Source: Sphagnum magellanicum
Taxonomy: Eukaryota; Streptophyta; Sphagnopsida; Sphagnales; Sphagnaceae
Reading direction: 5' to 3'
Length of the DNA stretch: 64,000 bases
Assembly: GCA_021904315.1 (NCBI GenBank)
Contig: CM038907.1
Coordinates: 24,373,223-24,437,222 of the forward strand
Shown here: piece after piece, positions 1 through 64,000 of the stretch
Numbering within the stretch: the stretch's first letter is position 1
How the letters are laid out: each line of letters starts with the position of its first letter
Program-made: the position numbers and the translations under genes
Notes under the pieces: generated by a model
Databases searched by the model: none
Told to the model about the DNA's origin: nothing
What the model saw: only the letters and a program-made list of their open reading frames with translations

Positions 1-1184
1 ATCCTAGTGAAAGATATTGGATTTCTAAATGTGTTGAGGTGTATATTGAAAATGTTACATAATAATGGATTGTTGTCTAGTCAATTGAAAAACACATTTT
101 GTGATGACCAAAAAATTATACAAGAGATTTAGACGAACAAAATGAGATTGTACCCTGTAAGTTTGAATGACCATTTTCTTGGTCCTACTACCATGGACTT
201 GTTCAATATGTGCTTGGTTAGTGACCGTTCCTTTTACATACATTGAATTATGCTTTCGTGATAAAGAGAATCCACATCGAACTCCTAGCCTTTATTGTCA
301 TGAACATGGTCTTCTATAACACAAACAAAATTAATTATGTAAATTGTAATGATTATGCAAATGGAATAACATCCACAATAATGCTAAAACTAAATCATCT
401 TCATATCACATACATACATGCCATGACACATGTCATGGGTGTTGAAAAGGAGGTGTGCCCAAAAGTGAACTAGAACTGGGACTTACGTATCTTTGTAATA
501 CCTTTTTGTTTAGGAGGTTGGCCCCATTCAAAAACTTTTCATGCATGGGATCCAATTTGTCCACTTTAGTTAGGCTATAGAACACATTGGCATAAAACCC
601 CAAAGAAAAGTAATTAGGAATTCAATTTGATCACATGAACTCAATATAATGTCCACAACTTCAAAAATGAAGGTTTTGATACAAAGATATTCATGGATGT
701 CATAGGCACACAATCTAGGTTTAGGCAAGTACATGAATGTAATTCAAGATAAATGGGTTTTATCTTGAAATGTTTTCTAAACAACTAGACTTTGAAATGT
801 TTTGTTTGACCCAACATTCTTTTTATTAGAACAAAATAGTTGATTCCATCTACCTAGCCTTCACATGTGGAGAGTATCATATCATGCATAATACATAATA
901 CTAAAATTTGTTGGATTTGCCCATAAAGAAGAGATTATGTAGATTTGTGCAAAATTTTAGGACAAAATTTTTGGTCAATCTTTAACTAATGTGAAAATGG
1001 ATGAAAACATATTAAGGTGAACCAAAAGATTACAAAAATTCATGATTTTTCAAATGGTCCATGTGGATTAAGTAACCTTTCTTGATTAATGGTCATGTAC
1101 ATTTTGAATAAAGGCTTGGGGCTTGAATGACTTGTATTTTTTGACCAAACAACTTGATTAGAATGACCTATTTAATTTTTTGTC
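1..1184. other. AT-rich intergenic DNA, no gene seen
   Basis: Only short chance ORFs (about 60-75 codons) without recognisable motifs are present on either strand. There is no clear repeat boundary. It reads as old, decayed intergenic DNA. Confidence 0.6.
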
Positions 1185-1415
1185 AAATTGAACATTCAAT
1201 CAAGTTGAAGAAAAAAAATGATCACTTTGATCAAAATGGCCAATGACCTCTACTCAAGTGGGACATCTAGTCAAATTGGACAAAAGCAAATGACACCCTT
1301 GGTCACAATGGCTAATAATTTTTAATCATGTGGGACATCTAATCAAGTTGAACAAAAACAACTGACATCTTTGATCAAGATGACTAATGGTATTGTAGTC
1401 AAATGAGACATCCTA
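1185..1415. repeat. Degenerate tandem repeat, about 73-bp period
   Basis: The phrase GTGGGACATCTA recurs at about 1260 and 1330, with a diverged third copy (GAGACATCC) at about 1405. Each is followed or preceded by a TCAA-TTG-ACAAAA block. Spacing between equivalent points is 72-73 bases. Units are clearly diverged, so the array is old. Confidence 0.5.
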
Positions 1416-2672
1416 GATGCTAGATAATAGGTTAGGCTAACTAGTTAGCAAAGGCCTACTTGCCTACAATCCTTCCATCCTATAACCTACCTACCTCCTA
1501 CCTACAATTTACCATTTTACCTCCAACCTACCATTTACAACCTATGGGTGAAAGTATGATGCAATAATTGAATTTTAATGAATCCAAAGTTCACACAAAT
1601 ACATAAATTTTGTAATTCTTTTGTTAGATTTTTCACAATTCCAAGCCCTAACATTACACTCATTTTTGAAACTTCCTTTTAAATGATTCAATAACTTTGA
1701 TCTATAATATTTTTTTCCCTTATATAAATTTCTATTATAATGGATAATATGAATGTGAACTTTTGGTTTCATTTCATTTATTTATTTATTTTTCAATCTT
1801 AATTATTTTTTAATAAAAAAATTGTCAAATGTTCAGTGTGCCTTAAGCCTTATTAGATGAAATCATTGGTGTCACACTATTCTTCATATTGACAATACAA
1901 ACATTTGTTGGGTTCAACCACACTATTAGGAGCCACACATGCCCCTTTAGACCATTGTTTTATTCTTAAAATATTCTTACATTTTTTTAATACGTCTTTC
2001 AAAAAAACATTAAATTTTTAAAAAGTTTTCTTAATACTATTATGTTAAGGTGTATATTAAAAAATATCCACAAATATGTCATTTAAAAAATTTTCAAATT
2101 GTGTTTTTAGTGTCAAAACTCATTTTAAGTTGCTTTTATGCAACTTTTAAGCAATGGTTACAAGAAGTTAAAAGTCCTTATACATATTTTTCATTCATTA
2201 GATTGATTCCAAATTTTTATGATATGTACATAATGTATTCATAATAACATTTTATAGAAAAAATTCTCTTTATTATTATTTTCTTCTTTTACAATCCAAA
2301 ATTCAAAAATTTAAGTAGTGGTTACGATTGCTTTTAGAACATGTTAGTATGATTACACCCTATTCCTACTTATTTTTTTCTAATTTTTCATTTTTATGTC
2401 CATTATCAACTTTTTAAAATATTTTTCTTTATAACATGTTTGTAAAATAAAATAAAAAAGTTGAAAGTTTTGATTTCCACATGTCATGTATAACATGTTT
2501 GACCAATTCATGTGATTGAATTTTTAAAACTTCTTTTATTCCATATTTGTAATATGTAAAGTATATTTATAATTTTAAAAATTCAAAGATACAATACAAC
2601 TACCTAACATTCTTTAAGTACTTACTTATATAAAGTTAGTGTATTTGACCAAATGAAAATTGTTATCATATC
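1416..2672. other. AT-rich intergenic DNA
   Basis: This stretch holds a CCTA-rich patch (about 1450-1540) resembling the body of the SINE-like repeat at 2673, then featureless AT-rich sequence. No coding signal is visible. Confidence 0.5.
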
Positions 2673-3115
2673 AAGGTGTGGTCTATTGGTAGGGATTCAG
2701 TTTATCATTGTGAAGGTGAGGTCTTCGATTCTAGATACTTATAACATATGTACATGGCTAAGGGGCTAGGATAAGTAGGCTAAACTATGTTAATTAGACT
2801 ATCTAGATTAGCTAGGTTAGGTTACCACCTACCTATTTGTCTACCTTTTTGCAACTTACTAAGACCTATTTACCACCCATCTACTTACCAACCACAATTT
2901 AATATTATTTTTGAAAATAATCTTTAAAAGATAAATGATTTTATTTGGGCAAAAATTTTATAGTAAAAATGACCATTCCTTCCACTAATCAAATGACCAA
3001 TTAAATGGGCCACTATTTTGCTAAGCAAAAAGACCACCCTAGTCACACTAAACATGTTAAAATTGACTTGTCCAAAATGAGTAGATGGTCTTTTTGACAA
3101 CTATCTATGTTGGGT
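2673..3115 (+). mobile_element. tRNA-derived SINE-like repeat, copy 1
   Basis: The 5' end AAGGTGTGGTCTATTGGTAG resembles the A-box region of plant tRNA-derived SINEs. About 42 bases later GGTCTTCGATTCT matches a pol III B box (consensus GGTTCGANTCC) with an inserted base or two. A body of about 380 bases follows, containing TAGGTTAGG then CCTACC-rich sequence, and ending near TCCAAAATGA-GTAGATGG. A second, more diverged copy in the same orientation lies at 9879-10295. The 3' end is defined only by where similarity between the copies fades. No clear target duplication was identified. It could instead be an unrelated repeat with a fortuitous tRNA-like head, but the paired A/B-box spacing favours a SINE. 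Confidence 0.6.
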
Positions 3116-6100
3116 CCTTTTTTACCACAAACTTTGGTTAATTAAACATGAATTCTTTTAGTGGGGAAAAAAAACAAATGTGGAATCCATAATGAGTCAT
3201 ATTCATAACATAACATAGGGTGTTTGTTATCTCAAAATGGTATTCATTCCCCCTAAAACTACAAATTTGTGAATAAATAAAATACCATGCTTTAGAAATC
3301 CTCTCTAATACTAATATGAATTGAAAAATCAACCCATAATCCATCAATATATGATTTTCAAATATTTTCAATATATAAATAACACATTTCCATAATACCA
3401 TAAAATATCTATTTTCCATGGAATTAGTCCAATCTAGACAAGTATTTATTATATCATTACACCCTTAAAAAAAACATGCATTGGTATAGGTCATGATGCA
3501 TTAATAAGTCCATAACACAAATTGTGGACTATGACTGAGTAACATTGCCCTAACTTAGAAAGTCCATCTTGAAAATTCATGATATAATTTTTTTTTAAAA
3601 ATCTCATTATTGTAAAAAAGTGAGTCCTTCCAAGATATTATATGTATTTTGAGACATGTATCTTAAATTGATGTTTGGTTGGATATAAATTTGAGTATAT
3701 AAGTTTTCAATTGAAGTTGCACAAGGATAAATTGTTGGCATCATGGTTGTTTCCATCTTACATCTCAAATGGATGGATAACCCTAATGTGTTTTTGCTCT
3801 AGAATTTGTAGCTTGTGATGAAATAAATCTAAATATGGCATTTAGCTATTGAGACAATAACCAAGGTTGAAGCAAACTAGATGTTGGCAAACCAAAACCT
3901 TTGCTCTACTTGCAAAAATTCTAAATGGCATTACTCACAATGCAAGGTTGTGTGATATTGGTAAAATCTATCCATGAACTTTGTTCATCTTAACATTGGT
4001 ATCAACATCTATCTAATTTCTTACTTCTCATATGCTATTAAAGTTGGATTTGCATGAGTTTGTACATGACCATTGATTAAAAAAATATTGTCCTTACAAC
4101 ACAATGGATGGATTTTTCAAAATGTTTTTCATCATATTACCTTATAGATAATCAACTATTGCAACACAATCATGGTTTGTGGCCTAAAATATGTCATTTA
4201 ATCTTCAATTACCATTTGTTGTTCAAGGTCAAGATTCAAGGGAAAGGTGAAAGCATGTTTTGGGGAACCCCTTTTGGGCACATAGGTTAATATTATAATA
4301 TATACAATACATGTGCCCCTAAAAGTTTGTGCATTTTGTTTTGGGTTTCATTTTTGGTGTTTGGGCTTTACAATTTTGACTTTTACAAAACTAATGTTAT
4401 TTAATATGATTTGGAAGAAATAAATAAATCTAATCATTTGACTTAAAGGAGTCATGGGCATATTTATGATATATATAATATTGTAAAGCCTCATTTCTCA
4501 TTTGAAACTACAATTTGTATTTAGTTGCATTAATCATCCAAATAAGCATTTTAAATTGATTCTAAATGAAAGCCACCACCACAATGTTTGTCATTTTCAT
4601 GTGAATGTGATTGTTTTTCAAATTCTCAATTTACCACACACTTATGGCATCTTTCGTAGAAAGACCCCATTTATGATATGAAAAGGATGAAACCCTTCAC
4701 ATGGTTCACAAAACATGGTTCAATCACATATATTCACATGATTTGACAAGTATTACAAATTTCATAAAAAATAAAAATAATTTCAATAGTTTTTCAATTC
4801 AATCTTAGAAGTAACCTTATTTTCACACAAAAGTTACCATCACATAAAATAAAGTCAAAATGTTTAGTTTCTTTGTTAAATGTTTAGTTTATATTTTGGG
4901 CTATCATAATATTAAAAAAATTGTGAAAATCAAATTTAATATTGACATTGGAGAAGTTAAAAATGCATCACCCAAAAACAAATATACAATGACACATACT
5001 TGGGATCCATCATAATGTGTTTTCACCAAAAAATATTATCTATTCATATTAGATAATTACTAAACCATGGTTGCTTTAAGGTGGACTATACTACTTGAGG
5101 GTTTTCTTAAACTAAGGTGATAATTAGTTATGATGGCATTTATCATGGACTATCAAAATGATGACACTTCATTTGTCATGTATAGAAAGTGAAAAATGTG
5201 AATTCAAAATAATGTAAAAAATAAAATGAAATAAAGCATTATCAAATAATGAATTAAAATAGGATGCATTGAAACTTTCTCAATACAATAAAATTTCATT
5301 TAAAAAACTAAAAGGTTGTCATTTTTTATTTTTATTTTCTCCATTTCACATTGAAATCTTCAAGATTTCACATGGATTTTTTGACCAATCACATGTTTAG
5401 ACATTATAAGGTGGCCTATCAATGTTTGTGACAAAAAAAAGGATAATGATAAGATTTATACTTTGGGGCATAAACATGTTAAAATAGGCCAAAAAAAATC
5501 TTCAAATGCAAAAAAATAGAATTGTCAATTTTGGTTGTTAAGAAGCATGACAAATTCTTTGAAAATTAACATTTAAATTACATGAGCACATGTAGTATGA
5601 CATGGAAAAGTTTTTATAGCTTAAGATGTTATGTTATTTTTTTTTTCCAACTTATTTCATTTTCCTTGATTTAGTGTTGTTGTTCCATTTTGAACAAAGT
5701 AAGTTCATAAAGTATAATCATGAGATTTCATTTTAAAAATTCATTCTTAATATGGATCGTTCAAATAATGTTTAAATTTTTTTTACCATGTTACAAACAA
5801 AAAATGAATTTGTAATTCATATTGAAAAGTAGGTTTTTAACACTTCCAACCTATGTAAGGAAAAACTTGTTTTTGAAGGGCTTAACATTGTCATTTAATT
5901 AAAAGATTCAAGTTCCAAAAAATATGTATGAATATGCATATGGTTCAAACATTAATAACAAATCATTTAAATAATTTGATATGGGAAAAATATTAAATAT
6001 AACATTTTTAAAATTAAAAAAATTCTGAATAATAATATAGATTGGGGATTACCATATATGGTTTATTTAATATGGCAATTACATCCCAAAATTTATAACA

Positions 6101-6346
6101 TTGGTAAAATCGTTAAATTGTTTTTAAAAACAATTTCCATCTACTTTTATTTTTGAGCAATGATCACCAATTGGCTTATTTTAACATGCTTGTGTCTTTT
6201 GATAATGATTATAATTATAAAAATTATAATTAATTTAAGATAGTTTTCAAAATGTGAAAAGCGAACAACCTTAACCATGTTTTCACCTTAGGTTGCACCT
6301 TAGTAACCTATCCTTTTCATGATAGGTCACATGGTTAAATAGTTAT
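3116..6346. other. AT-rich intergenic DNA, no gene seen
   Basis: This is over 3 kb of AT-rich DNA with short chance ORFs of 60-93 codons and no recognised domain, tRNA or TE boundary. Homopolymer-rich stretches are common. Nothing beyond decayed intergenic sequence can be supported. Confidence 0.5.
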
Positions 6347-6349
6347 GAT

Positions 6350-7499
6350 CACTAGAAGAAAAATGAGATTTTGTGATTGGTTCTTGTGACTAATTTTTAA
6401 TCACATGTGACATATGAATTAAAATCCCACTATTCATGTTTAATTAGTTGCATGTGACCATAGTTGCAAATGGCATGGTCTTTAGATTAATTAATTAATT
6501 TTGGATCGCTCAATTTAAGGTCAATAAGATGTTGACATGGGGCATTATGTGGATAGGTAAGGAGGGTGAGCAAATCGAAATAAGTAGGTAGGCCTAGGCT
6601 AATTAAATAAGTTTAAAATAATCCCATTTTATTTTGGGTTACTTTTAAGGTTGAGCCTCTTTTATTGGTTCATCCCTTGAATAACATTTTCACTTTGAAC
6701 ACAATTAGTGCACTTAGTTATTTATTCCACATTGAAAAATGGAAAGTAAAAGATATGGGTTAAACATTTGAGTTGCAAATGTGACCAACTTAGTCACTAC
6801 CTATTTGCAACTATTTCCTAATATTTATTTTGTATTAGCCCATTCTACCAACTAAATATATTGGATATTATACATAATATTAATTTAATTTAATAATTTA
6901 ATAAATTAGTTATTTTATTATTTCGTTTTTTATAGGTTTTATTATCTATAATAATCAATGTTTAATAATAATGATAGTAATAGTAATAGTAATATATAGT
7001 ATGCATAATAAATCTTATAGATACACTTGTAATATGGCCTTAATACGTTTTGTATATATCTGAAATACAACTTGAATATACTCAAAATATACATATATAT
7101 CTTTTCTGTGTGATTGATATATTTTAATATGGTTTAAGTACAAGCTACATAAGATTCTAGTACACCCATATATACTTGCATTATATACTTGCAAATCCTA
7201 GTGTGCCCCCAATACCCTTTATAATACCTTTAGTGGACTTTAATATACTCATAGGTTGCAATTAATTTTGGTCACATTTGCAATTAATTGGACATTAATG
7301 GCCTTTCTTTGATGAAAACCAAACTAAAAGTTGTTCTCTTGGAAGGATGAAAAAAAATCACAAACTAGTTGCAATGTAATCACAAGTATGACCAAATATA
7401 ATAAATAGCTACAAAAATGACCAATGCTAGTTGCAAATGACATTTAGTCACATGTAGTTGCAAATATAATGGTTACAAAACCCCACATTTCTTCTAGTG
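6350..7499. mobile_element. Non-autonomous CACTA (En/Spm-type) DNA transposon
   Basis: The left end reads CACTAGAAGAAAAATGAGAT. The right end is its inverted counterpart, ending ...CATTTCTTCTAGTG, so both termini show CACTA followed by GAAGAAA, the classic CACTA terminus. Immediately outside both ends is the trinucleotide GAT (6347-6349 and 7500-7502), the 3-bp target duplication expected for this superfamily. Near both ends the motif TAGTTGCAAATG and related GTTGCA/GTGACC words recur in both orientations, as expected for subterminal transposase-binding repeats. The 1150-bp element has no ORF resembling a transposase, so it would depend on an autonomous relative elsewhere. Confidence 0.88.
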
Positions 7500-7876
7500 G
7501 ATAAGCAATGGTTACTAAATAAGTAGATGCTTATGTATATGATTAATTCATAAATTAAGACCATTGTTGTGCATGTAAGTATAAGTGGCCAATTTACATG
7601 TTGTCTAAATTTGTATGAATGTAAATCATTTATTCTTGCATGCCCAAGTTTTTACACCTACACCTACACTAACCATTATGAATATTTCTTGATTTACATT
7701 TACATGTCAATGTGTATATATTTGTATCATTTAAGTGTAAATAATGGTGCAAATAAACTCATTTTTGTTAGAAACTTTAATATTTTGTGAGAGAATGAAT
7801 GAATGAATAATGAACATAATATACAATAGGTAGTGGTGATGTTCTCATTTTGCACTTTTAACATTGTTTTAAGTTT

Positions 7877-8194
7877 CATTACATCACAAATTTAACATGC
7901 GACGAATTAATAATGAAAATTGTGCAAAGTTTGTTCACTCATAATTTCGTACATTTTACACATGAATATCATGTGTTGAAAACAAATTTGACACACAAAT
8001 AAATGTGTTGACGAATGAAGTATGAATCTATGAATGAATGAATGTCACACAAATTTCACATCTTCTTATAAATTTGTGTGTTAAAAGTGTTTTCAATGCA
8101 TGATATCAATATGTAAAACATACAAATTATGAATGAATGAATTTTGCATGATTTCCATTACTAACTTGTGAGATGTTAAGTTTGTGATGTAGTG
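7877..8194. mobile_element. Foldback (MITE-like) inverted-repeat element
   Basis: Two arms of about 120-125 bases (about 7877-8003 and 8070-8194) are imperfect reverse complements. The left arm starts CATTACATCACAAATTTAAC and the right arm, read inverted, starts CACTACATCACAAACTTAAC. Similarity continues through ATATCATG and GAAAAC-AATTTGACACAC. The central loop contains a GAAT repeat. The transcript would form a long hairpin. The CACTA-like right terminus suggests relationship to CACTA elements, but the flanking trinucleotides (TTT and CTT) do not match exactly, so the superfamily is uncertain. Confidence 0.68.
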
Positions 8195-9878
8195 CTTTGT
8201 TTTTGCATGTGAATTTGACCTTTTGCCATCTTGCACATAATTTCATCATGATTTTTCTTTGTTATTTCAAAAACCATAATCGACAATGATAAGAAGGAGG
8301 TGTAATACCTTCATTTTTTTTCAAATCACAATATATCTTCCATGGTAGTGAGACATGCAATACATTCATGTTTTTATAAGTGGTAATTTATTGTGGGAGG
8401 ATGATCATAATACCTTTTTCAAATGCATCTTCCATTTCCATTTTGTGTGTTATCTTTCCATGGAATGTATAAGAGTTTGATTGTGGTTTATAAATATTTT
8501 AACTATGGAAATGAAAGAAAAATTTCATGGTTCATGTTTTGGTTTTATATGTAAGGCTATGGCAAGTGGACAAGGGAACCCAAACTTGCAACCTTTAGGC
8601 CTATTGGCACATGAAAAAGACAACTTAAATTACAATGAAGTTTTTATAATCTCTTTCTATCTTCATCCACAAATGTTTGTATAAACAACAAGACCTTTGT
8701 TATTCAAGCATCTTGATTGGTAGAAAATTTATTAACTTTTCATTTTAAAACCAAGTTTTAGGTTCTTAGTAAAGTCTCTTTCTATATATGTTATGGATCT
8801 AGTGAAATACATGGGTATTTTTTAGTATGCTATGAATTTAATAATAAAATAATATCCCATTATATTTAAGATATTTTATTTATATTCTAATAATCAATTT
8901 TGGGCACCTTATTTACATTTAAATAAATTGTCAAAAAATTAGTTGCACCCTATTGTTTTGCATGTTATTTGGAAAGAATGAAAGTAACTTCCTTAGTTGA
9001 ATACATTCATACATGATTGAACCAAAGGTGCACTTTGAAAGTCATGAAGTTTTATTAATAGGTTGATGTGGAAGCTTGAAAATGACCAAAAAATGTTGTA
9101 ATAGTGTTGAAACAATGTTGAAATAATAATTTAGACACTAACTATAATGCCTAAAAAGAGATTTTGGGTATTTCTTATTTATTGGATTACTTTGAAATTT
9201 ATCCACATGCTATAATATATAATGCATTATAAACATTGCAAAATACATTTATTAAACATTCATGACATTTTAGAAATTGAACATGACTTTAATCATGTAA
9301 ACTAAGCACTAGTTACATTTCTTATGGCTCTTTAATTTGTGGATGTACTTAGTTTGAGTTTAAGGTTTTACATGTTTATAAAAATTGTAGATGTGTACGT
9401 ATACATGTGTGTGTGTGTGTGTGTGTGTGTTCTTGTTTTGTTTTACACATACCTTGATTTACATGGGATGAAAATGCTTTACACAATTTTACATTTAATA
9501 CATTTACATGTGAAATGTATATAATTTTGATATTTAGTTACATTTACTTGATTAATATATCAAAAACCATATACACACATAACATTGTTTAGGACCAATG
9601 TTGATCAATATTGAAAAATAATTTGGGTATCTAGTTGGGTCCAAAGAAATGCATTATAAATCAACCTATTGGATGATGTTTCACATGAAAATCAAGTACA
9701 AATCTATTTCCCCTAGTATTAACCTTATAAAAACCCATCAAAACTTATTTGGTCTAGTACCAATTTGATATAATTTGATGTTGCCTAATCTTCCTACTTG
9801 CTTACATAAATAATGTACAACATTTAATATGAAATTTAAACATGTGAAATAAAAAATATGACAAAAGATGTTACTTTT
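8195..9878. other. AT-rich intergenic DNA
   Basis: No gene is seen. The only distinct structure is the GT microsatellite at 9406-9430. The short ORF that spans it owes its Val/Cys-rich product to the dinucleotide repeat. Confidence 0.5.
9406..9430. repeat. (GT)n microsatellite
   Basis: There is an uninterrupted GT run of about 12 units. Confidence 0.95.
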
Positions 9879-10295
9879 GAAGGTGTGGTTCATTGGTTCA
9901 ACACTTGGTTTATCATTTGGAAGGTCAAGAATTTAATTTTTAATAATTGTAACGTATGTACATGCTTGAAGGCCTAGGGTAAACAAGCTAGGATAAATTA
10001 GGTTAAGTTAGGTTAGACTTGGTTAGGCTACCACCTACCTAACTACTATTTTACAACCTACCTAAACCCATGTTCTATCTACTTACTTAAATATCACAAA
10101 AACATAATTTTTGATAATAATCTAAAAAATAAATGGCTTAAATTTGAGTAAAAGTTGACCAATAAAATATGGTCTTCTATTTGCTAGTCAAAATAATCCA
10201 TTACTTTATTAATGAAAAAATAACCCTAATAGTGTCAAAATCAAGTGGTCCAAAATGATGGGATGATTGTTTTACAAACTTTTCAAGTCAGATAG
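9879..10295 (+). mobile_element. tRNA-derived SINE-like repeat, copy 2 (diverged)
   Basis: It begins AAGGTGTGGTTCATTGGTTC and aligns along its length with 2673-3115, sharing GTTTATCATT, the ACGTATGTACATG-type segment, TAGGTTAGGTTAG and CCACCTACCTA blocks, and the final TCCAAAATGATGGGATG. The B-box position has decayed to GGTCAAGAATTTAA. The orientation is the same as copy 1. Confidence 0.55.
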
Positions 10296-11805
10296 ACCAT
10301 GTTTTAAACTACTAGAATAACTATATCTACCCATGTACATACATGTGTTTCATTTAGGTAGATTATTTTTGAACTGTAAATCACTTTTTGCTTTACACAC
10401 TTGAGTTTTTACACAAAATGACATTTTCACAAGTCGTGCCAACTTACACACCAAGAAAAAAACTCCATAATTATGATATATTTCACTCCAATAAAGTTGT
10501 TTGACATGTGCAAAATTCATGAGAACAACCTCAAGTACTTCCACAAATGCTCATGTGATACTCATGTGAGTAGAAATTTAGAAGCTACATACTTGTGAAG
10601 AGCTAATGGCCTTGCACATTGTCAATGTAGAACCATTAGGGCCCTTTTTTCCTCTCTCAATCAAAATAAGCTCCACAACACTAGGTGATTTTTGAGTTGA
10701 ATATTTTAAAAAGTCGACCCTTTTGAATAATGGGTGATCATTAGGTGATTCTCAAGCTAAATATTTTGAAATTCGACACTTATGAATATGAGGCGATTCT
10801 TGCCAAAATTGGTGACAAGGGATACGTTTAGAAATGAAAATTGATACCAAGTGGGTGCATTAATTTTTCAAAATCTGGATATTTGGTAACCTAATGCCAT
10901 AAAATTCTTTTTTACAAAGACCTTACTTGGCTTGGTGTTCAAAAAGATAAGAATTTGCCAAGCATTGCTTAGGACCAGTGCTTGGAGGTTCTTTCTTTTG
11001 GGAACTTGGAACTGACACTTATGCATATGTACACTCTTCACAAGTAGTTCTCCAAAATCAAAGAAACAATTTTAGGTTGTTGATCAGTAGTTCTCAAAAA
11101 TTGTAGAATTGGTTTTTTTACCCGTGGTTCTAAGAAAAAGAACCTACCCTAAGATGTTGGTTCTTTGCTAGCTCTTTCATAAATGATACTTTGGAAATTT
11201 AGAGAGACCTGGAACTAATGGTTCTTTGATTATGAAAGTTTTCAAAAACCCACAACCAAAATGAGCGTTAATTTTGAAATTTTAAAAAAACCAAAACCAC
11301 AGTTCTTTGATTATGATTAGAAAAAAAAAACCTAGAACCAAAGATTTATAACAAAACTAGAACCACACAAGACAGTTTAGGACTAAAAGAGTTGTTATTA
11401 GATAGGTAATTAAAACAAAAATTGAACTAAACCCTAAACCCCTATCATATATCCCCCTATCTGAGGTAAAAATTAAAAAGGGCAAATATATATTATTTAT
11501 TGAATTAAAAATTAAAAAAAGTTCACATTTTGAAAGCATTGAGACAAATTTTCAAATCCAACCGAATCATGTAAAATCTCATGTCAAAATGCAAAAACTC
11601 GAAGTGTTTGATTCATCCTTGAATACAAATATGCACAAACCCATAAAATAATTTTGATTTGCTCAATAAAACATGGAGTTGGACTACCAATGACAAACAT
11701 ACACATACGTGCACAATGCTGCATCTAAGGAAGTTTGTGAGACTTTTGTGAATTCGACATTCACTTTGTATTTAGAATTGATCATCATGCTCCATGGTTT
11801 GTTGA
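10296..11805. other. Intergenic DNA with GGTTCT/AGAACC-rich patch
   Basis: From about 10970 to 11350 the words GGTTCT, GAACC and AGTTCT recur on both strands. They resemble the GGTTC-rich sequence inside intron 9 of the PILS-like gene (about 23440-23640). No coding or TE boundary could be defined. Confidence 0.4.
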
Positions 11806-11906
11806 CCCCACATTCCAACAAATTGGTAGAAGTGACACCACCACATCCCAATGAATTGCTAGAATTGGCATCACCACATCCCAACAAATTGATAGAATTG
11901 GAAACA
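11806..11906. repeat. Three-unit 33-bp tandem repeat
   Basis: Three 33-base units contain CACATCCCAA-AATTG-TAGAATTGG. Because 33 is a multiple of three, short ORFs stay open on both strands (11-residue repeats of the type HPN-LLE). Nothing indicates that either is a real protein. Confidence 0.75.
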
Positions 11907-13354
11907 CCCACAAACTAACTGATTTTTGATATATAAGGTTTCATGGCCTACTTACCCTAATGCTACTTGTTCAGATCATTGGCACATATCCTCTCTTGGG
12001 TATGGATACGTTTTGCATATATCCAAAGGTACAGATAAGGTCTAAATTTTCAAAATTACATACCCTAAGTATGTGCACCATGAATGTATATTGATTTTTA
12101 AAAAAAATTAAAATAAATAATATACCTTATCCATACCCAATGGGTATATCTGAGTAAAAGATATACTACCACACAACACACATAGAAACAATCCTTTCTA
12201 CAAGGTATAAAATCTTAGCACAACTTGTTTCCGAGTTTTTGGATACCTATTATGAGAGACACAAAAGCACCTCAAAGTTTAGGGTTTAGGGGTCAAGAGG
12301 TTTGTCAAAGGAGAACCTGATGGCGAAAAAGTTTCACACGTCGAATCTCATGTGACAAGCATTCAAGCATGCATCCTACAAATATTTAACATGTGTGAGG
12401 CATTTCCTATTAAACCAGGATTTTGTGATTATACTACAATTGAAAAATTGTAGCCAAGTTGTCCATAGAATCATGCATGGTGAGCTATAGGCCTTGACTT
12501 CCTCAGAAGAAATCCCACAAGACAGGGGAGTGGAACAAGTCCCTTTTTATATAGCAGAACAAAATCCAGGAAGTACAATGGAGGAAGAAAGCACAAAGCA
12601 CCACTAGCCTAGATGGTGCTTTCCTCACTACCAAAAAATTGTCTAAATGGTCCCCACTGAGATCTGACACTATCCTCCATCTTAGCCTGCTGGCTAGAAT
12701 CTCTAGGCAACTTTGTGCAAAGCAAGCTATAAAGCCATTTATACCCACCTCCCCAATTGAAGTCCATGCTTGCCCTTGTGTTCTTTGGAGTTTGACACAA
12801 TAAGAGATGGATTCTTATAAATTTTATTGAATTCACTCTAGAGAATAATATGGGAGTATATAATCTGTGTGAGTACTTTCAATTTGACATTTTTAAGCTC
12901 ATGTTTTACATGTAGTCTTTGCTTTTTGTATGCACCCAAGTTGGTCTTTGGATGGTTCCGAGTCAACCGACGTTTGCACCTTTTGCCAGTGTTAAGTGGA
13001 TGAGCATGGAGGATGGGTTTTGGGTGAAAAAGGAGTAATCACATTAACATAAAATCTGTATATTTTTCACAAAATTGAATTGAGAAAAAATCCTATGGAT
13101 TTTGTGTGTCTTTGATTTTCTTTGGGTTGAAGGATGTGTAGAAAAAAAAGGTAACCTTGATCCTATCCGTTGTGTAAGTCTTTCTTTGTCTTACATGTAG
13201 TGTAATCCCCCTGGCAGCAAGGTATTACATGGTGTAACAATCGATCGAGACATGACAATACAACAGGAGGTCCCATCATACTGGGTTTGCCCTGCATGTT
13301 AACAGTTTTGAGAAAATGGAATGCCTGATGGGAGAAGTGCTTGACAAGAGGTCT
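11907..13354. other. Intergenic DNA with a short inverted repeat
   Basis: A perfect 13-bp inverted repeat, TTGGGTATGGATA at 11996-12008 and its complement at 12128-12140, flanks about 120 bases. Overlapping minus-strand ORFs at 12503-12836 (75-81 codons) have no recognised domain. No gene can be supported. Confidence 0.4.
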
Positions 13355-13895
13355 TTTCTTGAGAGCAGACTATACCCCAGCAACAGATCTAGCTAGAAGT
13401 GAGGATTCTTCTTGAAAGTAGACTATACCCCAGCAAGAAGACTATATCTCAGCAACAGATCTAGCTAGGAGTGAGGATTCTTCTTGAAAGTAGACTATAC
13501 CCTGGCAAGAAGACTATATCTCAGCAACAGATCTAGCTAGGAGTGAGGATTCTTCTTGAAAGTAGACTATACCCCGGCAAGAAGACTATATCTCAGCAAC
13601 AGATCTAGCTAGGAGTGAGGATTCTTCTGGAAAGTAGACTATACCCCCGCAAGAAGACTATATCTCAGCAACAGATCTAGCTAGGAGTGAGGATTCTTCT
13701 GGAAAGTAGACTATACTCCAGCAAGAAGACTATATCTCAGCAAAAGATCTAGCTAGGAGTGAGGATTCTTCTGGAAAGTAGACTATACCCCAGCAAGAAG
13801 ACTATATCTCAGCAACAGATCTAGCTAGGAGTGAGGATTCTTCTTGAAAGTAGACTATACCCCAGCAACAGATCTATCTAGAAGTGAGTGAGGAT
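13355..13895. repeat. 72-bp minisatellite, about 7 units
   Basis: The unit contains GTGAGGATTCTTCTTGAAAG, TAGACTATACCCCAGCAAGA and AGACTATATCTCAGCAACAG-ATCTAGCTAGGA. Equivalent GTGAGG points fall at 13399, 13471 and 13543, a period of 72. Internal units are nearly identical, while the first and last are shortened and diverged (they lack the AAGAAGACTATATCTCAG part). Within the unit GACTATA-CAGCAA occurs twice, so the 72-mer itself arose from a smaller duplication. Confidence 0.95.
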
Positions 13896-16530
13896 TTTCT
13901 TTAAAAAAATCATAAAAGACCAAAATGGCCTCCAGATACACTAGATTATTTCTGTTCGTGCTTTCCAAGTTCCTCATGCTTGTTAAGACGGTCTTTCCAA
14001 CATGCAAGTTGAAAAGTAATGCTACATTCCTCATGCTTGTTGAGATGGAAAAATCCAACATGCAAGTTGAATGATAATGAGACATTCCTCATTAATGCCG
14101 TCAAGGTAGCTTTTTGACATTTTGTCAGTGCACGTCATGCATGAGTATAGAAGAGCAATCCAAGGGAATGCAAAAAAAGTCACTACAAAAGAAACAATCC
14201 TGAAATATTATTTCCCAACACACATAAATAACAAAAAAAACTAAAAAGTGCACATCAAATAAAATAAAATAAATAAAGGAACAATATCTATAGTATCTAT
14301 GTATGATTCACTTGTCAACATGATTTTCACTTGGAAAGTGAAGTCGTAGAGCCCTAAATCCAAAAAACTTGATTTTGTGTGGATCCAAACCAGTAAAGAG
14401 TTGAAATTTTCTTGTCAAATGAATTATTTGTTTCAAGCATGTGAATGTCATGGAGCAAATTAAGTGGCAAATCAAATTGACGCAATATCATGATGCTTTC
14501 ACAAAAATGATTTGGTAACTCCAACATGTCCCATGACTTACATGGTGAAGATCACTCTCCCATTGAAGTTAGGCCCAATTTACACTACGAGTAAGGGTCA
14601 ATGTTCAACCCAAATCCAGCATTCCTATTGGTGCAAAAGTTGAAATCAGCCCCCCAGGGCTTAACACTAGGAGTCAATCCTGAACTAGCAAGAATCTTTT
14701 CAATCTGCCCAAAGTTACTAATAAGTGCTGAACCTGATGGCCATGTATAGGTCCCAAGGCTTGGAAAAAGGATACCATTGAATTTAGGAGGCCAATTTGC
14801 AACCCTTGGAAGTCGGGGCCAATGTTGCAGCATTTGTTAACATCTTGACATCAAATTTCTTGCACTTATTAGTAACTTGGAGCCAAAAATGCTCAAAGTT
14901 GGCCCCAAGTGCTTTCGGCCCTGACTCCTCCAAGTGTATAGCCAGTGTAAATGCTCAAAAGCAGGTTGTATTGTATTGTGGGCCTAGCTTTTGTTGTGTG
15001 TGAAACAGAAGTGAAGATGGAGTAGTAAGGTCATTTGTCACCACATATGCAAACCGCCAAATTTGGAGAGAAGCTTCTTGGCCCCCTGAAAACTGAATTT
15101 CATGAAGAGTGTGACCTGGACTCTTGGTTGAGTTTTAGAGACTAGAAATGCTTTGATGGAGGGGTTTCCTTTGGCTCTGGAAGACAAGATGGAATTGCAA
15201 GGCAGTTTATGAGAGAAATGGAATCCTTTTTGTAACAAATACACTTTCAATCAAGCTCATCTTTGGCTATGTTCTATGGTCTTTTTTTTTTTGGTTACAG
15301 TAATAGTGTTGATAGGCAATGTAGGCAACATTTGGACTTGTAGCAATGTCAATTGGCAATGGTAGTGTTGAGACTTGCAAATGACGTGATTAGGCATCGA
15401 TAGGCAATGTCAAGATTTGCAACAATGTCAATAGATAGGCAATCTCAATGTCAAGATTTGCAACAGTGTCAATAGGTGTGATGGCACTTGTTAGTGATGT
15501 TAGTAGGTAAAGGTGAGCATTAGCATGTGGTGTGGTGTGAAGCAAAGAATTGATGAAGCATTAGGTCAAACGCAAAGCTCTATGCATGGAGCAAGTGCAG
15601 CTCCGCAATGGCAAAGTAGCAATGGTGAAAATGCGAGCTTTTCTAAACACGAAAATGAAAATCACAAAGTAGGGTTTTGATGGCGCTAACCCTATGACAA
15701 TATACCCTAGGTATTTTAGAATCCTAGACTAAAGCCTCTAATCTAGATTGTGGACACTACCTTAGGTAGTCTAAAATTTTAATCATAACCTTTAGTCTAA
15801 ACCCTACACTAGGCTTTAGATTAGTTGTGAATCCTACTCCCTCCCTATCCCATCAAAACCCTACTTTGAATTAGGTGGTGCTCTTCTGTCTCCGCAGGTT
15901 TGCATGAGCCCCAGTTGGCTGGCCAAGAAGTTACTTTGTAAATTTGGAGTTAACCTACATTCGGAGGCACTACTGCTCTTCTTTTGTCGTCTGATCTCAT
16001 CTCATATGGTTTGAGTAAAGTTTGAATTGTCATATATACGAACTAAAATGGTGTCCTGCATGCATGATGGTGCTTTTATTTTGGGGGACGGGGTCAGAGA
16101 GCTGCTTCTAATGTGGGACCTGCCCAATGTTTTGAAAAAATATTGATGATGGCCCAAACAAAGTGGCTCCTTCAAAGCCAAATAAACAAACTTTTGAGTG
16201 CACCCCGCTCACTAATTAATAGATTCAACAATAGGTGCCCTCCTAATAGCTCACTTATTACACATTGAACTGGTAGTTCAGTCAAGACAACTAAGAACGT
16301 TTTTTCTTGAAGAAAAAGGAATTGGTGACAAAATATTTTTGTTTTCTGTGTTGCCTTTTGGTGATTTTACCCAACAACAGAGACTGTATCTTAGAGGGGC
16401 ATTTTGAAGAAACGAAACCCTAATACGCATGTGCATTCCATGTTTTGAAATGCCCCACATTGGTTTTTTCTTCATGAGAGCCAGTAGGTACCGATTGGAT
16501 ACCCATGGAGTATCACAAGAAAAAAAAGTC
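13896..16530. other. Intergenic DNA with short degenerate repeats
   Basis: From 15300 to 15480 the phrases ATAGGCAATGTC and TTGCAACA-TGTCAATAG recur in a degenerate array. A few ORFs of 68-104 codons occur (14585-14833 minus, 15038-15250 minus, 16278-16592 minus), none with a recognisable domain. No host gene can be supported. Confidence 0.45.
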
Positions 16531-16670
16531 ACATCAATTTGTACTCTCGATAGCACCCTTGTAGTGGGAGAGTTTAGAAAATAAGTAAACACTCAACTCA
16601 CATCAATTTGTACTCTTGATAACACACTTGGAGTGGGGGAGTTTTGGAAATAAGTAAATCCTCTACTCTG
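16531..16670. repeat. Two-unit tandem repeat, about 67 bp
   Basis: The phrase CACATCAATTTGTACTCT-GATA-CAC-CTTG-AGTGGG-GAGTTT is present twice in a row (about 16531 and 16598), followed each time by GAAAATAAGTAAA. Confidence 0.7.
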
Positions 16671-16717
16671 CCTCAGCTGGGCACTTAATTCTTGCTTTTC
16701 ATCTCTCGTATTATTTA

Positions 16718-17560
16718 GATTGGCCCATGGCTGAAAAAAAAACTGGAACTATGGACGCTCCCCAAAATTGAAGGTTGTATTTTGAAGTATAGAGATCCTG
16801 TCCTTTGGCCCACCTACATAGGTGAAATGAGGACAACATTTGCCAAAGCATATGGGATAAAAGTGAGGTACTATGGAGAACATGTTGAGGAACACATTGG
16901 GAACCAGGGAAAAATGGAAATAAAATCCTTCCACCCACCTCAACCTTAAAAGGAAAACAAAAGCAAGGCACTTTGACTGCATGCTTGGGCCTTCACTTTG
17001 GCTGCATGAAATTTCTCTTCCCAAAAGAGTTCATCACCATTTTGGCTTGGGCTAATACCCCTTGCAAAGAACACCCTACCTATTGGGGGCACTTATTCTC
17101 TTTCACATTAATTAGTTGGGGATGCCTCACTTGTTCAGCTTTTTTTTTTTTTGCAATAAGCCAATTTGATTGGCCCATCACGAAAAAAAGTTGAAATTAT
17201 GGAGGCTCCCCAAAATAGAAGATTCTGTGGAAAGATGGAATGCCTTTCCTTTTGGCTCAGCTAAATAGGTGAGAAGGGGAGGACTTTGGGCAAAACATAT
17301 GGGATTAAAAGCCAGGTGCTATTGGGAACACCCTTGAGGAACACATTGGGAAATCCATTGGGAACTTGAAAGGGAACATGTTGGGAACAAAGGGAAAATG
17401 AAAATAAATCCTCCCCCCCCCCACCCCAAAACTTAAAACAAAAAAATTAAGGAACTTTGAGTGCATGCTGAGCCTTCCCATTGGCTACATGAAATTTCTA
17501 TTTCCAAAACTGTTTGTCACCATTTTTGGCCTGGGCTAATACCCCCACTATAAACTGCGG
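16718..17560 (+). repeat. Two diverged direct repeats, about 450-bp spacing
   Basis: Units at 16718-17105 and 17169-17560 share GATTGGCCCAT, TGGA-GCTCCCCAAAAT, TAGGTGA, CATATGGGAT, AACACATTGGGAA, GGCTGCATGAAATTTCT/GGCTACATGAAATTTCT and TTGGC-TGGGCTAATACCCC. The second unit has an extra internal iteration of GGGAAC words. No ORF is conserved between the units, so this looks like a noncoding duplication. Confidence 0.75.
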
Positions 17561-18264
17561 GTACTTATTGAACTCCTTGGTCCTCAGGTGTTACCCTGAG
17601 GTTTCTTTCTATAATAATAAAACAAAAATGGTCCCTCCCCATGTAAGGGAGAGACTATGGAACCATGTAGTTTTCGTATGGTCTCTCAAATGTTAAGGAG
17701 CGTTTACCAATCAATTATATGTATAGATGAAGAAGGCCCTTAGTGGAGAATGTTCCTTAATTTGAGGACCTTTGAGTCAAGGGTGGTAGCCCCAGGTGAT
17801 ATTAAGGAACACCGCCACAACACTAGGTTTCCATTTGCAGAAAGAAACCTGGCTGACTTCTTTAAATTTTCAGCACTTTTTGAAAAAAGTAGATTGACCC
17901 AGTTGTTTATTATGTTATTGAGATTTTTCACCATTTTTCAAAAAAAAAAAAAATTATCATTCATATCTAGACCTAAATAATAGCTAGTTAAGTCACCAAT
18001 TACAACAAGAGTTTTTGAAAAACATTGTACTGTTCCCTTATAAATTGTCAGAAATTTTATTTGTTAGATCTTGTGGAGATCCTAGTAATTGAGCCTATGT
18101 AAAGTACCTTTGCATTTCTTTCTTTCGTATATTTTGATTCCTTGTCGGGTTGAAAAAATCTTATTCATCAGTGTCAGACACGATGTATGTCACAGGAACA
18201 ATAGAACTTACACAATCTAGAAAGTACTTTCTAATTTGTCAAAATAGCTTTCATCGAGTAAAAG
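17561..18264. other. Intergenic DNA
   Basis: There is no recognisable gene. A poly-A stretch lies at about 17940. Some short ORFs overlap on opposite strands (17740-17980) without domains. Confidence 0.45.
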
Positions 18265-18740
18265 TTAGTCACCAAGTTGTCACTCCTCATTGTCCCAATC
18301 GTTTTAGTTATATCCTTTTGCAATGTCATTGTACTGGGACAATGTCAATGTGACTACTTTTGACAATGTGACTTGTCCCTCCTCATTGTCCCAATCACTG
18401 TAGTGCTATCCTTTTGCAATATCATTGTCATGACGATGTTAGTTGTCCCTCCTCATTGTCCCAATGGTTGTAGTGCTATCCTTTTGTAATGTCATTGTCA
18501 CGATGATGCCACTTCTCCCTCCTCATTGTCCCAATTGTTGTAGCGCTATCCTTTTGCAATGTCATTGTCTTGGGACAATGTCACTTGTCCCTCCTCATTG
18601 TCCCAATCGTTGTAATGTAATCCTGTTGCAATGTCATTGTTGTGACGATGTCACTTGTCCCCCCTCAATGTCCCGGTCACTATAGTGCTATCCTTTTGCA
18701 ATGTCATTGTTGTGATCGTGTCCTATAGTGATCGTGTCCT
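18265..18740. repeat. 70-bp minisatellite upstream of the PILS-like gene
   Basis: The unit reads CCTCATTGTCCCAAT...TAGTGCTATCCTTTTGCAAT-GTCATTGT...GATGTCACTTGTCC. Equivalent points at 18381, 18451, 18521, 18593 and 18663 give a period of about 70-72 bases. The first interval (18285 to 18381) is longer. Units contain the inverted words CATTGTC and GACAATG, so single strands could fold locally. The array ends about 0.9 kb before the PILS start codon. Confidence 0.93.
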
Positions 18741-19652
18741 ATACTTGAGAAATCTGGCCCCAACAAAAGAAAGAAAGAAAGAAAGAAAAAAAAGACCCTT
18801 CTTGTTGATGAGCCAGCGGCTCAAAAGCATTTAAAAAATTAAGAAAAAAATTGGTGAAATGTTAAAGAAAACCTATAAGAAACTTCCTATTTTGTTTTCT
18901 CTTCTTTCCCGGTCCCCTTGGTTGACCCGGGGAATTGACGGCAAGAGTGCCACTTGCCCCTGCTTCGGCGCTCCCACATGTCGGCTCGCTGCAGCAACAC
19001 CATCTCCAGAGTTCCTGTAGCGCCCTGGACTCGCTGTTCGCGGCCTTCTCTCTCTCTCTCTCTCTCTCATATTCCGCTTCCGTCGGCGCAGGTGGAGGCA
19101 ATTATAGTGCTGTGGATCCACAAATTTTCAAGAAGACCAACAACAACAACAACAACAACATCAGTAGTCATGCTCAAGAATTCCATTCAAATGGCGTTCG
19201 TTGCACCTTGCGTCGACGTTTGAATATCTGTTGTTGTAAGGGACAAGCTCCTCAACGATGTAGACACTAGTACTGTTATAAGAAACAAGAGCACGATGCA
19301 GTTTTTTGTGAGATCTGTATAGTGCCAGCAGCTGCAAAAATTATCTAACTTGTTGTCCATCAACAACAAGTCAGCAGCTAGCTCCCTAATTACAATATTC
19401 CGGGATTTGCAGGATTCCTGACTTAGCTGCAAGTAGCTGCAAATTATCTATGGAAGATTCCTGAAGTAGCTGCAAGTTATTTATGGAGGATGTTCATGGG
19501 TTCAGCTCCGCAGCAGAAAAATGTGATTCAAGGCCCGTGCTCGTGTGTAAGTCGCAGTCCGACTGCAGCTCGACGGTAGTATAGAGCTTTTGGAGCTGGA
19601 AGCTTGGACGTCATAGCTGGCAGCAGCGAATTTCTTCGACTTGGTCGAGATC
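18741..19652 (+). promoter_or_regulatory. Putative promoter/5' UTR region of the PILS-like gene
   Basis: Base composition changes here from AT-rich to GC-richer sequence. The stretch holds a GAAA microsatellite (18768-18790), a CT run (19046-19068) and a CAA run (19138-19160); CT and CAA tracts are common in plant 5' UTRs. ORFs crossing these runs (18935-19270) give only low-complexity Ser/Leu and Asn stretches and are not credible proteins. A TATA-like TATAAGAA occurs near 18876. The reading frame of the first coding exon is closed by a TAG at 19614-19616. The transcription start cannot be fixed from sequence alone. Confidence 0.45.
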
Positions 19653-22600
19653 ATGGATATTCTGCTGCGCGGGCCGGTGTTGGGGAAAATGTTGCTGCGC
19701 TTGGAATCTTCAGCTACAGCGCTGGTGGAGTTTGGATTGCTACCCATAGCAAAAGTGTTGGTTTTAAGCGGCTTTGGATTGGCGATGGCCAATCCTTACA
19801 TCAACATACTGCCTGCGCCCTCTCGTCGTTTGCTCAGCAAGGTGATCATGATTTCATGGATGCAGCTCAGCTGATTTCTTACAGCTCCACACGATCAATA
19901 TTTCTCTTTGCTGCAAATCCTTGGGGATCAGTTCCAAAGCCTGAGTACTGTATGTCGTTCGGGTGTCTCTAGCTAGCCTCATGATCACAGCTGACGCGCG
20001 TTTGTGTGGGATATGTATCGATGTATTGCAGCTGGTGTTTTCTGTGTTTTTGCCATGCCTGATTTTCACTCAGCTAGGGAAGGCCATCACCTTGCAGAAA
20101 ATTCTCCAATGGTGAGAGTTCTCGACAAAAAACTCTTGATTTTGCGTCACAATGTTGTTGTAATCCTGGATCTGTTCAAGAAGTTGTGAAGAAGGAATTA
20201 GTTGGTAAATTTTGAAGATATCTCCATAGCTGCTGCTGCCGCAACTCATGCATGCATGATGCATTTGGAATACTCGTGTATATTATAATGCCTGCTGCAC
20301 ATGCATGATTGATGACTGCTAGGTGGTTCATTCCGGTGAATGTGGTACTGGGAGCATTTCTGGGATGCTTGCTGGGCTACGTGATGGCACTTATTGTCAG
20401 ACCACCTCCTCAGTTTTTCAACTTCTTTGTCATCATGATTGGCATAGGTATGTAAATTACGCGAATTCATAATTCTTGTTGCTACGATCAATTCGCAATA
20501 AAAGTATTACAATCACAGTACTAAATTGCTCAGTGGCTCAGCTTCTTATGCCGAGGACCAGATCAGCCTCAAGCTGGCTGTCAAGAACTATATATGTTGT
20601 ATACCAGCTGCTGCAGCAGGTTTGAACATTGTGGTGCTCAGCAAGCTCTTGTTGCTGGTGGGGTTGTCAATCAACACTAGGGAATATTGGCAACATTCCT
20701 CTGGTGATCATAGGAGCAATCTGTCGAGATAATGAAGACAACCCATTTGGGATGGATCCTGAAGCTTGCAATTCCCAGGGTGTCGCCTACATCTCTTTTG
20801 GCCAATGGGTATGTATGTATGCAAGTATGTATAATTTTGTTTCTGTACAGAGTTGAGTTCTGGACACCTGCTGCAGACAGGACAGGCATTGGGTTCTTAT
20901 AATGTACATTGGTGTGTGTTTGGGGTTCGGTCTGTACAATGAACTTGGAGTTTCTCTGTTCCAGGTTTTGGCTCTCTTTGCGGTGTTTTCTGAGCTTTTG
21001 AGTCCTCATATGCTGGATGTTTTATGGAGAATGTGTCAGGTGCAGGCCATTGTGCCCTGTAAAGGTGCCTGTGGGGTTAGCCAGGTAGGGTGCTCGCAAA
21101 AATGTCTGAACGGGCCGCAAAACAGGCACAATGGCTTGTACCCAGCATGTTCCATAACACAATGGTTTTCATGATTTGCACAATGGGCATGTGGATTTTG
21201 AACAATGGTTTGGTCAAGTAGGTCCAAGAAGACCTATCCATTGTGCCTTGTAAGGGGGACTAAAGAGAGGAGGAAAAGGCTACGTGAATGTGTATATTGC
21301 AGGTGGGAGCAGTCATAGTGTACACATTTGTGTATCACATGTTAGCACCACCCAAAGATGACAGCATTGCAGCAGCAGATGAGGAATCATGTCCTGAGAT
21401 TGATCTCAAAGTGGAGAGAAATTTGATTGACAACTCCGAGAATAATGCTAATGGATTTTCAGAATCTGCTACTATCCAAGTTCCAGATGCTGACTTCCAA
21501 AAACAAGACTCCATTCTGGTCCCCCTTTTGCTCCCTCTGTCTTCAGATACCTTACCCAAGGTCAGACACTTTGCAGCAAATTACAGGATCATAATGTAGC
21601 AACCATGTTCATTTAAAACCCTTTTATGGACTTGTATTGGAACTTGTATGAACTGTACATTTTCTTGTAAATTAATGCTATAAAATGCACAAACCCACTT
21701 GTAAATTATGCTGATAAGATTATGGGATTGATGTACTTAGTTCGTGCACTGTGCTTTTAGATTGTTTCTAATTGTAAATTATGCTCGACTTTGTAAGGCT
21801 ATGAGATTGGTGTTCTTACAATTCCATTCTTTCTGATTGTTTAGGTCTCAGGTGGATGGCTAAAATGGTTGCATCATTCAAACCTGCAAAATATTTTCCA
21901 GCCTCCAGTTGTTGCCACGGTATGTTGCCTCAATTTGTGCAATCACCCGAGTATTCTCATTTTGCCATTATTTGCAGAGTGACAAAAATTCCACACACCT
22001 GCAGTTGTCCTCATGATTTGTATTTCATAATCTCCACACATCTAAGTGCAGATTGAGCATTGGACAGGAAATTGGAAAAATCAGTCTGAACTGATAGGAA
22101 CTATTATTCTGTATCTTGGGTGTGAAATTGGGGAAATGTGTGCAGTTGTTGGCATTGGTGATTGGAGCAGTACCCATGTTGAGAAATCTCATATTTGATG
22201 AGCATTCTGTTTTCTTCTTCTTCTATGACAGCCTCAATTTGTTGGGGTAAATGTCGTTCCTGGCCTACATGGTTTGAAGGACACTCTACATTTGTAAGAA
22301 ACCAGCTTTTGATTGAGGTGCAGGGTTTGGGGTTTTTTTTTCGGTCAATTTTTTTTTCCCAAAAATCCTGGATTCAATTCCTGTACCAGTTCCAAACTCG
22401 GTTCTGGTTCAGTTTTTATTAACCGTAACCCGCAATTCTAACCCTCCAAACCAGGTACCTGCCCAACACTGGTTATTTCTTCATAATCCATTTACGCAAG
22501 TTTGACTCTGTGTTTGTGTGTGTTTTGTAGGGGCGCAATGGTCCCTTGCATTATGTTGGTCTTGGGTGGCAACATAGTTGGTGGTGAGATTTTCTATACA

Positions 22601-24037
22601 CAATCTGCACCCACTTCAAGCGCAGCTTTTGCATCATCTATATCTGTTATACATCTTATTTTGTTCACATAAAGTTCCCATGTTGTTCCACTTGTTGTTC
22701 TCATGTTAGTTCTGATGTTGTTCCCATAGTCATTTCATGGTGCATCATATCCATTTACCAAAGATGTTAATGTAATGGAACTGGCTCGCAGCCGCCCGTA
22801 ATCTGGGGTTCACCAAAGGGTCACTTACCCAGCATAATGGGCAGCTGCTTGCCTGTTCCATAGCAGTTATACAATTATAATCCACTCCTGGTTAGTGAAA
22901 CGGTGATGTGCAAGATGAATGAGACCCATTAAAATCCATAAAAAGCTAAATTTGGGTTTTCAAGGAATGGTTTGAATTTAGCTCAAGGGAGTTTGTATTG
23001 GACTTGTTGGCAATCCAAGGAAGAAAAGATGTATATGTCACTTGGAGAATGCTCAGTTCTCTGAGCTATGAAAGTGTGGAAATTGAATTGCAGGACCAGG
23101 AAGTTCACTGTTGGGTATGAGGTCGACAATCGCAATCACATTCACCAGACTGTTTTTGTTGCCACCCATAGGATTAGCAGTAGTGCTGACAGCAGACCGA
23201 TTGGGGTTCCTTCCACCTCATGACAAAATGTTCCGATTTGTGCTCCTTCTGCAGCAATCCATGCCTACATCCATGCTTGCAGGTACATACATACTTCCAC
23301 ACAAGATTCTTGTAGGAATTCAAGTAGTATGGCTAAATACTGAAGTGCACTGTCGGCTTCCCACTGCCTGCTTTCAGGGGAATGGCATCAGGCAACGCAT
23401 CAACAAGTGTTGTGTTGTTATTTGAACTTATAAAGAACCATCGGTTCCAGCAGAATCGAAGAACCATGGATCCTGGTTTTTTCCAAAACCTTAAAGAACT
23501 GATGGTTTTCAAAAAAAGAACAATCAATGAACTGGTGGTTGGTCTTATGGCTGTTTTTCTTCTTTTTTTTTTCCCAAAAGAATTTGAGAACAATGTTTAT
23601 ATACCAGAACCAGGACTTAAATTTTTTGAGAACCGAGTGTTCAATGAATCCTCAAAAACTGCCCTGATAACTGCTGGGTGTGTCTGTTCGTGTTTCTAAT
23701 GCTAAATCAACAAGCTGTGTTGTGTTTTCCAAAGCTGGTTCCAAAATTCAGGTTAGGATTTTACCTGGCACAAACCACCCAAGTTCACTGGTTTCAAGTT
23801 TCATGTAGCATATATGATTTGATATGGTTCTGTTGCCAATCAACATAATCTGGAAAAAAAAATTTGTTCAATCTCCAGTGCTGATCAATTTTGGTGATTT
23901 TGATGTCTTCAGGAGCTGTGACCAACCTCCGGGGCCATGCAGAAAAAGAAGCATCTGCCATATTGTTTTGGGAGCACATTATAGCAGTTTTTTCACTCAC
24001 ATTCTGGCTCATTCTATATATTAGAATTCTCTTTTAG
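19653..24037 (+). CDS. PIN-LIKES (PILS) auxin efflux carrier-like protein, 10 exons
   Basis: PILS proteins are 10-transmembrane carriers of the ER membrane that control intracellular auxin. Exons, all with GT-AG introns and compatible phases: 19653-19841, 20032-20111, 20323-20447, 20681-20808, 21303-21560, 21845-21919, 22146-22246, 22531-22583, 23094-23282, 23913-24037. The spliced product is about 440 residues, the usual family length. Family-like blocks are GLLPIAKVLVLSGFGLAMA (exon 1), VFLPCLIFTQLGKAIT (exon 2), WFIPVNVVLGAFLGC (exon 3), GNIGNIPLVIIGAICRD with NPFG (exons 3-4), GGAMVPCIMLVLGGN (exons 7-8), RLFLLPPIGLAVVL and LLLQQSMPTSML (exon 9), and GAVTNLRGHAEKEAS (exons 9-10). Two hydrophobic halves of about five helices flank a hydrophilic loop in exon 5 (acidic, Ser/Asn-rich), the expected topology. 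The start is the first ATG after an in-frame stop at 19614. No premature stops or bad splice sites were found. The subfamily member cannot be named. Exon borders were assigned by hand; no transcript was available. Confidence 0.93.
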
Positions 24038-27000
24038 CATCTGAGTATGGTCAATATTTTAGGCTGTTATATGGAGTCCCTTTTAACTTGGTCAGGGTAA
24101 GAAAATTTGCAATATTATGTAGGTTATTGATTTAGCCCAATACACTAACCGAGTATAATATATTCCTGGCATTATAACAAAATGCATCTTTGTTCGTTTA
24201 AGTGCTTTCACTGGATTTTGAGTGAATTCATTGATCTCACTTACTAAGACTTAGTGAAGATTCAAGGAACTTAATAAAACTTAGTGAGGAGGATTCCATA
24301 AATTCACTAGTCCACTAAATGAGGACTAATGAACTACACTTGATTTATACTATATTTTGATGTTTTTAAATATATGTCATATCCAAAGTCCCAAATATTA
24401 TATATAGTATGAAATCCAAAACTCTAAACTCTAAAATAGTTTTTGTACATTTCAGGCAATTGAAATTTCTGGAAAATCAATCATCAATGTTATTTGTCTT
24501 TTGGAGGCAACATCCCTTGCGCCATTTGCTGACCTTGAGTTGATCAACTTATAAGTTGAGCAATTTAAGCCAAACTCCCCTGTGTTGAAGCAACAGGCTT
24601 CCAATTACTGAAAACTGGTGGTGCTACTTCTAAAATTAAGAAAAGTTTTATGTGCAATTGTGATTTGCTTGATTCAATTTTGTTTGATTGAAAAACAGGA
24701 CGAGCTTTTGAATGGGTTCACAAGGAACTTGCAATATGAACACTCAAATATCTACTCAAACAATTCTGATTGTCTTGATAATGTTGTGGTGATTTGAGCT
24801 TTTAGAACCATTACTTGGTTTCAAATAAGTTATGTGCAAGGGTGGGCTGTGTGGCACATCGAACTCAAGATTAGGGTTAAAAATGAAGGATCAAATCAAG
24901 TTAAATGTTTTATTTGCAATGAAATGGGTGTTCACAGGATGAAAAATTTGTGCTCTTGGAGGAACTGCATTTTTTATAAGCTTCATTTGGTTGAAGGGTC
25001 TTCAAAATTGATATTTCATCTTCAATGCGTTGATTTGTGGGTTTGAACAGGGTTTAGGAGTGAAATAAGAGTGAAATAATTTATAATTGGTTTAAAAGTT
25101 TATTAATTTGATAGCATACTAACTAAACTTAGTTGCTTTCAACTTAAAAGGCAAGTTTAACATGAAACAAGAGTTTGAACTATTTCTTTCAATTTCAGAG
25201 TTTAAACATTAATCAATGTAAGATGGAAATTCATATTGCAATTTACAAGATAATCATATACACACTAAGGTGTTTTCTTTTGTCCTTCAATTTTGTACCA
25301 AAAAAGTTGGCTAATACAAATTATTTTTATTATAAAACATTCAAGTAGGAATTCAATCTTGAGGGCAGGAATAACATATTTAGTTAGGGAGTTTAATGGA
25401 AGTACTTACCCAAGTGGGAGTTGCTACAACAACTTGAAAGTAATGGGTTTGATTTAGAGCCTCTTCCATATTATATTGTAGGTACTACCTAATTTAATGT
25501 ACAAGTTTTATATGGTTCTAGAATGGTCGTTGGTTGGCCATTTATTTTCTTTTTTTTACACATGTTAGTGGATGTTTGAGTTTTGATGAAAATTTGTTGA
25601 ATTGTTAAACATGAATAGGCACTAGAACAACTCATCAACAATAAAAAAAATAAAATTATATATAAACATCTTGGAACATCTTTCAAACCCATGGTGTTTA
25701 GTTTTAAACTTTTCATAGGATTTTGGACAAGGGACATCAAGATTATAGAAGGGATCTCACAAACTTGTTGATTATTCATTTATTTTCTTCTTATCAAGGT
25801 TGATTCAATTAATGAAATCCTTGGGGGAACCATTACAAATTAATGGAACACTTCACACCCACCTTGAACAATTTTGATGTTGTATAGTCGATTGCATTTT
25901 ACCATCATTTTTGTCTTCAAAATTTATGTATGGAATGATTATAGTCTGTCAGATGTGATATATGCATAACACCACAACTCTCAATAAAAAGGTATTTTTC
26001 ATTTTTGTATTCTGGGCCTTGCCCAAGTTTCCGGCCTTCAATTCTAAGATCCAAAATAGTTTTGCTCAAGTTGAAGATTAGGTAATTTGGACTCAAATAT
26101 TCATGACCTTTTGTAGCTTGAACCATAAAAAATTTAGAGATCTTTCAAGTATGACACATTAAACTTTTTCAATCACAATTTTAATCTTACACGTTTCAAT
26201 TTAATTCATCCATTAACAAATGGATCACAAATGCAGGCTCATAAAATATAGATTGGTCAAGCTTGTAATATCATTAGCCACCTAGATTCGAATATGTGCA
26301 TAAAATCATAATACACATTTTAAATTTCTTACTTTCTCAAAACAAGGGTTTCTAACCTAATACCAATTTATCTTAGGCAAAGACCCCCCAAAAGCTTGCA
26401 GAAAATTTCAATGTAAATTTGGAAACTTTTCGCCATTAAATATGCTCATTTCAAGGTGACCATTGGAATCCAAGATATATGGGCCTTTTATTTTGCTAGA
26501 TCAAACACAAAATTCTCAATTCATCAAATGGATTGCACTACGGATGTGATGGTGCGGATTTAGTATTTGAAGCATCATATTTTCATCTTTGCATTGTTGA
26601 TTAGAACCATGTTACTAAGGTGGTTAGTTACAACCTAGAATGAATTAGCTCTTTTGGAATAAATTCAAACCTTTTGTTCATGTATCAAAATCAGGGGTAA
26701 TGTCCAAATTTTCGGATTGTATCATGACCTTGTAATCATAATACGAAGATCTCAATGACTTTGTTGCACATTTGTCCATAATTTTTGGATTAGAAAAATA
26801 ATTAGAGTTTCTTCCCAACATAGAATTTCACAACCTTTGAAGATTGAACGGAGGTAGATTTATGGTTTAGAATCATGATGGGATTGTACGAAGTTGGATC
26901 CCATATTTTTCAATATTTCTAATGGGGGGTAAGTATGTCATCAATTTGATGACAACCTTTGTTTGATACAATTAACCAAAAATTTCTAAATCCTTTAACA

Positions 27001-29389
27001 AAAATTAGAACCATAGTCCAATGTTAACAATACTTGCATATTGGATTGCAGGATATATCGTACTAGAGTCATGATAGGTAAATATTGCATAGCAAGATGA
27101 ATGATATTGTCTCATGCAAACAAAACAAGGTTGAAAGAAAATGATGACCAAACATTTGTGACATTTTGGATCATAAAACATTGTTGATTTAGGATTAAGA
27201 ATTTACTTTGTGTACCTTTCAACACACTTGGGAACTTAAAGTAACATGTTTCAAAGATAAAACCAAATCTAATCAATTTGGATAGTTGCAATACAAATTG
27301 AGACGATCTATTGTTAGTTCCAGGATCAATCCATTCTTTCCAAAAACCTACTTTCCATTGGCCAAAATGCGTGTTTAAAAGGTAGTAATTCACAATATTT
27401 GGATCTACATGCATGTTTGAAAGAATTCTAGGCATACACTAGATATGTATATTCCAATCCATTATGTAAAAATTAAATAGCCACTAAGTAATGACAAATA
27501 AAAACATGGTGCGGGGCCAACATGCACCAAAATGGTTGCTATTATTGATAGGTTTTGCAAGACTTGAAGCTGCAAATTCACTTTTGACACCTTTTTAAAA
27601 ACCATATCATATTGGCTTGTGTAAGATTCCTAAATTTTGGTATTTTTGATATCCTAGCCTAGGTGGGTCTAAACCTATGAGGGATATTTTTTAAATGCAT
27701 CCCTTCTACAAGGTCTAGATTGAATGAACCATAACACAAACACAACAAATATGACTGAAACAATACAAGGGGTGAAACTTTGGGCTCAAATATGAATTAT
27801 TAAGTATTAAATATGGGTCAAAGGTCCTCATTGTAGGGTCTATAAGGTCATTGTTTATTTCCCATAGGGCTTACCCATCTTTCTACCCTAAGTCATAACT
27901 ACTATTATTTACAAATACTATGCCTAGAGACCAATTTGATGTTTTAGTACCACAATTATGGATGTGTGGCGTATTCCAAACAACATGGTGGAAGTATAAG
28001 GTCAGCATCCTGCCAGTGTTCATTAATCACAACTCCCATTCCATAACCCAATTCCAAAAGGGATTCATATATTTGAGATATCCATAAAATGACCTCCAGT
28101 TAGGCTTTTCTTTCATCCCTCAACATTTCTTTCAACCTCTAGCACTCTTCTTTGCAGAGTAATGAAATTTTACTAAGGGTGACTTTAGATGAGGGTCCAA
28201 GGTCCAGGGACCAATGAGTTCAAGCAATCTTATTGGTCAAAAGCTTTAAATTGGTCCCAAAGCTTTTAGACGAGGGTCCAAAACCAAAAAGTGGCAAATT
28301 GAGCCTAAACCTACTTGGCACCTGTTTTGGAGGGAAAATCAATTGGTTCAGACCAGAAAATAGTGCTAAAAAGAGAGCTCCTGATTTGGAGAACCAAGAA
28401 TCATGCTAGGGACCAAGGTACAGTCCAACTCAAGGATTCAATTTGCTTCATATCAGTCCAAATTGGTTCCTCGAAAATTGGACCCTGGAACCTTGTTGAA
28501 AGTGGGCCTAAATATAAGTGAAAAAATGCTGAAACTAAGGATTGAATGCATGAAGTTCGAGAATATCTATAGCTCCAGGACACACAGCAAACAGCAGTGA
28601 CGGATTGAAGGCAATCAAGAAGAAGAAGAAGAAATGAAACTTAGATTTGACCAAATTTGGTGATAATAATCTGAGTTTCAGTCCCCCTTTAAGCCCATTT
28701 TTACAAATCTGACCCTTTATGACCAAACTGGGGGTTTTGGTGCTTTGTTTTCATTATTTTATGGATATCTTTCATTCATTAAAACATATTTCAAAGTTTC
28801 ACTAATGTGGTCAGATTAATGGCCATGCCAGGCTTTCTTTTTTCTCAATTCTGTGAATAAAAGTAAATTTATATAAAATTTCATTCCCAGTTACACATTT
28901 GATGCCCTGTTATGCCAAAACTGGCCGTTCTCGCCCCCTAATCGTGTGACATTACAGATAACTTTATTCAAACATATTTCAGAGTTTCACTATTGTGGTC
29001 AGAGTAATGGGTGGGTGCCAGGCTCAAGCAGGGTTTCTATTTTCTCAATTCTGTGATGTAGTCACACTGGGGATCATTCACGAGAGGAATTAGTCAAAAT
29101 TTTGCTACAGGTGAAAGAGGAAAATAGAACTCAAGTTAAGTATATTGCACTATGTTTTGGCAATCTGATCAAACCTACCTATATTGTTGAAACATGGAAA
29201 TTTGAGAAGTTTTTCCCTCAAATTCTGGTGACTTTGGTTCATAATTTTTTTCACAAAAATCCTTTTTATGAGTGGCACTGGATTATTTTTTGTCACCAAA
29301 TGGTGAATTTTTTCTCAAAAGAAAATGTTGGGTCACCCTGGTTTTCATGAAGATGTACTGTAAAAAATTTAGTACATATGTAGAACCTA
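24038..29389. other. Noncoding part of duplicated block, copy 1
   Basis: This is AT-rich sequence downstream of the PILS-like gene. Short ORFs here differ in length and are broken in copy 2, so none looks conserved. Near 28770-29060 a segment beginning AACATATTTCA-AGTTTCACTA-TGTGGTCAGA and ending TTTTCTCAATTCTGTGA occurs twice about 180 bases apart, also in copy 2, showing that this small duplication predates the large one. Confidence 0.6.
24273..24278 (+). terminator. Candidate polyadenylation signal of the PILS-like gene
   Basis: AATAAA occurs about 235 bases after the stop codon in an AT-rich context. The hexamer is plausible, but plant poly(A) signals are loose and other choices are possible. 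Confidence 0.3.
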
Positions 29390-29670
29390 CTTGCCAGCCT
29401 TTTTTTGGCTGGCGGTATATAGTCAAAAAGCAATGTTAAAAATTAAAAGTACTAAAATCGAGTGATTTAAAGTATATTTTCAATAGCCGTAACTCGACCA
29501 AAATTTAAGAAAAATCGACAGAATTCTACACACATTTAAAGTATTGATAACCAAAACTATAGAAATACATTTTAAAAAATTTACTTTCAATATTGAGTTT
29601 GTAGCCAAATTCGGCTAAATCTTCCTGTGAACCATCACCACTTTGCCTAGCTACATCACAAAATAGACCC
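29390..29670 (+). repeat. Dispersed noncoding repeat, forward copy
   Basis: The repeat contains TTTTTTTGGCTGGCGGTATA, AACTCGACCAAAATTTAAGA, CAAAACTATAGAAATAC and GTAGCCAAATTCGGCTAAAT-CTTCCTGTG. A near-identical copy lies in block copy 2 (58635-58915), and two inverted, more diverged copies lie at 49927-50130 and 50648-50860. A fragment of its 3' end also appears at about 48125-48205. It has no coding capacity and could be a SINE or MITE family of unknown type. Confidence 0.65.
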
Positions 29671-29727
29671 TGAAATTTAAAATTATTATAAATAAAAATT
29701 TATTGAATTTTTCTACTGGTAGGCTAC

Positions 29728-30088
29728 TTGGGTAAAGATCCAGTGTTGAAAACACACCAAAAGCTAAAAGTAAAGAGCAAACAGGAATCATCCATAAATC
29801 CGACTACCTCCGATAATCATCGCCATACAACATCCATCCGATCTGACCATAACAAGCCGAACACATGCTCCGAAGACTCGCGCCATCGCTGCCGTCACTT
29901 CCGCCATTGCGGACGGAACTTGTCTGCGGACGGAGGCCTGAGGTCGTCGTCACTCTTTCTTCAATGCGCAAAGTGCTTTCTCGAGGACAAATTAGGAAAC
30001 GACAAATATAGTCACAGTGAAGACACTTGGGTTGCTCTCAAAAAAGGTCACAGACGACTGGCGCTGGCAGAGAGTGTTCTGTCAGTGG
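29728..30088 (+). pseudogene. Unrecognised ORF, 5' half, block copy 1
   Basis: The frame opens at an ATG in GGGTAAAGATCCAGTG context. The encoded segment includes KVKSKQESSINP, SDNHRHTTSIRSD and SSSLFLQCAKCFLEDKLGND. It aligns with 58969-59300 of copy 2, where one indel shifts the frame at about 59150. Here an extra A near 30045 shifts the frame just before the gypsy insertion at 30094. The 3' half continues at 38868. GC content is higher than in surrounding DNA. No domain is recognised. Confidence 0.4.
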
Positions 30089-30093
30089 GGTTG

Positions 30094-31250
30094 TGACCAA
30101 ACAGCAGGTCACAACACAAGTGTGAACACAACACATCTTTAGGGTTTAGTTTTGTTTTCCTGTTTTCATTAGCCGTCACCTTTTTGCATTTTTGCAGCGG
30201 GAATTTCTCCATCACTACTGCAAGGAATGCGAGGGTAGGCTATTCTCTTTGTTTGTGTGTTATGGAGTACAGGAATCACGCGGCGCGATGGATGGTGGAG
30301 GAGGGAGCTGCATTGAAGATGGTTTGGTGGAAGGGACGGGAGAAGCAAATATAAGAGGGAGTATGAGGGAGAAAGAAGGACGGCCAGGTAGGTGTTTTGG
30401 TTGGCAGTTATTGTCTTCTGACTACTTGGCTGGTTGTTGAAATTCTCCGCTGCGCCAATAACATAGCTGAGTAGTTGTGAATGTCATTGTAAGAATAGAT
30501 ATGAAGGGTTGATGCCAAGGAATGATGGAGAATTGAGGGGTCCAAGCCATATAACTAAGGGGGCATATTGAAGAAAATGAACATCTTGGAATGGGGACTT
30601 TGTGTTCTGGTACTTTGCATCTGTGTTGTAGGCAGTTGTCTAAGTGAGTATTAGAAACCTCAAGGGGTATCCTTAAGGTGGACAAAATGAGTATACAAAG
30701 TAAGAGTGAAGAAAGGACTTGAAAAGAGAAATTTGCCATTCATTCTTGCATAAGAGTTTGTCCCATTGAGTGGCTCTAGGCGAGCCTGGTATCTACTATT
30801 CAAAATCGAGTGATGTAGAATGCATTTAGATTCAAGAGTCTCTAGGTCTTAGGTTTTCAGACAAGAAGAGTGGAAGCACGCGCATTGTTGCATTTAGTGG
30901 GGAATGGGTTAACAGCTCAATGGATCGAGTGAACCTTGAAAGTTTTGACCTCAAAGGCCATACCTCAATAGATTCTTGATTCTTTGATGATATGCATTGG
31001 AGTTAAGTAACTAATGGTTTTTGACCATTCAAGTGGATGTAAGGTGTAAATTTTGGATTCTGTAACAGCTTTGCCAATTTGTGTATGCATAAGCTGGTTC
31101 TGTTGAGATCAATGATTGTCAGCATGAGTCTTCTGTGACATGAGAGCGAGAGAAAAGGTCAAAAGATGTTATTTGTTATAGGATACTAGAAAATCCAATT
31201 CTATTTAGGCCCATGGTATGTGGTCAAGTTTGTTATTTTCTCTTCCACTT
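30094..31250 (+). repeat. Candidate 5' LTR/leader of the gypsy element
   Basis: This is the segment between the left insertion boundary (starting TG) and the primer-binding site. Its position fits a 5' LTR. However, no matching second copy exists at the right end of the element, where the sequence runs from integrase straight to the boundary. The LTR identity is therefore positional inference only. Confidence 0.4.
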
Positions 31251-31255
31251 TCTTT

Positions 31256-31267
31256 TGGTATTAGAGC
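31256..31267 (+). other. Primer-binding site (initiator Met-tRNA type)
   Basis: TGGTATTAGAGC differs at one base from TGGTATCAGAGC, the complement of the plant initiator Met-tRNA 3' end used by most gypsy and copia elements. It lies about 75 bases before the first gag-like ATG at 31331. Confidence 0.7.
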
Positions 31268-31330
31268 TTGTTTTATTGGTGACAATGTGGGAATTCCATC
31301 ACAATTGGACATAAAGATGATTAGGACAAT

Positions 31331-31450
31331 ATGTCATCATCTAGTGAGCATGAGATTGAGCTGAATGATGTTACATAGGAGATCCATGAGCAACAATTAG
31401 TTGTCAGGTTTGATTATTTGAGAAGACAGTATGAACCCCAAGTAGGAGCT
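31331..31450 (+). pseudogene. Gag N-terminal fragment of the gypsy element
   Basis: From the ATG at 31331 the frame reads MSSSSEHEIELNDVT, then a TAG, then continues EIHEQQLVVRFDYLRRQYEP. This acidic, coiled N-terminus fits a plant gypsy Gag start. The similarity to a Gag is lost after about 31450, where roughly 0.9 kb of unrelated sequence separates it from the main gag domain at 32377. Confidence 0.4.
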
Positions 31451-32350
31451 CTGATTTTACGAATATTGGGGTTTGGTATAGTAGTTATTATGGGTGTTAA
31501 TCCTAATGAGGCTCAAGTTGGAGATGTTGTAATGGAGATAGCACATAATGGTTTTTGTACCCATGCTTAGGTTTGGATGAGGATTAAGGATGAAACAAGA
31601 AGTTGGGAATCGACCTCCGAATTACAGAGGCAATACCACTATACTTCATACCTTGCATAGAATCTCAATTTCCATTCTTGAAAGATAGGATAGGACACCT
31701 AGGATAGGAGACATTTGGATTCCTCGACTTTGTGTCTCACCTAACCACTTTGTTAAGCTCTACATACTTGGTGTGGAAGATCTGTTCTAGATTAAAAACC
31801 AAGTTGTTAGGGTGGAACATTTGGGTTCAAGATCTTGTATCTTGAATTGGAGGATATGGCAGGATGTGGAGCAAAAGTTGCAATACCAACTAGAGTCTAC
31901 ATATGAGCAAACTTTCTCAACCTTACCATCTGATATCATTCCTTTGAGACCCTGTAAGGGAGGGGGATTAGTCTGAATTTTTGAGCTAACACTGAATTGA
32001 TGAATTACAATGTTTGGAGGTGTGGAAACTAAGCCTAAGTTATGCAATTTGGTTTGACATCTAACAAGATGTCAATAAAACCCTAAAACCTCACTTACTA
32101 GGATTTAAGAAGCTCTGGGATTTTCATTTCTAAGGGATGTGGGTGTGTCTACCTCGGGGCAGAAAACAAGATGTGGTGCTTTTGACCTGATCCAATTTGG
32201 TGTCTAGGACCTATTTGCAGAATGGTGGAAAATCAATGTAGCATTTGATAGGTAGGAATGGATTTCCATCCAATCTTGCAAATACCATTTCTTGATCTAG
32301 TTCTTTCCCTTAATCCAAGATATGAGGCATGGTGCATAGCTACTGGATGT
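31451..32350. other. Unassigned 0.9-kb segment inside gag
   Basis: It contains stops in all frames and no Gag-like protein. It lies between the Gag N-terminal fragment and the retrotransposon gag domain. It may be another insertion or a strongly decayed part of the element. No target duplication or terminal motif could be identified. Confidence 0.35.
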
Positions 32351-32376
32351 AGTGTCAACCACCTGATACGAGGGAA

Positions 32377-33314
32377 GTGGAAATAGTGGAATTGCAGCAA
32401 ATTGAAATTGGAAGTTACAACATGACGAGCCCACAAGGCATGGATGAGTTGTTCTGGGATAGAGACGATGAGGATGTTAATGATTGGGAAGAAAGACTTA
32501 CCATGGTTGTTGAAGTGCGAGATTTTAATGCAGATAAGCTTTTCAAGATTACGAAGCTAAATTTGAGGGGTAGGGCCAAGGAATGGTTTAGGAGGTTGCA
32601 GCAAGTATCGGTTGATTGGGCTGAATTAAAGACTCTGATAACACAAAAATATGGGGATGTAGATGCTGATGACATTAGGATGAAACTTGATGCCATCAAA
32701 CAAGAACCCAAGGAAAGAGTTCAAAAATATTTTGAACGTCTCGACAAACTGTTTCAAAAGGGCAGGATACAAAACGCCAAACAGAAAAGAAGATTTTGGC
32801 TAAATTGAGGCTAGAATTTTGGAAATTGTGTTTTGTAAAAACATTTGCAGACATTGAAGTTTTAGTTGGTGCTGCAACAGAATTAAAGAGGGTGTTGGGC
32901 GAACTTGGAGAGACTCCCTATGAACCTCTGAAAGAGGAACAAGAGGAAGGGGCCTTAGAGACTATGATGGAGAAGCAGGTCATTGCATTAAACAATACGC
33001 TTATCAATTTCTTCAAGGGGACTTTGCACAATCCAAAGGCATCATCATCTACCAATGTGTTTGGAGGATGCCAAATCTGCAAAAGAGGAGACCATTTGGC
33101 CACCACCTATCCTAGGTTAGATGAGCCAAGGCCAAAATGTGCCAAGTGTGGTATGCCTTATAGGACAGAAAATTGTGGAATAAAATGTACCTACTGTGTA
33201 GGATTAAGCCATTTTGAGGACATATGTTGGAAGAAACCCAAGGATGGGAAGCCTCACTTTGGAGCTGCGAACTTTTTGGAAGTGTTGCTGAATGATGAAA
33301 AAACGACCATGTAG
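32377..33314 (+). pseudogene. gag: gag (capsid and zinc knuckles), frameshifted
   Basis: The first part (32377-32808) carries the retrotransposon gag capsid domain, with LRGRAKEWFRRLQQVSVDW followed by ITQKYGDVDADDIRMKLDAI. A frameshift near 32790 moves the frame so that the protein continues in 32796-33314 (AKLRLEFWKLC...). The C-terminal part has Cys-rich knuckles: a first CX2CX4H whose last Cys is replaced by Tyr (CQICKRGDHLATTY), a CAKCGMPYRTENC cluster, and a complete CX2CX4HX4C (CTYCVGLSHFEDIC). Gag packages the element RNA in virus-like particles. The frameshift and missing ligand mark it as inactive. Confidence 0.85.
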
Positions 33315-33361
33315 CAGATCAATAAGCTTTGTGGGAATGATTTTTTTATTTTTATACTTGA

Positions 33362-34093
33362 ATGCCTAGGAGGAGGATTCCTATTGATGTAGCACCAAGA
33401 GGGGTTGTACCAATACCTAAGGCTGCAGGAGAAGGAGCAGGTGTAAATCGGGACATTTCAGTTGGGTCCAAGATTCTTTTTCATTTCATAAAAGGAAAAA
33501 TTTCACTTTCACCCATGGAAACAATACTCATGATTCCAAGAGAACTAGAACACCTTGAAAATTTGGTAAGGTTGGCTAGACGGAAAAAAGACTCAGACAC
33601 AACTGAGAATCAGGTTTCCATGGTTTCTGTAGTTCCAACCCTAAAAAGGATTTGCATCAACAAAACACATCGGAGCAAAACTCTACATTTACTTGTGGAA
33701 ATAAACAACTATGTGGTTGAAGGATTGGTGGATATTGGTGCATCCATGTCTATTATGGCAGTTGTTGTAGTCAAAGAATTAGGTATAATGCATTTAGTTA
33801 ACAGTTTTGAAACTTATAAAACTATGTCAGGAGTAGTGACATAGGCTTTGGGTAGGATTGATGACATACTAGTCAAGGTTGGGGGCATACAATGCATTAT
33901 GACCTTCATGGTAGTGGATATAGACAGTTACAATGTATTGCTTAGATTGCATTTTCTGATAAAAATTGGTGCAATCATGGATGTGGAACGAGGTTTAATA
34001 CAAGTAAAACATGGTCTTGGAGCTCAGGTGGAAGTATTACCATTAACTATGGTAAACATGCTACAGAGAATGAATTTAGAAGTTCTGATGTGA
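33362..34093 (+). pseudogene. Aspartic protease domain of the gypsy element
   Basis: The open frame contains HLLVEINNYVVEGLVDIGAS. The active-site triad region is DIGAS where DTGAS is usual, so the catalytic Asp remains but the neighbouring Thr is lost. A TAG at 33842-33844 interrupts the frame, which then continues as GRIDDILVKVGGIQCIMTFM and NVLLRLHFLIKIGA (the second protease strand region, usually ILGRPFL). It processes the polyprotein in active relatives. Confidence 0.8.
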
Positions 34094-34663
34094 AATGTTG
34101 CTACTGCTTTAGAGAGCACACATCTCAATGGGGCTTCGGACGTGGCTACTAGGAATCCATACTTATATGATCCCATTATGCCTAAACAGGCAAATGCGCC
34201 TATGTAAGACTTTAACGATGAGATGGATGATAAAGAAGATTATGATGAAGGGTCTCAATTGGCTGAGCCGAATGGTGATGAGAATGAGTTTGGGAATATC
34301 GAACTCGAAGATTTGGTGCTAGCAGAAGGCCCACAACAGATTTTGTAATTAATACTACAAAGGGAAGTTGATGATTTCATGGAAGAAGAAATCATAGACT
34401 TTGATGACTATGTTGATTGGATTAAATGGGCTTCTAATGCAAAGGAAAGAAGGCATGTCATCTTTAAATCTAAAGGTTGTGCAGAAGTTCCCGTACTACT
34501 ACAAGTTCATCAAACAGATTGTACTGGCACTCCCAGTGATTGTAGTGGGAAGCTGACATTACCTGATAATTAGGATGTGAGCACAAGGTGGAAGGAGATC
34601 TGCTAAAAGATCCGGGTTGATCAGAATCTGGATGGGGACAAAAGACAACGGCTCTCGAAGGTT

Positions 34664-35612
34664 TTGGAATGTTACCAAGATGTGTTTGTTTGGAACAAAG
34701 GGGAATTGGGATGTTGCACTATTGGAGAACATTCCGTAGACACACAAGGGTTTCCACCTTGCAAAGTGTCTCCTGGTCGACTATCATACAGGGAAGAAGC
34801 GGAGGTGAAGAGACAGATTGATGTGTTGGTAAATTTGGGCAAGATGAAGCTTAGTAATTTTGAGTATGCATGTCGTGTTACCTTGCCAATAAAAAAGGAT
34901 GGAAGTAGGCGTTTCTGTGGAGATTATCGACCACTCAATATGCAGACCCGTCGAGATTCGTTTCCAATGCCTCTTGTTGACGATGTGATTTCCCAACTGG
35001 GGAAATTAGCTTGGTTTACTACATTAGATTTGCAGTCCAGATTTTGGCAGATTTGTATGGCTCCTGAAGATATGAAGAAAACGGCATTAATTACCAATAC
35101 TAGGTTGTATGACTGGACAGTTATGCCCTTTGGTCTCAAGAATGTAACCAATACTTTCACCAGAACAATGTCATCAATTTTTAAGGAGTTAGGAGACAAG
35201 TTCCTAAAGGTATTTGTTGACGATCTCAATATACACAACGAAAATTGGGAAGAACATCTTCAACACTTGGAAGCTGTACTCTCCAAGCTCAAAGAAGTAA
35301 ACTTGAAATTGAACCTAAGCAAATGTTATTTTGCTGCTAAAGGTATCACGTTTTTGGGTCATATGGTTAGTAATGAAGGTACCAAACCAGATCCTGGTAA
35401 GATTGATGCAGTGTTGCATTTTCCAAAACCAAAAACAGTTACCAACATTAGGTCTTTCCTGGGACTGACATGGTACTATTGAAATTATGTTTGAGGATAT
35501 TCATGGTTGGCTAGTCCGTTGTTTGAGTTAACAAAGAAAGATGTTACTTTTGTGTGGAATTTGGAGTATCAACATGCATTTGATGCCCTGAAAAGAGCAC
35601 TTGTAGATGCTC
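34664..35612 (+). pseudogene. pol: Reverse transcriptase of the gypsy element, interrupted
   Basis: RT motifs are visible in order: a KMKLSNFEYACRVTLPIKKD-type palm start, FCGDYRPLN, WFTTLDLQSRFWQI (motif A, Asp present), PFGLKNVTNTFTRTM, the catalytic box as FVDDL (usually YVDDI/L), FLGHMVSNEGTKPDP, then IRSFLGLTWYY. Stops at 35480-35482 and about ten bases later break the connection domain (YY, stop, NYV, stop, GYSW). The frame then runs to ALKRALVDA, where the nested solo LTR begins at 35613. Both catalytic Asp residues are retained, so loss of function came from stops and insertion. Confidence 0.92.
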
Positions 35613-36634
35613 TGTCGCAACCCTAGCTTTGGGCTCGCGACCAAGGCAAAGGGAATTGCAAGGGTGCGGGCCAAAGGAAGCTCGGGAGTTAAGCCAAAAG
35701 GAAGCCCGGGAGTTAAGCCAAGAGGATGCCCGGGAGTCAAGGCAAGAGGAAGCCTGGGAGTCACATCACATACTCCCGGGAGTGTGAGAAAGTGTTAGAA
35801 AGTGTGAGGGAGTGAACCCTCACACGGGTTCACTCTCCCAAGGCAACTCCCACTTTGGGAGATGGAGTCCCGGTGGACTCCCGAAACTTCAGAGAGCGAT
35901 TGCAGGGGTCAAACCTCAATGTCTTGTGGCGTTCTTTATATCATTGGAAAGCTCTTGAAGCGTAGATATCTAAAATGGGATCTCATTGCTCATTTGGACA
36001 TATGAAACACAAGTTATGGCCAAAAGAAGGGTCGGGAGTCGAATTCCCGGGAGTTTGCCAGTTTTGACTCCCGACCATTAAAAGTCGGGAATCGACCCGA
36101 AATACTTGGCTATAGAGAACGTGCGATATACCGTTGGAAAGGTCTCGACAAGATCTACAACTTTGCTTCAGACTGCATTGCGATCTGAGGTCTGCTCGCA
36201 AAGTTATGGGGCTCCAAAGTCCCGGGAGTCCCATTTGGCGCGATTTCAGGACTCCCACTCGGGAGTCCCGGGAAAAATAGCCATTTGGATGTAGCCTCCG
36301 TGGAGAGCTGCAGAGTATACTATAAGGGGGAAGGTGGTGGCTTCCCCCAAGGTCCGGGCCGTGGTGAGTCTTGTGTGTCTGTGTTGCCCGTGGCTTGTCC
36401 TAGCACCAAAAGTGCTCCAACTAGACACTAACCACTTTGTGTGGTTCCATGCAGGCCCGTGTGAGTGAGTGAAGCTTGTCAACTCTTCCTAGTCTATCCC
36501 GGGACTTCTAGCACACCCCTCTCACCCCCCCTCTAGTGCTAAAAGTCGGGAGCGTGCTCCAAGTTCCAACTCCTTCCGCATTACCACATACTTGGACCCT
36601 CAAGTGGGTCCACTAGGAACTTGGGGGCGCGTCA
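35613..36634 (+). mobile_element. Solo LTR nested in the gypsy element
   Basis: It is 1022 bp long, begins TGTCGCAACCCTAG and ends GGGGGCGCGTCA, and is flanked on both sides by TGCTC (35608-35612 and 36635-36639), a perfect 5-bp target duplication. Removal restores the pol frame: RALVDA before and PILVRFDF after. It holds four 24-bp subrepeats (about 35676-35765) around CCCGGGAGT, many CCCGGGA palindromes, and a TATA-like ACTATAAGGGGGAAG near 36318. There is no internal coding region, hence solo LTR. It is homologous to 45229-46121 on the opposite strand. Confidence 0.93.
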
Positions 36635-36639
36635 TGCTC

Positions 36640-37022
36640 CCATACTTGTACGTTTTGACTTTAAGAAACCATTTTGTCTTGATGTTGATTGGTCAACAAA
36701 AGGTGTTGGTGCCATCTTATATCAGAGGGAAGGCAAACTTGAGAAAGTAGGGGCTTATGCCAGCAAGAATTTGACTGTGGCACAAAGGAAATTCCACCCC
36801 ATGGAAGGAGAGTGTTATGCATTGATCTGGGGCATCATGCATTTTAGGCAATATCTACACAAGAACCATTTCATTCTGAGAACAAATCACAAGCCGCTTG
36901 AATGGTTAACAACAATGTCAGATGTGCATGGCAGGAGAGGTAGGTGGATTGATATGTTGCATGATTTCAGTTTTAAGATATTGCATAGACTAGGACTAAA
37001 GCATGCAAATGTTGATGCTTGA
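36640..37022 (+). pseudogene. RNase H domain of the gypsy element
   Basis: The frame reads PILVRFDFKKPFCLDVDWS, with catalytic Asp in the first strand, then GAILYQREGKLEKVGAYASK, FHPMEGECYALIWGI (catalytic Glu) and FILRTNHKPLEWL. The last is usually TDHKPL, so the third catalytic Asp is changed to Asn. A TGA at 37020-37022 ends the frame. RNase H removes the RNA template during reverse transcription. This copy would be inactive. Confidence 0.88.
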
Positions 37023-37256
37023 AGTAGAAACCCAGTAGGGCAAGCCATAGATGATGATGATTTCAAGAAAGAAATCCAGGATATTGGGATAGTGCAAACT
37101 AACGTTCATGAAACAACGAAAAAAATATTCTCTGTTCAATATGGTAAAGATTCAGATTGGTTGGGTTTCAGAAGATAGGTAGGTAAACTGACAGAACACC
37201 ACGAATCTTGTTTTGGCATCAACCACTGGCGTTGTTCAAAGGAACACCAACTATTC

Positions 37257-37535
37257 ATGCTTGATGTTATAATAAAGATGAACCAGGATGAGGAGACTGA
37301 CTCACTTATGGAGGAGGTAAAGGCAGCAAGGAGTGGAGCAGATCAGAATTTGAAAATTGCTGATGGTAAGCAAGAATTGAAAAGGAAGATACCAAGGTAC
37401 TATGAAATGCAACAACAACTGGAGTTGGTGTTGGCTGTTCAAGAATTATCTAAATTTGGAAACCACGAGTTAGGTCATACAGAATCCGATGAAGAAAAAA
37501 CATACGATATGGATGCAAGGAACGTTAACATCTAG
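37257..37535 (+). pseudogene. Linker between RNase H and integrase
   Basis: This is an open 92-codon stretch, acidic and Lys/Gln-rich (QQQLELVLAVQELSKFGN), lying between RNase H and the integrase zinc domain. It is probably part of the pol polyprotein rather than a separate gene. Confidence 0.4.
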
Positions 37536-37674
37536 AAGGACACCACATGTTTGGGGTTATTAAAGGAAGACAAGCTACTGGACACAGTGGACCTTGAGAG
37601 CAAAAGGGCCAAAAAGAGAATAACTAATTATTGCTAGAAAGAGTAGAGGCTCTACTTCAAGGGATTTTTGGTGC

Positions 37675-38830
37675 CCAAACCAAAGGAAAAAATGACATTT
37701 GTAATTCAAATGCATGAAAATTTGGGGCATTTTGGAAAACAAAGAACCTTGGCTGAAATTTACCGAAGGTACTTCTGGCATAGTTGAATAGAGGATGTCA
37801 AGATAGTTGTTAGAATGTGCCAGCAGTGCCAACTGGTGAGAAGCATGGGTAACATATGCTCCGAAGATGAAGAAATGAAAAACATCCTTGTTTATGAACT
37901 GTTTTATTGGGTTGCTTTAGATACTACAGGGCCACTACTTGAAACTAAGACAGGGAACAAATACATCCTTGTTGCTGTTGATCATTACTCAAAATGGTGC
38001 GAGGCAAAGGCTATGGTTGACCATGGTGCCAAGACGACAACAAAATTCTTGGAAGATGATGTTATTTGTAGGTATGGAGTCCCCAAGTTTGTGGTTACTA
38101 ACAATGGTGGGGAATGGGGTGCAGAATTTGATGTTATGTGCAAGGATTACATTATCCAACATTAACACACTACACCCCAATGGCCTCAATGTAATGGGAT
38201 GGTGGAACGTTTAAGCGAGACTATCAAACATAGCATTACCATATTTGCTGCAACACCGAAAAACATAGACTGTTGGGATGAGCATCTGGCCAAGATCATG
38301 TTTGGGTACAGATGCGGGATCCAAGCTAGTACCAAGTTATCCCCCTTCATGATTTTGACTGGTCGCACACCACGTCTTAGGGCTGATAATTACCTACACA
38401 CTTTGACTGCTGTGACTAATGATAATGTTGATGTTGAAGTTGTTACAGCATAGTTTCTATAAAAAGTGAGGCTTATAGCATAGTTTTTACAAAAAGTGAA
38501 GCTTACAGCAAGCATCCATGAAAATTTCTTGCTCAATGTGGAGCAAGCACAAAGGAAACAAAAGAAGACCTATGCTACCAGAAAAGGTAAGCAAACTTTT
38601 GAAGGTCTAGTTGCAAGAAAGACAATGGTTAAAATGAAGAAACCAGGAAAAAAGAAAGCTTTGACTATAAGCTAGGAAGGTCCATACCAATTCATTGGAC
38701 ATGTAGATGGGAAAGGAAACTTTGATTTTGAAGAAGGCAACAAAATATGCATCATCAAGGATGCTGATGGACATCAGTGGGAAAGATCTCACAGGGATCT
38801 TCAAATCTATCATGTTCAACAAGATTGAAT
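37675..38830 (+). pseudogene. Integrase of the gypsy element
   Basis: The HHCC zinc domain is present as HENLGHFG...VRMCQQCQ, broken by a TGA in YFWHS-stop-IEDV (about 37785). The core (37900-38450) has ALDTTGPLLETKTGNKYILV (first Asp), VTNNGGEW where DNGGEF is usual (second catalytic Asp to Asn), a TAA at 38163-38165, then NGMVERLSETIKHS (catalytic Glu). The C-terminal part has GPYQFIGHVDGKGNFDFEEG and ends near 38826. No chromodomain is visible. Integrase inserts the cDNA and is inactive here. Confidence 0.88.
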
Positions 38831-38867
38831 GGAGCCGAGGGATTCAGCTTTTTAAGGTTACAGGGTG

Positions 38868-39166
38868 TCTTGGTGTTGATCTGTAACTACATGGCATTGG
38901 TCGATACCAATGACGGTGGGGCTATTATTGACAATGTGGTGGCAATCGTACTAGCAGCCATAGTGGCCACTTGTATCTGGTCTGCCTGTGTCACAATTGT
39001 CATAGCTTTCCGCACCATCGCCTACATGGTATTAGCGTCCACGATGTTTAGAGCAATTTAGAAGATCAGTGAACCAGCACCCAACAGCAACTTCCGCACC
39101 CCCAGCAACTTGTGCGCCGCCAGCTCAAGGATCTCCAATGGTGTTCTTCCTGTCCACAAAGAGTAG
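38868..39166 (+). pseudogene. Unrecognised ORF, 3' half, block copy 1
   Basis: Right of the gypsy insertion the frame resumes as NYMALVDTNDGGAI, then a hydrophobic stretch (IVLAAIVATCIWSACVTIVI), ending after VLPVHKE. A TAG replaces a Trp codon present in copy 2 (AI-stop-KISEPAP, about 39058). Many differences from copy 2 are C-to-T or G-to-A changes at CpG sites, as expected for methylated, non-selected DNA. Confidence 0.4.
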
Positions 39167-39392
39167 TAAAAGCCCACACCACCATGCAATGTTTTTGGGT
39201 CGACTTTGTGTTGTAGCCACAGTGGCAATGATCCATAGAAAGACCTAATGGGCACATAGTAGCATTTCTTCAAGGTTTAAAGGTTTTTTTTGTTTTTTCC
39301 CCTTTCACAAGAGAAATTAACAAAGTCACCCTGTCTTTGGGCCTCCTTTCACCCCCTAACCGCTCTTTTAGTGGTATCTGTAAAGTAAGGAA

Positions 39393-39716
39393 ATTTTAGT
39401 AATTTTGAATATGAAATGCTAAAACTCAATACAAAATGCTGAATCTCATCATTTAATGCATAATGTTCGAGAGGAATTAAAGCTGCACAGGTAGGAGCAG
39501 TGAAAGTCTATGTAATAGTGGAGGGGTTCACGAAAAAAGAAAGACAAGATGAAAATTTTATTAAATTTGAGTATGAAATGCTAAAACTAAGTACGAAATG
39601 TTGAATTTCATCATTTAATCCACAATGTTCAAGAGGAATTAAAGCTACACAAGTAGGAGCAATGAACGTCTATGTAGTAGTGTAGGGGCTCAGGAAAAAA
39701 GAAAGATAAGATGAAA
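39393..39716 (+). repeat. Two-unit tandem repeat, 162-bp period, copy 1
   Basis: Each unit contains ATGAAATGCTAAAACT, CTGAATCTCATCATTTAATG, GAGAGGAATTAAAGCT and GTAGGAGCA-TGAA-GTCTATG, followed by AAAAAAGAAAGA-AAGATGAAA. Equivalent points lie 162 bases apart. Both units are also present in block copy 2. Confidence 0.85.
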
Positions 39717-40317
39717 CTTAAGAAAACCATCAAAATTGATGGCTTCCTGAATTTCACCCCCCCATTGAATGTTGATGTACTTTTTTGTAGTTTTTCTTTT
39801 AATCTCACCTTGTGTATGACCAAACTCAGGGGATTACTGATGTCTTTTCCTGACTTTATGGATATCTCTAGTGTTTGGGATTTCTAGTGGATTTGGAGGG
39901 GTTTCACCTTTGAACCAACCTTCTTGTTACTAGGGAAATTTTTGCCAAAGTAAGAAATAAAAATAAAATGTCTGAAAATGCAATGGTTTTGGAGCACTAA
40001 TTTTTTTGGGCAAATTTTCACCATCTTTTGGATAGTGGTTTTTTTTTTTTTTTTGTGGTGGATTTTCACCATGTGGTAACCAAGAAAAAAAGCTTAATGA
40101 ATGGCCTTCAGGATTTTGAACTACAAGATAAACTGAAAGATTCACCATAATGTGACAGCATGGATGGGCAAAATAATCATTATGTTGATCTAATAGAGTC
40201 ACCAAAATCCAATAAAAGATCAATGGCTGGAACCATCATAGGGAGACAAAAAGCGAAGGCCAAAGAAAGGCCAAAAGACACATAGCCCACAAGAACCAAA
40301 AAAAAAAGGGAGAGAAC

Positions 40318-43300
40318 TAATCCCTCTCGTGGTAGAAAGCTATTTCACCCACGGCCCGTCTAATGTGGTTTGCATGCAAATTGTGAGATCTAATAGTAAT
40401 GGTAGGTCTAGAACAAGCATCACCTATAAACACAATCTTCTTTTTTATAGCAAAGGTTAAAGCATGCTGAAAAGCAATACTAACATGCTAACTGAAAAAT
40501 TGAATGCAAAAAAAACAAGGATAAATGACCTCCCAATTGTCTATCGTGGAAACGACGAACACATTTTCTAATGAAACGATCCACATCATGCCCAATTGTG
40601 TGGTGCACTTTCATGGCCATTGGAACAAAGTGGTGCCTCTCATGAAACCTTATATACTTGCGGAGTTTAGCAATGACACTAAGTTCCGCAATTGTACTTG
40701 TTGGTTGACTAATGACACTCAACGCCACATCTCTTACATTGGGTTAATAACTATCACATTGGTAACAAAAACCTAATCCTCTTAGATCAAGTAAAGATTG
40801 GTTCATAATGAAATTCCTAACTTAAGGGTGTACCATCATTCTCTCCATATAGTGTGCCCATTCTCTTGAACGAAGGCATACATGATGTTTTGGATGGTGT
40901 CATGTGTCCATTAACCTCCAAATGAGTAATGAACTAAATGCATGTTAGATGTGTCCAAGCTAGATGTGTCCAACTTGTGTTCACATTCACACATGAAAAG
41001 ATTAGATGCTGAAGGCTGAATCAAATTTAAACAAACATGCAACATTGAGATGAAAATAAAATATGTGATGTGAAATGAACAAATAGATGGCCTAGCAACC
41101 AACCATAGCCCTACCCCCATACCCATATAAAAATGAATGTGGGTTTTGGATGCTGAGGAAATGGAATCATCTTCCAAGATAGACCTAAAGGATGTGTCAT
41201 GGTGGATGTCCATCAAAGATGCATGTAAACCTAGAATGCCAATAATTGTTAAACTCTTTTTAAAAAACTGCATTCTTTTAGTTGTAGGAATAAGGCCATT
41301 TCACACAACACATAAGCATAACTAAAGCAGATGTGGGCCCACCTCAACCTAAGAAACATATTCTTCCAAAACAGGTTTATCGAAAATATAAAATTTAAAA
41401 TACAAATATGAAACCATTATAACTTAACTCCCTACAAAAACAAATGGGGCATAATCCTCCATAAAGAGAAAGCTTATACCACCAAAGGATATTAGTAATC
41501 AAACTCGACACCTTGCTAAAGGGCCTTGGAAAGACTCCCATGATCTTGGACCCATAATGTCCCCACATATTTGCATAACTCTCGTGTCGAAACCCGCCAA
41601 AAAAGACAAGAAGGAAAAAGAAGAGATATTGTCCGTGTGAAATAAAAAGGTCAATGAACTATACATGAAAACAAAATGCCCAAAGTGACCTAGGCGGCTC
41701 CCAAGAAAGAAGATCATTGATATGTGCCACATTTTAAGATAATGGTTCATCCAAAAAATGCGTGGCAAAGTCTTGAAAACCCATTGGCACACCTAAAATG
41801 TGTAAGCCATCTTTGACCAAAGTGTAACCTTGAGGAATTTCTATGCTTGGAAAGATCTCTAATGGGTTCTAAAGCTTGCACTTTGACACCTTGAATTTAA
41901 GCTCAACTAGGGCTAATTGGGTCAAAAGGTGGTCAAAAGCACGAGTAATTTCATTCATAGACCTCATGATGTGGGTATCATTCGTTAGGGATGGAAAGAT
42001 GTAACTAGAGGCCCACATGATGGTCTTTAAGAAAGTTCGATAATGGGTTAAACCAAATAAAGGACCTCCTAAGGGGTCACCCTGCTTCTTGTTGAAAGAT
42101 GATTCAATAATGGTGACCCCTTCCACATGTTGCCCATGCTAGTAGTTAAAGGAAGAATGAACACCATAAAACAACCTGGTAAAAGGGACAATGTTCACCA
42201 AAAGCCCTTCGACATCACATAACTTTTTAAAAATAATACTTAGAAAAATGCTATTAAAAACGTTTTTGATGTTGACCTACATCATGACCCAATCAAGGTG
42301 TAGGTCGAGAAGGGTTCAAATGCCAAAAGGGATGGCCTCATAGCCTCCAAGGGTTGATACTCCAAACTAATGGGGGATAGATGTTCTTGAAATGGCCCTC
42401 GAAGTTGTAGGACAATGGAACGACTAATAAGTCGAAAAAACATTTCGCCTAGAACAATAGGATGAAGGCCACTAATGTCTTTTGGCATTGCTAACAATTT
42501 GTTAACCCCTAGCATCAGGATCACCGACCTAAAGATAACCCCACGAGTAACAATAGCAACCTGGAATAATTTCAAAAACCCAAAAATGGGTCCTCTGGTA
42601 TAAAACATCCTGAAAAATGTTCATATACCATCCGAAAAAACCCACTTGAAAACAAATGGGGAGCAGTGACTAAACCTTGGGCAAGTAAAATCCTATCCAA
42701 AACAAAAATGTGCTCAGGCTAAAAGTAAAAAATAGGTGGAAGGACAAGGTCTAAACGAAGGGGGTGTAACTAGCGTAAGGCAACAACGATGTCCTCCAAA
42801 ATAATAACTAGTGTCATGGGCTAAAGAATTTTGGTAGTGCGACTATACTTATCGGCTCTCCTTAAAGTTAAACATTGGTGAAAACAAGTGGTTGAAAGAT
42901 CTTCCCATGAGTGGTAAAAATGGGGTGCACATGAGGCACATGAAGACTCCTCCTAAAAAGTGGACCAATTGTTTGCCATAAACCTTTTGAAGTGAACAAA
43001 AACCTCTTATTGACTTCGATGACCTCTTCAAATATAATACAAACAGTAACGGGGCAACATGAGGAAAAGGAACCATGTTAACTTGTTCGTTAGGTCTCGA
43101 ACAATTTGGTTAAGGGGTAAGCAAAAAACCTATCTAATTTTGTCTTGGATGGCTTGAGGGATCATAAGAAACCAATGAAGGCACACGAAACAAGATTCAA
43201 ACAACCCCAAAATGGAACTAGATTAAGCCTGAAACCAACCCCAAGAAGTCAGAGGATTAAAACCAAGGAAAAACACAAGAGGGGAAGACACTTGCAAATA

Positions 43301-43588
43301 TAAAATAGCTTGGTTAACCTAGGAAATGAGGCTAGCAGGATGGTTAACACTCTTGACATGCCTGAAGAGGTTGCCTAAAGTGTAAAGGTTAGAACAATGA
43401 AAACAAGGGGTATCTCGAACTTACGAAGGATGCAAAGAAAGAATCATTCAAAAAAAGGCTACACCCAAAACCCCTAGGAAGTAAAAACCCAAGTAGCCTG
43501 ACCCAAAAAATGGGGGGATGGGGGGAAGGAAGAAAAAAAAAAGATAAAACAAAACCAAACCCCAAAAAAGAAGGGGAATGAAAACTTT
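40318..43588 (-). pseudogene. Dead non-LTR retroelement with RT and restriction-like endonuclease, copy 1
   Basis: Read on the minus strand: RT finger sequence GVNKLLAMPKDISGLHPIVL-GE (about 42450), motif A as MM-stop-VNIKNVFN (TAG at 42277-42279; usual Asp is Asn), KKQGDPLGGPLFGL (about 42080), then the catalytic box as FPSLTNDTHI (usual first Asp is Asn). A thumb-like region with SWESFQGPLARCR follows. Downstream come a Cys/His cluster (MCECEHKLD...HLVHYSFGG, about 40930-41000) and an endonuclease-like segment with IAKLRKYIRFHERHHFVPMA (about 40600). Order and motifs fit R2-type elements whose nuclease follows RT. Stops and shifts are frequent. The N-terminal limit is uncertain. Confidence 0.75.
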
Positions 43589-44489
43589 CCTAGAAAAAGG
43601 ACTTTCTTGTTATTGTAAGAACTCGCCAACAATGGCAAGCCCAATTGTTGCAAAAGCACAATAACAAAGTCTATTTAAAAGAAGATCTTCAGAAGTTCCA
43701 AGTGTTGTAAAAGGGTTGTTAGAAAGGCTTGTCACACAGTCGCAATTGCCTCAACATTGCCAAGAACAAAAATTCTAATTCTCTTATGGCCTAGGAACTA
43801 TTATTGTTACTCCTCCTCCCCAAGCTCCTTCTCCTTACTAATGCACATTGTGACCAAACGGCAAAACTCAACAACGCCATGGTGGTTGTTGTTGTCGTCC
43901 AACATCCATCACTATCACCTTCAAACCTCCATGTTGATCTAATCACGTGCCACTCACACTAACCCCCTTCATTGGATGCTTGAAATATGATTTGCAAGGG
44001 GCCTTCATTGTTACTTTGTTCCTTTGAATCTTTTTATTCCCCGAATCTAGTTCCCATCATTGGCATTAATGAAAGTTCAAAAGCAAGGTTTGCCATTAGT
44101 ACCAATCTAAGATTTTAAAGGTTTGGTATTATAATAGGATGAGATTTTGTTTTTGTGTCTTGATAGGTTTTGTTTTGAATATTCAAATTAAGCAAGTTGC
44201 AATAATGACAAATGCAACAAAGGAATTTTAATAGTGAGAGGTAACTATTAAAAAATATGTGGTATCACTATAATGAATTTTTAGTAAGCTTAGTGGTTTA
44301 GAGTAGTGGTTGGTCCTTAGTGGGATAAAAAAACCATTGAATAGGCGATTAGATGTTTAGTTCAAAAAACATTTGTGTGGTTTTTTATAGTGCCTAGGCA
44401 ACATGTGTATAATTAGTCATTTCATGCGGTGGTCATTAAGGTGACTAAATAAACTTTAATTGATTGGTCAAACATAATTTTGATTAGTC

Positions 44490-44685
44490 GATGCAATGTG
44501 GCATTTAGACATTAGCCACCCAAGCTAGGCCATATGGCATTTAAACATTGGCCACCTTAATTACTCCACGTGACATTTAAACATTGGTCACCCAAGTTAG
44601 GCCATGTGGCATTTAAATATTGACCATTTAAGTTAAGCGACATGGCATTTAATCATTAGCCATTTAGGTTATGCCACGTGCCTAA
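44490..44685. repeat. 36-bp tandem repeat, about 5 units
   Basis: Units start ATGTGGCATTTAAACATTGG followed by CCACCCAAGTTAGGCC. Start points at 44496, 44532, 44569, 44604 and 44641 give a period of 36-37. Units are moderately diverged. Confidence 0.85.
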
Positions 44686-44829
44686 CTAGGCCTAGGTCTA
44701 GGTGCTTAAAGTAGGTTTAGGCAACCTAAGATTACCCTAAGAACCTATAGTATGTCATTTTTTAGGTTGTACCTAAGGCTAAGCAACTATATTAAACATA
44801 GATATAGGCCGCTTAAATAGGTAGGAATA

Positions 44830-44872
44830 AGTAGTTAGTTAGTTAGGTAGGTAGGTAGGTAGGTAAGTAGGT
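44830..44872. repeat. (GTAG)n/(TTAG)n microsatellite
   Basis: The run of TTAG then GTAG units (AGTTAGTTAGGTAGGTAGG) covers about 40 bases. Confidence 0.9.
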
Positions 44873-45228
44873 TCCTTTTTATTTTTTAATGACAAACCTT
44901 TTTTATTGACTCGGTAATATTTACATTTTGAGTATATTTAATGCATGTATTTTGTGTAGATTATATTTTTTCATTTAATTATATAGTTTACAAAATTCAA
45001 CTTGTTGAGAAAAGATATGGGATAAATTTACAACATTATTTCACATCATCTTTTTTCTCGTATAAAAATACTCAATTTTTACCATTATTATCTTTTTCAT
45101 ACTTTGTCCAAATGAAAATAAATAAATTTCATTTAAAAGATTTCTCCAAGATCTACACATCTATAAAAAATTTCAAACAAAAATATCAAGTAATTGGACC
45201 AAAAATGCATTTGAATCTTCACCATTTC

Positions 45229-46121
45229 TGACGCACCCCCAAGTTCGTTAATAGATTTAATTACGAATCCAGGATGAAAACATCGGAAGGATGACGATAT
45301 GTTCATTGGCTTGAAGCACTTCGAGGGTAGAGGGGCATGCTGAAGCTGCGAGATGGGGACTAAAAAGAGTGACAAGTGAGTCAAGTATTCACATGGACCC
45401 GCACAAATTAAACAACAAGTTGGCTAATGCATAATTGGAACACTTTTGGTGCATGGATGAACCACAGGTAAACATGGACTCACAAGACTCCCCACGGCCT
45501 GGACTTGGGGGAAGCTATCACCTTCCCCCTTATAGTATTCTTTGTGCTTGGCCACAGGGCCAGCATTTAAATGTCATTTTGTTAAACTTGGGAGTCCTAA
45601 AATTCTCGAAATTGGGACTTTCGCAACTTTGGAAGCCCATAACTTTGTGTGCAGACCTCCGATTAGGGTGAGGTCTCAAGAAAAGTTGTAGCCTTCGTTG
45701 AGAGATTTCCAATGGTATATGGCACATCACCTTCACGCAAAGAAATCAGGGTGATTCACGACTTTTAGTGGTCTTTCTTTTGGCCATAACTTATGTTTTA
45801 AGTACCCAAATGGATCATGCGAGCCCATTTTGAACATCTACGTTTTAAGAGCTTTCAAATGGTATAAATAACTATTTTATTCAATGGGTTTTGACCCTTG
45901 CAATTGCCTTCTAAAGATTTGTAGGTCCATCAGAAGTTCAACAGGAGTCCATTCAGACTCTAACTCCCAAAGTGGGAGCCCAATTGGGAGTGTGTGGGTT
46001 CATTCCCTCACACTTTCCTACACTCCCAGGACAAATGAAATGTGGCCCCTAGGCTTCATTCCTGGATCGCACCTTTGTAAGCCCTTGCTTTGGTCGTGAG
46101 CCCAAAATTAGGGTTGCGACA
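45229..46121 (-). mobile_element. Solo LTR, same family as 35613-36634
   Basis: On the minus strand it starts TGTCGCAACCCTAATTTTGG and ends CTTGGGGGTGCGTCA, matching the ends of the nested solo LTR. It is 893 bp and is flanked by ATTTC on both sides (45224-45228 and 46122-46126), a perfect 5-bp target duplication. Internal similarity includes CCCACTTTGGGAG, GAAAGCTCTT-AA-CGTAGAT, AAGTTATGGCCAAAAGAA and the TATA-like ACTATAAGGGGGAAGGTG. It lacks the four 24-bp subrepeats of the other copy. There is no internal region, so it is a solo LTR left by LTR-LTR recombination. Confidence 0.94.
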
Positions 46122-47958
46122 ATTTCATACATTTGAACAACAATGATATTTTGAAGATTTTTTTTTTTTTTCATCAAAAGATTTGTAAATAAACATATTT
46201 GAAATCAACATGGTTTTTTGGTATATTACATATCTAACATTTTCCCACCTTTTAAAAATATAATGAGATAATGAAAATTGTGTAAATGTTGTGTTATATT
46301 TATTTTTAATTATAAAAAAAATTTTAAATATTAAATATAATATAATTTAAAATTTTAAAAATTTTTAAAAAATTTATTTACATTATTAAAATGTCATAAT
46401 TATTAATTTATACACATATCTTTTTAATCTCAAAATTTTTATCAAATTCTGTTGTGAGTCGTGAACTTAAATTTTATTTTTAATGTTGTTTTCAGTTCAT
46501 TTAGTCTGATTTAATATAAATTATTAAAAAATTCCAAGTTGTATGACCAAATATTTTGATAAATGATTAAAAAATAAATTTTATATTCGTTGCTACCCAT
46601 CACATGGAAACATGAAAAATAATACCATTTTGGGGCATGTGGATTTCTTTTGAATTTTTTTGAATATCATTAATAGGAATGTATTTTCATTATTTAATGC
46701 CACAAATTTCAAAACAAATATTTATTTAAATAAACATTTGAGCAAGAGTCCCAACTTGAATATTCTAATTATATACTAAACATCAATTTTTATTTAATTT
46801 TATGGTTTCAAAAACTTTAGCAATTTGTTTTCCATTTTTTGAGAATTTTTTAAAATATGAAATTTTATCCCCCAAATTTGTTTTTAGCCACTATCTAGAA
46901 ATTCACAATAAATAATTAATGACTCCAAAGCAAAAGTTCTAAAAATTATAAGGTATTAATTATTTATTTGGTCAATCATTATATGTTTGATCATTTACAA
47001 GCTTATAATATGCTTAATAGGTAAATATGTATGTCTACCTTTTAATTCTTTTTCCTTATAATTCACAAGTTTTTATGCTTCAAATTGTATATTATTAACT
47101 ATTATATGAAGTTCATGATGAAAAGTTTTTAGTCACATAAATTTGATCTAGCCACTCAGTAACATAAAAAGGAATATGAAACAAATATAGGAAGAAGTAT
47201 ACCTAGGTTAAATTAAATATACTTAAGTCATGTTTCATTAACTTAACATAGGTATGACCTAGTTAAATATATTAAGTTATACTTAGGCTAAGGTAATCAT
47301 TGTATACTTCAATTGGGTAAAATATGATATATACTTAAAATATGTCTATTGTAACCTATGACTAGGTTAGGTATATCATAATTTATACATAGGTTGAACA
47401 TATCATAACCTATGTACCAAGGCTAGGTATTAATATATGATTTCTTATGTACCTATCTAGGTATATAATGATGTATACTTACATTAAGGTAGGCTAGGCC
47501 TATTTAATTACATGTAGCTAGCTTAGGTATATCTTAGGTTTATACATATTTAGAGTATATGTATTTAATTTATATGTACATAGCTTCTACATATTTACTC
47601 TATACATACCTAGCCTTACATATAAGCTACATTATCTAAATATTTTATCTTACTTTGGCTATGCCCTACATCAAAACTTGACATTTATGATTAAGACAAA
47701 TATGATTAATGACCCTTTTCTAATCATATAGTTATGTATGCCATGTTTTTGTGCCTAGTCTTATTCTTGTAACCATGGATATAACTACATGAGTCTTCAT
47801 GGATAGAAATATATTCTTTCAAAACTTGCCACAATTGCTTTCAATATGAAACTTAGTGTTGAAGAGCTTTCACATTCATAGTTTGAATATCGCCACCTTT
47901 GGATAAATATACTTAGGGATGCTCACCACTTGAGTAACATCACAAATTGAAAACAAAA

Positions 47959-47979
47959 ACACACACACACACACACACA
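47959..47979. repeat. (CA)n microsatellite
   Basis: An uninterrupted AC dinucleotide run of about 10 units. Confidence 0.95.
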
Positions 47980-48210
47980 ATTTTGAAAGGTTATAATCTC
48001 CAAAAATTAGACAAAAATAATAAAAGATGCTAGATTTCCTTACATAGTTTTCAATATGTAACCACAAATATAAAAGGTTGATTAAAGATTTGCACTTCAT
48101 ATCTTGTTAATAGTGAAATTTGACTAAATCTTCCTACAGATGATCACCATTTTTTCCACATCTTCATGTGAACAATTGGCACTTAAGCTAGATTACAAAA
48201 TCCCTTCAAA

Positions 48211-48232
48211 AACACTGGTTTGAACCAGTGTT
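48211..48232. repeat. Perfect 10-bp inverted repeat with 2-base spacer
   Basis: AACACTGGTT and AACCAGTGTT are exact reverse complements separated by TG. The arm could form a short hairpin. No associated gene or element was identified. Confidence 0.8.
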
Positions 48233-49926
48233 GGGAGAGTACCCTTTTTGCACCTATGTACCTTGCCAGCAAACCCAAATAAGGCTATATTAACATATCG
48301 TACACTGGGTAGTCAAATATTCTCTTACACTAATATATATTGAAGGCAAAACAATATTAAGATTATAACATTATTATGCCTTGTTTTGGGTTTTACCCTA
48401 GGGTTTAATTTCAGCAGGGTACCCTTTTTCACATGGTAACTTTGTGAAATTAAGTGGTAAAAGAGAGAAGGTATGGTTCCCATTCCCTTCTAACATCACT
48501 AAAAATTCTCTCTCGAGCTCTACACAATATATCCTTTCCCTCATGCTAAGCTTGTGAAATCTAACTTGGGCAAAAAGGTAATTTTGCCCTTTCCTTCAAA
48601 TATTAGTGCGGAATCTCTTTTCACCTTAATATCTACCCTTCATGACTATTTGACATATACATGAAGTAAAATCATACAACCTTTACTTTCATGATATATT
48701 CAGCATGAAATATCTTTATCGTGAGGGTAATTTTCTTTTAAAGAATAATATTGTGCTCGAGTTAAAGCACAATCAAGTATAAAAAAAAAGTTGTTGTCCA
48801 TTATCATGTTGGTAATTGACATTTTTGAATGGCTTAAATGATGGTTGAAATCAAAACCAAACACATTCAAGCAAGAAATACATTTTGGACCATAACATGT
48901 TGGGTTGTAGCGAGATAGAGGAGGATTGCTTATTATGATAGTCACGCTAAGTAAACACATTGTTTAGGTAAACATGAATGAAACACTTATATGAACCTAG
49001 TCCAAAACCTTATGTTCGGAGTTTTTCAGGCTTCTGATTAGCCCTCCCCTCATCTCTCTCCATGCATAACCTCTCCCTCTTTCTCCCTGTTTTTTCCTTA
49101 TCTTTTTGCATGCATCATCTGGACAGAGAATGGTTATGGACTTTCGTCCATGGAGAGGAGGGTTATATGTTTTTTATGCTCGTCTACAAGAACATTATAA
49201 AACATTTCATCCACCCACCAGATTTTTGTGGCAAAATTTTCACAGAACAAAAGAGAAAAACTTGGAGAATTCACAAGTTTCCTCAGTGTAGATTGTGTGT
49301 TTTCAGCGTACCACTTCTGTGAAAGCAAAAAATATTGAGGGACAAAAAAAAACCAACAAAACTACTTGGGTTGCCTCTCAAAATGCATGTTTAAGTTTAG
49401 ATAAATATATTTTTAGGCAGCCTTTTCATTAGTTGAAGCTTTACAACTTCTGTTCATAACATATTAAATGTTACCACGGAATGGATCAATGTTCATTCAA
49501 AATTGAATGATCATCCAAAACAGTCTGAAATTTAACATACTAAAGGAACTTGTTTTTAACAAGGAGCATAATCATCTTGAAGGGCTCACAAGCCACAAAA
49601 CCCAAAACCAAGCCAAAAGCCTTAAATTGAAGGGTTGAAGGTTAACACATAAATCTAGAAGGAAGATGGCTTTTCAAGTGTAAAGAATCTTGGAGAAATT
49701 TCTTTGCTCTATCTCTCATCCCATGCCTATGAACAATGACATTGACTTGCATGCCCCACTAACATTCACTTATTCAGACAATTGAAATGTGGGTAAAAGT
49801 AGTGGATCCCTTACCTTCTAGACAAAAAGAAGATTCCCTAAATCTTAGAAAACTTCCAGCCACTTAAGGCATATCCATCCGCTGTAGCTACCCCTCTTGC
49901 CAAGGCTATTGCAAATCCACAAGAAG

Positions 49927-50130
49927 ATTTAGTGAAATTTGGCTACAAGATAAATTTTTGAAAATAAAATTTCTCAAATACTCTTCTATATTTTTGGCTA
50001 CATACTTGAACCATGTATAGAAATCTGGCAATGTTTCTTAAATTTTTTGGTCAAGCTCTGGCTATTGAAAATCTAAAACAACTTGAATTTAGCACTTTTA
50101 ATATATAATAACATTTTTTGGCCATAGCTA
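49927..50130 (-). repeat. Dispersed noncoding repeat, inverted copy 1
   Basis: This is a reverse-complement relative of 29390-29670: AAGATTTAGTGAAATTTGGC, CTTAAATTTTTTGGTCAAGC and ACATTTTTTGGCCATAGCTAG correspond to the forward copy's 3', middle and 5' parts. It is strongly diverged. Confidence 0.6.
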
Positions 50131-50647
50131 GTGCGCAAAAAAAATACTACTGCAAAGAGAAAATTTTTAAAATTAAAAAAAAAGAAGTCAAGATACGCTT
50201 ATCACATTAAACACTAGATAATCATCCAAGATTAAAACATTAGTTGTAATCAATAAGGCATTTTTTTTACATATTTTTTCTAATCAATCAAACATAAGTT
50301 GGGAACTTTATATGGGTGGTGAAACATGAGAACACACATTAAAAAAATGCATGGTCATCCAAAATACTTAAAGCAAGAAGCTCATTAAGTAATGGTTCTG
50401 CTCAGATTACAAGACAAGTTGAAACTTGAAACAAGACCTTGAGATCAGATGAAACCACAGAACATGGTCAAAATGAGCTCTTAAGATTAAGAGTGAAATT
50501 GCTGATTCAGCAACACATAGTTGTGGGGGACAGGTTGGGGGACCTGGAAAAGGAGCGTTTTTTTTTGGGGGGGTGTTTTGGAGGTGTGGGATGGGGAATT
50601 TATTATTTCAATATTATCATGTAGAGAAAGTGGCAATGATCAATAAG

Positions 50648-50860
50648 AAGATTTAGCCAAATTTGGCTACAAGCTAGAATGTGAAAGTAAAAAACTTGTT
50701 AAACATCTTTCTTTATCTTTGGCTACTTGCTTGAACTATGTATAGAAACCTAGTGATTTTTCTTAAATTTTGCTGAAAATATGGGTACTGAAAATCTAAA
50801 AAAACTTGATTTCAGCACCACTTTTTATTTTTAATATAACTTTTTTGGCTACCCAGCAGA
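50648..50860 (-). repeat. Dispersed noncoding repeat, inverted copy 2
   Basis: A reverse-complement relative of 29390-29670 and close to 49927-50130, with AAGATTTAGCCAAATTTGGC, TTTCTTAAATTTTGCTGAAA and AACTTTTTTGGCTACCCAGC. Confidence 0.6.
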
Positions 50861-50869
50861 AAAAAGAAA

Positions 50870-51464
50870 AAAGAAAAAAAGGGTTGCCCATCAGCGGAAA
50901 ACAAAATACAGAGGGAGGCGACCCGTTTCTAAGAACAAAACGCCCGCAGGAGCAGGCATTACGTTTACCGAAACAACCCAAGGGTGAACGAAACGTGCGC
51001 CTAAATAGGTATCGTGTTCTTAGGAAGGGCTATTAGTCCGGGCGAGATTGGGAGCAGGTGGTTAGCCGGCCGACCCCACTAGTAGTGCCGATAATCCCAG
51101 CAATTGCAAATGAATAATCGGTAAGTATCAAACGGCCTCAGCGTTGAGAGGGGAGACGCTGAGGATCCAACGACCGCAAACTGTGCACACGCTCTCATCC
51201 TTGCACGCGCTCGCTGGGAGGTGCGAACGGTTCTCCCTGAAACCTTGGAACGTCGCGGTGCTCCCGACAAGTCGGGAGGAGGAGGAGGAGGAGGACGACG
51301 ACGACGACTCTTGATTGATCAAGATGCCAACTTCACTATTATAGAATGCTACACTATAAAGATCGATCTTTCTTGGGACCCTCACGAATTATAGCACTTG
51401 AATCCTGAGCTTTGATATCTCATGAAGCAGGTCCATCAGCTATACTCGGGTGATTGCACTCGGA
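50870..51464. other. GC-rich island abutting duplicated block copy 2
   Basis: Composition jumps from AT-rich to GC-rich, with CpG-rich words such as GACGACGACGACGAC and GCCGGCCGACCCC. A GGA/CGA trinucleotide run lies at about 51275-51308. On the minus strand an 85-codon ORF (51128-51385) contains an 11-Ser run made by that repeat plus CKDESVCTVCGRW, but no domain is recognised. It could be the first exon or CpG-rich promoter of an unrecognised gene. It ends exactly where similarity to PILS intron 9 begins. Confidence 0.4.
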
Positions 51465-52092
51465 ACATACATACTTCCACACAAGGTTCCTGTAGGAATT
51501 CGAGTAGTATGGCTAAATCCTGAAGTGTACTGTCGGCTTCCCACTGCCTGCTTTCAGGGGAATGGCATCAGGCAACGCATCAACAAGTGTTGTGTTGTTA
51601 GTTGAACTTATAAGGAACCATTGGTTCCAGCAGAATCAAAGAACTATAGATCCTGGTTTTTTTTAAAACCTTAAAGAACTGATGGTTTTCAAGAAAAGAA
51701 CAATCAATTAACTGGTGGTTGGATTATGGCTGTTTTTCTTCTTTTTTTTTTCCCAAAAGAATTTGAGAACAATGTTTATATACCAGAACCAGGACTTCAA
51801 TTTTTTGAGAACCGAGTTTTCAATGAATCCTCAAAAACTGCCCTGATAACTGCTGGGTGTGTCTGTTCATGTTTCTAATGCTAAATCAACAAGCTGTGTT
51901 GTGTTTTCCAAAGCTGGTTCCAAAATTCAGGTTAGGATTTTACCTGGCACAAACCACCCAAGTTCACTGGTTTCAAGTTTCAAGTAGGCATATATGATTT
52001 GATATGGTTCTGTTGCCAATCAATATAATCTGGAAAAAATAAATTGTTCCATCTCCGGTGCTGATCAATTTTGGTGATTTTGATGTCTTCAG

Positions 52093-52217
52093 GAGCTGTG
52101 ACCAACCTCCGGGGCCATGCAGAAAAAGAAGCATCTGCCATATTGTTTTGGGAGCACATTATAGCAGTTTTTTAGCTCGCATTCTGGCTCATTTTATATA
52201 TTAGAATTCTCTTTTAG
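52093..52217 (+). pseudogene. PILS exon 10 pseudo-copy
   Basis: The copy retains the AG acceptor and the GAVTNLRGHAEKEAS coding sequence, but a TAG at 52173-52175 replaces the Ser codon after IIAVF, cutting off the last helix. No exons 1-9 lie upstream. It is a non-functional duplicate of 23913-24037. Confidence 0.92.
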
Positions 52218-52554
52218 CATCTGAGTATGGTCAATATTTTAGGCTGTTATATGGAGTCCCTTTTAACTTGGTGAGGGTAAGAAAATTTGCAATATCATGT
52301 AGGTTATTGATTTAGCCCAATACACTAACCGAGTATAATATATTCTTGGCATTATAACAAAATGCATCTTTGTTCGTTTAAGTGCTTTAACTGGATTTTG
52401 AGTGAATTCATTGATCTCACTTACTAAGACTAAGTGAAGATTCAAGGAACTTAATAAAACTTGGTGAGAAGGATTCCATAAATTCACTAGTCCACTAAAT
52501 GAGGACTAATGAACTACACTTGATTTATACTATGTTTTGATGTTTTTAAATATA

Positions 52555-52816
52555 CTAGTGTGAACCTAGTGCATAATGCACCCGTCAAGTAATAACTGTC
52601 ACAGAAAACAAAACCCATCAAAAAAAAAAAAAAACAAAACAAAGGTCCGGGCAGTTTAACTGACACAGAAAACAAAACCCATCCAAAAAAAAAAAAAAAC
52701 AAAGGTCTCGGCAGTTTAACTGACATAGAAAACAAAACCCATCAAAAAAAAAAAAAAAAAAAAAGGTCCGGGCGTTTTAACTGACACAGAAAACAAAACC
52801 CATAAAATAAAATTAA

Positions 52817-52849
<33 letters not shown>

Positions 52850-53109
52850 GGTCCGGGCAGTTTAACTGACACAGAAAACAAAACCCATCATCAAAAAAAA
52901 AAGAAAAAGTCCGGGCAGTTTAATTGACACAGAAAACAAAACCCATCATTAAAAAAAAAAAAAAAAAAAAGGTCCGGGCAGTTTAATTGACACAGAAAAC
53001 AAAACTCATCAAAAAAAAAAAAAAAAACAAAGGTCCGTGCTGGCCTGGGCAATGCCCGGAAACTGCCCGGACAGATGGACAGACAGACATGTAACTTTAA
53101 TATATAAGA
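52555..53109 (-). mobile_element. Non-autonomous Helitron-like element 1
   Basis: This is a 555-bp insertion relative to block copy 1 at 24373. On the minus strand it starts TCTTATATATTAAAGTTACA and ends GGTTCACACTAG, fitting the Helitron TC...CTRR rule. It sits exactly between A and T of the uninterrupted sequence (minus strand GACA, then TATATTT) with no target duplication, as Helitrons do. Near the 3' end GTGCATTATGCAC is a perfect-arm palindrome, the expected terminal hairpin. The interior is a seven-unit poly-A-containing array. No Rep/helicase gene is present. Confidence 0.9.
52593..53035. repeat. Tandem array inside Helitron-like element 1
   Basis: Seven units of about 60-85 bases each contain AACTGACACAGAAAACAAAA-CCCATC, a poly-A run of variable length, then AAAGGTCCGGGCAGTTTAA. 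Unit length varies mainly because the A run varies. On the opposite strand the ORFs give Phe-rich products that are not real proteins. Confidence 0.92.
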
Positions 53110-56100
53110 TGTCATATCCAAAGTCCCAAATATTATATATAGTATAAAATCCAAAACCCTAAACTCTAAAATGTTTTTGTACATTTCAGGCAATTGAAAT
53201 TTCTGGAAAATCAATCATCAATGTTATTTGTCTTTTGGAGGCAACATCCCTTGTGCCATTTGCTAACCTTGAGTTGATCAACTTATAAGTTGAGCAATTT
53301 AAGCCAAACTCCCCTGTGTTGAAGCAACAGGCTTCCAATTACTGAAAACTGGTGGTGCTACTTGTAAAATTAAGAAAAGTTTTATGTGCAATTGTGATTT
53401 GCTTGATTCAATTTTGTTTGATTGAGAAAAACAGAGCTTTTGAACGGGTTCACAAGGAACTTGCAGTATGAACACTCAAATATCTACTCAAACAATTCTG
53501 ATTGTCTTGATAATGTTGCGGTGACTTGAGCTTTTAGAACCATTATTTGGTTTCAAATAAGTTATGTGAAAGGGTGGGCTGTGTGGCAGATCGAACTCAA
53601 GATTAGGGTTAAAAATGAAGGATAAAAATCAAGTTAAATCTTTTATTTGCAATGAAATGGGTGTTCACAGGATGAAAAATTTGTGCTCTTGGAGGAATGC
53701 ATTTTTTATAAGCTTCATTTGCTTGCTTGAAAATTGATATTTCATCTTCAATGGGTTGATTTGTGGGTTTGAACAGTAAATAAGAGTGAAATAATTTATA
53801 ATTGGTTCAAAAGTTTATTAATTTGATGGCATACTAACTAAACTTAGTTGTTTTCAACTTAAAAGGCAAGTTTAACATGAAACAAGAGTTTGAACTATTT
53901 CTTTCAATTTCAGAGTTTAAACATTAATCAATGTAAGATGGAAATTCATATTGCAATTTACAAGATAATCATATACACATTAAGGTGTTTTTTTTATTGT
54001 CCTTCAATTTTGTACCAAAAAAATAGGCTAATACAAATTATTTTTATTGTAAAACATTCAAGTAGGAATTCAATCTTGAGGGCAGGAAAAACATATTTTG
54101 TTATGGAGTTTAATGGAAATACTTACCCGAGCGGGAATTGCTACAACAACGTGAAAGTAATGGGTTTGATTTAGAGCCTCTTCCATATCATATTGTAGGT
54201 GCTACATAATTTAATGTACAAGTTTTATATGGTTCTAGAATGGTTGTTGGTTGGCCATTTATTTTCTTTTTTTTACACATGTTAGTGGATGTTTAAGTTT
54301 TGATGAAAATTTGTTGAATTGTTAAACATGAATAGGCACTAAAGAACTCATCAACCAAAAATAAATAAATATCATATGTAAACATCTTAGACTATTTTTC
54401 AAACCCATGGTGTTTAGTTTTAAACTTTTCATAGGATTTTGGATGAGGGACATCAAGGTATCTCACAAACTTGTTGATTATTCATTATTTTTCCTTCTTA
54501 TCAAGGTTGATTCAATTAATGAAATCCTTGGGGGAACCATTACAAATTAATGGAACACTTCACACCCACCTTGAACAATTTTGATGTTGTATAGTCGATT
54601 GCATTTTACCATCATTTTTGTCTTCAAAATTTATGTATGGAATGATTATAGTCTATCGGATGTGATATATGCATAACACAACGACTCTCAATAAAGAGAT
54701 ATTCTTCATTTTTGTATTATGGGCCTTGCCCAAGTTTCCAACCTTCAATTCTAAGATCGAAAATAGTTTTGCTCAAGTTGAAGATTAGGTAATTTGGACT
54801 CAAATATTCATGACCTTTTGTAGCTTGAACCATAACAAATTTAGAGATCTTTCAAATATGACACATTAAACTTTTTCAATCACGATTTTAATCTTACACC
54901 TTTCAATTTAATTCATCCATTAAAGCAAATGGATCACAAATGCAGGCTCATAAGATATAGATTGGTCAAGCTTGTAATATCACGAGCCACCTAGATTTGA
55001 ATATGTGCATAAAATCATAAATTTCTTACTTTCTCAAAACAAGGGTTTCTAACCTAATACCAATTTATCTTAGGCAAAGACCCCCAAAGCTTACAGAGAA
55101 TTTCAATGTAAATTTATAAACTTTTCACCATTAAATATGCTCATTTCAAGGTGACCATTGGAATCCAAGATATATGGGCCTTTTATTTTGCTAGATCAAA
55201 CACAAAATTCTCAATTCATCAAATGGATTGCACTAAGGATGTGGTGGTGCGGATTTAGTATTTGAAGCATCATATTTTCATCTTTGCATTGTTGATTAGA
55301 GCCATGTTACTAAGGTGGTTAGAATTTTTAGAGTTTCTTCCCAAAATAAAATTTCACAACCTTTGAAGATTGAACGGAGGTAGATTTATGGTTTAGAATC
55401 ATGATGGGATTGTACGAAGTTGGATCCCATATTTTTCAATATTTCTAATGGGGGTAAGTATGTCATCAATTTGATGACAACCTTTGTTTGATACAATTAA
55501 CCAAAAATTTCTAAATCCTTTAACAAAAATTAGAGCCATAGTCAGTCCAATGTTAACAATACTTGCATATTGGATTGCAGGATATATAGTACTAGAGTCA
55601 TGATAGGTAAATATAGTGTAGCAAGATGAATGATATTGTCTCATGCAAACAAAACAAAGTTGAAAGAAAGTGATGACCAAACATTTGTGAGATTTTGCAT
55701 CATAAAACAATGTCAATTTAGGATTAAGAATTTACTTTGTGTACTGTTCAACACACCTAGGAACTTAAAGTAACATGTTTCAAAGATAAAAACCAAATCT
55801 AATCAATTTGGATAGTTGCAATACGAATTGAGATGATCTATTGTTAGTTCTAGGATCAATCCATTCTTTCCAAAAACCTACTTTCCATTGGCCAAAATGC
55901 GTGTTTATAAGATAGTAATTCACAATATTTGGATCTACATGCATGTTTGAAAAAATTCTAGGCATACACTAGATATGTATATTTCAATCCATTATGTAGA
56001 AATTAAATAGCCACTAAGTAATCACAAATAAAAACATGGTGCGGGGCCAACATGCACCAAAATGGTTGCTATTATTGGTAGGTTTTGCAAGCCTTGAAGG

Positions 56101-56450
56101 TGCAAATTCACTTTTGACACCTTTGTAAAAAACCATATCATATTGGTTTATGTAAGATTCCTAAATTTTGGTATTTTGATATTCTAGCCTAGGTTGGTTT
56201 AAACCTATGAGGGATATTTTCAAACTGCATCCCTCCTACAAGATCTAGATTGAATGAACCATAATGTAACACAAACACAACAAGTATGATGGACACAATA
56301 CAAGGGGTGAAACTTTGGGCTCAAATATGAATTATTAAATATTAAATATGGGTTGAAGGTCCTCATTGTAGGGTCTATAAGGTCATTGTTTATTTCCCAT
56401 AGGGTTTACCCATCCTTCTACCCTAAGTCATAACTACTATTATTTACAAA

Positions 56451-57165
56451 CTAGTGGGTACCCGTGACCTTTGGGCATTGTGAAGTCCCCCGGTTTCTTT
56501 AAACTTGGTTCATGTTTTAGTTTTTTTTAGAAACTTTTATTTTTTAATTTTTTAAATGTGTTTATTATTATTATTATTATTTTTTATAACAAAAATAAAG
56601 TGTTTCTTTTTCACTTTTATATTTTTGTTTATTTGGATGCAAGTTTGAAGTTTGGAGAAAGAAGATACAATTCATTCTTTTTCAAGTAGGGTTTTTCTTC
56701 ATTATTATAAGTTTTTTTTTAAAAAAAATTTTACTCTTTATTTGGTTTCTTCATTTTTGTAAATTTTTTTTCTTTTAAAATTATTTTACTGTATTTTCCT
56801 TTCCTTGTTTCATTTGTTTCCATTCCTTTTTTTATAGTTTTTGCGTTTTTACTTATTTATTTATTTATGTTTGTTTCATGTTTTTATTTTTTCTATTCTT
56901 ATTTTGTCTATCTTTATTTTTTTATTTTTTTATTTTTTTAGTTTTTAGTGGGTACCTGTGACCTTGGGACACGGTGAAGTCCCCTGCTTTTCTAAACTTG
57001 GTTCATGATTTAGTTTTTTTTAGAAGCTTTTATTTTTTTAATTTTTTATCCCGGATGAAGGGGCGGATGATGGGACGAATGACGACGGATGACAGGGCGA
57101 ATGGATGGAAAGGACAACCGGACACCACCGCAAGCACACAAAACCAAGGATATTATATAAGTACA
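56451..57165 (-). mobile_element. Non-autonomous Helitron-like element 2
   Basis: A 715-bp insertion relative to block copy 1 at about 27920. On the minus strand it ends GGTCACGGGTACCCACTAG, with CTAG terminus and the palindrome GGGTACCC just before it. It starts TGTACTTATATAATATCC, so the usual TC is read as TG, probably a mutation. The insertion point lies between A and T of the uninterrupted sequence, without target duplication. The interior is T-rich low-complexity DNA. A second, diverged copy of the 3' terminal about 130 bases lies inside at about 56946-57045. Confidence 0.75.
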
Positions 57166-58634
57166 TATGATGCCTAAAGACCAATTTGATGTTATAGTAC
57201 CATAATTATGGATGTGTGACATATTCCAAACAACATGGTGGAAGTATAAGGTCAGCATCCTGCCAGTGTTCATTAATCACAACTCCCATTCCATAACCCA
57301 ATTCCAAAAGGGATTCATATATTTGAGATATCCATCAAATGACCTCCAGTTAGGCTTTTCTTTCATCCCTCAACATTTCTTTCAACCTCTAGCACTCTTC
57401 TTTGTAGAGTAATGAAATTTTACTAAGGGTGACTTTAGATGAGGGTCCAAGGTCCAGGGACCAATGAATTCAAGCAATCTTATTGGTCAAAAGCTTTAAA
57501 TTGGTCCCAAAGCTTTTAGACGAGGGTCCGAAACTAAAAAGTGGCAAATTGAGGCTAAACCTACATGGCACCTGTTTTGGAGGGAAAATCAATTGGTTCG
57601 GATCAAAAAACAGTGCTAAAAAGAGAGCTCCTGATTTGGAGAACCAAGAATCATGCTAGGGACCAAGGTACAGACAAACTCAAGGATTCAATTTGCTTCA
57701 AATCAGTCCAAATTGGTTCCTAGGAAATTGGACCCTGGACCGTTGTTGAAAGTGGGCCTAAATATAAGTGGAAAAATGCTGAAACTAAGGATTGAATGCA
57801 TGAGGTTTGACTATAGCTCCAGGACACAGCAAACAGCAGTGATTGATTGAAGGCAATCAAGAAGAAGAAGAAAAAATGAAACTTAGATTTGACCAAATTT
57901 GGTGATAATAATCTTAGTTTCAGTCCCCCTTTGAGCCCATTTTTACAAACCTCATCCTTTATGACCAAACTGGGGGTTTTGGTGCTTTGTTTTCATTACT
58001 TTACGGATATCTTTCAACATTAAAACATATATCAAAGTTTCACTAGTGTGGTCAGAGTAATGGCCACGCCAGGCTTTCTTTTTTCTCAATTCTGTGAATA
58101 AAAATAAATTTATATAAAATTTCATTCCCAGTTACACATTTGATGCCCTATTATGCCAAAACTGGCCGTTCTCGCCCCCTTATTGCGTGACATTACAGAT
58201 AACTTTATTCAAACAGATTTCAAAGTTTCACTAATGTGGTCGGAGTAATGGGTGGGTGCCAGGCTCGAGCAGGGTTTCTATTTTCTCAATTCTGTGATGT
58301 AGTCACACTGGGGATCATTCACAAGAGGAATTAGTCAAATTTTGGCTACGGGTGAAAGAGGAAAATAGAACTCAAATTAAGTATATTGCACTATGTTTTG
58401 GCAATCTGCTCAAACCTACCTATATTGTTGAAACATGGAAATTTGAGAAGTTTTTCCCTCAAATTCTGGTGACTTTGGCTCATAATTTTTTTCACAAAAT
58501 TCCTTTTTATGAGTTGCACTAGATTAGTTTTTGTCACCAAGTGGTGATTTTTTTCTCAAAAGAAAAAAGTTGGGTCACCCTGGTTTTCATGAAGATGTAC
58601 TGTAAAACTTGTAGTACGTATGTAGAACCTACTT

Positions 58635-58915
58635 GCCAGCCTTTTTTTGGCTAGTGATATATAGTAAAAAAGCCCTGTTAAAAATTAAAAGTACCAAAAT
58701 TGAGTGATTTATAGTAAATTTTCAATAGCTGTAACTCGACCAAAATTTAAGAAAAATTGACAGAATTCTATACACATTTAAAGTATTGGTAACCAAAACT
58801 ATAGAAATACATTTTAAAAGTTTTACTTTCAATATTGAGTTTGTAGCCAAATTCGGCTAAATCTTCCTGTGAACCATCACCACTTTGGCTAGATACATCA
58901 CAAAATTGACCCTGA
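58635..58915 (+). repeat. Dispersed noncoding repeat, copy within block copy 2
   Basis: It is the block-copy-2 counterpart of 29390-29670, nearly identical, with GCCAGCCTTTTTTTGGCTAG at the start and TGTAGCCAAATTCGGCTAAA near the end. Confidence 0.65.
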
Positions 58916-58968
58916 AATTTAAAATTATTACAAATAACATTTATTGAATTTTTCTAAGGCTAGGCCAC

Positions 58969-59627
58969 TTGGGTAAAGATCCAGTGTTGAAACCACACCG
59001 AAAGCTAAAAGTAAAGAGCAAACAGGAATCATCCATAAATCCGACTGCCTCCGATAATCATCGCCATACAACATCCATCCGATCTGACCACCACAAGCCG
59101 AACACATGCTCCAAAGACTCACGCCATCGCTTCCGTCAGTTCCGCCATTGCGGAACTCGTCTGCGGACGGAGGCCTGAGGTCGTCGTCACTCTTTCTTCA
59201 ATGCGCAAAGTGCTTTCTCGAGGACAAATTAGGAAACGACAAATATAGTCACAGTGAAGACACTTGGGTTGCTCTCAAAAAGGTCACAGACGACTGGCGC
59301 TGGCAAAGAGTGTTCTGTCAGTCGGTTGTCTTGGTGCTGATGGGTAACTACATGGCGTTGGTCGATACCGATGATGGCGGGGCTATTACTAACAATGTGG
59401 CGGGAATCGTACTGGCAGCCGTAGTGGCCACTTGCATCTGGTCTGCCGGTGTCGCAGTCGTCGTAGCTTTCCGCGCCATTGCCTACATGGTACTAGCGTC
59501 CACGACGTTTAGAGCAATCTGGAAGATCAGTGAACCAGCACCCAGCAGCAACTTCCGCACCCCCAGCAACTTGCGCGCCGCCAGCTCAAGGATCTCCAAT
59601 GCCGTTCTTCCTGTCCACGCAGAGTAG
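58969..59627 (+). pseudogene. Unrecognised ORF (about 220 codons), block copy 2
   Basis: An ATG at 58969 opens a basic, Ser/His-rich N-terminus (KVKSKQESSINP). A frame change near 59150 leads into 59106-59627, with SSSLFLQCAKCFLEDKLGND, then DDWRWQRVFCQSVVLVLMGN, a hydrophobic stretch IVLAAVVATCIWSAGVAVVV and a Ser/Arg-rich end. Copy 1 is open across the point where this copy shifts, and this copy is open across the point where copy 1 shifts, so the ancestor probably had one long frame. GC content is clearly higher than the surroundings. An overlapping minus-strand ORF (59483-59734) is the alternative. No family is recognised. Confidence 0.42.
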
Positions 59628-59867
59628 TAAAAGCCCACACCACCATGCAATATTTTTGGGTCGATTTTGCGTTGTAGCGAAAGTAGCGATGATCCACAGA
59701 AAGACCTAATGGGCACATAGAAGCACTTCTTCAAGGTTTAAGGGTTTTTTTTTTTCTTTTCCTTTCACAAGAGAAATCTGCAAAGTCACCCTGTCTTTGG
59801 GCCTCCTTTCACCCCCCAACCCCTCTTTTAGTGGTATCCGTAAAGTAAGGAAAATTTTTGAACCTAA

Positions 59868-60155
59868 GTACGAAATGCTGAATCGCATCATTTAATGCAC
59901 AATGCTCGAGAGGAATTAAAGCTGCACAGGTAGGAGCAGTGAAAGTCTATGTAGCAGTAGAGGGGCTCACGAAAAAAGAAAGACAAGATGAAAATTTTAT
60001 TAAATCTGAGTATGAAATGCTGAAACTAAGTACGAAATGCTGAATCTCATCATTTAATGCACGATGTTCGAGAGGAATTAAAGCCGCACAGGTAGGAGCA
60101 GTGAAAGTCTATGTAGCAGTGTAAGGGCTCAGGAAAAAAGAAAGACAAGATGAAA
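59868..60155 (+). repeat. Two-unit tandem repeat, copy 2
   Basis: The counterpart of 39393-39716 with the same two units around GAGAGGAATTAAAGC and GGTAGGAGCAGTGAAAGTCT. Its presence in both blocks shows that it predates the duplication. Confidence 0.85.
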
Positions 60156-60769
60156 CACAGGAATACCATCAAAATTGATGGCTTCCTGAGTTTCAGCCCC
60201 CCCCATTGAATGCTGATGTACTTTTTTGCAGTTTTTTATTAATCTCACCCTGTGTGTGACCAAACTCGGGGGACCGGTGCTGTCTTTTCCTGACTTTACG
60301 GATATCTCTTTAGTGTTTGGGACTTTCAGTGGATTTGGAGGGGTTTCACCTTTGAACCAGCCTTCTTGTTACTGACGAAATTTTTGCCAAACTAAGAAAT
60401 AAAAATAAAATGTTTGAAAATGCAATGATTTTGGAGCACAAATTTTTTTGGGCAAATTTTCACCATCTTGTGGATAGTGGTTTTTTTTTGGGGTGGATTT
60501 TCACCATGTGGCAACCAAGAAAAAAAGCTTGGTGAATGGCTTTAAAGATTTTGAACTACAAGATAGACTGAAAAATTCACCATAATGTGACAGCATGGAT
60601 GGGCAAAATAACCATTATGTTGATCTAATAGAGTCACAAAAGTTCAATAAAAGATCAATGGCCAGAACCATCATAGAAGACAAAAAGGGAAGGCCAAAGA
60701 ATGGCCAAAAGACACAATTCGCAAGAACCGAAAAAAGGAAGAAAACTAGTTTTTCTCGTGGTAGGAAGC

Positions 60770-63700
60770 TATTTCACCAATGGCCCTTCTAATGTTGCTT
60801 ACATGTGAATTGTGAAAAAAATAGTAATGGTAGGTCTAGAACAAGCATCACTTGTCAACGCAATCTTCCTTTCTATAGCAAAGGTTAAAGCATGTTGAAG
60901 AGCAATATTAACATGCTACCTAAAAAATTGAATGCAAAAAGACAAGGATAAATAACCTCTCAATCATCTATCGTGGAAAAGAAGAACACAATGCCTAATG
61001 AAACAATTCATATCATGCCAAGGTGTGTCATGCACTTTCATGGCCATCGGAATAAAGTGGTGCCCCTCATAAAACCTTCTATAGTTGCAGATCTTAACAA
61101 TGACGATAAATTCTACAACTGCGTTTGCTGGTTGACTAATGACACTCAATGCCACCATTTGCTGCATTGGGTCAATAACTATCACATCGACAACAAAGAC
61201 TTAGTCCTTTCAGATCATGTAGAAATTGGTTCGGAATGAAATTCTTAACATAAAGGCATGCCACCGCTTTCTCCATACAATGTGCCCACACTTTCAAACA
61301 AAGGCATACATGACGTTTTAGATGGCGTCATGGGTGGTTATCTGTTAACCTCCAAACAGGTGAAGAACTGAATGTGTGTTAGATGCGTCCAACTTATGCT
61401 CACACTCACACATGAGAATATTAAATGTTAAGGGCTAAATCAAACCAAAATAAAAATGCAACATTGAGATGAAAGTAAAATGTACAATGCAAAACGAACA
61501 AATAGATGGCCTAGCAACCAACCATAGCCCTGCCCCCTTGTCCAAATAAGAATGAATGCGGGCTTTAGATGTTGAGAAAATGGAGTCATCCTCTAAGATA
61601 GACCTAAAGGATGTGTCATGGTTTATGTCCATGAAAGATGCGTATAGACCTGGGGTGCTAATAACTGCTAAACTTTCAAAAGAAGGGTGCATCCTTTTAG
61701 TTGTAGGAAGAAGGCCATTTTATGCTACACATAAGCATGATTAAAATAGGTGTGGGCCCACTTCAACTTGAGAAACATACTCTTCCAAAATAGGTCTATT
61801 GAAAATATGAAATTTAGAGCACAAATAGAGAACCATTAGAGCCCAACTCCTTACAAAAACAAATGGGGCACAATCCTCCATAAAGAAAAGGCCTATACCA
61901 CCAAAGGATATTGGTAGTCAAGTTTCACGCCTCGTTAAAAGGCCTTGGAAAGACTCCCATGATCTTGAACCCATAATGTCCCCACATACCTACATAATTT
62001 CCTTGTCAAAACCCACCAAAATAGATAGGAAGGAAGAAGAAGAAGGTATTGTATGTGTGAGATAAAAAGGTTAACGAATTACACATGAGGACAAAATGCC
62101 CAAAGTGACCCGGATGTCTCCCAAGAGAGGAAGATCATTAATATGTGTCACGTCTTGAAATAAAACCTCATCCAAAAAATTCATGGCAAAGCCTTGAGAA
62201 CCCATTGGCACACCTAAAATGCATAAGCCATCTGTGACCAAAGTGTAATCTTGAGGAATTTTTATACCTGGAGAAATCTTTAATGGGCTCCAAAACTTAC
62301 ATTTCGACACTTTAACCATATGCCCAACTATGGCTTATTAGGTCAAAAGGTGGTTAAAGGAGCATGTAATTTCATTCATAGACCCCACAATGTGGGTATC
62401 ATTTATTAGGGATGGAAAGACATAGTTGGGGTTCATGTGATGGTTTCTAAGAAAGTTTGATAATGGGCTAAAACAAATAAAAGACCTCTTAGGGGGTCAC
62501 CCTACCTCATGTTTAAAGATGATTAAATAATAGTGACCCCCTCCACATGCCACCCATGCTGGTAGTAAAGAGAAGAATGAACACCATAAAATAGCTTAGT
62601 AAAGGGGACAATGTTCGCCAATGACCCCCCCCCCCCCCCCCCCCCCACATCACATAACATTTTAAAAATAAATATTCAAGAAATGATATTAAAAATGTTT
62701 TTGATGTGAACCTACATCATGGCCCAATTAGGGTGTAAGTTGAAGAAGGTTCGAATGCTAAAAAGGATGGCCTCATAACTTCCAAGGGTTGATATTCTAA
62801 ACTGATTGGGGATATGTGTTCTTGAAATAGCCTTTAAAGCTATAGGATAATGGAACAATTAATAAATCGAAGAAACACTTCGCCCACGACAATAGGATAA
62901 AGGCCACTAGTGTCCTTTGCCATTGTCAACAATTTGCTAACCCCTAGCATTAAAGCCACCAACCTAAAAATAACCCCATGAACAATAACAACAGTTTGGA
63001 ATAATTTCGAAAACCCTAAGGATGGGTCTTCTGGTATAAAGCATCCCAAGAAATGTTCATATACCATCCCAAAAAACCCATTCAAAAACAAATGGGGAGC
63101 AATAGCTAAGGCTTGGACAAATAAAATTCTATCCAAAACAAAAGTGTGCTTAGGCTAAAAGTGAAAAATGGGTGGAGGGACAAGGTTTAAAAAAGGAGGT
63201 GTAGTTGGTGCAAAGTAACAACGATGTTTTCCAAAGGAATAACTAGTGTCATGGCCTAGAGAGCTTTGGCAGTGCACCTATACTTATCGACTCTCCTTAA
63301 AATTAAACATTGACCAAAAAAAATGGTCAAAGAATCTTCCCATGAGTGGTAAGAATGGGGTCCACATGAAGCATGTGAAGACTCCTTTTAAATAGTAGAC
63401 CAATTACTCGTCGTAAACCTCTTGAGGTGAGCAAAAACCTTTCGTTGACATGAACAACCTCTTCAAATATAGCACAAACACTAACAAGACAATAACAGGA
63501 AAAGGAACCATGCTAACTCATTCATTAGGTCTCAAGTAGTTCGGTCAAAGGGTAAGCAAAAGCCTACCTAATTTCCTCCTAAATGGCCCAAGGGATTGTA
63601 AGAAACCAATGAAGGCATGTGAAATGAAACTCAAACAACCCCAAAATGGAACTAGACTAAGCCTAAAGCTAACCCCAAGAAACAAGAAGGGAGGACACTT

Positions 63701-64000
63701 GCAAAGATAAGATAACATGGCTAGCCTAGGAAACAAAGTTAATAGGAGGGTAAACACTTTTTAACATGCCTCGAAAGGTTACCTAAGGTGTAAAGGCTAG
63801 AACAATGAAAACAAGGGGTATTTCAAAAAAACAAGGGATGCAAAGAAGGAACCATTCAAAAAAAGGCTACACCCAAAACCCCTAATAAACAAAACCTTAA
63901 GCAACCTACCCAAAAAAATGGGGGAGTGGGGGGGAAGAAGGAGAAAAAAAGAAAAGATAGAACAAAACCAAACCCAAAAAAAAGGGGGGATGAAAATTTT
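60770..64000 (-). pseudogene. Dead non-LTR retroelement with RT and restriction-like endonuclease, copy 2
   Basis: On the minus strand: GVSKLLTMAKDTSGLYPIVV-GEVFLR (RT fingers, about 62930), motif A as MM-stop-VHIKNIFN (TAG at 62712-62714, the same codon as in copy 1; usual Asp is His), stop-GDPLRGLLFVLAH, FPSLINDTHIVGS (about 62390), then ILGVPMGSQGFAMNFLDEV. After RT comes a Cys/His cluster (LMCECEHKLDASNTHS, about 61390) and an endonuclease-like segment VFVVDVIVIDPMQQMV followed by IVKICNYRRFYEGHHFIPMA (about 61020-61200). The last two resemble the D-x-V strand and K-x-x-Y of restriction-like nucleases. The copy runs off the window end. Confidence 0.75.
62625..62646. repeat. Poly-C homopolymer of 22
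   Basis: Twenty-two consecutive C residues. Copy 1 has AGCCCTTCGACATC at the equivalent place, so the run expanded after the duplication or is a sequencing/assembly artefact. Confidence 0.9.

Follow-up and report, generated by a model that had tools for sequence, protein, structure and literature searches.

LINEs with a restriction-like endonuclease (RLE), i.e., CRE, R2, R4, NeSL, HERO and Utopia, encode in a single ORF a zinc finger, a reverse transcriptase (RT), a zinc knuckle and a C-terminal nuclease, as described in the accessible part of PMC5678591. The same text gives the knuckle between RT and nuclease as CX2-3CX7-8HX4C; for the nuclease it describes an H on the first helix, a D/E following the first strand, and a KX2KY motif whose first K is catalytic. 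Section 3 of PMC4640811 treats RLE-type LINEs as more ancient than the AP-endonuclease (APE) type; it reports R2 from six animal phyla and Utopia from Amoebozoa, SAR and Opisthokonta, and does not give plants; the accessible text of that paper names no land-plant RLE element. Judged by title, none of the papers listed by literature searches dealt with land-plant RLE LINEs, and an element with the RLE order would be out of the ordinary in a land plant.

The window analysed here, a 64,000-nucleotide stretch of contig CM038907.1 of Sphagnum magellanicum, holds two copies of a family that resembles these elements in its finger, RT, knuckle and nuclease-like C-terminus with KX2KY, and differs from them in its knuckle spacing and in having no GXW. 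It is like R2 in combining a C2H2 finger, an RT, a knuckle and RLE-like motifs, but R2 targets one 28S rDNA site (PMC4640811, accessible part) and the present copies have unrelated flanks. In that respect it can be likened, by description alone, to the HERO clade, many members of which have no target specificity according to the same text. Plant L1 and RTE elements share with it a non-LTR RT and a knuckle, and RTEs, as covered in part of PMC10741241, also have no poly-A; APE LINEs, however, encode an AP endonuclease alongside the RT (PMC5678591, accessible part), and none was found here by a weak scan. We read the family as an autonomous RLE-type LINE, dispersed and, as far as seen, extinct, with a probability of roughly 0.7 and with the assignment made at the level of the RLE group.

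Structure of copy A

The features are listed in Table 1. Copy A lies on the minus strand and extends from 43930 down to 40195 as judged from its target-site duplication (TSD), position 43588 being merely where copy B reaches the window edge. Translation of the minus strand places KKQGDPLGGPLF at ~42084 and FPSLTNDTHI at ~41997, followed downstream by MCECEHKLD...HLVHYSFGG and, after this knuckle, by KLRKY (40654-40668), which is reached across a frame shift. The nuclease-like part of copy A has N at both D1 (40799) and D2 (40760). The translated window pieces, searched singly against Pfam and PDB, gave nothing beyond noise, the RT piece included, and genome-wide copies were therefore needed.

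Table 1 Features of the LINE copies and of the tandem duplication in the window.
Feature	Position	Strand	Basis or remark
LINE copy A, whole insertion	40195..43930	-	bounded by 13-bp TSD
TSD ATTAGATCAACAT, 3' side of copy A	40182..40194	-	flank matching
TSD ATTAGATCAACAT, 5' side of copy A	43931..43943	-	flank matching
N-terminal C2H2 zinc finger, copy A (PCFHC...RHVKSVNH)	43341..43411	-	translation and finger query across loci
RT core, motifs A-D (VNIKNVFNSI, KKQGDPLGGPLF, FPSLTNDTHI)	41872..42276	-	translation; family rows match RVT_1
Zinc knuckle, family form C-x-C-x9-H-x3-C	40914..40991	-	5-residue insertion here in copy A
Putative RLE part (THD, D1, D2, KLRKY)	40483..40910	-	motif order compared with accessible part of PMC5678591
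Stop codon (40317-40319) and short 3' UTR without poly-A	40195..40319	-	translation, copy ends
LINE copy B, same insertion	60630..64000	-	runs on to ~64342 past the window (L009); self-comparison, flanks
TSD, 3' side of copy B	60617..60629	-	flank matching
First tandem segmental duplication unit, holds copy A	23282..51461	.	limits inferred from match ends
Second unit, holds copy B	51462..64000	.	extends to ~70440 on the contig

A dispersed and decayed family

The same assembly (GCA_021904315.1; 439 Mb, 31 contigs) was searched with DNA and protein queries. The DNA search gave at least 52 family matches with 40 of 503 candidates scored, and 30 loci were cut out (L010-L039, of which L010 is copy A and L011 copy B). 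The protein search gave at least 82 matches with 75 of 2676 candidates scored, and all 82 contain in-frame stops. Judging from the motif spacing, the full protein would be expected to have ~1,040 residues; among the 30 loci, the longest stop-free sense stretches that touch the element reach 208 (L033) and 217 residues (L029, where the stretch extends beyond the end of the element). Pairwise comparison of 24 near-full-length copies gave 3.86 transitions to 1 transversion. Within the candidates scored, the LINE family looks extinct in this genome. Young retroelements accompany the dead LINE: a genome search with PF00078 (150 of 3493 candidates scored) returned numerous places that scored identically and whose frames stay open for 1516-1526 aa.

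The earlier note had described RT motifs followed by CECEHKLD and then by a segment with VVDVIVID and K-x-x-Y. This order was found in copy A, and queries for RT A, RT B/C, the knuckle and the nuclease-like part matched in that order in 29 of the 30 loci, but VVDVIVID itself occurs in copy B only (from 61200 downwards), the equivalent in copy A being VTNVIVIN. All five motif queries, with the C2H2 finger foremost, were in order in 25/30 loci, and the motif order across loci is more than chance.

The N-terminal zinc finger typical of RLE-type LINEs was detected by the finger query in 26 of 30 loci at E ≤1 and in 25 at E ≤0.001, with its Cys/His residues kept in 20/23, 21/24, 21/24 and 22/23 aligned loci. 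Pfam zinc-finger models matched two of four N-terminal pieces, all below curated cut-offs (L022: zf-C2H2_4, 0.0093, and zf-Di19, 5e-4; L016 weaker). Some 380-390 residues, the finger among them, precede RT motif A.

RVT_1 (Pfam) recognised the RT-core rows with a best E of 1.8e-6 (2/12 rows at E ≤0.001 and 8/12 at E ≤1), and matched one of 19 rows (0.045) of alignment A1, whose start lies late within the RT. Motif A has D in 10 and N in 5 of 17 loci, motif B has D in 26/27, and the two positions of motif C have D in 16/29 and 23/29, with N in 12 and 5. The family thus has an RT related to RVT_1 with motifs A-D in order, as in non-LTR retrotransposons. The knuckle residues are kept in 25/26, 23/26, 23/27 and 24/29 aligned loci, in a spacing unlike the published form.

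No relatives turned up among viral contigs, plasmids or the genomes of bacteria and archaea; NCBIfam gave only noise and Rfam no match. Many eukaryote databases are known to contain proteins whose motifs follow a comparable order (GDPLG RT, CxC...HxLxC..GG, HDxxRD, FDVxV, KxxxY), so relatives probably exist.

The nuclease-like C-terminal part

The knuckle is followed by some 200 residues that include D-x12-D and KX2KY, and the locus alignment shows the order H...D-x12-D...K-x2-K-Y. The H is kept in 25/25 aligned loci; D1 is D in 12 and N in 7 of 19, and D2 is D in 12, N in 12 and S in one of 25. In K-x2-K-Y, the residues are kept in 27/30 (K), 29/30 (K) and 27/30 (Y) loci. The N states at D1 and D2 would fit D decayed by G-to-A. 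The motif has the H and KX2KY of published LINE RLEs and, by eye, an E at a fitting place after the H in several rows; GXW just after the fourth strand is absent, with an HGTPG-like sequence in its place (by eye).

When three rows were shuffled, the order H, D/N, D/N, KX2(K/N)Y arose in 51, 65 and 122 of 20,000 shuffles, the copies not being independent trials, and the strict motif with both D undecayed is missing from two of the three rows shuffled. The order is therefore unlikely to be due to chance but falls short of proof. Profile searches of the C-terminal part against Pfam and PDB gave no nuclease, and the matches listed resemble noise. AlphaFold modelling of the part, using four rows from both window copies, had a pLDDT of 32 and was useless. 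The RLE-type layout proposed from the window stands, and is strengthened by the genome-wide copies, in the order of finger, RT, knuckle, D-x12-D and K-x2-K-Y, which is near that in the accessible part of PMC5678591, but the nuclease has no Pfam or PDB profile match and no fold match.

Copy ends and target sites

Copies stop ~110-125 bp past the stop codon, with the common end TTTTATTG or variants in 19/30 loci (crude pattern); one of the 30 has 8 consecutive A close to its end. At the other end, alignments in the DNA search start at query position 91-108 in 14/30 loci. With the low-complexity filter on, the loci share no homology farther than ~200 bp upstream of window position 43600. Homology to other loci is limited to ~40200-43700; copies A and B have ~230 bp extra at the 5' end, bounded by the TSD, that occur in no other locus.

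Clear TSDs were seen at copies A and B only. L034 has a 14-base candidate with one mismatch, and for the remaining 28 loci (A and B apart) the flank pairs mostly fail to abut the element ends, in a matching made without a chance control. Dispersed copies, variable 5' ends and a TSD, clear at A and B only, are features of non-LTR retrotransposons. A fixed insertion target was ruled out: flanks are unrelated among the 30 loci, each matching at most a few others.

Copy B and the tandem duplication

Self-comparison of the window aligned 38863-43588 with 59324-64000 at 82% identity and the neighbouring blocks 23282-30094 and 51462-59329 at 94-96%. On the other side of the duplication, 48817-51308 pairs with 66893-70440 when 9.9 kb of contig past the window is added. 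The TSD of copy B is that of copy A with one change on one side. Because the flanks of copy A have matches in copies A and B only, among the 30 loci, and both neighbouring sides are duplicated, the two are not independent copies, as had been supposed, but a single insertion that was later copied with its neighbours in a ~28 kb tandem duplication.

In 150-base steps between 40312 and 44061, the element body has an A/B identity of 0.76-0.86. The 3' flank is less diverged than the body (0.89-0.93); the 5' flank, starting at 44062, gives a less clear picture, with 0.91, 0.84, 0.85, 0.87 and then 0.79. More distant blocks are at 0.95-0.965. Between A and B, 596 transitions and 135 transversions were counted over 38863-43588. 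Methylation, by speeding up decay, probably accounts for this pattern.

Other repeats were seen around the two units. An 8.8-kb insertion (30095-38862), present in unit A only and missing in unit B, has gag, RT and RNase H ORFs of LTR-retrotransposon type; these are gypsy-type and were matched in the Pfam/PDB search, unlike the LINE pieces. Comparison of 29995-32400 with 37001-39000 by blastn found no terminal repeat pair. The insertion breaks, in unit A (29728-30096 and ~38863-39100), the counterpart of a unit B ORF at 59106-59627, which gave only Pfam noise and part of which recurs at ~71628-71843, on the contig past the window. Part of the insertion (35791-36440) recurs in inverted orientation, with 66% similarity, at 45415-46024. 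Tandem ~61-bp units with long A runs occupy 52593-53040 in unit B, the corresponding point of unit A being without an array, and ~7 near-identical tandem copies of a 72-bp unit lie at 13367-13868.

Interpretation

Under the RLE-type reading, one ~1,040-residue protein would have comprised a C2H2 finger, an RT and a zinc knuckle, all three evident in the copies, and a C-terminal nuclease of PD-(D/E)xK type. By analogy with R2, the nuclease may have nicked chromosomal DNA and the RT may have copied the element RNA from the nick (target-primed reverse transcription). Insertion took place at many unrelated sites, unlike that of R2, and the copies have decayed mainly by transitions, probably owing to methylation. 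R2 itself, among the groups suggested earlier, is ruled against by the dispersed insertion and the differing flanks among the 30 loci.

The family might instead be an APE-type LINE (plant L1 or RTE) of which every copy seen has lost the 5' portion that encodes the AP endonuclease; its C-terminal motifs would then be an ordinary knuckle and tail. Plant LINEs are commonly 5' truncated and RTEs also have no poly-A tail (PMC10741241, in part), so the missing poly-A does not speak against RTE; the linker of APE LINEs likewise ends in a CCHC knuckle (PMC5678591, accessible part). Neither an AP endonuclease nor RNase H matched at E ≤1 in 39 read-through frames from 13 of the 30 loci, but this silence is weak because RVT_1 itself surfaced in only 2 of the 39. 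The short upstream region holding the finger is a better argument against an AP endonuclease than the scan. Together with the shared start of 14 loci, the end of between-locus homology close upstream, the position of the C2H2 finger at the beginning of the protein and the ~200 residues with D-x12-D and KX2KY beyond the knuckle, it makes 5' loss from an APE-type LINE improbable.

Somewhat less probable still is a member of Dualen/RandI, LINEs that combine an AP endonuclease with an RLE, whose AP endonuclease part is missing here. Dualen/RandI elements are known from green algae. The RLE-like motifs at the C-terminus would suit such an element, since Dualen encodes both nucleases (PMC4640811, accessible part); against it stand the lack of an AP endonuclease or RNase H match (weak scan) and the N-terminal C2H2 finger in its place, with so few residues ahead of RT motif A. 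That neither profiles nor a fold model back the nuclease would also agree with an endonuclease-free LINE-like RT element that inserted at existing breaks and whose C-terminal motifs are chance or vestigial. This we consider very improbable, given several RLE features in the published order, a 13-bp TSD at A and B and many dispersed copies.

For the RLE-type reading, the wider meaning is more tentative, at somewhat less than even odds: land plants may have had a separate, once abundant and non-site-specific clade of RLE-type LINEs, and the oldest LINE type would then not be confined to animals and protists. If true, an RLE family scattered at high copy number through a plant genome would throw light on when the AP-endonuclease type took over there and would exemplify RLE insertion that lacks a fixed target.
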